A stretch of DNA of 64,000 nt from Tetraselmis striata (Eukaryota > Chlorophyta > Chlorodendrophyceae > Chlorodendrales > Chlorodendraceae), in assembly GCA_006384855.1 (NCBI GenBank), contig VCJN01003436.1, positions 39,276 through 103,275 of the forward strand, read 5' to 3'. Shown piece by piece: positions 1 through 64,000 of the stretch (positions are counted from its first letter, which is position 1; every line of letters starts with the position of its first letter). The notes below the pieces were generated by a model. The model was given only the letters and a program-made list of their open reading frames with translations. It searched no databases and had not been told where the DNA came from. Both the position numbers and the translations under genes were made by a program.

Positions 1-1107
1 CATGACCGGGAACTCCGACACCAACACCCTCACCCATGGGTTCTTTGAACCCCAGCTTGTGTCCGCGCTTGGCCGAGGCAGCTTCGACGCAACTTCTTCC
101 GTCCGCCAATATGATCACTTCCTCATCAACGTTCCTCGCGGGTCGGCCAGCTACGCCGCGGCGGTGCGCGAGGTGTGGAGGCGCATCCGGGCTGCTACTG
201 TTGGCCACCTCAGCGATGCGGACGCCCGCGAAAAGGAGCGGGAGGCGGAAGCTGCGCCGGGATCGCAGAAGGAGCTCATATCATTCCTTGCATCACATGC
301 CAGCAATAACTCTTGTCTTCAAAGTGAGGTGTGCACTCTTCTTGTCACATGCAGGGAACGGATCTTGTTCGGCCAGCTCGACGCGGCGTCGGGCATGTGG
401 ACGGTGGCCATCCCCATTGCGCGGACGGTCATGACTCCGCATGAGCCGCGGGAGGTCGCTACCGGGTACTTTTTCTTGCCGAGCCCATATGCATGGCCCT
501 CGTTGGTAGTTGCGAGCCAGATCATTCTGCCCTCGACAAAGACGTCACTGTGGACCTCTATGGCGACGCGCTCATGAGCCTCCCGGCACTTGGAGACGCT
601 CACTGGCGCGTACAACATGATGGCATCGATGAAGCCTTCCGCGATCTCCGTGTTCACGATATTTTGGCATCGTTGTTCGCCGGGAGGTGGATGACTCGTT
701 CCAACATGCAGTGCTTGTCGGCAACACCGTACCCAAAGACGAACTCCAGTAGCTGGTTCTGGACGCATAGCTCTCCCTCCCGGCATTCAAGGTCGGGACC
801 GGGAGCTATGATTCCATTTGGGAGCATTACTCGCAAGAGCTTGGTGGCGGCTCGAGAGCGCGCTCGCTGCCTCATCAGTAGACGGCGCATTAGTCTGCCA
901 TCGTCATGTTGCCGAAGCTGGACAGTGCGTGCGTGGATCGCCATCGCTCACACGTGCCAGGGTGGCCCGGACACTCAGCCGGACGCGCACCACTCATCCG
1001 TCCCACCTCGTGCGGGACGATGCGGGCCGAGTTTTAGCGGCGCTTCTGTAAATCTATTACAACTGCTTGTAGCGGTACTGGCTTTTTTGTAATTCACACC
1101 AGTGCCC
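1..1107 (+). pseudogene. LINE-A non-LTR retrotransposon, 3' fragment (copy 1)
   Basis: This is the C-terminal coding part and 3' end of a non-LTR retrotransposon that runs in from outside the window. The first frame (2-577) and other frames down to about 1040 match, segment by segment, the second copy at 2960-4320: shared blocks include the peptide SASYAAAVREV, the GQLDAASGMW region and a region reading VDLYGDAL...RVQHDGID. That last block resembles the D-x-Y/F-GD ... RHD-x-I pattern seen ahead of C-terminal endonuclease domains of LINE proteins; this is family-level inference. The frames are broken by several shifts and stops, so it is a dead copy. The 3' end carries the short hairpin plus a TTTTTGTAATTCACACCAGT tail shared with the other copies. 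Confidence 0.6.
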
Positions 1108-2180
1108 AGGTACCGAGCAGCCGCTCGCGTTGTATACCGCGCAAGGCAACGATTTGAATCTGGGCGATTCAATACTTTTGACGTCTGTAGTTTTGGCATA
1201 CCAGTATACCAGGGCGGTCGTCGAATAGGCGGCGCCTTTCTATAAGGGTGGACGAGACGGTGGACAGGTTCTAATCTAACCCGTACAATAACGTACAAAA
1301 GCATCTCGTCCGCGCGTACTTCTACGGGCGTCCCGTATCAACTCGCCCACAACCGCGAGCGATGGACACGTTGAAATCGCCCAAAATCGCCGATCTCGCC
1401 CACCACTCAGTGGACGAGTTCCTATAATATCAGTACTTAGTTGCCCGTACATGCACCAACCCATGCTACTACCGCGCGCCGCGGCGCCGCCCCAACATCT
1501 TTCATCTCCACGCCCGTCAGCATCACGCGCGCTGCGCTTTTGCGTCGAGGCCGACGTCGCCTGTCGGGAGTTATGGCCGCTCCACTCCGTCGCCGAGTGC
1601 CACACACCGTCTACTACGCTCGCCAATGTCTCGTGATGGCTGACCCGTCTCAAGATGTCCCCGTCGCATTCTCGCCCTCTGCGGGCGGTGTCCTCGGGAA
1701 TAATGGTGTCGCAGCAATCACGGAGATTGTCCGGCGGCTGTCGAAGGTGTCCAGTGACCAGCCGCCGCAGCAAGCGCCACCTAAAACCGGCTCGTCCCCT
1801 GAGGCTGCCAGATCGTCCGCGATGCGTGAATCGGTTCCTCAAGATACAATAGTGGAGAAGGAAGGGCATCTTCCAAACAGGCGCCCCGTACGGGTGATGG
1901 CGCCCTTTGCTACTATATTTCTTTCGCACCATCGATGTCACTAGGCGATCCTTAGAATGATCCTATCCCAACGAGTCCGTCACCGCGCGCGGTGCGATTC
2001 GCCATGTCATCATGTCCACTCCAAAATCTCGTCCACCCGTAAGAAAAAGCACAGCCCGCAAAACGAGGTGGACGGGATGGATTAAACCCGTACGGTACGT
2101 TCCCGGGGGATTAGAACCCGTCCCCCGTCCCGTCCACCCGTGTCGTAATAACAAGTGTTGCCTATTACCATTACCACTAC
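1108..2180. other. No recognisable gene; weak inverted repeat
   Basis: Open frames here (for example 1276-1941 on the minus strand) have no recognisable domain. A short imperfect inverted repeat, with GGGTGGACGAGACGG-like sequence near 1246-1300 and its reverse complement near 2090-2145, may mark a small non-autonomous DNA element. No convincing target duplication was found, so this stays tentative. Confidence 0.35.
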
Positions 2181-4404
2181 CTAAAACGCCGACGACATAG
2201 ATATTTCATTGGTGGGCCTCCCGGAGCACGTTTGGCCGGCGCTTCACGCCTTCCGCACGTCCATCAAGGCGTCCGTGGGGCTCGAGGTGCGCTTCGACAA
2301 GATGCAGGTGTACATCGCGGACATGGAGGCCGTGCGGCGTGAGGCTCCGGCCGACTTCGCTCGAGTGGCCGGACGAGTTGGATGGCCACCACGGCATCCA
2401 TGTCCTCAATCTGCCGCTCGGATCGCTAGGGAAGTATGTGCATGCCTACATGCGCGGCAAGGCGGAGGAGCTACGAGAGGAGATGAGCCAGCCTGAGCAA
2501 GATCCCATCTGCCAAGCCCCACCGTCGGTACACCCACTCACTGCACCACCACACATGGGCCATGCTTCAGCATTGCATGCAACACATGGCGGGGTATTAA
2601 CTCCGCACTTGCCTCCTTTCCGAGGTGGAGGCCTTCGCGGAGGCGGTGGATGCCACCGTCCTCACGGCGGTCGAGCGGGTGCTAGGGGTCTCTTTTGATC
2701 CTTCCACGTACGGCACCGACACCAATCCTGTGGTCACAGATTTCCAGGCGGAGCTCTTGATGGACCCTGGCCGCATGGCAGCACATGCGGCTACTTTGAG
2801 CGAGGATGCGGTGGCCAAGGCGCGCACGCTTCACCTCTTCTCTCGGTTGAACCGTCGCTGGCATCTGCCGCATGGCTACCGCGTTTGTGATGCCGCCTTT
2901 ACAGCGGCATGAATGACATCCTCCGGAGGTTCCTCACTAGGAACTCAGGCACCCCCCCCCCCCCCCCCCTGGTTTCTTTGTCCCACAGCTTGAGTCCGTA
3001 CTTGGCCGAGGCCGCTTCAACGCAACTTCTGCCGCCCGCCGGTATGACCACTTCCCCAACGATGCTAGTGGGTCGGCCAGCTACGCCGCGGCGGTGCGCG
3101 AGGCATGCGGCCGCCTCCAGGCGGCTACTGTTGGCCACCTCAGCGACGCAGCTGCCCGCGCGCGTGATGGAGCGGGAAGCTGCGCCGGGGTCGCAAAATT
3201 AAGGAGCTGACGGCATTTCTAGACTAGGCCAACAACTCTCGGCTGCTTTAAAATGAGGTGTGCGCTCACCCTGTCACACATGCAGGGAACGGATCTTGTT
3301 TATCCAGCTCGATGCGGCGTCGGGCATGTGGATGGTGGCCATCCCCATCTCCCGGACGGTCATGACTCCGCATGAGCTGCGGGAGTCGCTGCTGGGTACT
3401 TCTTTCGCCTAGCCAATGCTTGGCCCCGTTGGTTGGGAGTTAGATCATGCTGCCCTCGACAGAGAACAACCCCGTCACTGTGGGCCTCTATGGCGACGCG
3501 CTCACGAGCCTCCCAGCTCCTTACTTGAGACGCTCACTGTCGTGTAAAGCACGACGCTATCGCAAACGCCTTCCGCGATCACTGTGTTCACGACCAGGGT
3601 ATCGTTGTTCGCCGGGAGGTGGATGCCTTGTTCCAGCAAACAGTGTCTCTCGGCAACACCGTCCCTAGGGATGAACTCAAGGACGTGGTGCCGGACGCAA
3701 AGCCCCTCCTCCCGTCGCGACCGGGGGCTATGATTCCCGGAGATTGAAGTCAACGTTGCTGGAGTTCATGATTATGCGGTACGGGGTCAAGTACACTGCG
3801 GTGCCCCGGGCCACGGCTATGGATCGGCTTGAGCGCTCCTTGTTGGGCGACATACAACGGGGGCTGGTAGTGCTGGATGCGGCGTGGCACAACACGGAGC
3901 CGGGACAGGAGGGCCCTCTTCGAGACATCGTGGATATGCTGTCGGAGTACACGGGCATGGTCTTCGGCACGGCTGGTGAGGTGAGCAAGGCGGTGCGCCG
4001 CGCTGTGCGCGGTGTCGCGTGCATGGCCGTGGATCGGGTGCCCTCTCATCGCGAGGCACTCGGTGCACCACCCGGGCTCACCAAGAGGCCTCACTCGCAG
4101 AAATTAACCCGGAGTCCTGAGTTTGCTGCGGCTCGAGAGCGTGCTCGCTTCCTCATCATCATACGGCGCCTCAAATTCGTCCGCCATCCCGTTACCGAAG
4201 CTGCACAGCACGTCCGGGGATCACCCTCGCACACACGTGCACGCGTGGCTTGGACTCGGAACCTTGCCCGCATCACTCATCCATCCCGCCTCGTGCGGGA
4301 TGCGGGCCGCTTTTAGGCGGCTTGCTGTGTTGATATTTTAGTACCTACTGCTTTTAGCGGAAGGTGGAATTGTTACTGGCCTTTTTGTAATTCACACTAG
4401 TACC
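2181..4404 (+). mobile_element. LINE-A non-LTR retrotransposon, 5'-truncated copy 2
   Basis: This copy contains a reverse-transcriptase C-terminal segment followed by the same C-terminal protein as copy 1. The part at 2350-2490 reads GIHVLNLPLGS..YV, the G-x-x-VLG-x-P-x-GS-x-x-Y pattern of LINE reverse transcriptases after the catalytic block. Downstream (2970-3200) the SASYAAAVREA block repeats copy 1, and 3744-4316 ends with AARERARF...HPSRLVRDAGRF and a stop. A C18 tract at 2952-2969 lies in the coding region and breaks the frame, and other shifts follow. The catalytic YADD region is absent, as expected for 5' truncation. The element ends about 260 bp before the start codon of the PILS-type gene. 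Confidence 0.6.
4284..4404 (+). repeat. Dispersed hairpin and tail module at LINE-A 3' ends
   Basis: The module consists of a GTGCGGGATGCGGGCCGC strand, the hairpin GCCGCTTTTAGGCGGC, a spacer, and the tail TTTTTGTAATTCACACCAGT. Similar copies lie at about 1003-1107, 22406-22500, 32055-32156 and 61078-61219, and in reverse orientation near 22590-22670, 27375-27415 and 61340-61372. The placement directly after the LINE-A stop codon suggests a 3'-UTR structure used by the reverse transcriptase, which is inference. Confidence 0.6.
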
Positions 4405-4667
4405 TCTAGACACTGCGACTTTCCTCAATATTTTCCTTAATAGTACTGATTGATGTGCCAGTTGGCATCTCCTTGGTCGCTCAGCTCAACCAGCAGCGCC
4501 CTGCAGCAGGTGACTGGCCGCAAGGCGCGCGCTAAACTGCTCCAGGAGCCCACTAAACTCCGGCCAGCCCCGTGAACGTGGTGCCGCAGCTCTCGACAGG
4601 CACAAAATCAGCCAGCGCCAGAGTTGCAAGATCTTCTCGAGGTCGTTTGTTTTATCCACTGCCGGCC
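4405..4667 (+). other. 5' flank of the PILS-type gene
   Basis: This short interval between the LINE-A 3' end and the start codon must hold at least part of the promoter and 5' UTR. No clear TATA box is visible. Confidence 0.35.
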
Positions 4668-7388
4668 ATGGCCAGCGGCGGGGACGTTTCGCTGCTTGAG
4701 CTGTTTGTGGACGCGGCGCTGCCGATCGTCAAGGTCTTTATTCTCTGCTTCATCGGCGCCGTCGCCGCGCACAGCAAGATCTTCGAGCCCGGCGCACGGA
4801 AAAATGTCAGCATGCTGGTGAGCACCGTTCCCTCCCACTGTGGCGAAAGCAAATTGGCTGTGGCCCTCCTTCAGCCTGCGGCTGCTACCCCCCCCCCCCC
4901 CCCCCCTTCCGGCCCTCTCTCACCCTAGCTCGGCGTCGGCGCACTATCTTCTCCCCAGGTTATTGTGTACCGGCACAGCGTGTTGGCGGGAAATATGCGA
5001 AACGCGGCACGATCACCTCACCCTCGAGAAGCTCCGATAGGGCGATGTGCGTGTATACTGTCGGCAAAGCGCACCGCCGACCGTTCATGCCGCCTTCAAG
5101 ATGTATAGGTCGCTCGATGTTTTGGTACCTACTGTGGCGCGGCAAGAGTCGGTAGAGGCGGCCGAGACCGTTCGGTGTCGGAATATGGCGGCCCGCGTGG
5201 TCCGCACTTCAAAAACATCGATGTCGGTGCCCCGCCGCACAGCCGCACCACCGCCCTGGCAGTCGGGGGCTCGGCGCACGGTGCTGCCCTGTGCTCGCTG
5301 CGTCGCCATCGTGATACGGCACCGCCGCATCCCCCGCCGACGGGGCAGCGAGGTTCAAGTCCGGGCGCCGCAAGAGCGCCCAGTATTCGGTCCTCCACAG
5401 GCCCGGTGAGGCGGCTGGTGTGCCGCGCTCAGGTGTTCAACGTGTTTGCACCGAGCCTGATGTCCATGAAGCTGGCAGCGGCCGTGGACCTGGAGAACAT
5501 CAAGAGCTGGTGGTCCCTGCCCGCGAACATCTGCCTCAGGTGACGGCCAACCCTGACGGCCCAGTTTGGAGATATGCGACGGCAGCTGACTAGCACAGGG
5601 AGGCTACTGCTTCCTGAGCCGTTGCCTGTCTGCCATCGCAGTATTTTGATCGGGTGGATCCTCGGCTGGATCTCTGCCAAGGTCACCAGGGCGCCATCAA
5701 ACATCACCGCCATGCTTGCCGCTGTGACAGCCTTAGGTGGGCGACATGCCCCCCCCCCCCCCCCCCCATCGCCTAGTCTCCTATATTCACAAGTTTATTG
5801 TCCAAGTTTGTGACAGCTAACACATCAACGCACTCATCACTGCGGGCCATATGCAGGGAATGTGGGAAACCTTCCCCTAGTGCTGGTGGAGACTTTGGGG
5901 CGTGGAGATTCCCCCTTTGGGCATAACGTGAGCGACCTGGGCGTGGCCTACGTTGCCTTCGGTATCTGGGTGGCGTCCATCTTTCAGTTCTCGATATCGT
6001 ACTACCTGCTCGCACCAAAGGACAAGCCGCCGGTGGACTATACGCCTATCGCTGCTGCCCCCCAAGGTGAGAAATTCACGTGCGCTACGATTGCCAACCC
6101 CCGCCATGTGCAACACCAAAATTATATCTGCGGTAATCTGAGCGCATTGTGTCGTATCAGAGAATGGGGCAGCGGTGATTCAGGCTGCGGATCAAAGAGG
6201 TACCGATGATGCACAAGAGAACGGGGTGGTGGGTGTGCCCGATACGCTGTCGCCAGTCCGCACGCTGGATACATCCATTGCGTCTGAGAGCAGCGACTCG
6301 CCCTACACTGAGTCCTACCAGAACAGCCCCATGGCCCCGCTGCTCTCGTCCTATGAAGACCCAGACACTGTCAGCAGGTAGTTGACACACCCGTGCGTGC
6401 ACCTGCTGTGATGTGCAGATGGCTACATGAGCGACATGTGCTTTTATAATGTGAGGATACAGTGTAGCAGTGTGCTAACCCTTTGCTTATGCGCCCACAG
6501 AATGTCCCGCAGGCTCAGTAGCAGGATGCGGCCGGTGTACTCTGTTGCAGACTTGACGTCAGTAAAGGATGACTGCTGCTCCAGGTGTTTGTGGCATGTG
6601 AAGCGCGGTACGAATGCCTCTTTACAGCGCTGTAGTGCCTGCATCAGTGACGTTTCAAGGTAGGGCAATTTAGGCCAACAAATAGAGCAGAGGCGGCCAT
6701 GTGAGATCTGTACGCCGCGTGTTGCCCCACAGCTGGCAAGAACGTATACCGCGGCTTTGCCACCGTAAAGTGGGGCAACATCTTCACTTTCCCCATCAAG
6801 GTGTGCTTCTCCGCGATCGCCGTGGGGTTGGTGCCGCCTGTCAAGAATCTCATTGTGGGCAAGACTGCGCCCCTCGCCATCGTGAAGGAGTCGCTGGATA
6901 CCATGGGCGGTGCCATGATTCCATGCATGATGATGGTCCTGGGCGCCAATCTCTCCAAGGTGCGCCACTACCTCCTGCGCAATGCAGCGTGGCAGTGCAT
7001 ACATACCATTGCAGCTGTATAAACCTTGTTTTGCTCCCGTGTCTGCCTGCAGGGCCCGCCTCCATGCCAGCTCCCAGTCATCAACATTGTTGCAGTCGCG
7101 GCAGTCCGCCTGCTGATTGCGCCACTGGTTGGCGTGTCCATTGTCATTGCATCCGTGCATTCCGGAATCGTCGTCCCCCCAGACTCGTTCTTCATGTTCG
7201 TCCTGCTGCTGCAGCATTGCATGCCGACTGCCATCAACATGCACACTGTGGCCACCCTCCACCAGAACGGCGTAGCCGAGGTCACCACCGTCCTGTTCTG
7301 GCAGTATCTGCTGTCAATTGTGACTGTACCCCTCTGGATGCTCTTCTTCCTGTGGTACCTCAGGACATTGTCTCCCTTTGCTGCCTGA
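4668..7388 (+). CDS. PIN-LIKES (PILS) / auxin efflux carrier family membrane transporter
   Basis: This is an integral membrane carrier of the PILS/auxin efflux carrier family, which in plants moves auxin across the ER membrane; the substrate in an alga is inferred only. Exons read by eye: 4668-4817, 5433-5539, 5642-5736, 5857-6066, 6173-6377, 6501 to about 6560 or 6584, about 6733-6959, and 7053-7388 (TGA). That gives roughly 460 residues. The N-terminal hydrophobic helix reads ALPIVKVFILCFIGAVAAH. Exon 4 carries the family GNxGNLPL motif. A hydrophilic loop of about 100 residues (exons 4-6) follows, then the C-terminal helices with IVGKTAPLAIVKESLDTMGG and the HCMPTAINM...VLFWQY block typical of PILS proteins. 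Introns 1 and 3 contain C19 tracts. The exon 6 to 7 junction is unresolved: the obvious donor and acceptor are out of phase by one base, so an alternative site or a damaged splice site is possible. Confidence 0.85.
4888..4906 (+). repeat. C19 homopolymer in intron 1 of the PILS-type gene
   Basis: An uninterrupted run of 19 C lies within intron 1; a second C19 run lies at 5749-5767 in intron 3 of the same gene. Similar runs are scattered over the whole window. Confidence 0.9.
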
Positions 7389-9109
7389 TCTGTTGGTCGA
7401 GATGTTCTAAAATGGAGACAACTCTTCCATGAAGCCCAAGCTTTTGCAAACACCCGATTCCAAGCCTTGGGTCAAATGCAATAAATCCACGCAGCCATCC
7501 AGGGGGATGAGGCCTGCACCGGTGTCAAGAACGATGTGGTATGTCTGGGATACCACCTCGCCAACTGGTATATGCCACAGGTGTTACGCAGAACGCCAAG
7601 ATGTTTTCATGTTCAGTCGTACCAAGTAGAAATGGAACCTTGCAATTGATGCATATTTATGGAATTGCCGCGTTTGTGTTCTGGGGGGGGGGGGGGGGGG
7701 GGGTGGTGCATTGGAGTGCATTGGATGACAACAATCCCGCATCAATTGCTGTCTGCAGGCTGCAAACACAAATAGCACAGGTCAAATGCCCAGTGAAGCA
7801 ACTCAAGCAACTCACAGTGCCCGCGTCAACCAGTACGGCTCCACGCTGTGGTGCCCATGGAAGGCTGATAGTTCATGTGCAAATACATTTCGAAGCGTTG
7901 CAAGCTTCTGTGTGGGATGTGTGACAAATAATACCATGCAGGCTGGAAAATTGAAATTGATTATGATATGCATGCTTGCTGCTCTCAACTGCTGAAGCTG
8001 AGTTGTTCTTAAATAGGCTCTTCTATGGTTTGTCATCGGGGTTGTCTCATCCACAACTGTCGGTAAATATCACGGCAACTTCAAATTTTGCAACCCCCTC
8101 GGGCAGATTTTATGCTATTCTTCACTGTAGGGCTGTGTTCATCGAAGCTTGCAGCAAGGGTCTACATGTGAGACCAATATAATGACGCGGTGCCTCAGAG
8201 CAGGGTAAAAATGGCATGCCACTCGATTGCCCCCGTTTCATTGGCAGCCGCTCGCTGTGCCCGTCCCGATTTTGAATTATCACGTATATAATGATGCAAA
8301 AATTGTAAATGTGAGCGGATGCATTTAACCGAACGACAATTACGCCAGGCGACATAAGCCGTTTTTAGCGGCTATGAATTCCTCACACATCTACTGCAGA
8401 ATATGAGGACAGCCAGGATGTAAGAGGAAGGATGCAACATTGATTCCCGTGGAAACTGAGCGTGCTCCTGAGTTCATATGGTTTGGCACGGCCTCCTTCC
8501 TTTGCTTACCTATGCATTGCAACATTGTATGCTGTAGCTCGACGGGTGCAATAACACCAAACCTAGGATCGATGCAATTCTGAAATGATTTCCTGGCGAC
8601 AGAATGCGCTGTATGTGAGCGTGCTGAGAGCTGTTCCGCATTGATACTGGACGCAGTGCGGCATAGGCGCGTGTGTGGGGAGTAGTAATATGACGAACGT
8701 GCAAAATAACATGTGTGAATGTTGTTCCTTTCCGCTTCCCTAGTATTGTTTGATAGCGGGCATTTCATGTCTGCGGTAAATACATGCAGGCACGGTGTCA
8801 GAACTGAAATGCACCAAGATACATGTTCCCGTGACTCGTGCTTTCTGTTTCTGTGAAATCGCAGCTTGCAAGTCACACTGATATCAATGTCACGGTACGG
8901 AGACCAAGATAGGCACAACAGGTGTCAGCTTCTCTTAAGATTGGCAATCTGGTTGCACTTTGGGGGTGATGGGGGCTCAGCACCATAGGCATGCGGAGCT
9001 TAGAAAGAAATGCCTGCTGGGGTGGGGAATGCGGAGGAGCCAGATGGGGCCAGACTTGCTTTGAGGGTCGGAAACATTGCTTTTAATATTCCATATTGTG
9101 CCGCCGCAT
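7389..9109. other. Intergenic, convergent gene ends, no gene seen
   Basis: The interval lies between the 3' end of the PILS-type gene and the 3' end of RPL27A, which converge. It contains a G21 run (7683-7703). Long open frames on the minus strand (8391-8918) show no recognisable domain or codon bias and are treated as chance. Confidence 0.5.
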
Positions 9110-10656
<1,547 letters not shown>

Positions 10657-11752
10657 GGTGTCGACGGCGACGGTCTGATCCCAACAGCTGGGTTGCGGCC
10701 TGGAACCGCTGGGAGGAGCAACGGGAGAAGGGACGACAAAGTTTCGCCCGCCGCCTTTCCGCGCGCGGCATCGTCCGCGCATCGGTGCGCTTGGGGGCGC
10801 ACTGCGCCGCCATCCCTCCGCCCGAGCTCCTCGCGCCGCGCCGCCGCCACCGCCGTCAGACGGATCTCGGCGCGCGCCGCCCGTTGCACTGCAGTAGTCG
10901 CTACTGTTGCGCAAGATTCCCGTTGATAAGGATTGTACAGTAAATTGGCGGTCATCTTCGCGCTGGCATACAAATATTCATCGTAATTGTTGGACCCAGG
11001 GTACCCCGGTACCCTGAATCCGCTTTTTCTCTCTGTGAAATCCGCATTTTTCCAGTGAACAACTGGCTGCCGTACATGTGCTTAATTTGGACCTTATGGC
11101 AGAAGTACGACACCCAGTTGTTACCAAAGCATGGCACCTAGGCATCTTTGCCAGTTGGCCTTCTTAGACGGAGAGGTGTCCGTCCTAATCGACATCTAGC
11201 CGGCTAGTATAAATTGCCAGCCTCGGCTCCTTGTAATTCAGTCAACTGCTTTTCCAGAAATATTCCGACTCACCCTTTCTCTCTCGTGACAGTGCCACTC
11301 AGCCATCACCACGGCAACAGCGACTACCTATCGTCCATCGCCCACGGCTCATAGCAGCCCTTTGCCTTTCCAGCTCGCACCTTGCTTGCTGGCACTCGAC
11401 GTGATTCGACGCGTGCACGCCGACTCTCGCCGACTCTCCCGCCATCAGTGACAGTGCCACTCAGCCATCACTTCGACAATCCCCTCCGACAGTAATAGTA
11501 TTCACAAGCGGAAATATACGGCAGAAAAGCGGTACGGGTTATAAGGAATACACGCCTGCTGCTGTCTGCTTTTTTCCCGCCCCCGGGACAGGACTGGCAA
11601 CAGTGAAATTTAAAACCCTTACAGCAGCGCGTCGTCTCTACGACGGCCGTTGACGGAAAGCCCTGTCACCCACTGAGGATTAATCCTTACCGACTACTTG
11701 TGCGCATGTCCGCTTGTCTCGGACTGACTGGTTCCGCGTGCTCAAGTACCTG
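10657..11752. other. RPL27A upstream region, no further gene seen
   Basis: The first 250 bases upstream of the RPL27A start codon are GC-rich and probably hold its promoter. The rest becomes more AT-balanced and contains no recognisable coding sequence. Confidence 0.45.
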
Positions 11753-11760
11753 GTACGGAT

Positions 11761-13480
11761 CATGGTTGTGCCGAACACACTTCAGTTCGGGGTGGTTCGG
11801 GAGTTCAGGCCGAAAACGAAATGAACCGCATGAATTCAATTCGGACTGAACTGCCTCGAAAATCGCCCGAACTAGGGGGTATCCGAACTACACCGTAACT
11901 CAACAGATATGACCCCAACGAGTTGCCGCAGCGACCGTACATGGAGATAATTAAAGTGTTCTACGGTGAAAAACTTGCCGCGCACGCCCCGGCACCCCTC
12001 CAGAAAACTAAGGTGCACCAGCCAGCCGCCATCCTGTTGTTCAGCACACTTCACTTCAACACTCCAACACCCAAACCTGAACCTTGTCCACAGTCAACTT
12101 GATATGGAGTCGCCGTCCATCAGCAGTACTCATCATGAACGCGGCGATGAGTTCATGGACGACGTCGTCGAGTCGAAGGTCGAGGAGGATGCCGACGTGG
12201 AGGAGCTGCATGCCGCCAGCGACGATGCCGGCGCGCAGGCAACCGCCGGCGTTTCTCCCCTGGGCGGCGGGCGAGAGGGCGGTTGGAATGCTGACAGATT
12301 CCATTGAGGACGCCACAGTCTAGCTGCAGGTGCGCAGCGCTACTGGAATGGACGGCGTAGAGCGCGGGGGCCGTGCGATAGTGCGCGCTGCTGGCAGGTG
12401 GCATAAATAAAGTAGGCGTGCTGCGGGCGCGGGGCATCGAGCTGTGTCAGAGCGGCGAGGCACAAGTAGGTGCGAGATATGAATGCGGCAGACATGCGCA
12501 TTGATGCTGGAGAGAGGGGCCGTCAGAGCGGAGAAGGGGGGAGGGGTGATAGAGCGAAGCAGCAGCGCTGGCGGGCATGGCGCTGCTGTCCACTTCATGT
12601 ACAAGCTGCAGGGACGGCAGACGCGGGGCAGCGGAGAACAACGGAAGGGGGTAAGGAGCCGGGAAGGTGGGGAGGGGGGCGGGTAGCGCAGCGGCAGTAT
12701 AGATATGACAGCCTTATTAGCTAGATAGGCAAGTGCGCATGTGCGGCTAGTGCGCTGACATGATGTGAAAAATACATTGTCATACTCCGTCCATCGACAA
12801 CTCTCTGGCAGTTGCAGCCTCCGGCATCACCACGTGAATGCGTGCAGCTGAAGTGGTGAGAGTTGAGGTGAGAAGCATAGTGTGGCCGTCAATATATCGA
12901 CATCATATTTAGGCCTTCTCAGCTCTAGCATCTCTATCAACGGTGGCAGCAAGAATTACACGCACGGGGGCAACCACATCACTGAAAATATCACTGAATT
13001 TCCACACGCGGTGGGGACAATGCCAGCATATAGATAACTAGATGAGGGCAGGGGGCGGGGCAGGGCTCGCTCTCGCTCGCTCAAGGGGGGGGGGGCGGTG
13101 GAGGGGGGGCGAACTATATACACAACCCCATAAATCATACAGATGCCCTACCTTCGATGATGTCAGAACGTGTTTTGACATGTTTTGACCCGGCTGCCGC
13201 GGTATCCCGTACGGTGATAAATAGCGTTCGCCTATTATAACCGTGTTTATACGAACGATTGTAATAACACATGTATGTACAAACACGGTATATATATTCG
13301 TCAGCGTTCGGTGGCAATTCGGACTTCTGAACTCAGTTCGGTTCGGGCAGTTCGGACAGTTCAGTTGTTCGGTTCAGTCCGAACTGCGGTTTAGTTCAGT
13401 CCAAACTGTATTCGGCCGAACTCCCTGAATTCAGTTCGGTCCGAACCGAACTCGGCCAAACTGAGTTCGGCACAACCTTG
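11761..13480. mobile_element. Non-autonomous hAT-like element 1
   Basis: The left end begins CATGGTTGTGCCGAAC and the right end, reversed, reads CAAGGTTGTGCCGAAC; both continue into TTCGG/CAGTTCGGA-rich subterminal repeats (11775-11880 and 13310-13475). The flanks are GTACGGAT (11753-11760) and GTACGGAC (13481-13488), an 8-bp target duplication with one mismatch, as expected for hAT transposons. The only notable frame (12104-12307, +) encodes a 68-residue acidic peptide starting MESPSISSTHHERGDEF, possibly a relic of a longer protein. No transposase domain is present. Confidence 0.6.
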
Positions 13481-13488
13481 GTACGGAC

Positions 13489-13951
13489 CAGGGCTGGGCT
13501 ACAATATCTCCGGCACTTCAGGCGGCAAAAACTGCAGCCTGCAGTTAAGCTACCGCACTGCAGAGTTCAGTTATTCCCGAAAAGAGGCTGCAGTGCAGTT
13601 ACCCAAAGTGCCCCTGATATATGCCCTTCACTGTCCCGCCCTTCCCTATAATCAGCAGTTTCATTGCTATTGCAGCTTGCTCTGCAGCCTGCAGACGCCC
13701 CGCCCTTCCCTATAATCAGCAGTTGCGGTGCTATTGCAGCTTGCACTGCAGCCTGCAGTACCGCAGCCTGTTGGCTGCAGCCTGCACTGCAGCCTGCAAT
13801 GTAGTATGCCTGCAGCCTGCAATACCGCAGCCTGCTGACTGCAGCCTGCACTGCAGCCTGCATACAACCCGCAGTACTGCAATCTGCGCTGCAGCTTGGA
13901 GTACTGCACTGCAGCCTGCATGACTGGAAAGTGGACTGCAGCCCAACCTTG
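13489..13951. mobile_element. Second hAT-like MITE filled with a CTGCAGCCTGCA minisatellite
   Basis: The ends are CAGGGCTGGGCTACA on the left and, reversed, CAAGGTTGGGCTGCAG on the right. The left flank is the same GTACGGAC that closes element 1 and the right flank is GTACGGCG (13952-13959). The interior consists of degenerate 12-24 bp repeats of CTGCAGCCTGCA plus two copies of a unit containing CGCCCTTCCCTATAATCAGC (near 13636 and 13698). No protein is encoded; open frames are repeat artefacts. Confidence 0.5.
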
Positions 13952-14224
13952 GTACGGCGTTGTCCAACGCACGCCCGATACCTGGTGGGGATAGGCGCAA
14001 TACATTAAGGCCACTAGTTCTAACGCAATCGGTGAGTAGTACTCGCACTCATATTAAATTAGTATTTGTACTCTTACAGTCTTACCAGGGTTACTGCTCA
14101 TGCTCGTACTCATACAAGTGTTTTAGTACTTTTAGTATTTTGAAAAACTGCCGCGGGAGCCCGGGAAAATACCTGAATACTGTATTCCTCGGCTGATACT
14201 GAATGCTCTTATACAAGGTACAAT

Positions 14225-15052
14225 CAGCGGTGGGCATTGGAAATTTCTTGGAAACTGAAAAACCAGAAATTTCCGGAAATTTCTGGAATTTACATCGACC
14301 CCCTATGGAGGACATGGAAATACCCCGCAACAGTGTAAACTACGGTTCTGCTGACATGTATATGTACTCATTTACACCAAGTAGGGGGCACAGCCACAAT
14401 GTGTAGTAGTGCAGACACATTTGCAAGGTCAATGGTAATGGTAATGCCGTAAGCCGTAATGCCGTAAAGCATGGTAATCCAACATCGATTACAATCAGTA
14501 AAAATAATCACTGCGATACACCTAAAGCGGGGCTGCAGGTGGCAATGTTGGCTGCGGCACATCACTCCCACTGTATTCGCATTGATGTTGTGCAGTAGCG
14601 TTTATACCAGCGGCATCACTACCAGCAACCAATTGATGTTGGTGTTGGTGTATTGTGTGGCTTTCCCGTCTAGCACTCTGGCTACGGAATGCGGACTGTG
14701 TAGCCATGCAGGCGAGCGGGAGATACCCAAAGCGGCGGGAGGGTGGGCCACTTCGGCTAGCGGTCGGGCATTGCGGGAATCAGTCGGCCAAATAATGCAC
14801 AGCCGCAAGCACGCAGCAATACCGCGCACAAGCCCCATATTGCCCCGCCATGCTCACTACCTGATGGTACGGGTGCTCCAATTGCTCATCACGGGACGCT
14901 TTGGGCCCGCCATGTCGCCCACGGCATGAGCCCCGGTGTTTCAGACATGGAAATCTGAAATTCCAATGGAATTTCCAGAAAATGGAATTTCAAGCAGTTT
15001 GTTGGAACTTCCGTCGAGCCCAGGCGGGATTTCCCGCAAAAGCCCACTTATG
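14225..15052. mobile_element. hAT-like MITE with perfect 8-bp target duplication
   Basis: The element begins CAGCGGTGGGCATTGGAAAT and ends, reversed, CATAAGTGGGCTTTTGCGGG. It is flanked on both sides by GGTACAAT (14217-14224 and 15053-15060). Length 828 bp. The subterminal regions are rich in GGAAATTTC-like motifs. It has no transposase and must have been moved by a hAT enzyme in trans. Confidence 0.72.
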
Positions 15053-15060
15053 GGTACAAT

Positions 15061-15135
15061 CCTTGTCCGCTCGGTTGAGCGGTCGTATCGCGCTCGTATG
15101 CGAGAGATCCCGGGTTCGATTCCTGGTCGATGTAT
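15061..15135 (+). other. tRNA-like sequence (SINE head or tRNA pseudogene)
   Basis: A D-arm-like CGCTCGGTTGAGCG and a T-arm with the box-B match GGTTCGATTCC are present in the right order and roughly the right spacing. The candidate anticodon stem (TCGC / GCGA) encloses eight rather than seven bases, so a functional tRNA is unlikely. A SINE derived from a tRNA is the simplest reading. The hAT-like MITE inserted immediately upstream. Confidence 0.4.
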
Positions 15136-16771
15136 TTCGGCAATATCGGCTCGGCGTGTCCTGGGTTTACCTGGTTGATGCACTACGCTTTCGGGGTTCG
15201 AATGAGGCAATAGTTTAAGGGTTATGCCAGACCGCCTACAAATGCAATTAGCGCAAGAGGTCATGTGTAGTTTGCAAGGGCGGCTTCGGTCGATGTCCCG
15301 GGGCGAACTTTTATAGCAGATTAGCAGCATATTAGCAGCACCGGTCGCAAAGGTTAATATTGGTCGGTGTTCTTGGGTCAATTGGTCGGCTTGTCGTGGC
15401 GGCGGATCTCGCGGCCGTTATACTCGTGTGAGCTGTCGGATTGGTGGGCGGTTTCGTCGCCAGTCTCCCGCTCGATGTCGGAGTCGCGAGTGCCCGAGAC
15501 GCGATGCTTGCTGCGGTTGCGGGTGGTGCCGCATGCGCGGCTACGACCGCATGGCGGCTGCTTCTTGTGATGCCTGCCAGGAGCGGCTTTATTTCGCATG
15601 GCCGTAAAAACCTAAAACATGTCCAGGTGCGCGCCCACACGCGTCCACATAATATTCGCATGCCGACGACATATCATCTAGGCAATGTTGTATTGGAAGA
15701 GTGCTGGATGGTATGGGATTCATATTTGAGGCAGGGTGCAGACGCCGCCGGTGGATTGCAGCTTTAGCACGCGTTGGAGGTCTGGGTGGACTCGGTGCCG
15801 TCGTCCCACTTGATATATGCGGAATGTGCGTTTCACCACAGACTCCGCGACCTCTCCAAACCTCAGAGCCCGTTGTTGTCGTAATCTGCCGGGGGCGGCG
15901 GAGGCTTGATACGCACCACGACGGGCGGCATAACGGCTCTTGAGCTGAAAAGGTTGTCTCATGGTGAATCGGTGGGTTGGGAATGGTGGCCGCTTTGCAC
16001 TGACCGATATGCCGACCCGAGCGGTCCCGGAAAAACTTAGGTGTCATGTTTGGTCCCTCTGGACTACCTCCCCTGACGCCCTGATGGTCTTCATGATTGG
16101 CAGCAGTTTTGCCCATAGTACTGGGCCCACACTTTATTTTGTATAGACACCATTTGTTGTGTATATACAACATATCTGGCCGAGGCACTAGTCGCCAAGT
16201 CTGCAGCAAGGAATATAGCGTCCGGAGAATGCACGGAAAGTACCGAGGAATTAAAACCCCGGATACATTCCTCAACAAACTGCTGCTCAATATAAGGATC
16301 CTTAGTAGTGTTCCAGTAGCGACTACCCGAACACGAAGGATCACGAGCTATTTTGCTCATCAATGTACGTACACTTTAGATGCACTTCCGTGCAGCGCCT
16401 GGTTCCCCAAATACCAGTGCCACCCCATGATCGGGCCACACGCAGCCAAGCCCCCCCACCTACGGCCGAGTGTAGAGCCGTGCCCGGCTATGGCACGCAA
16501 TGTGCTCGGAGGGGAAGGTTCAGAGACTAGACGGGAGCCGGTGCGGCGGGGCACCGCTGTATGTGCTCAAGACATAGGCCCTCGCCACCCGAGAGGGTGC
16601 CTGTAGTGAGCTCCCCATGGAGGGGTGAGCTACGGAGGCTGGGCCGTTCCTAGCTATGTGAGATCGTATAATATGGAGCTAGTATGGGAGTGAGCTCCGC
16701 GGCTCGGGGGTTGGTGGAACGGCATGCCGCCCTCGTGACTGCCCATGTTTGTAAATATATGATCTCGAGGC
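15136..16771. other. Unassigned region with broken frames
   Basis: Minus-strand frames at 16363-16091 and 15962-15720 have protein-like composition (for example IYQVGRRHRVHPDLQRVLKL) but no recognisable family, and they are interrupted. They may be remnants of an old transposon or gene. No complete gene is supported. Confidence 0.35.
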
Positions 16772-17714
16772 GAGATTCCCCATGCTGCTTATTCGGCCGC
16801 CGCTGCGCGGGTACTGGGCCCGCGCGGAGGCTCCGCGCTTTCACTTGCCCTGGCCCCACGTGTGGTATTGATCCCTTATGGCTTCGCTCTACGGGTGGCT
16901 TGAACCGGAGCGCTACGGATTTCATCGTGGATCATCTGCCCATATGCCCCGTAGCGAACTACGAGCACCGCATGCACACCGCTTTGAAGAATCTGTGGGC
17001 ATCTGTGGCAATTGATGCGGGGGCGGTGCTTGACCGGGACCGTTCGGGAGCCGGCGACTTGACCCTTGAGACGAGTGGGCTGCGCCCAGCGGACCGCTCG
17101 CGGCCGTTGGACTTGACGCTGGCGGGGTGGGGGGCGGCGGCGTGCGATTACATGATCGACTTCGCGTGCGTGTCCTCCACGACCCACCCACTTGGAGCAA
17201 CGACCCCCGCTGGTGCACCCTGGGAATCGCGGCGACCGAGGCGGAGCATGGTAAGTTGGCAGCGGACCGGGCGTCTTCCGCCCCAGTGCAGGGCGTTCAC
17301 CGGTACTACCCTTTTGTGGCTGAGGACCGTGGCCGCCTCGGGAAGTCCGCTTTGACGGTGGTCTACATCTTCGCGGTGCTGTTGGCTGTGCGCAACTTCC
17401 CTGGCGGTCCTTCCGCCCCCGACCTCATGCTTCCTTCGTGGTCAATCCGTTTAGGCACTTCGGAACTTTGTCGCCAGCCAACCTGCTGAGTTCCGCGGGG
17501 GCTATTGCAGCGGGTCTCGGCTTGCGTGCATGGTACCCTGGGCGGCATTCTCTCTGCTGGTGTGCAGATGGCGATGGCGAAGTCTGATGCGTGGGCTCGT
17601 GCCCATTCTGCGTCTTCTCATGTTGCTGCTTCCACCTCGCAGTCGCTGTAGAGGACCTTTCTCATTGTTTTTTTTTTTGGTGATTTCCTGATATCGCCTT
17701 CTGCTGCTAGCTCA
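16772..17714 (+). mobile_element. LINE-B, 5'-truncated copy
   Basis: From the sequence GATTCCCCATGCTGCTTAT onward this copy follows the 3' third of the LINE-B element at 25885-26846 with scattered substitutions and small indels. It covers the zinc-finger and restriction-like endonuclease domain (RPADRSRPLDLTLAGW, then ACDYMIDFACVSS) and ends at the same terminal motif, CTGCTGCTAGCTCAT. Several small indels shift the frame after about 17180. 5' truncation is the usual result of target-primed reverse transcription. Confidence 0.8.
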
Positions 17715-19308
17715 TACAGCGATTAAGTATGTACGTACACTTGTATTTCCTTCCCCAGTATATTATTTTTCCGTGCATGCTCTGGCGCTTTTTTGTAACC
17801 AAACCCAAACCCATTCTTAGTAGTCACTAGTAGTCGCCACCCGTACGGGATACGGTACAGGTAACGACGCCCAATCGTCGCGCGCGTAGTCGTAGTCGCG
17901 TCGCGTAGTTGCCGCGCCGCCGCCGCCGCGCGTGTGCTGGCGGGGGCACCATCCCCGCACCTACCGGGGCCGGCGCGGTCGGGAGGAAGGACGAGGTAGG
18001 AGGTTGGACGAGTACCCGGTACCTGCCCTGGTACCCGGAGTTGGTTCGCTGTGCTCACTCTCTATATGGAGCCATCGCGACTACGGGTTACGGCGCATCT
18101 CCGACGCCGCGTCCATGTTACCAAACCTCACCAGAATTACTGCCCACATTCGCTGCACCGCGGCGAACGAGGACTGCGAGAGTGGCAGTTAATGACTTGT
18201 GCCACAAATAAATAACCGCGCAGCGTCAACGTTCTTAATAAAACAGAAAGGTTCTCTAACGAGGGCGTGAGAGGGCGCCGCGTACTGATTAGGCACTGGA
18301 TTCGCGAGACCTTGTCGCCCGCTCTGAATCGATCAGTCGTCGCCACAGCAACAGACCCTGCCCCTTGAATTGCGGCTGTGGCTACTCCAGGGCTGTCGCT
18401 TGCAACTGGACCACGGGGGCGCCGTAACCATGGCGGGCACACGAGCAGGATTGTCCAGACTGGCGAGGTGTGATCTTCATTCCCCCTCCCCCGTACTCCG
18501 TCGAGTTGCGTTGCCATCTAGCCCCCCCTCCCCCCCCCCCCCCCCCCCCCCCCACCCCCGCGTGCGCACCCTCGGCTGAGTGTATCGCTCCATGGCAAGG
18601 CTCAGACACGTGCGTAACCTCAGACTTGTGGTTCAATGTTTCCACAGTAAAAGACACAGTATTTATACAAGAATATATAGCAGCTGTTACGCGCCGACCT
18701 CGCGCACGGCTAGCGCCTGTATGTAGAGCGCCATACCCAGACCCAGAGAGCGTGAGAGGGCCCCAGGGAGGGGGGGGGAGGGTTTTACAAGAAGTATTAG
18801 GTGCCAAGCCCTCCTGCTATGTCATATGTATATATTTAATTATAATTGCAGTTACTTCTTGCACGAACGCATTGGAGAAGCCTGCGTGCTCTTGGCTACT
18901 GTGTGGGTCATTTGCTTTGTGTGTGGATGCCTTTATGTGAATATGAATGTGAGCCATGTCGTGGCATGTTGTGAGCCTCCGTGAGAGCTCCATACTGCGT
19001 ACGGCCCCCACTTATGCGCCTTTTTTAATATGCACATGTGAGTATGGCGGGGATAGAATCGACGATGTAGCACAGCCTTGAAGTTCACGACCATGCCGGA
19101 CATGCACGGAACAGCAAACAAAACCGATAGAAGTCACATCCCTGGTGTAGACAGCTAACCGTGTGTTGATGCCAGCAGCACATGCAGGCTGCTGGCAGGC
19201 TACCAATGCGCTGCCGCAGCTCGGCTGGGCCAGAACTGTACCTTCCTGACCGGAACAGCTGCGCTGCTTACGACAGCATCTGCCAGCCTGCCAGCCCGAC
19301 AGCCACGG
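17715..19308. other. Intergenic, no gene seen
   Basis: No coding sequence is recognisable. A C24 tract lies at 18530-18553. The last few hundred bases should include the promoter and 5' UTR of the downstream plus-strand gene. Confidence 0.45.
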
Positions 19309-20937
19309 ATGCCACTCCACAGCTGCCCGACAGCCTCTCGACAGTTGTCAAGCAGCGCTGCTGCCGTACACAGGAAGGCGCCGGGCTACTGGCAGGGCCT
19401 GCAGCAGCCTGGCGCCACAGGGAAGGCGGCAGCTGGTCGGCAGTCAGGCCGGAGTGTTGTTGGCAAAGAGCATGTGCGGTCTCCGCCTGGACCCCGGCCA
19501 CCACGGGACAGCGGCGGCGACTCTGGCAACAGCAACCTTGGTGCCTCCGGGGGCAGGTCTCACCGACAGTGGCGGCATGGCGTGAAGTCGCACAAGCACC
19601 AGCGCTCCGCAAAGGCGCAGCACGTGGCCATTAACCAGCGCATTCGGGCTGCTCGCAGCGTGGGTGCATTGTTGGCCGTGGAGCAGGCTGAGGGACTCCG
19701 GGCGCTCAGCCCTCTTAATGTGGACACGCTGCTCGCGCGGCTGCAGGCCACGGCCCCCAGACCTGGGTCGGCGCATGCCGCCCACGCGTCTTCTCTGCTG
19801 CGGCGGCTCACGGAGTACCTGACATCTGGGATGGCGGGATACCCCGCGCCCACCCTAGTCTCGTGCCTGCAGCGCCTGGCGGCCCTGACCCCGCTCCCGG
19901 CGATGCTGCTCAAGGCGGTGGAGGTCGAGGTTGGCCGGCGTGCCAGCCGGCGCCAGTTTCGTGTATCGGAGCTGACACAGTTGGTGCGCCTTGGCGCCGC
20001 CGAGGCCAAGCGCGTAGCTGCCCAGGCAAAGCAGGCCCCACCTACTGCAGACACGGCGGAGCATCAGGTAGCCCCCGCCTCCCATGCTGCGGTCGTGGCT
20101 GCCTTTCTTCCAGCATTTGCGGAGCTTGAGCGCCGCCTGGCCTCCTCGTCTGTGGCGCTGCCGCTGGAGTCGCTGGTGGACATGTCGCGCGCGTATAGCG
20201 CCGTGGCATACCACAGCCTCCCGCTGCTGGGCGCGCTCGAGGCGGCCCTTGATGCGCCTGTCGACCTGTCGTCACTTGAAGCTGCCACCCTGGTTGGCGT
20301 GATGCACCAGCTGGCCTCCACCCCGGGGCACAGCCCTGAGCTACTCTCTGCCATTGCGGGCGCTGTATCCGCACGCGTTGGCGACCTCAAGCCTGGGGAG
20401 CTAGCGGACGCTGCGCACGCTGCCGCACTGGCAGGCGACACAAGCTCATCTGTGGCAGAGAGTGGCGGGCTGATGGCGGCCATCGCGGCACGGGCGACGG
20501 CGCCAAGGCTCTACGCACTCGACTCTGAGAAGCTCGCGCGCCTATCGGTTGCGCTTGCTGCTGCGGGCCAATTGACAGCAGCGGCTTCTATCACTGTCCA
20601 GCGGTGCGCGGTGCGCCAGCTGGAGGAATTTGACGCAGCAGACCTGGGGCGGCTGCTGTGGGCTGTGGCGGTGTCAAGTGGCGCTGACGCGGAGTCCGGA
20701 GAACTGTTTGCCTGTGCAGAGGGCCGGCTTGTGAGCCTTGTGCCCCTGATGGACGGCAACACGCTGGCCGGAGCTGCCTGGGCGTACGCGGCGGTGGGCC
20801 AAACAGCCGGACGTTCCCTTCGCCGAGCCATCGATGAGCGTGCAGTGGAGATGTACAATGATGTGGACTGCCTTGAGCGTAAAATGGTGACTGACGCGCT
20901 CGCCGCAATGGTGCCGCCAGAGGAATGCAGCCATTAA
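19309..20937 (+). CDS. Alpha-helical-repeat protein, OPR/FASTK-like, probably organellar
   Basis: This is an uninterrupted 542-residue frame. The first 25 residues (MPLHSCPTASRQLSSSAAAVHRK...) are rich in S, A and R with almost no acidic residues, like a chloroplast or mitochondrial transit peptide. A low-complexity linker follows, and from about residue 110 the protein is made of helical repeats of about 35-40 residues with a pattern similar to octotricopeptide repeats, for example FDAADLGRLLWAVAVSSG near residue 445 and DGNTLAGAAWAYAAVGQ near 485. Such proteins in green algae bind organelle transcripts and act in their stability, processing or translation. No C-terminal RAP domain is visible. 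The high GC and codon use differ from surrounding transposon debris, supporting a host gene without introns. The exact family and target are unknown. Confidence 0.65.
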   Translation: MPLHSCPTASRQLSSSAAAVHRKAPGYWQGLQQPGATGKAAAGRQSGRSVVGKEHVRSPPGPRPPRDSGGDSGNSNLGASGGRSHRQWRHGVKSHKHQRSAKAQHVAINQRIRAARSVGALLAVEQAEGLRALSPLNVDTLLARLQATAPRPGSAHAAHASSLLRRLTEYLTSGMAGYPAPTLVSCLQRLAALTPLPAMLLKAVEVEVGRRASRRQFRVSELTQLVRLGAAEAKRVAAQAKQAPPTADTAEHQVAPASHAAVVAAFLPAFAELERRLASSSVALPLESLVDMSRAYSAVAYHSLPLLGALEAALDAPVDLSSLEAATLVGVMHQLASTPGHSPELLSAIAGAVSARVGDLKPGELADAAHAAALAGDTSSSVAESGGLMAAIAARATAPRLYALDSEKLARLSVALAAAGQLTAAASITVQRCAVRQLEEFDAADLGRLLWAVAVSSGADAESGELFACAEGRLVSLVPLMDGNTLAGAAWAYAAVGQTAGRSLRRAIDERAVEMYNDVDCLERKMVTDALAAMVPPEECSH

Positions 20938-22339
20938 CAAATAAGACCCTGCAAGCTGTTAACAATATTCGAACCAGTGGGAACTGCCAAACCCTCAGCA
21001 TCGGGCAACTAAGTGGATGCAACGCCGTTTCATGCTATGACCCATGCGGTCTTTGTTGTGCATCATGCGCAGATGCTTCGTGGCGTTTAACCCTACCTCA
21101 ATGACCCTTTCCTCGCCCAGATGCAAAATCAAAATTGCCGCGATGACAAGTTAGTGAAACTGTAGAACAATCAACAGGGCATGGCAGCATTGAGGTGAAA
21201 TGCAGGTGTTAGCAGCTTGCACGGCATCGCATGCATGCCACACTACCTGCTGACCATGCCATGCGATGTACTTCTGAACGTTCCCAATGCTGCCGTGGTC
21301 AATTTCAGCTGCAATTCGCACCAAGCGCATAACATACATACAGATATATATATATATATAATTATATGTATATGTACACATACATGTCCTAGCGAATGAC
21401 ATACATATAGATATGTATGTTTATATGTATGTATGTATATATATGTATATATGTATGTGTATATATGCACACACCTCCACGGAAGTTCCAGGCCCCTATC
21501 TCGCCTAAGCTGAGCATACGAATAGTAGGGCAGCTCCGCGGCTGAATCTAGGATTTATGACCTGAAATCCTGGAATATTACATATTTATGCTCAGCCTTC
21601 ATCGCCTTAGGGTGTAAAGTTGGCTCTAACAAATGTCCTACAAGAGTGGCACCCGCGCCACACTCAGGGTTTCCAGTTCCCCCGCAACAACAGGGGTTGG
21701 TGCCCTGCACGCCCCGCCACGCATTCATAGACCATTGCATGGTGAGATGGCCATGGGTGGGCGAGGAAACATGTCAGCAAAGAGGCTAGGGTATTTTGGG
21801 TGGGGGAGGGCCATATTGACGTGCGCCCGTGCACGATGTGATACCATTGCCACTGGAGTGTTGCAGTGTGTTTCTCCTTTTCTGAAACTCTCGGTATCGC
21901 TCAGTGCGTTGCGAGGAAACGTCAGAACTAATTTTAAAATGCCACTAAAATTTACGCGAGCAGGGCTATAATTTCTGTAACTCCAGCACGGCCATCTGAG
22001 GTTGTTTAGGTACTTTTCGAAAAAAAAAATCGAAATCTGACGTCTGTGTCAGCGCGTGATCAACACATTGGCGTGGATCTTTATGCGAAGTGGATCTCGA
22101 AACCTGGTACACGGTGCTGGTGGGACAGTTTGTTGCATGTACTCGTGCACGGGCCATTCATACTTGGCACATATGCCCCCCTTGAGCGATGCCCAAGGGG
22201 GCCATTCCGGCTGGGGAACGGTACCGCACCGCCGATGCCGGCACTGTACCGTTCGGTTCGGCTACTTAGCCGTGCCGACTGTTCTGCTCTCGTCATTGTC
22301 GAGCAACACAATCATCTTATTTCTGTTTCTATTTCTACT
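20938..22339. other. Intergenic, no gene seen
   Basis: This is the 3' flank of the OPR-like gene. It contains a TA/TATG microsatellite and no recognisable coding sequence; frames near 22046-22444 are short and end in the LINE-A-like tail peptide LVRDAGRF. Confidence 0.45.
21338..21470. repeat. TA and TATG microsatellite
   Basis: The array is a compound run of TA and TATG/TATA units, interrupted by one non-repetitive segment near 21380-21400. Confidence 0.85.
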
Positions 22340-22659
22340 AAGCGGCGCTTCGCGCCGGGGATTGTGGGAGGATGTGGAGGTGCCCCTACCTCGACTTGGG
22401 TTGAGCCTGGTGCGGGATGCAGGCCGCTTTTAGCCGGCTTGTAGTGTTGATCTTGTAATACTGTGTTGTTTCGGGTAATACTGCTTTTAGCGTTAGATTT
22501 GTCATTAATTTATTTTGTAAGAGACGTATTGATTCGTAAAACAGATTAAATCTACAAGCCGCGTAAAAGCTTGCCGCTGACTACTGGTGTGCATTACAAA
22601 AGGCCAGTACCCAACCCACCGCTAAAAGCAGTAATCCTTAGTAGTACAAGAGCAGCAAG
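22340..22659. repeat. Repeat block, inverted copy of 61170-61430
   Basis: The block includes GGCCGCTTTTAGCCGGCTTG, a long AT-rich middle with AAAACAGATTAAATCTAC, and the reversed tail (GTGTGCATTACAAAAGGCC). The same sequence occurs in opposite orientation at 61170-61430. It is built from two head-to-head hairpin/tail modules and may be a composite of LINE-A 3' ends. Confidence 0.55.
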
Positions 22660-25600
22660 CGGCCGGCCCCCTTGTGCACGCACGTGAACCACGGGATGGA
22701 GTCCGACGACCCGGAGGTAGCTGCCATGCACCTCGCCTACGCTACGACTTTCGACCCTTCTGTGTATCTGCGGTGCGTCCCACGAGACGGCTGCCCGCGC
22801 TCGGGCCACCACGTGTTCCATGGCGCGCAAGCGGCGGCCCGCGCCGCCACCTGCCAGTTCTGCAGCCCCCTCCTCCCACGGCTCCGCCCCCCGGTGTGGC
22901 TCTCCCGGCGTCGGCAGCTGGCGTGCGGGCGCTGCAGCGCCAGCACGCGCCGGCTCCTGCCTCAGCCGCTCATGATGCCGCTCTCGCGGCCACCGCTCGG
23001 TGGTGCGCTACCAGCGATGTCTACCGCAAGATGCCCCGTACGCCGCTGCGGGGCACGGCTGTCGGCGTCTGTCCCGCAGCTCGGCCTGTCCTCTTCCCCC
23101 TGCTAGACCGTACGCTGGCCTATGCTGACCGCTTCCCTCCTACCGACGACCGGTCGTACGGGGCCGAAGGCGCTGTCTGCGTATTTGCGGGGCTACTACT
23201 GCGACCCTATCCATCCAGCAGCCCCGCAGTTGTGCGGAAATTGGCGGAGCGGCGAGTGCGGCTGTGGGAGGCAGGGGATGCTGTGCGCGCCGGCTCCTCG
23301 GTGTGCGGGATGCAGCAACTGTGGCGCGAATCGCGGGAAGGCAGCGAGTTACATAATTACCAGATGGAGGCGGGTGAGCTGCCGACGACCACATCTCGGA
23401 GTGCCCGCCGACGGAAGCGCCGGCGATCTGCGAGGGCGCGGGCGGCTTCTGCTGAGGCTGCGGAAGGGGGCGCCGATGCTGCGGCTGATGGGGTGCCGCC
23501 GGCGGTGGTGGATGCTCACCGCCGGGCGGCGAAACTCACCGCTGTGCAGGAGCTGCGCCGCGCTCGCCAGGCGCTGGACACTGCTGACCTCGGCATGGTG
23601 TCTGACGCCGCTGCGGCGCTCCCTGCCCTCGATGCCCTCCATCCGCCTCCTGCTGCCACCAGCCCGGAGTACTCTTCCCCCGAAGAACCGCCGGACCTGC
23701 AACGGGCGCCGCCGTCGTGGGGCGACAATGCGGATGAGGTTATGCGGTGGGGGGAGGACCAGCGGCGGGTTCTACGTCGTGCACCCCGCCTTTCCGCAGG
23801 GCATGTGGACTGGTGGCGTTGGGAGCACATCAGGGACCTAGACGTACCTTCATGGCGCCTGTGGGTGAACCGCTGCCTGGCGGGGCGGTGCCACTCGCGC
23901 ACTGCGGCTTTTTGGCGAGTGGCTCCGTCTTTGCGCTCCACAAGGACGACCCCGCCGCGCGCGAGGAGCGGGAAAAGAGCGGCGAGCCGCTGCGAGTACG
24001 CCCGCTCGGCGTCGGCTCCGTGCTGGTGCGCCTGGCCTCCGCCCACGCTCTGGGGCAAGTGGGTGCGGATGCGCGGGAGGTCATGGGCCCGGTGCAACGC
24101 AGCTTTCAGTCGGGAGCTAGGCTGTGAGACGGCGTATATGAGCATGCGGGTGGCGCTGCAACTTTTCGGCGGGCGTGGTACTGGTGGGAAAGGACTACTA
24201 CTCCTGGATATTCGGAATGCCTTCGATGAGGTATCCCGGGGTGCGATACTTTACGGCTTGCTTCAGCACCCGCGGCTACATGGCCTGATCCCTTTTTTCC
24301 AGATGTTGTACGATCGCCCTAGCGACCTGTACTACTACGCGACGGATGATCCCGGTACTTTGCGCGCCACCCTACAGTCTCGTACGGGTGTACGCCAGGG
24401 TGATGTCCTGGCCCCGCTATACTTCTGCCTCCCTATCGCGGGCCCAGTGCAAGCGGTTGTGGCTCGTACCGCCGCTGATACTTTTTGCCAGAGTTTTGCG
24501 GATGATTGCGGCGCGGCCACTGCCGCGGCCCACGTTCCGCGCGTTTTCGACGAGTACTGCACGGAGCTTTCCAAAGTCGGACTGGTGGTACAGGACAGTA
24601 AGTCGCGGTACGTTCGTCACCCCGGCGACAGCGCGAGTCCGAGTTGCGGACAGTACGGGAGAAGTTGGCCCCGGGAGGATTTCGGACCCCGGCCGATGAT
24701 CCTGTCCAGGATGGCGCCGTGTACCTGGGTGCTCCTATTAGCCATTACCCCGAGTGGATGACCGGCGCGTTGGGGCGGCGCCGGGAGGCCCACGCCACAC
24801 TGTTGGAGCGCATCGCCTCCTTTGGCACGTCGGGATACGGCTGCCACCATGGGGCCATGCGGTTGCTGGTCGTATGCGCGGTGCGGCAGACTGGCTTCCT
24901 CAGCCGCATGATGCCGCCGTCGGAGCTGGACCCTTTCTTGGAGGCCGTGGACGCCGCCAACATTTCGGCTGCGTTTTCGCTGCTTGGCCTGGACGTTTGC
25001 GACCAGTCTACACCGCGCCTGGAGGCTGCAATCGTTCAGATGAGTATGCCCGCGGATTTTGGCGGTCTGAATCTGGCCTTGCTGCAGTCCGAGGCCCCTG
25101 CGGCGTTTTATTCCGCGCAATCGGTTGTCCTGCCAAAGCTGGTACGGGAGTACGGGCCCGCCCTTGGCCCCTTATACGAGGCGGTCCGCGCCGAGGTGTC
25201 GTCCGTGGCTACGAGTGCTTTGCCATGGGCGCGTGAGACGCGCCGCGTGTACGAGACTGTACGGGCCCTAACCACGTTACCGCAAGAAGATGTGCGGCGC
25301 GCACGCGCGGCGTATGGGCACGCCCACGAGATCTTCGAGTTACTTACGGTCAGTAATGCTACGACCACCGCTGCATCGGATCCAGCAGCTGGTACTACGA
25401 CCCGTACGGGTACGAGCACTAGCGGAGGATTGCGCGTCACCACATCTCCTTTTACGGCCACTCCTCTTGGAGTTGGTACTGGTGAGGCCGCCTCTGTTGC
25501 CCAGCAATTGCTTCCTATCGGTGGTACGAGTACTGCCAATACCGTTACTACATGCGCTTTTGTAGCTCTGAAGATACCGTCGCCGGGCGAATTAGTGGCA

Positions 25601-26848
25601 CACCCTCCGTCAGCAGCCACTGTTTCCCTCCCAGAATCGCTGCCAGGTTCTACTGCTCCGCCCTCGGGTACGGGTTCGGGTGCGACCTCCGATGACCAAC
25701 CCACGACCATGGTTGTCCAACGCCACCTCAGCCGTGCGATTCGCTTGCGTGACTTCGTGGCCCTCGATCTCAGCTTCCAACATACTGGTGCAGCGGCCTC
25801 GCGACTTGATACCCTGCGCCTGTACAGCGCGTGCGGGCCGGGCTCCCTATCGCTTTTCCAGTCGGATCACGAGTCCGCCCGCAAGATTCCCCATGCTGCT
25901 TATGCGGCCGCCGCTGCGCGGGTACTGGGCCTTTGCCCGCGCGGAGGTTCCGCGCTTGTCACTTGCCATGGCCCAACGTGTGGTATTGATCCCTTATGGC
26001 TTCGCTCTACGGATGGCTCGAACCGGAGCGCTACGGATTTCATCGTGGATCATCTACCCATATGCCCCGTAGCGAACTACAAGCACCGCATGCATACCGC
26101 TTTGAAGAATCTGTGGGCATCTGTGGCAATTGATGCGGGGGCGGTGCTTGACCGGGACCGCTCGGGAGCCGGCGACTTGACCCTTGAGACGAGTGGGCTG
26201 CGCCCAGCGGACCGCTCGCGGCCGTCGGACCTGACGCTGGCGGGGTGGGGAGGGGCAGCGTGCGATTACATGATCGACTTCGCGTGCGTGTCCTCCACGA
26301 CCCCCACTTGGAGCAACGACCCCCGCTGGTGCATCCCGGGAATCGCGGCGACCGAGGCGGAGCATGCCAAGTTGGCAGCGGACCGGGCGTCTTCCGCCCC
26401 AGTGCAGGGTGTTCACCGGTACTACCCTTTTGTGGTTGAGGACCGCGGCCGACTCGGGAAGTCCGCTTTGACTGTGGTCTACATCTTCGCGGTGCTGTTG
26501 GCTGTGCGCAACTTCCCTGGCGGTCCTTCCGCCCCGACCTCTTGCTTTCTTCGTGGTCAATCCGTTCAGGCACTTCGAAATTTTGTCGCCGGCCAACCTG
26601 CTGAGTTCCGCCGTCACCTGTCGCGCACACGGCGGGGGCTGTTGCAGCGGGTCTCGGCTTGCGTGCATGGTACCCTGGGCGGCATTCTCTCTGCCGGTGT
26701 GCAGATGGCCAAGTATGATGCGTGTGCTCGTGCCCACTGTGCGTCTTCTCATGTTACTGCTTCCACCCCGCAGTCGATGTAGAGGACCTTTCTGATTGCC
26801 TTTTATTTTGGTGATTTCCGATATCGCCTTTTGCTGCTAGCTCATGTA
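22660..26848 (+). mobile_element. LINE-B non-LTR retrotransposon with restriction-like endonuclease
   Basis: The element of about 4.2 kb encodes a reverse transcriptase and a C-terminal restriction-like endonuclease, and no apurinic endonuclease is visible. This organisation belongs to the R2/NeSL/Utopia-type non-LTR lineages. The 3' end is ATATCGCCTTTTGCTGCTAG followed by CTCATGTAATTAC. A truncated relative lies at 16772-17714. Several frameshifts make this copy inactive. Confidence 0.8.
22674..26782 (+). pseudogene. LINE-B ORF: zinc-finger, reverse transcriptase, restriction-like endonuclease (frameshifted)
   Basis: The opening region (22740-22880) in one frame has a Cys/His cluster, YLRCVPRDGCPRSGHH...CQFC, possibly a nucleic-acid-binding zinc finger. 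The reverse transcriptase follows over 23750-24620 in alternating frames: GEPLRVRPLGVGSVLVRLAS, LLLLDIRNAFDEVSR (block A aspartate), TGVRQGDVLAPLYFCL (block B) and FADD (block C). The thumb and linker continue in a third frame from 24644. The C-terminal part has a CCHC-like finger (C-x4-C at 25964, H-x3-C near 26055) and the RPSDLTLAGW...ACDYMIDFA block, which resembles the R-P-x-D-(L/V) plus D-x-T core of restriction-like endonucleases. Frameshifts near 23850, 24110 and 24610 separate the pieces. Stop TAG at 26780-26782. Confidence 0.75.
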
Positions 26849-27265
26849 ATTACAAGAGCAGCAATATCGCCTTCGTCTGCTGCTAGCTCATGTAATTACG
26901 TTTGGCGGAAAAGGACGCGACCGAGCTGGCGGCGCATCTGGCGTTGGGTGGCCTGCGTCTGTTGCACGCCCGTGGCGCCCCGTTCTGGGTTGGACCCCCC
27001 CACTTCCGCTCCTTGCTGCGAGACCTCAACTTCGAAGCTCCTTTCCTGTCGGCGCCTTCACATTACATTCGGCCTAGTGCCGCTATTGGAGTGGCCCGGG
27101 ATTGTGTGCTGGGGAGAGCGTCCCTACTGCGTGGAGCGGCGGCTGGCTGGTGGCGATGCCTGGTCGGAGGCTACCATGGCGGTTCCCGCCTCTGTTGGCC
27201 CGTAGCTGGATTTCCTTCTGGATTTCCTTCTGGATTTCTTGAATGTTGCGTCTAGCTCATGTAAT
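26849..27265 (+). repeat. Reiterated LINE-B tails with an unassigned coding fragment
   Basis: The end motif GCTGCTAGCTCATGTAATTA occurs at the LINE-B end, again near 26880, and in shortened form near 27250. Between the second and third tails lies an open stretch (26902-27245) reading LAEKDATELAAHLALGGLRL, not recognised. The arrangement suggests repeated insertion or slippage at one LINE tail. Confidence 0.5.
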
Positions 27266-27371
27266 CACAATTACAAGAGCAGCAATAAATATACCACACA
27301 AGATCAGCAATACCCCCCCCCCCCCACCCCCAAAAGCAGCAGTACAAGATCAGCCAAAAAAATACCACACA

Positions 27372-27995
27372 AGATCAGCAATACAGTACCAGCCGCCTAC
27401 AGGCGGCCCGCATCCCGCACGAGGCCGCGCGCAGGTCGGGCCTGTCGTCAGGTCTACGGGGCGGGCACGCCGCGAATCGCCATGCCCGCCGCCTGTACCG
27501 GCACCGGACGCCGGACGCCGTCGTTCGACCGTCGCCCGTCCGTCGACGGACGCCGGGCCCCGGGTCGGCGGACTGCCCCCGCACCGCGGCGACCCCTTTT
27601 TACAGCATCATTCTACAGCATTTACTTTGTCGTTGTATAAAAGAGGCGGGCACGTGTGGCGCTTGCTGATTCAGCAGTAAAAACGCGCTGCGGTACCGCG
27701 TTATTTTGGCGTATCAGACGAATATGACGTGCCTGGACTAGCAGAATACACGCGCGTCCATTCAGAACCTTACCGTACACGTACCTGTACCTTGAAATAA
27801 AACGAGCGAATACCGAACGTATGACGGTTCATACACGAAGAGCGTATGATGCGGAGGACGGAGGACGGACGGAGGACGCCTAAGAATCCGTCATAAAACA
27901 GTATTGTGACCGGTATCCATTCTCTCGTATTCCAGGCGATTTCGGACGTGGTCCTTTTCCTCCGCTCAACCCAAGAGGCAGGAGAATTGCCATTC
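27372..27995 (-). repeat. Repeat block R1, inverted partner at 60480-61130
   Basis: This is near-collinear with 60480-61130 read in reverse. It includes the hairpin module, a GC-rich stretch with GTCGACGGACG, an AT-richer part with CAGTAAAAACGCGCTGCGGT, and a CCGT/ACGG simple repeat. The outer end, CCGCTCAACCCAAGAGG, is the sequence into which the 9.8-kb DNA transposon inserted in the partner copy. The nature of the parent element is unknown. Confidence 0.65.
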
Positions 27996-28011
27996 TATTC
28001 TATTCCATGCT

Positions 28012-28070
28012 ATGCTGTGCTATGCTATGCTATGCTATGCTATGCTATGCTGTGCTATGCTATGCTACTC
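28012..28070 (+). repeat. TATGC pentanucleotide microsatellite
   Basis: About eleven units of TATGC with a few TGTGC variants, followed by further TTCTA/TTCCG pyrimidine-rich repeats to about 28145. Confidence 0.9.
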
Positions 28071-28631
28071 AACCGTATTCTATCCTATTATATTATATTC
28101 TATTCTGTTCCGTTCCGTTCCGTTTCGTTCTATTTCTATTCATATTCATAATTAGTAAAATATGTAATTATCCAATAAAATAGTAATTATCTATTTTATT
28201 TTCTAGGTTTTGGGCGGTGTGCGCTGGGTGCGCAGGGCAGCAGCGCCGGGGCGCTGCGCGGAATTGCTGAGCAGCATAATTTTGATCGATTATATTTACC
28301 TGCTATGTATAGAAATTCAGCTAGCAGTGCATGGTCATTGTGTTATATCTGCAACACACATAATGCCCCACATCATGTGAGGACATGCCAAACCGGGATA
28401 CGTGTTGGTCTGTGACTATGACCAGATCGGCATGAAAGCGCCACAGTTTCTCCTCGATGTATGTGCTTCAACGCGACTACATGGAAGGCGTGATGCCCCT
28501 TGCGAATGTTTGGCCGAAGGGGCGCCTTGCTCTGCCACACTATCCCACTAGTTCTGCCACACTACTACCACACGAGGCGGGGGGGAGGGGGGGGGGGGGG
28601 GGGCTATCACAGTGCGCTCAACTGCGTGTAG

Positions 28632-28928
28632 TCAGCACACAGCGAGGGTGAAGTCCGGCACAGAAGGGCTGGTGTGGTTCACCTCCATGAAGTACTGCAC
28701 TTCCCAAACATACACGTGGTTGTCATGAAGCTCCACCTCAGCACGCTTGTCTCGCAGTATGGCATGCTTGCCGTGCTCGTTAGTTGGCACCCACTGCTCG
28801 TCCCATGTCTTGTGCATGAACACTACATGCCTCCGTATCTCGGGCTTCTCATGCCATATGCCATATGCAGATGCGGGGCATGAAATGCGTGGCCATAAGC
28901 AGTAGCACCACTGACACGGAGCGGGCAT
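28632..28928 (-). pseudogene. Unassigned coding fragment, possibly CACTA/TNP2-like C-terminus
   Basis: The frame reads RRHVVFMHKTWDEQWVPTN...VWEVQYFMEVNHTSPSVPDF. The pattern of a short beta-rich domain ending in a Q-[YF]-F motif is reminiscent of the C-terminal region of TNP2-type transposases, but this is only an impression. It overlaps the outer end of the inverted-repeat arm at 28850. Confidence 0.3.
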
Positions 28929-29418
28929 ACAGCGGGTGTGACAATTATACGAGTATGATATACTACGAGTTAGTACCTGTGTGTACTAGTACAATGTGTA
29001 CCTGAGAATACGAGTATATGTACTGTATGTATAATGCTGCAGTGTGGTAAGCGTTGTGAAGCGTTGTGCTTCGGAGCCGGATTGATATCGCCTCAATTGT
29101 TACAAGGCGCCAGCATCCTGATGTAAGGGTCACCATTTCGAACCCCGCTGATGTCGAGAATTGACTTCTCGCAGTGGGGGGCGGAATGTAGTGTGACAAT
29201 TATACGAGTACGATATGCTACGAGTTAGTACCTGTGTGTACTAGTACAATGTGTACCCGAGACTACGAGTATATGTACTGTATAATGCTGCCGTGTGGTA
29301 AGCGTTGTGTTAAAACAATTGTTCTATTCTGAAAAACACTGTAGCCTCTCGCCTTTGCACCACCACTGCACACCACCGTTGTTTGTCTTTGAGTCTCTAT
29401 CCGGTTGAGACTGTCGCA
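28850..29418 (+). repeat. Left arm of a 1.7-kb inverted repeat
   Basis: This 569-bp arm is paired with 29988-30556 in opposite orientation at very high identity. From outside in, the arm holds a piece of the flanking coding fragment, a miniature LTR-flanked insertion, and the 3' terminal 70-100 bp of a Ty3-family LTR ending GTTGAGACTGTCGCA. Confidence 0.85.
28939..29307 (+). mobile_element. Miniature LTR-retrotransposon-like unit (TRIM-like)
   Basis: Two direct copies of TGTGACAATTATACGAGTA... (28939-29055 and 29191-29307) flank only about 135 bp. The interior starts with CTTCGGAGCCGG, similar to the primer-binding site of the Ty3 element in this window (TTTCGGAGCGA), and ends with the purine-rich GTGGGGGGCGGA before ATGTAG and the second repeat. 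It also contains a TTCGAACC-bearing tRNA-like fragment. It could also be an internal-deletion derivative of a larger LTR element. The same unit, reversed, is in the other arm. Confidence 0.5.
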
Positions 29419-29987
29419 GTAGCGGGGCGCCAACGCGTCGCGGCCGGGGCAGCGGGGGGCCAACGCGCAACAGGGTAGCAACGCGCATCATGGTACGCAG
29501 TAAGCGGTTCACATGGTGGTAAGAAGCTCCGTGTATACCCGGAAAATGTTGCGTTAAGATTCTGACCTATGACATGCGCTACGATTCCGACTAAATGGGG
29601 GGTATAGTAGGGCGGCATGGGCCCGGGGAAGGGGGAGAAAGGGGGAAGAGGAGGGTCACTTGATCTCATGAGGGTCGAGCCCCATTTTATACGTGCGCTT
29701 CTAGGCCGGCTCAGGCTCCAGTGTGCCACTTTCTTGACAGTTATTATCCAGCGCCTCCGCGCAGCCCGCCCATGTGGCGGGGGCGGTTGAGGTGCATGGC
29801 TGCACGGCGGCGCCCATGCAGTTCGGTCCCGTGCCCTCAAACATATCCACAGCATCGTCTGCGCCAGCGGCCTCCCACTGTCCCACAAAGCATGGCCGCC
29901 ACGCACCGAGGCAGGCTAATAGGGAAGTATGGGTCCGGGCCAGCACGCAAGAACTTGATGCGTGCCTCTAGTAAGAGCTGCCACCCG
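29419..29987. other. Spacer of the inverted repeat
   Basis: The 569-bp spacer contains a minus-strand open frame (29397-29906) of low-complexity, proline-rich composition with no recognisable domain. Confidence 0.4.
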
Positions 29988-30556
29988 TGCGACAGTCTCA
30001 ACATGATAGAGACTCAAAGACAAACAAAAGTGGGTGTGCAGTGGTGGTGCAAAGGCGAGAGGCTACAATGTTTTTCAAAATACAATAATTGTTTAACACA
30101 ACGCTTACCACAAGGCAGCATTATACAGTACATATACTCGTAGTCTCAGGTACACATTGTACTAGTACACACTGGTACTAACTCGTGGTATATCATACTC
30201 GTATAATTGTCACACTACATTCCGCCCCCCACTGCGAGAAGTCAATTCTCGACATCAGCGGGGTTCGAAATGGTGACCCTTACATCAGGATGCTGGCGCC
30301 TTGTAACAATTGAGGCGATATCAATCCGGCTCCGAAGCACAACGCTTCACAACGCTTACCACACTGCAGCATTATACATACAGTACATATACTCGTATTC
30401 TCAGGTACACATTGTACTAGTACACACAGGTACTAACTCGTAGTATATCATACTCGTATAATTGTCACACCCACTGTATGCCCGCTCCGTGTCAGTGGTG
30501 CTACTGCTTATGGCCACGCATTTCATGCCCCGCATCTGCATATGGCATATGGCATG
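29988..30556 (-). repeat. Right arm of the 1.7-kb inverted repeat
   Basis: This is the reverse complement of 28850-29418, the same length (569 bp), with few visible differences. It starts at the reversed LTR end (TGCGACAGTCTCAAC) and finishes at CATATGGCATATGGCATG. Confidence 0.85.
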
Positions 30557-30969
30557 TATTCATATGACAACAGCCTAGACACAATGCGTATGAGGGCGAA
30601 AGGCGGGAGGGGGGGCGGCGCGCGGTATGCTCCATCCGGAGCTCTGAGTCGCGGGCTGTGTTGCCTATGGCCGCCTCCTGGGCTCTGACTCGGCAAACCA
30701 GATTGAACGTGCATGTTCAGTTTCATCATCTTAACATGCAAATACATGATGCACATTTGCGCATAGGTCAGCAAGCACTAGAAGCCCTCCTCCCGCTGCT
30801 TCTTGATGGAATGGTTGACGCGCTGGCACTCCTTACTTTCAGCAGGAGCGTCACACTCCTCGCAGTCCCTAAGGTAGTAGATGACCGCTCCTTGCAGCAT
30901 ATGCCACATGACTGCCAGGTGCTGATGCTCTGCGCTGTCGAACATGTCCCTGTAGGAATGGCCGCCCAT
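30523..30969 (-). pseudogene. Unassigned transposon-like coding fragment with in-frame TAG
   Basis: Two open stretches are in one frame separated only by TAG at 30778-30780: the upstream part reads EHQHLAVMWHMLQGAVIYYL and the downstream part LLTYAQMCIMYLHVKMMKLN. Composition looks like real protein on both sides. It may belong to the same gene as the fragment at 28632-28928, interrupted by the inverted repeat. Family not recognised. Confidence 0.35.
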
Positions 30970-30989
30970 GCCACGTACTCATTAGACAC

Positions 30990-31404
30990 TACACACTTAC
31001 AACGGAGTTGGGTTGTGTTACTCCTAGCAATATCAGCGACGGGGCCTCACCCAGTGTGAGGTGCACTAATGCGGTGCAGTATCGAGACAAGGACAAGTGG
31101 TTTGAGCAGATGGTTTCTGGGTGCATGCCGGTTGGCCGCCGGCTTAACATGCAGGTCGTGGCAGGTCGGAGAGGTCACGGATGACCGGGCGGCAGCAATC
31201 AGATGCAACAGTATGTAGGCTTATAAACGTAGGCCACGGGGATTACCCTCGGGCATTGGGCGCATGCAAGCATACGAATATAGTCTTAAAGATGATGAGG
31301 ATGGTTTACAAGTATGAAGTAACTTGACAGTTGAATCAGCGATGCGTCGATTTTTCAGAAATTTTAAAGGAACGGGTTCTATATCAATGGCCTACAGTTC
31401 CATG
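30990..31404. other. No recognisable feature
   Basis: No coding sequence, known repeat or RNA structure is apparent. Confidence 0.4.
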
Positions 31405-31880
31405 AATTGCACTGCCAGCGCTTTGAAGTACCCGTACCAGCAGCGAGCGTTTGCATTGCCAGCGCTTTGAAGTACCAGATTGTTTTTTCCATTACCAGCA
31501 GCGAGTAGCGAGTACCAGTACCAATACCAGCAGTTCTGGGAAACTGTCCTTTTTGTAATTCACACCAGTACCAGCAGCGAGTAGCTAGTACCAGTACGGA
31601 TTACCAGCAGCGAGCGTTATTTTAAACATACTTATTTGCCAGCGCTTTGAATAAGTAGTTGCTACCAGTTTTTTTCCCATATTACCAGCAGCGAGTAAAT
31701 ATAATGTAATTTGGCTCCCTGTCCTCCTGCTCGACCTTGGTTTCGGGCTTAAGTCTCTCTTCTGCTGGCAACCTTTCATAGTTGCTGTTAGTTCTGTTGT
31801 AGTGCGCTTCTGTGAAAGCCCTGATGTAATTAACAACAAGACCAGCAGCGAGTAGTACCAGTACCAGTGCTCGCAAGAGA
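31405..31880. repeat. Degenerate short repeats of CCAGCGCTTTGAAGTACC and ACCAGCAGCGAGTA
   Basis: These units recur several times with spacing changes and are mixed with a copy of the LINE-A tail (TTTTTGTAATTCACACCAGTA at about 31552). The block leads into the LINE-A 3' end that follows. Confidence 0.7.
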
Positions 31881-32156
31881 TTTCCTCGGGGTCCTGAGCT
31901 TGGTGGCCGCTCGAGAGCGTGCTCGCTGCCTCATCAGACGGCGCAGATTCGTCTCCCATCCCGTTGCTGAAGCTGCACAGCACGTCCGAGGATCACCTAC
32001 ACACACACGTGCTCGCGTGGCCCGGACTCTGAACCGTGTGCGCATCACTCATCCATCCCGCCTTATGCGGGATGCGGGCCGCTTTTAGGCGGCTTGCTGT
32101 GTTGATTTTCTGATTCTGGGGACCTGCCCATTTTGTAATTCACACCAGTACCAGTA
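31881..32156 (+). mobile_element. LINE-A 3' end (copy 3)
   Basis: An open frame ending at 32088 reads AARERARCLIRRRRF...HPSRLMRDAGRF, matching copy 2 at 4125-4316, followed by the GCCGCTTTTAGGCGGC hairpin and the GTAATTCACACCAGTACC tail. Only the last 280 bp of the element is present. Confidence 0.75.
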
Positions 32157-32792
32157 CCTCCCAACCGTGAGATCGTAATCGGACGGCTGTGTAATTAAGG
32201 GCCGTGGGTGGGTAGGCGGGTGGGTGGATGGATTACAGTACTTAGTATTACATGCCAGTAGATAAGCGCTTTAGTCATGCACCTATAGGCCCGATCCGCT
32301 ACTGCACTATACGGGTACCCGTACGGCAAGAAAGCTCACCGCCGAACAATCGACGCTTCGCTGGATTATTATGCAAATGGCATATGTAACAGTGGTGCGG
32401 GTATAGGTGCATGCATAGGTAGGGTTGGGGAACGGACCCTAGCATTCCTACCCCTCTCAGAAAATCAAGGCAGGGGTCTCAAAGGTTGAGGGAAAATCGG
32501 GCGGGGTACTTCCGCGCAATTGCACGGGTAGTGTGGGCGGCACAAAAGAGCAGACAAGGCGGGTGTGTGGTGGGCATAGACAGTGAGCTATCACCCAGAG
32601 GTTGCAATAGGGTTCCCAAGAGTATGCGAAGAGTCATAGCCTAACCATTGCACAAGGGCGGGGCCGCGAGCATAATATCGGTTTCATCTTCAATTATGTG
32701 ATCAAGACTGTTTTCAGCAATGATTTCATCTTGCGGGCGGGGGGGGGGGGGGGGGGGGGGTAAAGTCGACTAGGGACAACATCCGGGGGGTG
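32157..32792. other. No gene seen; G22 tract
   Basis: No recognisable coding sequence. A G22 run lies at 32739-32760. As the 3' flank of the minus-strand integrase remnant, part of this may be an old LTR, but no matching second LTR is in the window. Confidence 0.35.
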
Positions 32793-33340
32793 TTAGGCGA
32801 ATTGCAGCGCGGTGGAACTTAGAAATGTGAAAGACAGGGTGACACTCCATGGTTTGGGGCTAACGAATGCGGTATGCCTTGGAGGATATTTTTGGAACGA
32901 TCGGAAACGGGCCAAGGAATCGCTGGCGGAGTTTGCGAACATGTTGGTTGCGTAATAATAAATCATCGGTGGACAGCCAATTTTTATCACCCTCGTTAAA
33001 TTCCTCAGGTCAGGAGCGGCGATTAGCCGAAGCAATTTGGTACGCATCGGCGAGTTTTAATTCTTCGGATATCATTGCATGGGTGTTACGCATGTTACGC
33101 ATTTGTTACGCAATGTTACGCATTTGTTGGACAATGTCGACACGGTCATTAAAATCCAAGGGTTGGGATAATATGGCAGCAGGAACAAGGGGGCACATGC
33201 CATGCCGAGCCTCAAAGGGCGAGCGTTTTATAGCGGAATGGCAATTATTGATGTTGGCACAATCAGCAAGGGACAGGTTATTGAGCCGGTCGTCATGCAC
33301 TGTGAGATTCAGATGTGACATACGGGTGACGAAGCACTAC
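32793..33340 (-). pseudogene. Ty3/gypsy integrase C-terminal remnant
   Basis: Read on the minus strand in broken frames: NNCHSAIKRSPFEARHGMCP (end of the integrase core), then FNEGDKNWLSTDDL, RQRFLGPFPIVPKIS (GPF/Y module) and MECHPVFHISKF. These are the standard landmarks downstream of a Ty3 integrase catalytic core. One TGA and one TAG plus frameshifts interrupt it. It differs from the Ty3 element at 36.2-43.5 kb and represents another family. The rest of the element is missing. Confidence 0.75.
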
Positions 33341-33897
33341 CGTACCGGTACCACTATTATCCGTGAAAGCTGCTGCTGGTGGCGGCACGTCCATCCAGTT
33401 ACGTGCGAGTACATCCGGCGTTATTGCCGGCGGGCGATAAATCCTTTTTTGTAATCATTGTGGTAGTCGTACTAGCGCGGTGACGTGTTACATGGCACTG
33501 ACGATTAAGGTACGAGGTTGTCCGTGTAGTACCGGGTAGTACGCGATATATTTATTAAGCCGGTACCGGGTATCTAGTACGAACCCGGGCGCGATGACGA
33601 ATCGTCCTGTGGATAACTACGACTATTAGTACATGGGAGGGCAAATCGCAGCCGTACTATTCGGCTAGGGGCATGCCCGCCGTCCGATCAAAGGTCATCA
33701 TATGGGCGGTTTGGCTGCCATGTTTTGCCAAAGAGTGCTCATGTTACATAAATATTCGCGAGGGGGGGGAGGGGAGGGGGGGGGGGGCAGGCAGCGGTTT
33801 GCCGAAGAATGATTGAATTACAATATTCGCGACAGCTGCCATCGGGGAATGTGGCCGGAGAGGGGGGGGGGGGTGAGGGGAAGGGGGGGGGGGGGAG
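33341..33897. other. No gene seen; purine-rich tracts
   Basis: No coding sequence is apparent. G-rich tracts with single A interruptions lie at 33762-33787 and 33862-33895, the latter immediately after the stop codon of the minus-strand gene that ends at 33898. Confidence 0.4.
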
Positions 33898-34320
33898 CTA
33901 CTGCTTGTTCTTGTTCTTGCGTGCCCGGGGGACCCGCCGCTTCGACGACCTCGCTGCCTCCGCCTCCGCCTCCGACTCCGCGACCGTTAGTTTCTTACCT
34001 GGGCGCTTCTTCACTGGCCTCTTCCGCTTCTTGTCGGCGTCCGACTGCTTCTTGTCGGCGGCGTTCATCCAGCACAACTCCTTCTCAGTTAGGGGTGGGC
34101 GGGGCAGCGGCGCGTCCGGAGGGAGAACGGCGGCCGTCAGTGTCTTCACCACCCCGGGAGGCTGTGCCGTCGACGACGCCGCCATGAGCTTCCTTGCCTT
34201 GGCGTCGGGACGCCCCCTGTGCCCGGACGCCCATAACAAGCCACAATCGTTTCGCCTCCAAGCGGCTGAGGACGCGGCCTCCTCGGCCACCACGAGTTGC
34301 GCCGCTGGCACTGTGGAAGC
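33898..34320 (-). pseudogene. 3' part of a gene split by the LTR-bounded insertion
   Basis: A frame of about 140 residues runs from the junction (...KASTVPAAQLVVAEE) to a strongly basic tail (KKRKRPVKKRPGKK, then RKNKNKQ) and TAG. Removing the insertion with one copy of the 5-bp duplication joins it in frame to the exon at 48174-48209, which starts after a CTAAC branch-point-like motif and a CAG acceptor. The tail resembles a nuclear or nucleolar localisation region. Product unknown. Confidence 0.6.
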
Positions 34321-34325
34321 CTTGG

Positions 34326-35143
34326 TGTTATGTACTCTACACTGCTGTACTTTGTACTGCGGGAGCCGACGAAGGAGCGAAGAACTGGCGACCGAGGCGG
34401 ACGAGAACGAGTACAAGCCAAGCGAAGTACGAGTATGAGCATTATTGCGAGTGCGAGTACAAGTGAAGGCGAAGTACTGGGACGAGGACGACGAGGCGAC
34501 CGTACGCGCGACTACAAGGCGACTAGTAGTGCAGGACAGTATTACGAGTACCCACATGGGGTGCAAGTAACCTGTACTTACGCCTGCGTACCAGCAGGAG
34601 CGCGATTGTTGTGCGCGCTGGTAAAATACCTAGCGTTAATTAGAGCGCTGCCTTAGGACCGTATTACCAGTAGGTACTAGAACCTACTGGAACCATCTAG
34701 AACGCTATAGCATTTGCTATATAGCAATAGTAGATAAATATTATATCACTGTGCTGCGGACAGACGAAGGTGCTAGCAACCTGTCTGTAGTTGGTTGTGT
34801 GTTACTAAAATAGCGACGGGCCGCGGGTTATGACCGCACACGTCGATTTTAGTAGTAGTATAGTAGTTACACGCAGCACAAGTGGTGGGAATTGGAATTT
34901 ATACGCAGCGCACGGAATGACGGAAACCAGCGACTATAAATAGGCCGGCAAAACCACCGCCGAGCCAGTCACCCAGGTTACCGGCATTCCGGTACTGTAA
35001 GAATCCCTTTTCCCAAATCTCCGCTCATTATTCCTGGCCGTGTGGAATAACGATCCAGCAATGGGCCCTAAGACTCAGCTCCTGCTTTAGGACTATCTAC
35101 GGCTAGACGACTATTCGGCCTAAGTCCTAAGGGGGCTGTAACA
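34326..35143 (+). repeat. Left LTR of the LARD-like element
   Basis: 818 bp, TGTTA...TAACA ends. It matches 47352-48169 throughout. Confidence 0.92.
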
Positions 35144-35145
35144 CT

Positions 35146-35159
35146 TGGTTTCGGAGCGA
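35146..35159 (+). promoter_or_regulatory. tRNA primer-binding site of the LARD-like element
   Basis: TGGTTTCGGAGCGA lies two bases after the left LTR. The identical 14-mer is the primer-binding site of the Ty3 element at 36664, so both would use the same tRNA 3' end. Confidence 0.8.
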
Positions 35160-35689
35160 TGACCGGAGCACATGGTTCCGGATTCCACAAGAGAAGCGGC
35201 ATAGCGACGAGAGCGAGAGGCGAGATAGGGACAGAAGAAGACTTCGGATGCCAAGGTACCTATGGCGGGGACGCCCACCGAGGATGCGCACCGGCTTTCA
35301 TAGATGGAGTCAAGTTCGACGTGCCGAGAACGATGTAGCGACAATCAGGAGGATGCGACGAGCGAGCGAAATTATGAACTAGCGAAGGGACGAAGATCGC
35401 GAGTACCAAGGAGCAGCCGAACGTTCGATCTGAGATGTGTAACGATGACGCTGCAAGCTGCGAAGCCATGAGGGCGGAGCAACGTGCGACTCGCGACCCC
35501 AGCTACAGTTCCGACGACGCGAGTTTGCGATGGCGCGACATCAACCAGAACCGACCTGTACCAGCCGTTATCGGCACAGTAGCGACTTCTGGTAACGAGC
35601 TGGTATAGCGAACAAGAAGAACCGCAGATTTTTTTTTCTGCGATGAAGAATGAACCAGCCACAAGAAAATCGAACTCAGAAAAAAGAAG

Positions 35690-35719
35690 ACATTTCACAA
35701 GGATCGTCTGGTTTGCCGA
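35690..35719 (-). repeat. B2 split direct repeat
   Basis: 30 bp, ACATTTCACAAGGATCGTCT onward on the plus strand, identical to 35976-36005 (B1). Confidence 0.8.
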
Positions 35720-35799
35720 AGAATGCCAGGTCTGGTTACATGTTGTGATATTCAAGAATTTGCAGGCATACGATCCCACAGCCAGGGAGGGTTGGGCGG

Positions 35800-35978
35800 G
35801 CTGTGGTGCGCTCGATGGAGCGTGCCACAGCAAAGGAGAGTGACCGGTCGGTCCGCCGTGAAGGCAGGTGGTGGCTCTGACCGGCCCCCGCAATCGTGCG
35901 CGCGCACACACGCGCTACGGGCGCCGCGCCAGGGCTATCTCGTACAGGTAGAGAAACCACATAAACTAGTTTAGAACA
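35800..35978 (-). repeat. A2 split direct repeat
   Basis: 179 bp, nearly identical to A1 at 45935-46113 and in the same orientation; it overlaps the first bases of B1 by the ACA core. Confidence 0.85.
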
Positions 35979-36005
35979 TTTCACAAGGATCGTCTGGTTT
36001 GCCGA
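35976..36005 (-). repeat. B1 split direct repeat
   Basis: 30 bp, identical to B2 at 35690-35719, placed between the ORF end and A2 in element orientation. Confidence 0.8.
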
Positions 36006-36029
36006 CTAGAAAATGCCGGACGCAGCAGG

Positions 36030-36177
36030 CTACGGGCGGGGGTCACGGGCGGGAATGTTGAAGGCGACGACAGGCCAGCGGGGTGCGCCCACAGGAAGGC
36101 GGTCGCCGGTACGGCCAGGAATGAAGAGGTCGTGGCGCGGCTTCCAAGAGCGCATGTCGGAGCACATCTCTGAGAGG
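36030..36177 (-). pseudogene. C-terminal end of the retroelement ORF, separated by the Ty3 insertion
   Basis: This reads in frame with the part ending at 43536 once the Ty3 copy is removed: ...KPRHDLFIPGRTGDRLPVG and APRWPVVAFNIPAR before TAG. It is the end of the methyltransferase-like domain. No tyrosine recombinase follows before the B1 repeat. Confidence 0.75.
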
Positions 36178-36662
36178 TGTGACAGTTACACTGTATTGTA
36201 ACCTGTCATGCGCTATCTTTGGCATAATACAGTACGAGAGCCGGTACCACTGAATGATGTATATTCTACGGGTACTAGAGTACGAGTGCGCGCATGTCAC
36301 GCGCACGAGTACTCGTATATCGGCCTGCTGTATTATATATAATTATGTCTGCCTGTCTGTCAGATATGTTCTATTCTTGACAGTGCAGAGCATATATTAT
36401 GTATTGCCGTACAATGACGGGGCTGACGTTCTGCCTTCAGTCTGACTCTCCATGGTGACGCCCTTTGCAGTGGGCGTGCTGCTAGTGGTCGGCATGGCCT
36501 GATGGCCAATGCCGACGATAGCTAGATTATTTGTAGCAGCGGGTGGTGGCAACTTGTAACAATTATTGTATTCCAAAAACATTGTAGCCTCTCGCCTTTG
36601 CACCACCACTGCACACCCACCTTTGTTTGTCTTTGAGTCTCTATCCTGTTGAGACTGTCGCA
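36178..36662 (+). repeat. 5' LTR of the Ty3 element
   Basis: 485 bp, TGTGACAG...GACTGTCGCA. It is paired with 43051-43535. Confidence 0.93.
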
Positions 36663-36663
36663 C

Positions 36664-36677
36664 TGGTTTCGGAGCGA
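36664..36677 (+). promoter_or_regulatory. tRNA primer-binding site of the Ty3 element
   Basis: TGGTTTCGGAGCGA, one base after the 5' LTR. Confidence 0.85.
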
Positions 36678-36734
36678 GTGTTAGCTCCAGAATCTTCAAG
36701 TCTTCCACTGCAAGTACTCCTCGTTTGTTGTATA

Positions 36735-38483
36735 ATGAGTGACGTGATGAGGCGCAAGTTTTCGCGCGCACAACTGGCGGCTCGAGAGCGGGACGCAGAT
36801 ACTAAGCTACCTTTCGACTGCGGTGTCACGGCATCTGTGATTGTTACTTCAGGCACTGGAGCTGGTGCTGAGCGTGACATTATGATGACTATTGAACCGA
36901 ATCATAATAACACTGCTTTTCTGCCCTGTGGGACCTCGACACTTATCGACCTGTCAGTCCGCGAACTCGCAGTACGTATGCCGCAAACTGAAACCGGGAT
37001 CACGATGAATCCGGCTGACCTGAATCTGTTCGACTGTGTGACTATCAATGGAACCGACTGCTTTTTGTATGAGGCTCGAGTGAACTTTTATGAGCTGAAG
37101 AATGACACTCGTTGGCCTTACCGTGCTGAGCAGATGGTTAATGATAGTCTGATACCGTTTGTTGGACCTCAAGTAGCGGTCGACCCGCCAGCTGATAATG
37201 GTCCTCGTTTCCCTGATCGAATCACCATCGAGCCTGGCAATGATCGCCCGTCATATACTACCGAAATAGCTTCGCACCTGCGGGGTAAATGGTGTCGTGC
37301 CGTTCCCTATGTCGCAGCGCAAGTTATACACTCGGCAGTCGTCGATAAGTGGTCGAACGTGTATAAGGCCGTGTCGACTTCTGGTATATGGACCAACAAG
37401 AGCTACCCTGGCGTACCTGTTACTGTACCGTTTCGTTTTGGCTTCGACGAGTCACCTTTGTGGGAGGTCGTCAACGACCATATGGCTGTCGACATATCGA
37501 CTGAGTTCGACCGTTTGGAGGTATCGCGACCTGTACCGTGGTACGAAAAACCCGAGGCCAAGTTATCCGAGTCGCAGCGTAAGTCTGCACAGCAGCAACC
37601 TAAAGTCGACAACGACGACATCAATGCTCTCGACATCTGGCTTCATAGTATACCCGAAATGCTGGGCCAAGTAGAGTTAAAGTATGATACACCTGCAGGA
37701 CTTATGTATATCGTACATCAGCTGAAGGGGCGACTGCGGCGTTGGTGGCAGTCGTATGAAAACAAACCTGATACATAACGCCCCGCTACTGCTGCTGCGT
37801 TTGTTGCAGCCGTACGTAAATCGGCACAAATACCTGATCTTCAACGAGAGGCGTGCATCAAGTTTACTTCGTTAATACAGGTCAACGCAGGCGGTGAAGG
37901 AGCGCCCGCGACTTTTTCTGAATATGCACAGGAGTTCGACGATATTTTATCAAGATCTCGTCAGGAGCTGTCTAATGAGCTTAAATGTATTAAGTTCACA
38001 GAAGGACTCAGTCATCCCGAGTTAAGAAGGTTGGCACATCGTTTTCTAACTGAAGAGAAGCGCAAGTCTGTCAACATATCGATCGATATACTGGTAGACC
38101 ACTGTAATGGTCTCATCAGCGGTAATCGGTCTCTCGGCGAAAAGGCCAAGCCAAGAAACGGGCGGACTCCTGACAACAACGACTCGAGGACCGGAGCGGA
38201 CGACGGCTGCTCTGGCGAGGAGATTCGCAAGAAGCGTAAGCCCAAGGGCGGCAAGAGGCGTCGCGCCGAGGAGCAGTCGATCGTCAGGAACGGAGCCAAA
38301 AAGGGCAAGCCGACTCAGAAGGACGGCAAACCGCTTGCTGGCGAGGCGCTGCGGCGCAAGCAGGAGTACGACAGTATGGCCAAGAAGCTTGAAAAAGCTA
38401 AGGTCAGTGAACACTTCAACAACCGCACTTGTTTTAAATGCGGTAAGGAGGGCCATAAGTTCAGAAACTGTCCGGAAAAATAG
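36735..38483 (+). CDS. gag: Ty3 gag (capsid/nucleocapsid)
   Basis: The frame starts at ATG 36735 and runs 583 codons to TAG 38481-38483, with one internal TAA at 37776-37778. The N-terminal two thirds form the capsid region; the segment RQELSNELKCIKFTEGLSH near 37960 matches the conserved part of Ty3 capsid proteins. Before the end a lysine/arginine-rich stretch is followed by a CCHC zinc knuckle, CFKCGKEGHKFRNC, the usual nucleocapsid RNA-binding motif. A GT-AG interval at 37754-37809 around the TAA would throw the frame off, so an intron is not the explanation. A related but diverged gag lies at 61480-63053 on the other strand. Confidence 0.85.
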
Positions 38484-38490
38484 GGGTGCC
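38478..38490 (+). promoter_or_regulatory. Candidate gag-pol stop-codon readthrough site
   Basis: The sequence AAATAGGGGTGCC places a single TAG between the zinc knuckle and pol, with both genes in the same frame. The identical 13 bases occur at 63563-63575, right after the zinc knuckle of a diverged Ty3 fragment. Conservation of the stop and its 3' context across otherwise diverged copies suggests translational readthrough, as known for some retroviruses and retrotransposons. Confidence 0.55.
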
Positions 38491-41400
38491 TTGCAGCTAC
38501 TGGTAATGACAGACTAGTAGCTGGGGACTTAAATGATGAGCAGGCCTGTCCTGTAACAGATGACGTGGATGATGTACTTCCCTCTGTTCCTGAGTCTGAT
38601 GATGTACCGTCAGATTCTGCTCATGCCCCTGTAGATGCACCTACTGATACGTTTGTTGGTAGTAAAGCATCGGTTACAGATACGAAAAGCATACTCGTCA
38701 TAGCAGCTCGAAAATTGTCGGGTCGTCGTCGAGTAAAAGCTATTCGTCGTAAACGCATAAAGTCTACTCAAATACATACCAGTACGACTTGGCGTTTGCT
38801 TGATCGTATCTTTGAACCCCTCTATGATAAGTATAAGTTTACTTTAGAGGGATGTGCAGATTATGAGGGATTGAATACCCATAAAGATCTGCCCTTCTGT
38901 TCTGTCAATGAATCAGTTTTAGAACGGGACTTAGCTGGTGAACGAGTATATATACATCCACCATGGAACAGAGTAGAACAAATTGCTGCACACTTTGAAC
39001 AGTGTCGTAAAGCTAATCGTACTGATACTCTGGGTGTTTTTATACTACCAGCTTGGGATAGGTTTGATGCTATTACACAGCATTGGAAACTGGTCCAAGA
39101 GTTCCCGGCTAGAACGCCTATGTTTACCCGTTTATCACCAAATAATGCTACAGTCCATATTGATGTTCGCCCTGCGCCGTGGCCCATTCGTATATGGCTT
39201 GTGGACAATGAATGTAGTATACCTGATGATATTATGGATGAATCCTGCTCTCCTTATGTTAATGGGGAGGTGTCTCCGGACACTCAGGATTCTAACGTAG
39301 AGTCAGAAAATGTTGACCAAAATATTTTTAACTCTGAAATCGTTAATGTGTCGGCTGATAATGTTGATAATGTATCACAACCAGCTACTGTGGCTTCATT
39401 AAGTAAATGGGATGATCCCAGGCCACTATTAAAGGTTGAAATCAGCTTAAATACTGGTGCTCATGTAGATGCACTAGTAGATAATGCAGCATCATTGAAT
39501 TTTATTTCTGAGGACTTTGTCCGTAAAAATAATATTCAGATTGAGAAACTACAGAAGAAAATTCCGGTTCGTCTTGCTAATGGTCAACGTGCGAATTGTA
39601 CACAGATCGTTACCATTCCATTTGATATAGCAGGATACTCTTTTGAGAACCGAGTATTTTATGTTCTTCGAGAACTCAATGTGGCTGATGTTGTATTAGG
39701 ATTAACTTGGCTTGATGAAGCGCAAGTATCTGTACAATATGGGGAGAATCGTATCTTAACCCTAATTGATGGTACAGAAATCCCGTTTGAAACAATAGAA
39801 CGCCGACCCGCATGTAGCTCGATTTCTGCAATTAAAGTGATGAAATTAATGCGGAAAACGGCGAGGGGAGGGAAAGCAAAGCCCCGTGTGGCTGAGTTCT
39901 ATTCTGTCCAAATAAGTCTGATTAAGGATGACCCTAATCTGCATTTGGATTATGCGATGCTACCTGAGCATAAGGAGGCTGTTCGTAAAATTCTTTATGA
40001 TGAATTTCCGGAAGTGTTGCGACCGGTTGATAGTGATCCGCAGCATCGACCATGGGACCATAAGATTGATCTTACTGGTACTATGAAGAAACAACGTCTC
40101 AATCGGTTGTCCCCGGCTGAGCGTGCCGAGTTAGATCGCCAATCAAAATCAGCTATTGAGGCCGGACTTGTACGTCCTAGTCAATCTGAGTTTGGCTCGC
40201 CTATTCTTTTTGTTAGGAAGGCGGATGGATCTCTCCGGTTATGTGTAGACTTTCGTGGTCTCAATGATGTTACTCGGAAGGATGCGTATCCCTTACCGCG
40301 TATTGATGAAACTCTTGATGAGTTGAGGAAAGCTTGATGCTATACCCATTTAGATTTAGCCTCTGGTTATTGGCAGGTAGCTATAGCTGAGGAGGATATA
40401 CATAAAACTGCATTTCAGACACCTGATGGATTATTAGAGTGGACTGCTATGCCATTTGGGTTATGCAATGCCCCCGCAACTTTCCAACGTATGATGAATG
40501 ATATCTTACGTCCTTTTCTGCGTAAATTTGTGGTTGTGTATCTTGATGATATTTGTATATATTCAAAGAATTATGTTGACCACTTAGAACATATTCGTAT
40601 GGTAGTGGCAAAATTATCTGAACATAACCTACGTTTGCAACTAAAGAAATGTTTCTTTGGTATGACATCTATGGAGTATTTGGGTTATACTGTATCTGAT
40701 GGTAAACTGCAGATATCTGAGTCTAAAATATCTGCGATTAAAGATTGGCCCGTGCCAAAAACTCAGAGCGAAGTGCGAAGTTTTGTACAATTTTGCAATT
40801 TTTACTCCAAGTTTATACACCATTTCAGTGATTTAACCACTCCGTTAACCGATTTGTTACGTAAAACAAAACCAGCCGTTGTAGACTGGAGTCCTGACTG
40901 TCAAAAAGCTTTCGAGACTCTTCGTCTGCGTTTGATTTCCGCACCTTGTCTGACCATACCGGAAATAGGCATTGATGTGACGTTCACCGTAGCGACAGAT
41001 GCGTCCAACGTAGGGCTAGCTGCAGTTTTATTGCAGGACCAGGGAGGAGGCTCTCAACCAGTGGCATTCTGGGCGCGGAAGCTGAATTCAGCTGAGCATG
41101 GGAATACTTACTTTGCTTATGACCTAGAGGCATTGGCCGTCTGTGAGTCTATTAAGCATTGGAGGTGTTACCTTGAAGGTTGCCGTCGATTCCTTGTTGT
41201 TTCAGACCATGACACCCTACGGCATTTGCTCAGGCAACCTGCAGAACGGATGAATAGACGCCAAGCTCGCTATGTTCGCGACTTACAGTCCTATGTGGGT
41301 TCAATGTCTCTTGCATATAGAAAAGGCAAGTGGAATGAGGCAGATCCGTTGTCTCGTAGACCGGATTTTAAACCGTTAAGTTTCGGTGGCCTTTATTGGA

Positions 41401-43013
41401 CCAGGGATGTACCGGATACGGTTGAGGCACTTGAATGTGTACACAACCCACAATGTACTGCCATAGCTTCTATGAGTGTGAGTACTCTAAAGCTTAGTAA
41501 TGACATACTCGACATGATAAAAACGGGGTATGTGGCAGACGACTTCTATTCCGAATGGGGGGGGTGGATGAAGTCGGGACATGTGTCCAAACATGACGGG
41601 TTTTTTTGGAGGCATAAATGCCTATGCATCCCTAATAACCGTCAGCTCATTAACAAAATATTGTATGAGTTACATGATACTACTGGGCACCGGGCTGTTC
41701 AGAGTACCTTGGCACGTGCCTTGGACCGTTTTTGGTGGACGCGTATACGTCATGACGTGAAAGCCTATTGTGATAATTGTCCAACCTGTAGGCGGGTACG
41801 TTCTCGTCCGCAGCCGGCAGCACCGACGCAGCCGCTTCCAGTGCCGCCACGTCCATGGCACTCGGTTGGTTTGGATTTCATTACCGATTTACCTGTGAGT
41901 AATGGTTTTGATGCAATGTTGGTTGTTGTATGCCATCTAACCCGTCAAGCACATTTTATTCCGACGATTAAAACTGTGACTGGTGAATATTCAGCTGAAT
42001 TATTTCTGAGGGAAGTATACAAGCTGCATGGTTTACCAAGGGTTATAATTTCGGACCGAGATCCGAGATTTATGTCGTCTTTTTGGCAGACTTTGTGGCG
42101 TCGCCTAGGCACTAAGTTAAAAATGTCTAGTGGCCAACATCCTGAAACGGATGGTCTGACTGAAAGGATCAATGCCATTGTCTGTGAACTGGCTCGAGCG
42201 TTTTGTTGCTTTGATGGCACCAATTGGGTTGATCAATTGCCGTTGATAAAATTTTTGCATAATTCTAATCGTGCACTTGGTATTGAGCATACACCGTTTG
42301 AGGTTAATTACGGATTTAATCCTGAAACACCTCCTGACTTATTGTTTGCCATGAGGCCCACAATACCTGTGTCAGTCAGTGCTCAACAGAAAATCCAGAA
42401 TATGAAAGACATCCATGACTTAGTCAAATCGATTTTGGCAATTCATAAGGATGAGTTGACTGTTCGTCCTACGGAAAGGCAATAGAGGGATGTTCCCGTT
42501 TTCAATGTTGGAGATAAAGTGAGTATTGTAACTCGCTTTCTAAAAATCAAAGGCCAACCTAACCAGAAGTTAATGGATAGGCAGTTGGGACCTTTTCCGA
42601 TTATTGAGAAGATTGGCAATTATAGTTTCCGGTTGCAGTTGCCTCCGGGGATGAAGTTGCATCCGGTTTTTCATGTGAATAGTTTGCGGCCATGTCCGAC
42701 TGCACCTATTCGACCGGTTGTGCCATTGGTCACGGGCTCTGAGGAAGATCCTGAAAGCCAAGAGTATGAAATTGAAAAGATATCCGCAGTCAAGATTGGC
42801 TTGATGCCTGGCCGCAAAGGATCTCAATTGCAATTTCTTGTGCACTTTGCAGATAAAACTATTGCACCTGTTTGGCATCATTTGTTTGATGTAAAACGAA
42901 TTGTTGCTTTGCAAAGTTTTCTGGATACGCCGATGTGGCTGCAGTTTGCTGAGTCAGATGAGTTTCTGCAGCATGCGGCTAAATATCCGGCTAGAATTCC
43001 AACTGCAAATTGA
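38484..43013 (+). CDS. pol: Ty3 pol: methyltransferase-like domain, protease, reverse transcriptase, RNase H, integrase, chromodomain-like tail
   Basis: Domains in order: a domain at 38770-39220 with YIHPPWNRVEQ and LGVFILPAWDRF, resembling the Dam/N6-methyltransferase-like domain of tyrosine-recombinase retroelements; an aspartic protease (LNTGAHVDALVDNAASLNFIS, with DNA in place of the usual D-[ST]-G); reverse transcriptase with YLDDICIYS near 40545; RNase H starting FTVATDASNVGLAAVLL; integrase with an HHCC finger (TTGHRAVQ...CDNCPTC), the D-D-E core (GLDFITDL, ISDRDPRFMSSFW, HPETDGLTERINA) and a GPF module (RQLGPFPIIEKIG); and a chromodomain-like C-terminus (YEIEKISAVKIG...FLVHFADK). Stops TGA 40335-40337 and TAG 42483-42485 interrupt an otherwise continuous frame, so this copy is probably not functional. 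Confidence 0.88.
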
Positions 43014-43032
43014 ATACTGCTTTATGTTGTCC

Positions 43033-43045
43033 AAGGGGGGAGAGA
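43033..43045 (+). promoter_or_regulatory. Polypurine tract of the Ty3 element
   Basis: AAGGGGGGAGAGA, five bases (TGTAG) before the 3' LTR. The miniature LTR unit at 29.2 kb has the same ATGTAG between its purine tract and its repeat. Confidence 0.75.
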
Positions 43046-43050
43046 TGTAG

Positions 43051-43535
43051 TGTAACAGTTACACTGTATTGTAACCTGTCATGCGCTATCTTTGGCATAA
43101 TACAGTACGAGAGCCGGTACCACTGAATGATGTACATTCTACGGGTACTAGAGTACGAGTGCGCGCATGTCACGCGCACGAGTACTCGTATATCGGCCTG
43201 TTGTATTACATATAATTATGTCTGCCTGTCTGTCAGATATGTTCTATTCTTGACAGTGCAGAGCATATATTATGTATTGCCGTACAATGACGGGGCTGAC
43301 GTTCTGCCTTCAGTCTGACTCTCCATGGTGACGCCCTTTGCAGTGGGCGTGCTGCTAGTGGTCGGCATGGCCTGATGGCCAATGCCGACGATAGCTAGAT
43401 TATTTGTAGCAGCGGGTGGTGGCAACTTGTAACAATTATTGTATTCCAAAAACACTGTAGCCTCTCGCCTTTGCACCACCACTGCACACCCACCGTTGTT
43501 TGTCTTTGAGTCTCTATCCTGTTGAGACTGTCGCA
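43051..43535 (+). repeat. 3' LTR of the Ty3 element
   Basis: 485 bp, TGTAACAG...GACTGTCGCA. Confidence 0.93.
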
Positions 43536-45487
43536 GAGGAGCTGGTACCAAGCTTTGTCAGGCCAGTAGGGAACAATGACGATGGCTGGGGCACCGCTGG
43601 ACTCAAGTTTGGAGACTAGATCGCCGATGGGGTTCCACGGAGGGTTACACCAATTACGTTCGCAACGCCATGCAGCGTCGGAGAGGCGCAGGGCGTCGAC
43701 GGCCTCGCACCGCGGGTCACGCCAGCGGGCGTTGTAGCGGGGCTGGAGTGCGTTTTCAGAAGTCGCGAAGCGGTCGATGGTGCAGGCAGGCGCCCCATTT
43801 AGCAGTGAGCGAGGCGAATCGACGAGGGTTGAACTGCCAGTCGTCGCAATCAACCTCGCGACTAAGGCGGTCAGCCCAGATATTCGCTGCATAACGGATG
43901 TAGCGCACGGAAAGGGTGATGCCGTGCGTGTCCATGAGGTACCACGTTTTGCGTAGCTCAGCCATGAGGAGAGCGAGAGGTGAGGTTAGTGAGGACGCCG
44001 GCAACTGCTTGGTTATCCTCGTGCAAGCGGATGTGGCGGTTTTGGAGCATGGGGAGGAAGGACTCAATAGCCAAGCGGGCGGCTTTGAGCTCTTTCAGGG
44101 TAATGTGCGCATTGCGGTCATCGTCGTACCAAAAACCCCGAGCTTCATGGTGCTCGTTCAAAACGGCACCCCAGCCGTACGACGAACTGTCGACGTGTAG
44201 GTATCCGGTTTCGACGGGGCGGTTAATGGGACGGCCGTTGTGTAGGGTGGGCACACCCACCCACCATTGCAGATCGCGTTCGAGCTGGCGGGTAAGCTTG
44301 ACGCGGCCGGACCAAGAGTCGCGCGTCTTGAGCACATCATGCAGCTCACGAAGGTAGAAACGGGCAGGGGCAATGGTCAAGTAGAGAAACTGGCATTTGC
44401 CCGCGAGAGCGGCCAACTCGCGAGCTGGCAACCACCGACGGTCGCGTTTTGCTCGTTGGATTAGGCGTTTGGCCGCGCGAGCAATGCTGGCGAGTTTCTC
44501 AGCGGGCGCACGAAGACTAGGTGACCCCGATGTGTCAATTTTTAACCCCAGGTGCACGAGCTTCTGGGTGGGCTCCCACACGCCCTTGTTGGGGTTGCGC
44601 AGCAGACCAAAGCCCGAGAGGTGGCGTTCGATGTAGTCACGTTGCCAAATGGCCTCAGCCTGAGTCCGAGCTAGAAACAGGAAATCGTCCATGTAGGGCA
44701 ACATGCGCAGGCCAAATCGTCGCCGGGGAATAGGTGTGCCGTCTGCTTCAGCCGGGTTACGACGCAATGCCCTAGTGAGGACGTTGGTGAATTGGCAGAA
44801 GTAATAGGGGGACAGAGACCAGCCCATGGGAAGGCCAGCCAGTCGGTATAGAGTGCCGCGGTAATCGGCAGTGAAAAAATCCCTGTCCTCAGGGGCGATT
44901 CCAACCGCGTAAAACCCGTCCTGCAGGTCCATCTGCAACATGTAGTCCCCAGGGCGCGCCAGGTTGCGTAAATGCGAAAGCGTCTCAAACGAAAGATCGC
45001 GCGTCTCACAATAGCGGTTCAGGGGGCGAAGGTCAATGATGAACCTCCATTTGTTCGTTCCAGGGTTAGGAACCAGGAACAGCCGGGACACCCATTTTGC
45101 GTAGTAGCCTCGCTCCCAGGCCCCAACGGCCAGGAAGCGAGCCAATTCACCGTCCATAAACTCCAGTTGAGCAGGAGTAGCATCCCCCATTGACACCCCC
45201 TGATGAAAAGAAGGTGGGGCAAGCCCGTCCAAGAAAGGAACGCGTACACCTCGGGATATCCAGTTGAGAACACTGCGATTTGCGCCAGCGGCTTGCCAGT
45301 TGCCGAGATTACGACGGACGCGATGTCTCATAAAGGGGGAGTCGGGAGTACAGGAATTGGCGCGATGGATGTCGCGAGGGGGGCGAGCAGAGCGCCCTGT
45401 CGCTCTGCTGGCCCTCTCCGCGTCGGCGTCAGGGTCCACGGTGCGCGGCACAGTAGGAGTGCCGCGGCGTGGGAGTAACGTAGCCAT
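43536..45487 (-). pseudogene. Retroelement ORF: reverse transcriptase, RNase H, methyltransferase-like domain
   Basis: ATG at 45487. The reverse transcriptase shows KWRFIIDLRPLNRYCETRDL, LQMDLQDGFYAVGI (first catalytic aspartate), LPMGWSLSPYYFCQF and LPYMDDFLFLA (YMDD, near 44690). RNase H follows with YLHVDSSSYGWGAVL, ITLKELKA and HEDNQAV; its end (ADRLSRE) is in another frame after a shift near 43980. After a second shift near 43790 comes a domain reading CTIDRFATSENALQPRYN, NWCNPPWNPIGDLV and IVIVPYWPDKAWYQLL, the methyltransferase-like domain typical of DIRS/PAT/Ngaro-type elements. The Ty3 insertion cuts it, and the end is at 36177-36030. Gag is not recognisable upstream. Confidence 0.82.
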
Positions 45488-45934
45488 GTGCCACTGGGCG
45501 CTGGCTTGGCCACTGGCAGTGTACTGTCACTTTGTACTCGAATCTGTACTATACGGCGGGCGTGCGTCGGCATACGCCCCAATCGGAGCGCATCGCGACA
45601 CCTACGCCGAGTAGGGGCCAGTACGGATCGAACCATGCCCACAAGGGAAGGGGCAGCCAGGGGTTACTGTTGGTCGACACTGGTCGAAGGTCTTGGACCT
45701 TGTTCCACTGAATGGGGAAGCGCTGCAGCTTCGTCCTCTCCTCGCGTTGGGCGAGTAATCAGCAGCTCGTTCGCGGGTAGTAGTTGGCACGTCGCAAGCG
45801 GCGCGCGCACATTAACCACACAAACCCTAACGGGTTTCTCCCAAGGGGGGGGCCCGAAAGCTAAGGCGTCGCTCACCGTACATGGTACGATGGCGGAAGA
45901 CCGGCACCCTGCGCGGCAAAATTGCCGCGACTTT

Positions 45935-46113
45935 GCTGTGGTGCGCTCGATGGAGCGTGCCACAGCAAAGGAGAGTGACCGGTCGGTCCGCCGTGAAGGC
46001 AGGTGGTGGCTCTGACCGGCCCCCGCAATCGTGCGCGCGAACACACGCGCTACGGGCGCGGCGCCAGGGCTATCTCGTACAGGTAGAGAAACCACATAAA
46101 CTAGTTTAGAACA
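45935..46113 (-). repeat. A1 split direct repeat
   Basis: 179 bp at the 5' end of the tyrosine-recombinase-type element, matching A2 at 35800-35978. Confidence 0.85.
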
Positions 46114-47351
46114 GAACAGGTGTGGTTACCGGTACAACCATGAGGTGCTGGTACGATTAATTCCGTACGCGAGTACAAAACAGCTGCAGACTCAAATTCG
46201 AGGAGAGCGCTGCGAGATTATGACTTGAGCCGTCAGGTGAAAATCCTGGGTGACCACGGCTCAATGTCCGGACGCGCGCATTTCTCTCGACATGATGCGG
46301 TATGGCGGAGGAGACCCTGCTGCCTGCTGCCAAGACAGAAGACTCGACGACGGCCAACGCGACGATGGCGCGATGGGAGCTGCGAAGAGGCGACCGAGAT
46401 GCGGCGCGTTACCTACCCGTACGGGCTATATTCGATGTACGGTACCGAACGAAGCGCGTCGTACCACAGTAGGAGCTCCGAAGCAGCGACTACGAATCTA
46501 CTACTGTGGAGGCCAAGCGTGCTCATGCAAAATAGAGGAAAAACATGATATTTGCACGGGTATGTCTACGACTCAATGCATCAGAACCGAAAACAGTATC
46601 CCCGGTATGGGACGGAGATATTGTACTGCTGCGATGAGTAATGGACGACGAGTACAAATGGCGAGGAGGTATCCGGTATGGGACGGTTATCTACTTGCGG
46701 AAGTACTTTAAGGTACTGGCCGATGATTCCCTCTACCAGCCCTGCTACGAGCTTTGACCGAGATCGAGTTGAGAGAAAAATCCGTGGACGACATGCGACT
46801 ACGGTTCAGCGGGTGAGCGACTACGGGCACGAGTGCGACATGTGACGCACCGACGACATCGCGAGCAGCGACGACTTACTGCTAAGCGATGAGCGACACC
46901 GAAGCGCTGCGTGCCGATGCCGACACCGCTGAGAAGATGCGAGCCTGCTTACTCGGCGAACTACGACGCAAGAGCCTATGGTATATGATCTTTGACCACG
47001 ACTACGCGAGTGTGCGTTCCGATGGCGGAAGCGATGGCGCACACGCCACGAGTCAATGGGGACTTGCAACAGTTCGACGCGACGAGACTGAGCTCGAAGA
47101 ATGCTGCATTTCTGTGGCTACCCACCGAACGACACCTATCGGTGCCATTGGTGGCGATTTGCTGCAACTTGCTGCACCACCAGATGATGCTCGACTATGA
47201 GGATTTTTTTTTCCGAAGGGACTTCCTCTATGACGAGTGTCACCACTGTACATACTGTACATATTCTGGCTACGCGACTCTACAACGACGACCGAGTTCT
47301 GCTGAACGTACTGGCAAACAGCGCGGCCGCTGTTCATTAACAGGGTGAGAG
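46114..47351 (+). other. Internal region of the LARD-like element, right part
   Basis: It belongs with 35144-35689. No reverse transcriptase, protease, integrase or zinc knuckle is visible in any frame; short frames are AC/GA-rich. Probably non-coding or carrying a short unknown protein. Confidence 0.5.
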
Positions 47352-48169
47352 TGTTATGTACTCCACACTGCTGTACTTTGTACTGCGGGAGCCGACGAAG
47401 GAGCGAAGAACTGGCGACCGAGGCGGACGAGAACGAGTACAAGCCAAGCGAAGTACGAGTATGAGCATTATTGCGAGTGCGAGTACAAGTGAAGGCGAAG
47501 TACTGGGACGAGGACGACGAGGCGACAGTACGCGCGACTACAAGGCGACTAGTAGTGCAGGACAGTATTACGAGTACCCACATGGGGTGCAAGTAACCTG
47601 TACTTACGCCTGCGTACCAGCAGGAGCGCGATTGTTGTGCGCGCTGGTAAAATACCTAGCATTAAATAGAGCGCTGCCTTAGGAGCGTATTACCAGTAGG
47701 TACTAGAACCTACTGGAACCATCTAGAACGCTATAGCATTTGCTATATAGCAATAGTAGATAAATATTATATCACTGTGCTGCGGACAGACGAAGGTGCT
47801 AGCAACCTGTCTGTAGTTGGTTTTGTGTTACTAAAATAGCGACGGGCCGCGGGTTAGGACCGCACACGTCGATTTTAGTATTAGTATAGTAGTTACACGC
47901 AGCACAAGTGGTGGGAATTGGAATCTATACGCAGCGCACGGAATGACGGAAACCAGCGACTATAAATAGGCCGGCAAAACCACCGCCGAGCCAGTCACCC
48001 AGGTTACCGGCATTCCGGTACTGTAAGAATCCCTTTTCCCAAATCTCTGCTCATTATTCCTGGCCGTGTGGAATAACGATCCAGCAATGGGCCCTAAGAC
48101 TCAGCTCCTGCTTTAGGACTATCTACGGCTAGACGACTATTCGGCCGAAGTCCTAAGGGGGCTGTAACA
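47352..48169 (+). repeat. Right LTR of the LARD-like element
   Basis: 818 bp, paired with 34326-35143. Confidence 0.92.
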
Positions 48170-48174
48170 CTTGC

Positions 48175-48864
48175 CGTTTTGGTGGGCCTTACGGCTCTCC
48201 CGGACGAACCTGCGCGCGGCACAAGTTAGCCACGAGTAGGTGCGTGCTTATGTGGTGGGTGGAGTGTTTTGTTGCGTGCCCACCTTGTCACGCGTTTCCT
48301 CATGTCTTTCTCGTCCTCCTCGATGCCGGCGTCGCGGACACGCGAGACAACAAGGCCCGCCGCCCAGTGAGGGGCAACAACCTCGCCCAACGCACCATGC
48401 ACCGGCGAGTACGCGTCGTCCTAATCTCGTGGCCATACGGCCTGGATCTCTGCACGCATGACAGTGATGGTGTCGGTGCTGGCGCGCGACCTTGTTGAGG
48501 AGGACGAGGCAGCCCCAGCAGCGCTGGAGGGGTCCGTGATGCCGGTGCGATCTGCGGGCGTGACATAGAAGGCCAGCACCCCCTCTGGCAGCGTGTACTG
48601 CGCGGCCTCGAGTTGTTGTCGCAGCGGCCCCCCGCCGGATTGGTTCCTAAGCCAGGCTGAATACTCCTGCTGAGGTGCGCCCCAGGAACCCTTCCTGGCG
48701 TCGTCTTCTGAGGGGTAGACCCGCAGATCTGCTGGTTGCGACTTTGCCGCGTGGGCAACCATTGTCTCCACGGATTGCGCCGCGAACACCAGGCATAAGG
48801 GCACCTATGCACGGGTTTTCTTTGTGATAACGATGGATTTTGCCCGGGAGATGAGGTCTGCCAT
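48175..48864 (-). pseudogene. 5' part of the split gene, with two in-frame TAG codons
   Basis: The frame starts MADLISRAKSIVITKKTRA at 48864, meets TAG at 48805-48807, continues VPLCLVFAAQSVETM... and TLPEGVLAFYVTPADRTGI, meets TAG at 48421-48423, and continues DDAYSPVHGALGEVVAPHWA. A short intron of about 65 bases (donor AAGGTGGGC, branch-like CTAAC, acceptor CAG at 48210) would then lead to the exon joined to 34320-33898. Protein-like sequence on both sides of both TAG codons argues that they are recent mutations or are read through. Product unknown. It is divergent from the Ulp1-like gene, 484 bp away, and the two may belong to one larger element. Confidence 0.5.
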
Positions 48865-49348
48865 GGCGCTGTGAGCGGTGAAAGCGGGGGGGGGGGGGGG
48901 GGGGGGGGGGGGCGAGGTGGAGAAACTAACACCCAGTCGACGACCGCCTTCCGGGGCAGTCAACGACACAGCGGAGGTGAATGAGGAGCAGCGCGCCACT
49001 ACTATAGGTATGCACGTATTGTGAAGGGCTAGTCGGTGCGGCATTGTGTCGGGGTAATTTCGCAGTGTATATTGTTGAAGCAGCACGGCGTAATGAATAC
49101 GTGGTTTCACCGAGTGAATCCGGGATAATATAAGCGGTAGGGTGCGCGTGTATATGTGCGCGACGAATGTGCGCGGATATGCGCACCGGTGTGCAGCAGC
49201 GGTGTGCACCGATGTGCACGACATGTAGGGGCGGAACGGGTGAGTGTCCGCCGCTCCACCCAGCGCCGCAAATCCCCGTGCGTGGGCATCCCCCCCCCCC
49301 CCCCCCCCCCACAAGCCCCCCCCCCCCAATAAGCCTGAACCTGCCGCC
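48865..49348. other. Divergent intergenic region with G28 and C21 tracts
   Basis: It separates the start codons of the split gene (-) and the Ulp1-like gene (+). A G28 run (48885-48912) and a C21 run (49290-49310) lie close to the two starts. It probably contains both promoters. Confidence 0.45.
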
Positions 49349-50305
49349 ATGTCAAACAATATTAATTCCCCCGAGCTCCTCGCTGAGGAAGATGCGACGA
49401 CGAGGTTGCAAGCCTACCTCGAGCGGTGGCTACAGGATGCTGGTACCTATGACCCCGTACACCTGGAGCTGTGGAGGCTTCTCGGACAAGACGCCGCGCA
49501 TGCCTTGCTGAGAAAGTTCCCTAATGTGGTCCCGACGCCAGACCCGGATCTGAACGCTCCCGGGCTGCTAGAGGTGGGTTTGTTGTCGCACATCGCACAA
49601 GACTTGGTTGGGTTCAGCGAAGGCCGCGGCGGAGCGGAAGGGAGTACAAACGTCGTGGTTCTGAGCATGGTGTCCGGGAACGAGGCCTATCTGCGCAGGA
49701 AGTTGTTGGGAGAGGGCGATAGCATTGGGCAGTGGGAGATGGACGTGCGAGCACAGCAGGCAGCCTTCCGGCGGGCCCATTGCTTCCAGAACCCTCCCCC
49801 GGCGGCCCAGCCCTTATCGGACGTGCGCACCTTCGTGATTCCGGTCTGTTTCTCCGTCCACCTCACTGCCTTGGTGATGGACGCTGCGGAAACCGAGCCC
49901 CTAGTCTTCGACTCGATGGGTCACGAACCCAAGAAGCAGCACACGCGGATCATGTCCATGTTCCGTGAGTTCGTGACCCGGATGATGAAGTCGCATGATC
50001 CGGGGGTGCCTGCCGGCTTGTGCTGGGAGAACGTGACACACCTCCTGAGAGTAGCGGAGGCGGAGGCTCGCACTATCCCCGTGGCGGAGGAGCAGCTACA
50101 AAAATACATTTGGACCTGCGGGTGGCGGGTGCTGTTCTTCATCTACTGCTTGCTGAAGTTGAAGCCCGAGGACGAGCGTCGCGCTGCACTGTTGAGCGCG
50201 GGGACGTGCAAAGAATTCAGCACGAAAGCCCTGGAAAGCTTTATTTCGCAACAACGTTGTGCAGCAACGGAGTGCCCAGGACGGCGTCATCCATGCTCCT
50301 ACTGA
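49349..50305 (+). CDS. Ulp1/C48-like cysteine protease
   Basis: A 318-residue uninterrupted frame. Residues 160-260 carry the Ulp1-type catalytic pattern: FSVHLTALVMD with histidine 171, LVFDSMG with aspartate 188, and YIWTCGWRVLFF with cysteine 257 in a T-C-G context. C48 enzymes cleave ubiquitin-like proteins such as SUMO, and related proteases are often carried by large DNA transposons and viruses. The N-terminal 150 residues are unrelated to known domains. The start codon follows a C21 and a C13 run; the ATG at 49349 was preferred because the upstream in-frame sequence encodes only low-complexity proline. Host gene or transposon gene is open; the transposon-rich setting favours the latter. 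Confidence 0.6.
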   Translation: MSNNINSPELLAEEDATTRLQAYLERWLQDAGTYDPVHLELWRLLGQDAAHALLRKFPNVVPTPDPDLNAPGLLEVGLLSHIAQDLVGFSEGRGGAEGSTNVVVLSMVSGNEAYLRRKLLGEGDSIGQWEMDVRAQQAAFRRAHCFQNPPPAAQPLSDVRTFVIPVCFSVHLTALVMDAAETEPLVFDSMGHEPKKQHTRIMSMFREFVTRMMKSHDPGVPAGLCWENVTHLLRVAEAEARTIPVAEEQLQKYIWTCGWRVLFFIYCLLKLKPEDERRAALLSAGTCKEFSTKALESFISQQRCAATECPGRRHPCSY

Positions 50306-50690
50306 CACGGACATCGTCCCCATGGACTTGTGTGCGCGGGTGGGCACGCCCGAGGATGGCCTGCGACCGTTCACGCCATGGGCTGCAAGGCGCATTGCCC
50401 ATGTCCGCCCCCCGCCCCTCTTGGCATGCAGCACTTGGCAAGTAGCATGCAGCGCTGACACACAGTGGGGGGTGAGCACATGCGTGGGCCATGCAACCCC
50501 ACGAGTACCTGTTGTATCGTATGTGTGCGCGCGTGTGTCACGCGCCACAATACGAGTACTGGTGGATGATGAATCATGAGATGAGTCCTACTGGTACCGG
50601 TCCACTGTCCAGTAGTAGTTACGGGACCATACGCATGTGCGTACCCGTAGCGGGCAGAATTACACATATTCTATAATATAATAGAATATA
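50306..50690. other. Left flank of the 9.8-kb DNA transposon
   Basis: No gene is seen. The last bases are AT-rich (CTATAATATAATAGAATATA) and end with TATA, the probable target duplication. Confidence 0.45.
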
Positions 50691-50805
50691 GAGGAGTTCC
50701 ACAATAACGTGCCCGTGCAGAATTACGGTGTTAAGCATTCGTACCCGTATTTTCGCCGCGGAGAACCGCTCCGAAGCCCAGGGCTAGCGCACCGCGCCCG
50801 CGCAG
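50691..50805 (+). repeat. Left terminal inverted repeat
   Basis: About 115 bp, GAGGAGTTCCACAATAACGT onward, about 93% identical to the reverse complement of 60357-60471. Confidence 0.9.
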
Positions 50806-50891
50806 AATTGTTGACTCGGGCGCTCCCACATTCCTCAGACATCTTGTCGCCAGTCACCACACTGTCTGCTCCTACCTCTCATACCCACATC

Positions 50892-52942
50892 ATGTCGACG
50901 CAAAACACTCCGCTACCCACCCCGAAAGGTGCACGCGGGGAATACTGCGTGTGCAACCACCCGAGCTGTCGCAAACCGGTCACCAAGAATGCGCATGGCA
51001 TGGACACGCTCGCGCGTGACCCAGACCACTACCGGAAGGTCGTCGACATCCTCGTCTTCAATGACCCAACTTACCGCGACAAGGTGCTGAAGAACCCTAG
51101 GAGCTACAAGGTACACACCTCCCACTTCGGGGAGAGCGACAAAAGGGACATCAAGAGAAAAGGTGGCGCGGTGGGTAAGGCGTTGACGCCCGGTACAACC
51201 CCTCTGCCGTTCAAGGATGCAGTTGACCAAAACTGCGCGCGACAGGCAGCGCCGCGGCCGCCGCCCGTCAGCGCTGCTTACCCCGTGAGTCAGCGCCCTC
51301 TCTCCCGTGGAGCTGGCATGGCTGCCGCAGTAGGCTCCTTTGGTGTGCAACCGTCGACACCGGCAGGTCCGCGGGCAGCGTTTCAGTCATCGCTCAGGAG
51401 CATAAGCACAAACAGCCAGCAGCGAGCAGCTACGTCCTCTGTCCTCTCCAAAGCGAGGCCAAGGTCTCCGAGCATTAGGGAGCGAAAGAACACCCCCCCC
51501 CCTTACCTAGGCTGCCGCCTAGTGCCCCGGCTCGTTGGGGCTCGCCGCTGCCACGCGGCGGTTTAAAGGAGCCCATGCAGCAACCGCATGCTCCTCGCCC
51601 TCGGTCTGGTGCATCAAAGATGGACCCCCGGGTGGTTTCCCACATGCGATCGAGAATTAAGCTGTTGGAGGAACAATTGGCGGACAACAAGAATCTTTAC
51701 TCAACAGCAAGAATAGAGGCGGAGAGGCTGCGGGAGAAGCTACCTTGGGCAGGCGGCGAGGGAGAAGGAGGTGCTGATGGAGCAGCTTGAGCACGTGCAG
51801 GCGCAGCTTGGCGCTGCTCAGCACACATGTGGCAATGTGATAGCTAACCTGGCTAAGGAGCTGGAGAGGAAAAATGCGGAGATGGACGGCATGCTGAACG
51901 GACTGGTGGACCGGCTCACATGGGAGAATGTGATGAAGGTTCTGCCTGGAATGCTTGCATCAATCACATTGTTGGGTTTCCAACTGCCTAGTCTCTGCAG
52001 AAATTCTATGAATGGGTGAACTGCGAGGGAGTGGCGGACCGGCTGCGCTACTGGAACGGCAAGCCGAGCATGCAGCGCATGGAGGCGGAGGCTAATGGCA
52101 CTGCACAACGCGAGTCAGTCGGGAAACCGGAACAGCGGACCTTCACTACGCATAATGCTTTGTTGGTCACTCTGGTGAAGCTACGCACTGGGCTGGGGAC
52201 CCGCGTCATCAGTGCGTGGTCAGGAATCAAGATGTCGTGCCTCACCCGCATTTCCCCGACATGGATTTCTTACTTTGATCAGTTTTTCAAAGCGGAGTTC
52301 CCCGTCCCCAGCACGGCGGATATGTTGGACCGGGTGCATCCTGAGTGGAGGGAGGCGTACGGCGCGTTGGTCCGGCTTGTGCTGGACTGCACAGAGCTCA
52401 GACTCCAGCAGCCATGCAGCAGGAAAGCAGCTCGGACATGTTACTCTGATTACAAAACAGCCCACACAGCCAAGCTTTTGGCTGCAGTCCTCCCTGTGGG
52501 TGCCTATTGCGGTACCTCTCAAGCATATCCTGGCCGCATCTCAGACACAGACATATTACGCGTTTCCCACTGGCTGCATATCCTGCACAGGGGTGACTGC
52601 ATCCCAGCAGACAAGGGGTTTGGCCAGTAGTGCGAGGCGTTGGTTGTTGCGCGCGTTGCACGCATTGCTGCACCAGCGCGGCGTTGGCAGGGGCAGCGTC
52701 ACTACACAGCGGATGAGAGGTAGGGCAACGGAGAGAAGTCTAACCTGCGCATCCATGTAGAGCGGCATTTCAGCCGCTGGAGGGCCTTCTCTGGTAAGAA
52801 ACTGTCTCTATACTCTGTAGATATGATAGAGAAGGCCTTTAATGTCGTAGGACATTTGTGCAACCTGCAGCGCCCTCTTTGCAGCTCAGCATCCACTGGT
52901 GCGGTGGATGCAGAACAAGAGGCTGCAGAGGCAGACTTCTAA
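50892..52942 (+). pseudogene. THAP-like / DDE_Tnp_4 transposase
   Basis: ATG at 50892. The first 90 codons hold a Cys/His cluster, YCVCNHPSC...HYRKVVDILVFNDP...VHTSHFGES, resembling a THAP DNA-binding zinc finger with CCHH ligands. A coiled coil follows (RIKLLEEQLADNK, VLMEQLEHVQAQLGAAQ). The catalytic part (52016-52942) matches DDE_Tnp_4: LVTLVKLRTGLG, first aspartate in LVLDCTELRLQQP, TCYSDYKTAHTAKLLAAVLP, second aspartate in GRISDTDILRVSH, then PADKGFGQ and the glutamate in RIHVERHFSRWRAF (52760). A 62-base GT-AG intron (51939-52000) joins TWENVMK to KFYEWVNC in phase. Damage: a frame change near a C-run at 51493-51501, a one-base shift near 51745, and in-frame TAGs at 52628 and 52721. It ends TAA at 52940-52942. 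Confidence 0.82.
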
Positions 52943-54071
52943 TGTAATGCAATATTTTTCTGAACCGTCTCACACGTAAAATAATGTGGATGATGATTAC
53001 ATATCCCCCACCCTGTGGAAGGGTATGGGTGAGGGCCCCTGTCCCACCCCTGTCCCTGGCCTATGATGTGGCCTACCATATGTTGCTCCGCCATGCACTG
53101 CATGCACACAGCACAAGTACGTGTTTGCAGCCACAACATCAAGCTCACAGCCCACGCCACGCAACACTGGCTGCACATCGGTATCCGTTTAGGGCACGGT
53201 GCATCTCCTCCATAGCGCCTCCCTGGCAGCCACACGTGCTGCAGTGCTGCGGCCATGTTGAACGGCATCGCGGTCCGCGAGTGGCACATGGTTGAACTTG
53301 TAGCGCCACCCTGCATTGTCTGAAACGGGCAGCACCCGCCTCACCATCCCACTTGCGTCCCCGAGGCGCCGAGGAGTGAAGCTGGTGCGCATGAATGGAA
53401 TGGAAGGCGAGGGGGTGGTGACGTCGTAGGTGTCGCCGTTCCCAGGATTCAGCCATGCGCAGCGCAAAGAGGTGCAGGGTGGCTCACCCCATGGGCGCGG
53501 CAGGTTCAGAATGACCACCATAAGCATGAGCAAATGCACACAATCTGCACTTGATCTCAGAGGGCATGTGCAGCCACAACGCAGGAAGCGGGAAGTGAAA
53601 AGGCGCAAGCCTGGAAGTGCTGACACGCTGCATTCCACCCACACGTGGTAGGTTCTCCATACGCTGGCTGGCTGGGGCTGAAAACTTGAAGAAGACCGAC
53701 CTCTGACTCCCTCCATGCCGAGTGCGAGGCATGGTTGCGTTCTCATCGGGGTGAAACGCAAAGTGAGGCAGGTGCTGCATTTTCGCAACGCGGGAGAAGG
53801 CGTGGTCCAGGATTGTACGCGTACCACCATTCAGCATGTGTAATCTGTGCTCCCAGTGCGACAATAAAAGCGTCTGATCCACAGTGGGCGCATCGCGCCC
53901 AATCTGTTGAATGCCAGTCACCCAGCCCTATGTAGGCAGCAACTCTTCTCATTCGCCATCAGTAGCCTCAGCGAAATGTCATGCCTGATCAAGGTGACTG
54001 GACAGAATATGATCCTGGAGACTGCGGCCATGCGGGTCACGAAACAGCACCCGCTCTTCCTTATCCTGCAT
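52943..54071 (-). pseudogene. Downstream part of the SAP-like gene or unassigned frames
   Basis: Minus-strand frames (53921-53484 and 53830-53189) have protein-like composition, for example TYDVTTPSPSIPFMRTSFTP, but no recognisable domain, and they switch frame several times. They probably continue the gene whose SAP-like exon lies at 54072-54544. Confidence 0.35.
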
Positions 54072-54544
54072 TTATTTCTCCACCAATTGACGCTCCTTCA
54101 CCCGCCTCACCAGGTCGGAGCGAGATGCCCCAGAGAATACAGGCATTCCATGCCTGGTACGGCACCAGTGCCGCAGTTGTACAACGGTCGGGCGGAAGTC
54201 AGACGGCCACTCACCATGTTCATTTGGTAAAGGAAAAGGCTCCTGCAGCTCTGGGCCCAGGACCATATCTTCTGTGAGCTGCCATGCAATGGCTGGAGTG
54301 CGAATACTGCTCACATGAGGTAGCTCCTGAGGTGCCCCTGCAGAGCTGATGAGGCCCAATGCCCTGCCCTCCGCATCGCAATCATTGATGTTTCAGCCGA
54401 GGAAGGGCCCGCGCGTGATGGCCTCGTTGATTGGCATATGGTCGACAGTCTCCACTTCGCGCGTTTCGGGATTATACGCCAGCGCGTGCTGAAATACATC
54501 AAGGGCGTTAAGTGCAGTAGGTATCCATGCATCGGCATCAAAAT
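54072..54544 (-). pseudogene. SAP-like domain protein of the DNA transposon
   Basis: The exon starts after an acceptor (GTGCTGTGCAG) and reads WIPTALNALDVFQHALAYNP, then crosses TGA at 54393-54395, and continues to a region FRPTVVQLRHWCRTRHGMPV, FSGASRSDLVRRVKERQLVE. That last part fits the SAP motif pattern (T-x-x-x-L-x-x-W-x-x-x-x-x-G-...-S-G-x-[RK]-x-x-L-V-x-R-[VI]). SAP domains bind DNA or RNA and accompany nuclease-type partner proteins in some ISL2EU-like elements; that association is recalled, not checked. A TAA at 54072-54074 is followed by further coding-like sequence (DKEERVLFRDPHG). Confidence 0.45.
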
Positions 54545-55432
54545 CTGCACAGCACACAGCATGCAGAATAGTGATGCAGAATTGTTAAAAGTGCACCTGG
54601 CAAGAAAGAGAATAGAAAAAAATAGCACTCCACAATGTGAAGTCGGCACTGGAGTTACCATTTTGGGAGGGGGATGGGGGGGGGGGTTACCTCCCCGCAC
54701 AGCGTACGGCGCGCCACGCGCGACCCGATTTTTTATTACCTCGTATACCGTACAGCCGGCCGCGCAAAACACTGCCGCCGCGCAGCAACGTCGGCACTAC
54801 TCACCCGGGCATCAGCAGCCCACATAACCCTACCGCCCACCCGTCTCCCGGGCCATCTGAGGCAGCCACCACCCCGCCACGCCCACTCAGGGCCTCTAAA
54901 CGCCCGTTGACCGGCGGTCGTACGGTCGGAGGTGTCCCACTCAGGTGTGCCATCCCGCCTCCCCTGCGCGAATTGCCGTTGTTGTTGCGTCATCGCTCAC
55001 TCGGCATCCACTCTACCACTCACGCGAAAGCACAGGCCGTAGACATAGCACCCGCTCGGCGCATGTAAACGGTCCCAAACCGTTGGTATATGTGTTGTGC
55101 ATGGGCCCATGCGCGGTGCGGTGGTGTCGTGCCGTCTGTATCCTGCAGCAGCGCTTCGTCTGTCGGGGTGTTAACCGTGATTGTGCCGCATTGTTGCAGA
55201 TATGGGCAGCCGCGGCTCGTGCTGCCTCATTTGTCTACATTAGCAGCACGAGCAAGATGCACCGACCGACCCCACCGCGCCCTGCGTCCGCTGCGAGGGC
55301 ATCCTGAGGCCACCCGTGGCCCTTCTGGGCTACTACGACTTCACTGCTGCGAGTCGGTAGGCGCTCTTCGACGTCCTTGGGACAAAGAGCCGAGCCAACC
55401 CCAACTCACCCGGAGATGTTGAGGGCGCGTCG
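54545..55432. other. No complete gene seen
   Basis: Short frames only. The left part may contain upstream exons of the SAP-like gene on the minus strand, and the right part should contain the promoter of the plus-strand coiled-coil gene. Confidence 0.35.
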
Positions 55433-56590
55433 ATGGTGACGGTTTCCGTCAACTACCCTCTCCCGGTCTTGAAGCTGCAGCTGGCGCACGTGATGGAGAA
55501 GGTCCGGGCTGTCCAAGCCAAGCGTCTGGCGGACTTGGGGCGTGGGGCAGCGAAGTTGTTCAATCAGGAGCATTGTCGCGTGATGTGGTGCAAGATGGCG
55601 GAAAAGTATAGCTGGACTTTCCACACTTGGGACTTCCTCCGCTTCTTCCTGGACTTCCATGGCAACGACAACGTCCCTGACGGCGAGCGTGCGTTTGAGA
55701 ACGCCCGTCAGAAGGCAACGGGCGACCTGCACCTCATTGGCCTGCCCATGACACTCACTCTGGAGATCATTAAGGTGGGGAGCAAAGAGACGTATGGTGC
55801 CATCCACAAGCTTTCGTTCCGGTTCAGTACATTTGCCATCACAGCCGCTCAGGATGAGGATGGCCATGTCAACCTGCGGATGTCGGCCATGCATCCGTCT
55901 GACCTGACAGATGCTGGCATCGACAAGAGTAGGTGGCCCCACAAGCCGTTATACCGGAAGTACGCCGCGTATAACGAGCTGGGCGCACGGCGCCTGCTGC
56001 GGCGCAACCGGCGCCACATGCTGCCCGGAACCAGCCGGGACGTGCTGCTGGAGGGCAGCAAGCATTGGGGCAGCACGGCAGCCATCGCGTCCATCGGCTA
56101 CTACCCGGAGCGGTTGGCACCTGCTGGAGCGCCGGCTGGCACTGAGCCGTTCATGCATCACAAGCTGAACCGGGCCAACTGCGGGTACAAAGGGCGCATC
56201 ATCCTGCTGCATGAGGAGCGGGCGAGGGATAAGTTCCTGCAGGAGCTAGAGGCGGCGAAGCGGGAGCGGGACGACCTCATCTACAAGAAGGAGATGGAGC
56301 AGTTGTATCGGATGATGCGTGGGCCTGGACGGCGGGCGTGGGCAGCGAAGGAGCAGAACTACTACATGGACATGGACCGGCGGCTGAACGGAGAGGACTT
56401 CGCTGCAGGTAGGAAGCACGCGCTGCGCGGTGTAGAGGAGGTAGAGCTTTAGGTTACCTCAGAGAGGGAATGGGTACAGTGGTGTCACAGCACGTATCCC
56501 AAGCGTGCGGTTGATGAGATGAAAGAAAAGATTAAGTAGCTGAGTCAGAAAGTGGAACGGATGGAGAGGAGAGAGTATAATTACATGTAA
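55433..56590 (+). CDS. Unrecognised transposon-borne protein with C-terminal coiled coil
   Basis: An open frame of 339 codons ends at TAG 56450, but the same frame goes on with VTSEREWVQWCHSTYPKRAV, a second TAG (56537) and LSQKVERMERREYNYM before TAA at 56588-56590. The C-terminal third is highly charged and heptad-like (DKFLQELEAAKRERDDLIYK); a lysine-to-glutamine-rich coiled coil would continue smoothly if each TAG were once CAG. The N-terminal part has no recognisable domain. It sits back to back (tail to tail) with the minus-strand transposase-like gene, about 30 bp apart. Role unknown; in this setting it may be a structural or DNA-binding partner of the transposase. Confidence 0.5.
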
Positions 56591-56621
56591 TTATTCTTGT
56601 TTGGATTGTGCGCTGTTCCAT

Positions 56622-59286
56622 CTACTTTTGTCGCTTGTCCAGACCAAGCGCCTTCACCGCTGCATGATGTTGCTGCACCCTCAGCTTGCTCTTGTGTTCC
56701 CTGGTGAACTTGGTGGGCTGCACACCGGATGCTGCTTGCTTGGCTGCCTTCTTCACCGGTGCACGCGCACGCATGGCTGCCCCCTTCTTGGTGATGACGC
56801 GGGTGCGGGCAGAGAGGGCGCGCATGTGGATGGCATGGGTGATGGTCTTGGCCGCATGCTCCTTCTGGTTGTTGCAGCGGTGGCGCCCGAAGAAGTGCAC
56901 GCACTGGTGCATAGCCTCTAGCCCCTGACTGCACCACTTGCCCAGGCTGCCATGCCGCCGGATATCTGCCCCAGATGCACCGCACTGACGTGGATGTACA
57001 CTGTGACATCCTGCTGGTTGGCCACATGCAGGAACGCCGTGAGCATCTTGTTGCCCACCTCCTCAACCTCGGTGGCGTGTTGCTGGATGGCGGCTTCGTC
57101 CTTGTCATCACAGCCGTGGGTGATTAGGTAATACAGCTTAAAGAACAGATCCCACACCTTCTTGACGTTGATGTTAAACTGCTCGTGCCGGCTGCGCCAC
57201 AGCGGGATGGCCTTCTGCACGATGGCCACGTAGTTATCCATCAGCACTTGGCATGTCTCATCGGGCCACGACTCAGCACGGAGATCAATCTTGGCCTTGC
57301 CTGTCGCAGACTGACCGGCCTTGTTGCTGGACAGCTTGACCTTTAGGTGCTCCTTGACCCACTTCACCAGCTCAAGCTGCTTGGCGGCGTCGCAATGCTT
57401 CGAGGCCGTGAACTTGAAGATCTGCCGCACCACCCTCAGCATGAGGTCCAGGATGTCCACGATGCAATCCAGGATGTGCGACAGCACGAAGTACGGCGGC
57501 CTCCCCCTGCACATGCCGTAGTGCAGCTGATGCAGCTGCTGTTGCCTGGACACGCTCATGCCCTCATCTGTCAGCTCCGCACTGCTGGCTGTGACTTCCC
57601 TGTCCTTGCATTTTGTGGAGGGGCACCGGCTGCCCATCACGGTTTGTGTGAGCTGCACCAGCTCCTCCATATCTCGCATGCTGATGCCTGCTGCCTCCTA
57701 CTGTTGCAATGTCATGGCTCGCTCCGCGTGGGACCCCACGATGCAGTAGATGCATGGGAAGAGGCTGCTGCATCCGCAGTGGCCCAGCAACCCACTCAAG
57801 ATCTTCATGTCACCCCCGGCCAACACCTTGATGTTGTAGTGCTTGCCATTGACATGGACACCCTCCCGTTGCAGCTGCTCCAGGTCATCGGGGATGTGGC
57901 TGGCGTGGAGCTGCAGGTCTGTCCAGCAGTCATCCATCAAAAAGAAGGTGAGCAAGACATGGTTGTTGACTGAATTCACCTTCTGAGACTTATCGTTCAG
58001 TGATGAATCATCGTAGATGCACTTTGCCACGCAGGATGTGCTATTGGTCCTGGGGTTTTTGAATAGACCAGTAGCATCGATGAGGTGCTGACACGGGATG
58101 GTTGAGCCGGGTGGTGGCAGCAGCCCCATGTTGTCCACAAACTCCAGCTTGTCCGTGTGTTCACCTTGCAGCACAGATTAGCCGAGTCCACCCTGAGCTT
58201 CTCCATGTGCTCTTGGATGCGAGACACGATCCGGTCGAGTCCAGGGATGCCAGCTGACTTTGTGCCGCAAGGCCATAGCAAAGGAGTCCAGCCAGTAGTC
58301 GACGTTGGGATCCATCCGGTTAGACAGCATCGTCTTCAACTGCTTCCATGCTCGGGTGGTGCTGCAGATGTCCGAGTAAATTTTTCCGGCATTCTCACGC
58401 CACTGCTGCTCCATCACTCGCTTGGCTGCCTCCTCGGTCTGCCTATCGTGGCCCATGTCGTCGAGTATGCTACGCAACATGTGTCGGTACTTGAAGAAGA
58501 GGGAACGTAGGACCCAACGAGGCATGTGGGTGTAGGAGCGGTGGGTCTTGCCGACGGGACTCGGGTTACAGGTGCCGACATATGCACCGCCTCCACTACT
58601 ACTCTCGTCACCCTCTACGCCTGCTGCTAGCTGCTCGCCCGTCCCGTTCTGCTTGTAGTACTCCTCCCACTTGCTGCCAAACATGTTTGTCAGCAAGTGC
58701 TCTAGGTCGTCTCGCTTCTTGCGGATGTAGGTGTCGATGCTGTCCTTGGCTACCTGGCTGCCCTTGCGCAGCTTGTAGTGTAGCCCAGTCGGCCGATTCC
58801 GCCGCACGGGCGGCTTCGGCTCGTCATCCGCGCTGCCCGGCTCCTCCTCCTCCCCGGAGCCCTCGCCGTCTGACTGCTGCCCGTCTGACTCGCCGTCAGC
58901 GTCACCGCGCTTCCGCTTGGTGACGTTGTACCGGTAGTGGTACAGCTTCTCTCTGGCGTCGTGGGCCGCGATGCGGCTTTGCAGCGCTGCCTCCTCGGCC
59001 TACACCAGCCGCGACCGCAGTTCCCTCTCCGCCTCGCGGTGTCTCTCCGCCGCAGCCCTCAGAGCCTCCCCCTCCTCGGTCAGCCGATTGATCTTCGCGG
59101 TCAACGCGTCGCGCTCTGACGCACTTGTCGCAGCTGCGTCGCTATGCGTGCCTGTCGCGTGTCCTGAGCCCGCCCGCGCGCCGCGGCCCGCTCACCGGCA
59201 TCCGCCACCCCCGCCGCCGCCGCAGCCGCCCGCCGCTGCTCCTCCCGCTTCCTAGACGCCTTCGCCCTCTTCCCCTTGTTCCCCAT
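56622..59286 (-). pseudogene. Transposase-like protein with D-x-K and C-x-x-C motifs
   Basis: It starts MGNKGKRAKASRKREEQRR at 59286 with a basic, alanine-rich then coiled-coil N-terminus (INRLTEEGEALRAAAERHRE), crosses TAG at 59000-59002, and continues through an acidic linker to RPTGLHYKLRKGSQVAKDS. The central part has LLTFFLMDDCWTDLQLHA and KVLAGGDMKILSGLLGHCG followed by FPCIYC, a pattern seen in several eukaryotic DDE transposase groups (aspartate, then a C-x-x-C insertion). After TAG at 57698 it continues RDMEELVQLTQTVMG and ends with LGKWCSQGLEAMHQCVHFFG, where E-A-M-H may be the catalytic glutamate. Frameshifts lie near 59110, 58240, 58180 and 56950. Assignment as a transposase is inference; the superfamily is uncertain. 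Confidence 0.5.
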
Positions 59287-59371
59287 GGTCCCGCACGTGC
59301 GTGCGGGGGGCGGTGGGTGGGTTATGGTGGCGTTCTTGGCATGTTACAGTGACATGCCGGCGGCGGGGTGC

Positions 59372-60277
59372 TTAAAAAGTACGGGAAATGCCGTTTCCGT
59401 ACGCTGTGCGCATGTTGAGGTGCTTTAGAGCTTCCCGCGCCATCAGAGTCACTGCTCCTCTGACATCTTGGAGCGCAGCAGCAGCATGCTACTTAACCAC
59501 ATCCTCCAAGAGTTCCGCGGCTTTCACCACACCGACACCCCTTATCTTGGTACCATAATCACACCCGTCCAGCAGCCCGAAGCACAACAGAGCAGGCAGC
59601 CCAACATCCTTCACGATGGGCAAAAGATGCTGCGGCGGCTAAAACTTGGATGGCAGTTCTGGCCGCCGGTCAGGATCCTGCAGCACCGCCTTGGAGTACA
59701 GAAGACAACGGCCTGACCTCAAGTTGACCTTAAAAAAAACCCATGGGCAAGCCGTGGATGATGAAGTCGCTGTCGATTGTGACTGCATCCCATATCTTTC
59801 CGTCGCGCGCGCAAGCAAAGACAGTTGCGCGTCTGCCTCCAAGGGCGCGACGATGTAGGGGATCCCCGCGCGGCGGAGCTGTGACAACACTGCCACGACA
59901 GCCGGCCATCCCAAGGAAAAAGCGGCGCGCAGCATCTTAGGGTCGGCTTCAGCGCCATCGTACTTAACTGCGGCATACGCTTTCGCACGCCTAACCTGAC
60001 GCGCGGAGTCTGTAGACCGCTTCGCGGGCGTGGGTGCTCCATCGAAGACAAACAAAAGGTCTACCCCTCGCCCGAGAACATACTGTGTTTGCTGCAGGAA
60101 GTGCTTGGCGAGCGGCTCGTAGTCCTTGTCCAAGACGATGGACTGCGCGTGGTGGTACCCCAACGGGTGCATCCAAACGTGACCGTCAATGCCTAAACGC
60201 CTCCCGCGGGCCAGTGCATACAAGTTGGTCTTCTCGCATATGGGGTCAACGAGGGTAAGGAGACCTGGGATGACCAT
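59372..60277 (-). pseudogene. XPG/FEN1-like structure-specific nuclease
   Basis: It starts MVIPGLLTLVDPICEKTNLY at 60277, the XPG N-region layout (M-G-I-x-G-L-x), with IDGHVWMHPLGYHHA and LLFVFDGAPTPAKR carrying expected acidic residues. The internal region has GIPYIVAPLEADAQLSLLA; the catalytic TIDSDFIIHGLPMG is present but in another frame between two compensating one-base shifts near 59800 and 59745. After TAG at 59639 the first frame continues LLCFGLLDGCDYGTKIRGVG and VKAAELLEDVV, the helix-two-turn-helix DNA-binding module of the family; a second TAG (59489) is followed by about 38 more codons to TAA at 59372. Enzymes of this family cut flaps and branched DNA. XPG-type nucleases are known from some DNA transposons (an Academ lineage is recalled), so a role in excision or repair is plausible. 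Confidence 0.8.
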
Positions 60278-60356
60278 CTCGTGCGTGGCCAACACGGAGC
60301 GGTCAGGTGCGGATAGGGTTGGAATGACGATGTGCCGACGGTGGTCAGCAATGCAA

Positions 60357-60471
60357 CTGCGCGGGCGCGGTGCGCTGGCCCTGGGCTACGGAGCGGTTCT
60401 CCGTAGCGAAAATACGGGTACGAATGCTTAACACCGTAATTCTGTACGGGCACCTTATTTTGGAACTCCTC
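60357..60471 (-). repeat. Right terminal inverted repeat
   Basis: The reverse complement of the left repeat at 50691-50805; the outer end is GGAACTCCTC followed by TATA. Confidence 0.9.
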
Positions 60472-60479
60472 TATATTCC

Positions 60480-61130
60480 CCTACCTCTTGGGTTGAGCGG
60501 AGGAAAAGGAGGACCGCGTCCGAAATCGCTTGGAATATGAGAGAATCGATACCGGTTACAATAAGGTTTTATGACGGATTTTTAGGCGTCCTCCGTCCGT
60601 CCGTCCGTCCGTCCGTCCTCCGTCCGCCCGTCCGTCCTCCGTCATACGCGCTTCGTGTACGAACCGTCATACGTTCGGTGTTCGCTCGTTTGATTTCACG
60701 GTACAGGTACGTGTACGGTAAGGTTCTGAATGGATGCGCGTGTATTCTAGCCCAGGCACGTCATATATCCGTCTGATACGTCAAAATAACGCGGTACCGC
60801 AGCGCGTTTTTACTGCTGATGAATCAGCAAGCGAGACGTGCCCGCCTCTTTTATTCTTACAACGACTAGGTCGCTATACGGTGGTCCAAGTATATGCTGT
60901 AAAATGATGCTGTAAAAAGGGGTCGCCGCGGTGCGGGGGCAGTCCGCCGACCCGGGGCCCGGTGTCCGTCGACGGACGGGCGAAGGTCGAACGACGGCGT
61001 CCGGCGTCCGGTGCCGGTACGGCGATTCGCGGCGTGCCCGCCCCGTAGACCTGACGACCGGCCCGACCTGCGCGGCCTCGTGCGGGATGCGGGCCGCCTG
61101 TAGGCGGCTTGTACTGTATTGCTGATCTTG
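60480..61130 (+). repeat. Repeat block R1, copy carrying the DNA transposon
   Basis: It matches 27372-27995 in reverse. It includes a GTCC/CCGT simple repeat (60590-60650), the GC-rich part and the hairpin module near 61080-61112. The 9.8-kb transposon sits at its outer end. Confidence 0.65.
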
Positions 61131-61142
61131 TAGTGCTGCTTT

Positions 61143-61173
<31 letters not shown>

Positions 61174-61479
61174 TTACAACTTTTAGCGGTGGGTTGGGCT
61201 TTTTGTAATGCACACCAGTAGTCATCGGCCCGCTTTTACGCGGCTTGCAGATTTAATCTGTTTTACAAAAATAAATTACTGACAACTTAACGCTAAAAGC
61301 AGTATTACCCGGAAAAACACAGTATTACAAGATCAACACTACAAGCGGCCCGCATCCCGCACCAGGCTCAACCCAAGGGGTAGGGGCACCTCCACAAATC
61401 CCCGGCGCGAAGCACCGCTTAGTGTATAATGCACCTGCCCATGTAACATCAGTTGTATACTTGTGTATAAACTGATGTG
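61131..61479. repeat. Head-to-head hairpin/tail modules with a G28 tract
   Basis: A G28 run (61143-61170) is followed by a LINE-A-like tail and then by the reversed module. 61170-61430 is the inverted copy of 22340-22659. No gene. Confidence 0.55.
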
Positions 61480-63053
61480 TCAACTACTTGTGCGGAGGTC
61501 TCGAAGCGACGACCTCATGTTTACTGGTGAAGCATCATCTCCATGACTACGCCTATTCATGTTGACGACCTTGGGCCTCTTCTTGGAGTCCTGCCCACCA
61601 TTGCCATTACCAGCGGGATGTCCATTTGCTATTTGCTTAGCCGCATTACCCAGTGGCTTGTTACTACCAACCATTGCCGTTGCATATTGTTGCAGCTCAT
61701 TGAGGGTCAATGTCACATGGCATGCACGCTTCTGTTCAGTCACAAACTTATGAGCCATCTCCTTAAGTTTAGTATGACTCAGTGCAGATGCAAACTTCAG
61801 GACTAGGAATTCATCAGGGAAAGTTAGCCTTGTCCTTGCCAGGATGTCATTGAAGGCATGCACAAACTGGATAATCCATTGGAGAGTCATGAGGGCCAGC
61901 CGACACATGTTTATTGCCATCAAACTCAATGCATGCATCATGAACTATACCATGCATCAATGATGATTCTCTAACTGCCTTGACAAACTCCACAACGTTA
62001 GTCGGGCGAAGCGAAGACGACTTTAAGTCGTGTCCCTGCCACCAACGTTGAAAGTTGCCACTCAAAGTTTGCACTGCATATGCAGCGGCAGTAGTCGTCG
62101 ACTTCAGTCCCACGGTACCAAGATGCTCCGGCCGTCCAGTAAGCCATACGTCCAGCTTAAGAACGTCTTTCACCATTTTGTTTTGTTTGAGCTGATTTGC
62201 GCTGAGACTCAGTCAGTTGAGCATCATGAGTCTTGTACCATGGTACATCAGTAATCGTTATCTTGCTCTTGTCAGTCGCCATTGGATCTACGACTAGATA
62301 ACGTTTCACGGCGTCCGAAATAGGTTATTATTCACCAGTATCATACCTAAATGCAAACTTCTGAGGGAGCTCTAGGTACGAACGATTCATGCAGAAGCCA
62401 TTTAGTACAGCCTTGTAGATAGTCGCCTAGGTATCACTAACAACAGTATGAATCAAAAATGGAGGGTACCACGCAGTAGTCGGAACAGGCTTGCTGCGCT
62501 TGCTTACGGCAATACTAATCGAGTACGAATCATCAGATTCTGGGTCCAGAGTGATACTCTCAGGCAAGATACGCTCGATGCCAACTGGAGCATTATCGTC
62601 ATCATCATCTTATTCCTCAATAGCAGCAGCTACTGGTGCAACTAAATGCGACATGACTAGAGCGTGCGACCTTTCAGGCGTGCGCATTTCACTGGCTAAC
62701 TGCTTGGATGATAGCCTAGATGCATATAAGAAACATTTCATGCCATCTATGATGAGAACGTCAAACGGTTCTAAGTCGTCCTCGGAGACAAGCATACCAG
62801 TTTCCTCGCGGAGTTTCCGCACAGCCGTGCCGTGCACAGTAATGCCAGATGCTGTCGACTTTCCGAGTGATATGAAAAGAGTCGATCTAGCATTTGGCTC
62901 AGTCGTTAAGACCATTTGACGTTCGACAGAGTGACCTTTACCATAAGTGACCACTACGGCAGGACAAACCTTAGTAGTCGTCAGGTCGACTGAATTCTCC
63001 TCGTTGAACAATTGCTCTCGGCTCTTGCCAGCAGACATCATCGACTCAGACAT
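61480..63053 (-). pseudogene. Diverged Ty3-family gag remnant
   Basis: The minus-strand frame starting MSESMMSAGKSREQLFNEEN is homologous to the gag at 36735: shared landmarks are the ERQMVLTTEPNARSTLFIS / ERDIMMTIEPNHNNTAFLP region, CFLYASR / CFLYEAR, LPESITLDPESDD / RITIEPGNDRP and LTESQRKSAQ / LSESQRKSAQ. The capsid part is at 61941-61480 in a shifted frame (DEFLVLKFASALSHTKLKEM). A TAA at 62610-62612 and several frameshifts interrupt it. The divergence shows a separate family of the same lineage. Confidence 0.75.
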
Positions 63054-63462
63054 GTCGAACTATTCAGTCGAGGTATCACGAGTTGAGCAGCGGAAGCTAG
63101 AATAAGGAGCGCAACAGCAGCTCCGAGACCAGTGCGGCAGTCTCACCCCTCACACACGCAAATAAAGGCAAGACTGTCGTGAAAACACAGAGGCAATAGA
63201 GAAAAAATAAACAATGGTTACAATGTTGTCACCACCCGCCGCTAATTATGCGTCTGGCTAGCTCGCAGCTAGCGACCACCAAGCGGCACGCACACTGCGA
63301 AGCGCGTCACCGTGGAGAGTGGTGCCTTGAAGTGTCGAAGTAAGTGAGGCGCAATTAATGGACGCCGCAACACCAATGCCCAAAGACTGAAGTATGGCGA
63401 CAAGAAGGTGACGGATAAAACCTCAACGTCACTGACACGAAGATCATATATTATCTTAACCA
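63054..63462. other. Leader-like region of the diverged Ty3 copy
   Basis: It lies upstream of the minus-strand gag remnant. No gene. It ends where a plus-strand gag fragment begins, which indicates rearrangement. Confidence 0.4.
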
Positions 63463-63725
63463 TGTCAAACTTCATGAGCCAGATAAGTATGCTAAGCACA
63501 TGGCTGCCAAAACACGCTTTAAATGTGGTGAGGCTCACCTTCTGAAAGATTGCCCTAAGATGAAATAGGGGTGCCCGTATTCTACTGATGACAGCTCAGT
63601 GGATAGAAATGTAAATGATGTTTATGTTGCATCATGATGTCCAGTAACTGTCGCATCGCATGATTGTGAAGTTACTGATGCCGATATGTCATTGGCACCT
63701 GAGGTATCTGCATTATTGACTAAAT
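63463..63725 (+). pseudogene. Ty3 nucleocapsid and gag-pol junction fragment, inverted
   Basis: It reads RFKCGEAHLLKDCPKMK, TAG at 63566-63568, then GCPYSTDDSSVDRNVNDVYV. It aligns with the zinc knuckle and gag-pol junction of the complete element (38430-38600), in opposite orientation to the neighbouring gag remnant. The first cysteine of the knuckle is replaced by arginine. The TAG and ten flanking bases are conserved. Confidence 0.65.
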
Positions 63726-63788
63726 AATGCACGTCTGAATGGCGATATACATGTGACGAGTAGATATTTGAGTGACGCTGTCTTAATC

Positions 63789-64000
63789 TGCGACAGTCTC
63801 AACAGGATAGAGACTCAAACACAAACAAAGGTGGGTGTGCAGTGGTGGTGCAAAGGCGAGAGGCTACAGTGTTTTTGGAATAGAACAATTCTTACAAGTT
63901 GCCACCACCCGCTGCTACAAATAATCTAGCTATCGTCGGCACTGGCCATCAGGCCATGCCGACCACTAGCAGCACGCCCACTGCAAAGGGCGTCACCATG
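63789..64000 (-). repeat. Partial Ty3 LTR (3' half), cut by the window edge
   Basis: The reverse complement matches the last 212 bp of the 485-bp LTRs at 36178 and 43051, ending GACTGTCGCA at 63789. The expected primer-binding site does not follow, consistent with a rearranged junction. Confidence 0.85.

Follow-up and report, generated by a model that had tools for sequence, protein, structure and literature searches.

A transposon with paired DDE_Tnp_4 transposase and XPG-family nuclease genes, interrupted by a second transposon, in the green alga Tetraselmis striata

The window analyzed here is a 64,000-nucleotide stretch of Tetraselmis striata DNA. Between positions 50,690 and 60,472 it holds two transposons, one inside the other. 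They have four genes in all, every one of which is broken, and the window copy is therefore dead. The features are as follows.

50688..50689, no strand: left AT target duplication of the outer element (copies compared, and one empty site)
50690..60472, plus strand: outer transposon, interrupted; about 5.1 kb once the insert is subtracted (inverted arms; uninterrupted copies)
50690..50805, plus strand: left terminal inverted repeat of the outer element, beginning AGAGGAGTTCCACAATAA
50892..52942, plus strand: outer transposase gene, broken (PF13359 match; start and stop checked)
53145..54544, minus strand: nuclease exon 2, with a SAP-like and a SWIM-like part, frameshifted (acceptor TGTGCAG/ATTTTG)
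53534..53578, minus strand: SWIM-like CxCx7CxH (alignment of seven sequences)
54075..54191, minus strand: SAP-like stretch (Pfam SAP, below cut-off)
54691..54697, minus strand: final 7 bases of exon 1 of the nuclease gene, separated by the insertion, beside the donor GTAACC (junction matches P0001)
54696..54697, no strand: left CG target duplication of the inner element
54698..59408, no strand: inner transposon, 4,711 bp, with ends CACAGCGTACGG and CCGTACGCTGTG (copies elsewhere; absence from outer copies)
55202..56590, plus strand: second inner gene, about 461 aa, without a known domain (seen as an open frame in several copies)
56622..59286, minus strand: inner transposase gene, broken (open in several copies)
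59409..59410, no strand: right CG target duplication of the inner element
59411..60277, minus strand: most of exon 1 of the XPG-family nuclease, with XPG_N, XPG_I, and helix-two-turn-helix GCDYG (Pfam and PDB matches)
60357..60472, minus strand: right terminal inverted repeat of the outer element
60473..60474, no strand: right AT target duplication of the outer element (same basis as the left)

The outer element is bounded by inverted arms of 122 nt that are 94% complementary (terminal repeats of about 120 bp). The original prediction had reported terminal repeats and a TATA flank, both of which are present. It had placed the limits at 50,691 and 60,471, which identified the ends but not their exact positions (50,690 and 60,472). 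The repeats begin AG, and the target is T/AT/A-like. AT was read by eye on both sides of 10 of the 11 outer copies that have both ends. One empty site was found, which matched over 148 of 148 bases at 98% and had exactly the expected length. A search for the empty site of a second copy (C1116) found none. In its other copies as well, the outer element contains a convergent pair of genes, encoding a DDE_Tnp_4 transposase and an XPG nuclease, the latter spliced.

Elsewhere in the genome, the outer element was found as copies of about 5 kb, and the segment from 54,698 to 59,408 was missing from all nine fetched copies that span the insertion site. Copies of this segment were found at sites other than this one (20 of 20 fetched); 18 aligned in one piece over 4,707 to 4,710 bases at 94.6 to 96.2%, and two aligned in pieces. 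The insertion point is inside the nuclease gene, 7 bp from the splice donor. The nesting is shown directly by the uninterrupted outer copies and by the segment's own ends, 2-bp duplication, and copies elsewhere. Therefore, the 9.8-kb unit is two nested transposons, not a single element. A single new multi-gene transposon carrying all of the genes together has a negligible probability. One pair of outer repeats does enclose all of the genes here, but the middle segment is absent from nine of nine fetched outer copies covering the site, stands as an element of its own in each of 20 fetched places, and is flanked by its own duplication.

The original prediction had proposed either a new multi-gene type with five genes or nested elements. 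The nesting stands, whereas the five genes of one unit do not: what had been listed as XPG and SAP-like genes are two exons belonging together, and 54,698 to 59,408 is an inserted transposon. It had also named two observations that would refute it. One, a separate set of ends and a target duplication bounding about 54.5 to 59.4 kb, was found at 54,698 to 59,408. The other was copies with the same ends lacking both the XPG gene and the second transposase gene; in the copies, the second transposase gene is indeed missing, but the XPG gene is present. We consider it about 80% probable that a two-gene transposon, with a DDE_Tnp_4 transposase and an XPG nuclease whose product likely processes DNA ends, was interrupted inside the nuclease gene by a separate, probably RAG1-/CACTA-like element. 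An Rfam search of the window gave no match.

The inner transposase is 892 aa long in open copies, and its match in the window contains five stops. The second gene is a 469-codon open frame in several copies and has premature stops in the window, one of them at 56,450-56,452; it matched no Pfam or NCBIfam family. By eye, the target duplications of 20 copies were 2 bp in 15, 3 bp in 2, and neither in 3. The transposase had no match to a Pfam transposase family. It did match Pfam RAG1 below the cut-off (0.0013 for the whole protein and 0.00033 for its C-terminal part). RAG1 was also the only Pfam family matched by the C-terminal parts of two inner families that are about 61% alike (0.00033 and 0.011), and matches to RAG1 in the PDB were at 0.006 and 0.11. 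When the protein is aligned with RAG1, its GLE is matched to the RAG1 GNE, which contains catalytic E962. This suggests that the inner transposase weakly resembles the RAG1 C terminus.

Could the inner element be a true Transib/RAG-like transposon? The RAG1 matches and the GLE alignment point that way, and the ends begin CACAG, close to the RSS heptamer CACAGTG. The CAC-starting ends are a Transib/RAG-like feature, and the two convergent genes are a RAG-like one. However, Transib/RAG-like elements make 5-bp duplications, whereas those of the inner element are 2 bp and sometimes 3 bp. Furthermore, a profile built from both inner families reached RAG1 only at E 0.36, and no RAG2 was identified in the second gene by Pfam or NCBIfam. 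We regard a true Transib/RAG-like transposon as unlikely. CACTA/EnSpm elements have CAC ends and 2- to 3-bp duplications, which the inner ends and duplications fit. They also have a CACTA-type transposase, and the inner transposase matched no Pfam transposase family.

Weak similarity to the inner ends was found at three loci (L067, L068, and L069), two of which match the transposase in its N-terminal part only, while the third has no match. A scan of viral contigs with the inner transposase found no relative. The original prediction had suggested modeling the protein at 56.6-59.3 kb; the model had a mean pLDDT of 35.8, too poor for use. A RAG-like transposon has been reported from the microalga Aureococcus (PMC9435367), and the inner element adds a deep, apparently RAG1-like (if weakly so) family with 2-bp duplications from a green alga.

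The outer transposase consists of an N-terminal C4C..HxxH region, a coiled coil, a putative HTH_Tnp_4 (0.00027; 20.9 bits, below the cut-off of 27), and DDE_Tnp_4. In the window, stops and frameshifts interrupt it. The DDE_Tnp_4 assignment of the original prediction was confirmed, with PF13359 matching the window piece at 1e-15 and an open 753-codon frame of another copy (L012) at 1.8e-25 (89.9 bits versus a cut-off of 24.8). Going by DDE_Tnp_4 motifs, the second catalytic D is more probably in GDCIPADKGF than in GRISDTD. The THAP domain also predicted was not upheld by profile. Pfam gave no THAP match in the outer transposase, and a genome-wide THAP profile search gave none either, but its controls were equally silent. 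The C4C..HxxH pattern is present in the window and in eight of nine fetched outer copies.

The XPG-like gene was correctly recognized. Exon 1, which in the window is cut by the insertion and frameshifted, matched XPG_N at 1.6e-8 and, partially, XPG_I at 0.0006. In an intact copy, the matches were 8.3e-10 and 1.2e-11, both stronger than the Pfam cut-offs. Exonuclease 1 was matched in the PDB (3.5e-18). The acidic motifs IDG, VFDG, EAD, DSD, and GCDY, which we assume to be catalytic, are all present in a relative (P0010) and, by eye, in the L010 frame. The predicted protein has the features of the XPG/FEN family, namely the N and I regions, the acidic active-site motifs, and the GCDY helix-two-turn-helix.

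XPG and the SAP-like and SWIM-like parts are encoded by one spliced gene, and a public transcript covers the splice. The predicted junction is spanned (LNRRG-DFDADAW) by P0001, a protein derived from an MMETSP transcript, and L010 exon 2 is 100% identical to P0001 over 98%. Among nine copies, the acceptor was present in all and the GT donor in eight. In the window, the pieces of exon 2 are spread over several frames. The SAP-like protein of the original prediction persists as a SAP-like stretch but not as a separate gene, and Pfam SAP reached only E 0.034, below the cut-off, in one of four relatives tried. Pfam SWIM was also below the cut-off (E 0.13), and when the genome was searched with a SWIM profile, the 45 rows obtained all fell outside these XPG/SWIM-like genes. 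The C, C, C, and H of CxCx7CxH are invariant in all seven aligned sequences. SAP/SWIM-like parts may also lie ahead of YqaJ in ISL2EU accessory proteins. A scan of viral contigs with the exon 2 alignment found no relative, and a structure model of the XPG-SAP-SWIM protein was too poor for use (mean pLDDT, 40.7).

The two outer genes occur together in other families. Outside the window family, and among scored matches (a best-match statement, with 60 of 138 transposase candidates scored), an XPG/SWIM match was present on all 19 other contigs that match the transposase, although these contigs are partly dependent (C1199 equals C2170 in values, and a single family accounts for C2683, C1259, and C2011). 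The genes were convergent within 1,017 bp on 16 of these contigs and convergent at 5.1, 6.7, and 10.9 kb on the remaining three. Transposase identities in the divergent families were about 34 to 65%, and open frames persist in several divergent matches. A second family (gene models P0008 and P0009) also has XPG joined to a SWIM-like part, which shares 47 to 48% identity with 31% of exon 2. Because the same convergent gene pair recurs in divergent families of one genome, the pairing is, by these comparisons, old. Of the association that had been called unusual, the transposase and the XPG nuclease with SAP/SWIM-like parts do share one pair of repeats, but the second transposase is not a member.

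XPG proteins are ordinary repair enzymes of hosts, and 26 of the 45 other contigs with XPG/SWIM matches had no transposase match; these 26 likely include host XPG genes and broken copies. Both points would fit a fragment of a host repair gene that was captured once and has no role in transposition. However, a single capture does not explain the partner found on all 19 other transposase contigs among scored matches, 16 times convergently within about 1 kb, or the open frames kept by several divergent matches, and we consider it improbable.

Academ elements have an XPG nuclease, their own type of transposase, and 3- to 4-bp duplications. The outer element shares the XPG nuclease but has DDE_Tnp_4 and a 2-bp duplication and is not an Academ element. 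DDE_Tnp_4 is the Pfam type of the transposases of the PIF/Harbinger-ISL2EU-Spy (PHIS) group. As described in print, ISL2EU elements have two genes, a DDE transposase, an AT duplication, a length of about 5 kb, and a nuclease domain in the second protein (PMC4482050; PMC9179366), and the outer element is alike in all of these. The differences are that ISL2EU has a YqaJ exonuclease in the second gene, terminal repeats that usually start GG, the target A/AT/T, a THAP domain in the transposase, and a listed occurrence in animals only (PMC4482050), whereas the outer element has XPG, repeats that start AG, a T/AT/A-like target, no THAP by profile, and a green algal host. ISL2EU transposases also have an HTH domain, for which the outer transposase gave the HTH_Tnp_4 match below the cut-off. 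Because ISL2EU relatives, with their AT duplications, carry YqaJ and the outer element carries XPG, we classify it as a new nuclease variant of the PHIS group.

An ordinary ISL2EU family, with its YqaJ protein overlooked or supplied in trans, would match the described AT duplication, DDE_Tnp_4 transposase, and length (PMC4482050). However, Pfam found no YqaJ in the outer proteins, and the two YqaJ matches in the genome sit at two other loci, where no SAP/SWIM-like protein was seen by eye (3.4 kb, frames of at least 150 codons). With the AG ends and the silent THAP profile also against it, this alternative is very improbable. In the open-licence literature, we found no ISL2EU or Harbinger element with XPG, no XPG-carrying transposon under XPG, transposase, and terminal inverted repeats (titles and abstract starts), nothing relevant on YqaJ with SWIM or SAP in a transposon, and, by title, nothing on these elements in work on T. 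striata transposable elements.

Some cut-and-paste transposons bring their own repair-type nucleases. We infer that the nuclease of the outer element has a role in transposition. The transposase would cut at the terminal repeats and insert at AT within TATA-like sites. The SAP/SWIM-like parts might hold the XPG protein on DNA, where its substrate, as a 5' flap or 5'-to-3' nuclease, could be the excised ends or the donor-site break. Such action might favor homology-directed repair and hence copy gain. XPG would then take the role that one would give to the YqaJ of ISL2EU, as unrelated nucleases in one slot. Our tentative reading, which we put at somewhat short of even odds, is that an algal ISL2EU-like lineage with many families in one genome swapped YqaJ for an unrelated XPG/EXO1-type nuclease, the slot being for 5'-end processing that turns breaks into copies, and that the window copy was interrupted by a RAG1-related transposon with RSS-heptamer-like ends and a 2-bp rather than 5-bp duplication. 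The replacement of YqaJ is judged from published descriptions of ISL2EU.

The repeated pairing with XPG, set against YqaJ in animal relatives, suggests that the slot selects an activity rather than one protein. XPG- and YqaJ-carrying lineages offer a direct comparison of the nuclease slot, and the spliced SAP/SWIM-like fusion across many families of one genome makes the idea testable. Kolobok elements provide a parallel of one transposase superfamily with exchanged nucleases. In the available part of their description, the accessory nucleases of KolobokE, KolobokD, and KolobokP are lambda-exonuclease-like, DEDDh, and His-Me (PMC9587614). The transposase superfamily is a different one, and the nucleases named there do not include XPG. 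In KolobokP, the nuclease is on the complementary strand (PMC9587614).

The outer element is interrupted by a middle segment seated in one of its genes.

50,690-60,472: outer element, with a DDE_Tnp_4 transposase gene (+) and a spliced XPG nuclease gene (-)
54,698-59,408: inner element, 4,711 bp, with two convergent genes

We searched the genome (224 Mb, 2,903 contigs) with the left-end DNA of the outer element and scored the best 40 of 408 candidates, many of which pair into elements of 4.3 to 5.6 kb. Twelve paired places were fetched. Nine (L009-L017) span the internal site; of the remaining three, L018 is a deletion derivative of 0.8 kb, and L019 and L020 are incomplete copies. The middle segment is absent from all nine, in which the alignment jumps from window 54,686-54,698 to 59,409. 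The uninterrupted site is CCCCGCCTGTTGAGG in seven of them, with two base differences in L009 and one in L015, whereas the window reads CCCCG, the 4,711-bp insert, and then CGCATGTTGAGG. Therefore, CG was duplicated by the insert. Both ends of the insert are abundant elsewhere in the genome, and all 20 paired places fetched (L045-L064) match it, 18 in a single alignment (4,707 to 4,710 bases, 94.6 to 96.2%) and two in pieces. Their flanks, read by eye, have an exact 2-bp duplication in 15 cases, an exact 3-bp duplication in two, and neither in three. The insert is an independent transposon, and these uninterrupted outer copies and insert copies bear out an alternative raised in the original prediction, one element nested in another. 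The insertion point is 7 bases before the splice donor, within exon 1, and the nuclease gene is thereby cut. Just inside the left repeat, the fetched inner copies have two end variants, GGCGCGCC and GGAACCCC-like; the window has GGCGCGCC.

The terminal repeats predicted for the outer element were confirmed as inverted arms of 122 nt, 94% complementary in the window. The exact ends are flanked by AT on either side, as in 10 of the 11 two-ended copies (the window and L009-L018); the exception, L009, has GT at the right flank. To separate duplication from repeat sequence, we searched the genome with the joined flanks of one copy at a time. Those of the C2226 copy matched one place (148/148 bases over 148 positions and 98% identity, as alignment values), where a single AT is expected at the joint. 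For the C1116 copy, the same genome search turned up no empty site. The target duplication of the outer element is AT. A 60-bp stretch adjoining the left end (window 50600-50662) has matches of 90 to 92% in at least 17 further places and probably represents the terminus of a different repeat family.

The nuclease is encoded by one spliced gene on the - strand. Exon 1 is the XPG-like gene of the original prediction, now supported by XPG_N (8.3e-10) and XPG_I (1.2e-11) in Pfam and by Exonuclease 1 (3.5e-18) in the PDB. The XPG acidic motifs are in place in a relative (P0010), and reading by eye places them in L010 too. From exon 2 come two features that score under the Pfam cut-offs, a SAP-like stretch and a SWIM-like CxCx7CxH motif; all four SWIM-like ligands are invariant in 7/7 aligned sequences. 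The splice predicted from DNA (GGGGAG/GTAAC...TGTGCAG/ATTTTG) has its acceptor in 9/9 copies and its GT donor in 8/9. The predicted junction is read as LNRRG-DFDADAW in P0001, an MMETSP transcript-derived protein of 697 aa that matches exon 2 of L010 with 100% identity over 98%. Five further exon 2 relatives in ENA records are 40 to 51% identical. On the + strand, where a THAP/DDE_Tnp_4 transposase had been proposed, DDE_Tnp_4 stood (Pfam, 1.8e-25 on an open 753-codon frame), but THAP received no support at the N-terminus from Pfam or PDB searches. A genome-wide THAP search gave no match anywhere, and its controls were silent too. HTH_Tnp_4 was under the Pfam cut-off. The N-terminus has a C4C..HxxH pattern in the window and in eight of nine fetched copies.

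Pairing of the two genes was judged from contig positions of protein matches. The outer transposase gave 66 matches (best 60 of 138 candidates scored), and P0008, a second-family XPG/SWIM protein, gave 114 (107 of 121 scored). Positions of 57 and 79 of these, respectively, were compared by script; all other rows come from contigs that the comparison already covers, nine being translated terminal repeats. Among scored matches, 19 contigs outside the window family have a transposase match (about 34 to 65% identical to the window family), and all 19 also have a convergent XPG/SWIM match, although they are partly dependent (C1199 equals C2170 in values; C2683, C1259, and C2011 are one family). The distance is at most 1,017 bp in 16 and 5.1, 6.7, and 10.9 kb in the other three. 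Against the pairing, 26 of 45 XPG/SWIM contigs outside the window family have no transposase match, a count that may pool XPG genes of the host with broken copies and with candidates left unscored.

In the portions of its published description consulted (PMC4482050), ISL2EU has AT duplications, a mostly DDE/HTH/THAP transposase, a YqaJ second gene, and repeats usually starting with GG, and it is listed from animals only. The outer element agrees in its AT duplication and DDE transposase but has no YqaJ, and its repeats do not start with GG. Therefore, judged by that description, it is ISL2EU-like, but we do not place it in ISL2EU itself. We found no description in the open-licence literature of XPG paired with transposons of this type; Kolobok, in the part of PMC9587614 consulted, is a precedent for accessory-nuclease exchange. 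Beyond the observed anatomy, splice, linkage, and target duplications, we propose that the outer transposase would move the outer element and that the XPG protein may process 5' ends, either at the element itself or at the break in the donor, a predicted role parallel to that of YqaJ in ISL2EU. Both structure models were too poor for use. YqaJ has two matches in the genome at E 0.001 or better (2.4e-17 and 2.7e-17):

L065: C2605, 161037-161417
L066: C613, 237838-238221

Beside YqaJ, both loci have a convergent second frame, alike between them by eye, and our impression is that they look like integrated giant-virus DNA.

The inner transposase has 892 aa and is open in several copies; the second inner protein (about 461 aa) has no known domain in profile searches. 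With the inner transposase core as query, a database search (7,990 candidates scored) found three proteins, all Tetstr1. Tetstr1 is a code in the JGI names that protein look-ups gave, and it points to the green alga Tetraselmis striata as the probable host. More distant families (about 50 to 68%) are on C1432, C1497, C54, C470, C2053, C1240, C536, and C2885 of the same genome and could be a base for a proper profile. RAG1 was the sole Pfam family for C-terminal parts of the transposase (0.00033, below cut-off); the whole protein gave RAG1 (0.0013) plus one chance-level second family. In the PDB, RAG1 was found at 0.006, with GLE aligned on the RAG1 GNE. A second inner family, about 61% alike, gave RAG1 at 0.011 in Pfam (C-terminal, below cut-off) and 0.11 in the PDB. 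With a joint profile of both families reaching RAG1 at 0.36 only, the putative link is weak. The ends of the inner element, CACAGCG, recall the heptamer CACAGTG. However, its duplications are mostly 2 bp, whereas those of Transib and RAG-like elements are 5 bp in the part of PMC7204232 consulted, so we do not file it with them. It could equally be CACTA-type.

Just beyond the left end of the outer element is a 353-codon frame (window 49244-50305) that gives the impression of an Ulp1-type cysteine peptidase. Long frames at window 22674-26782, 36627-42485, and 43958-45487 likewise give the impression of reverse-transcriptase and Ty3/gypsy-type polyprotein pieces in a retroelement-rich window.
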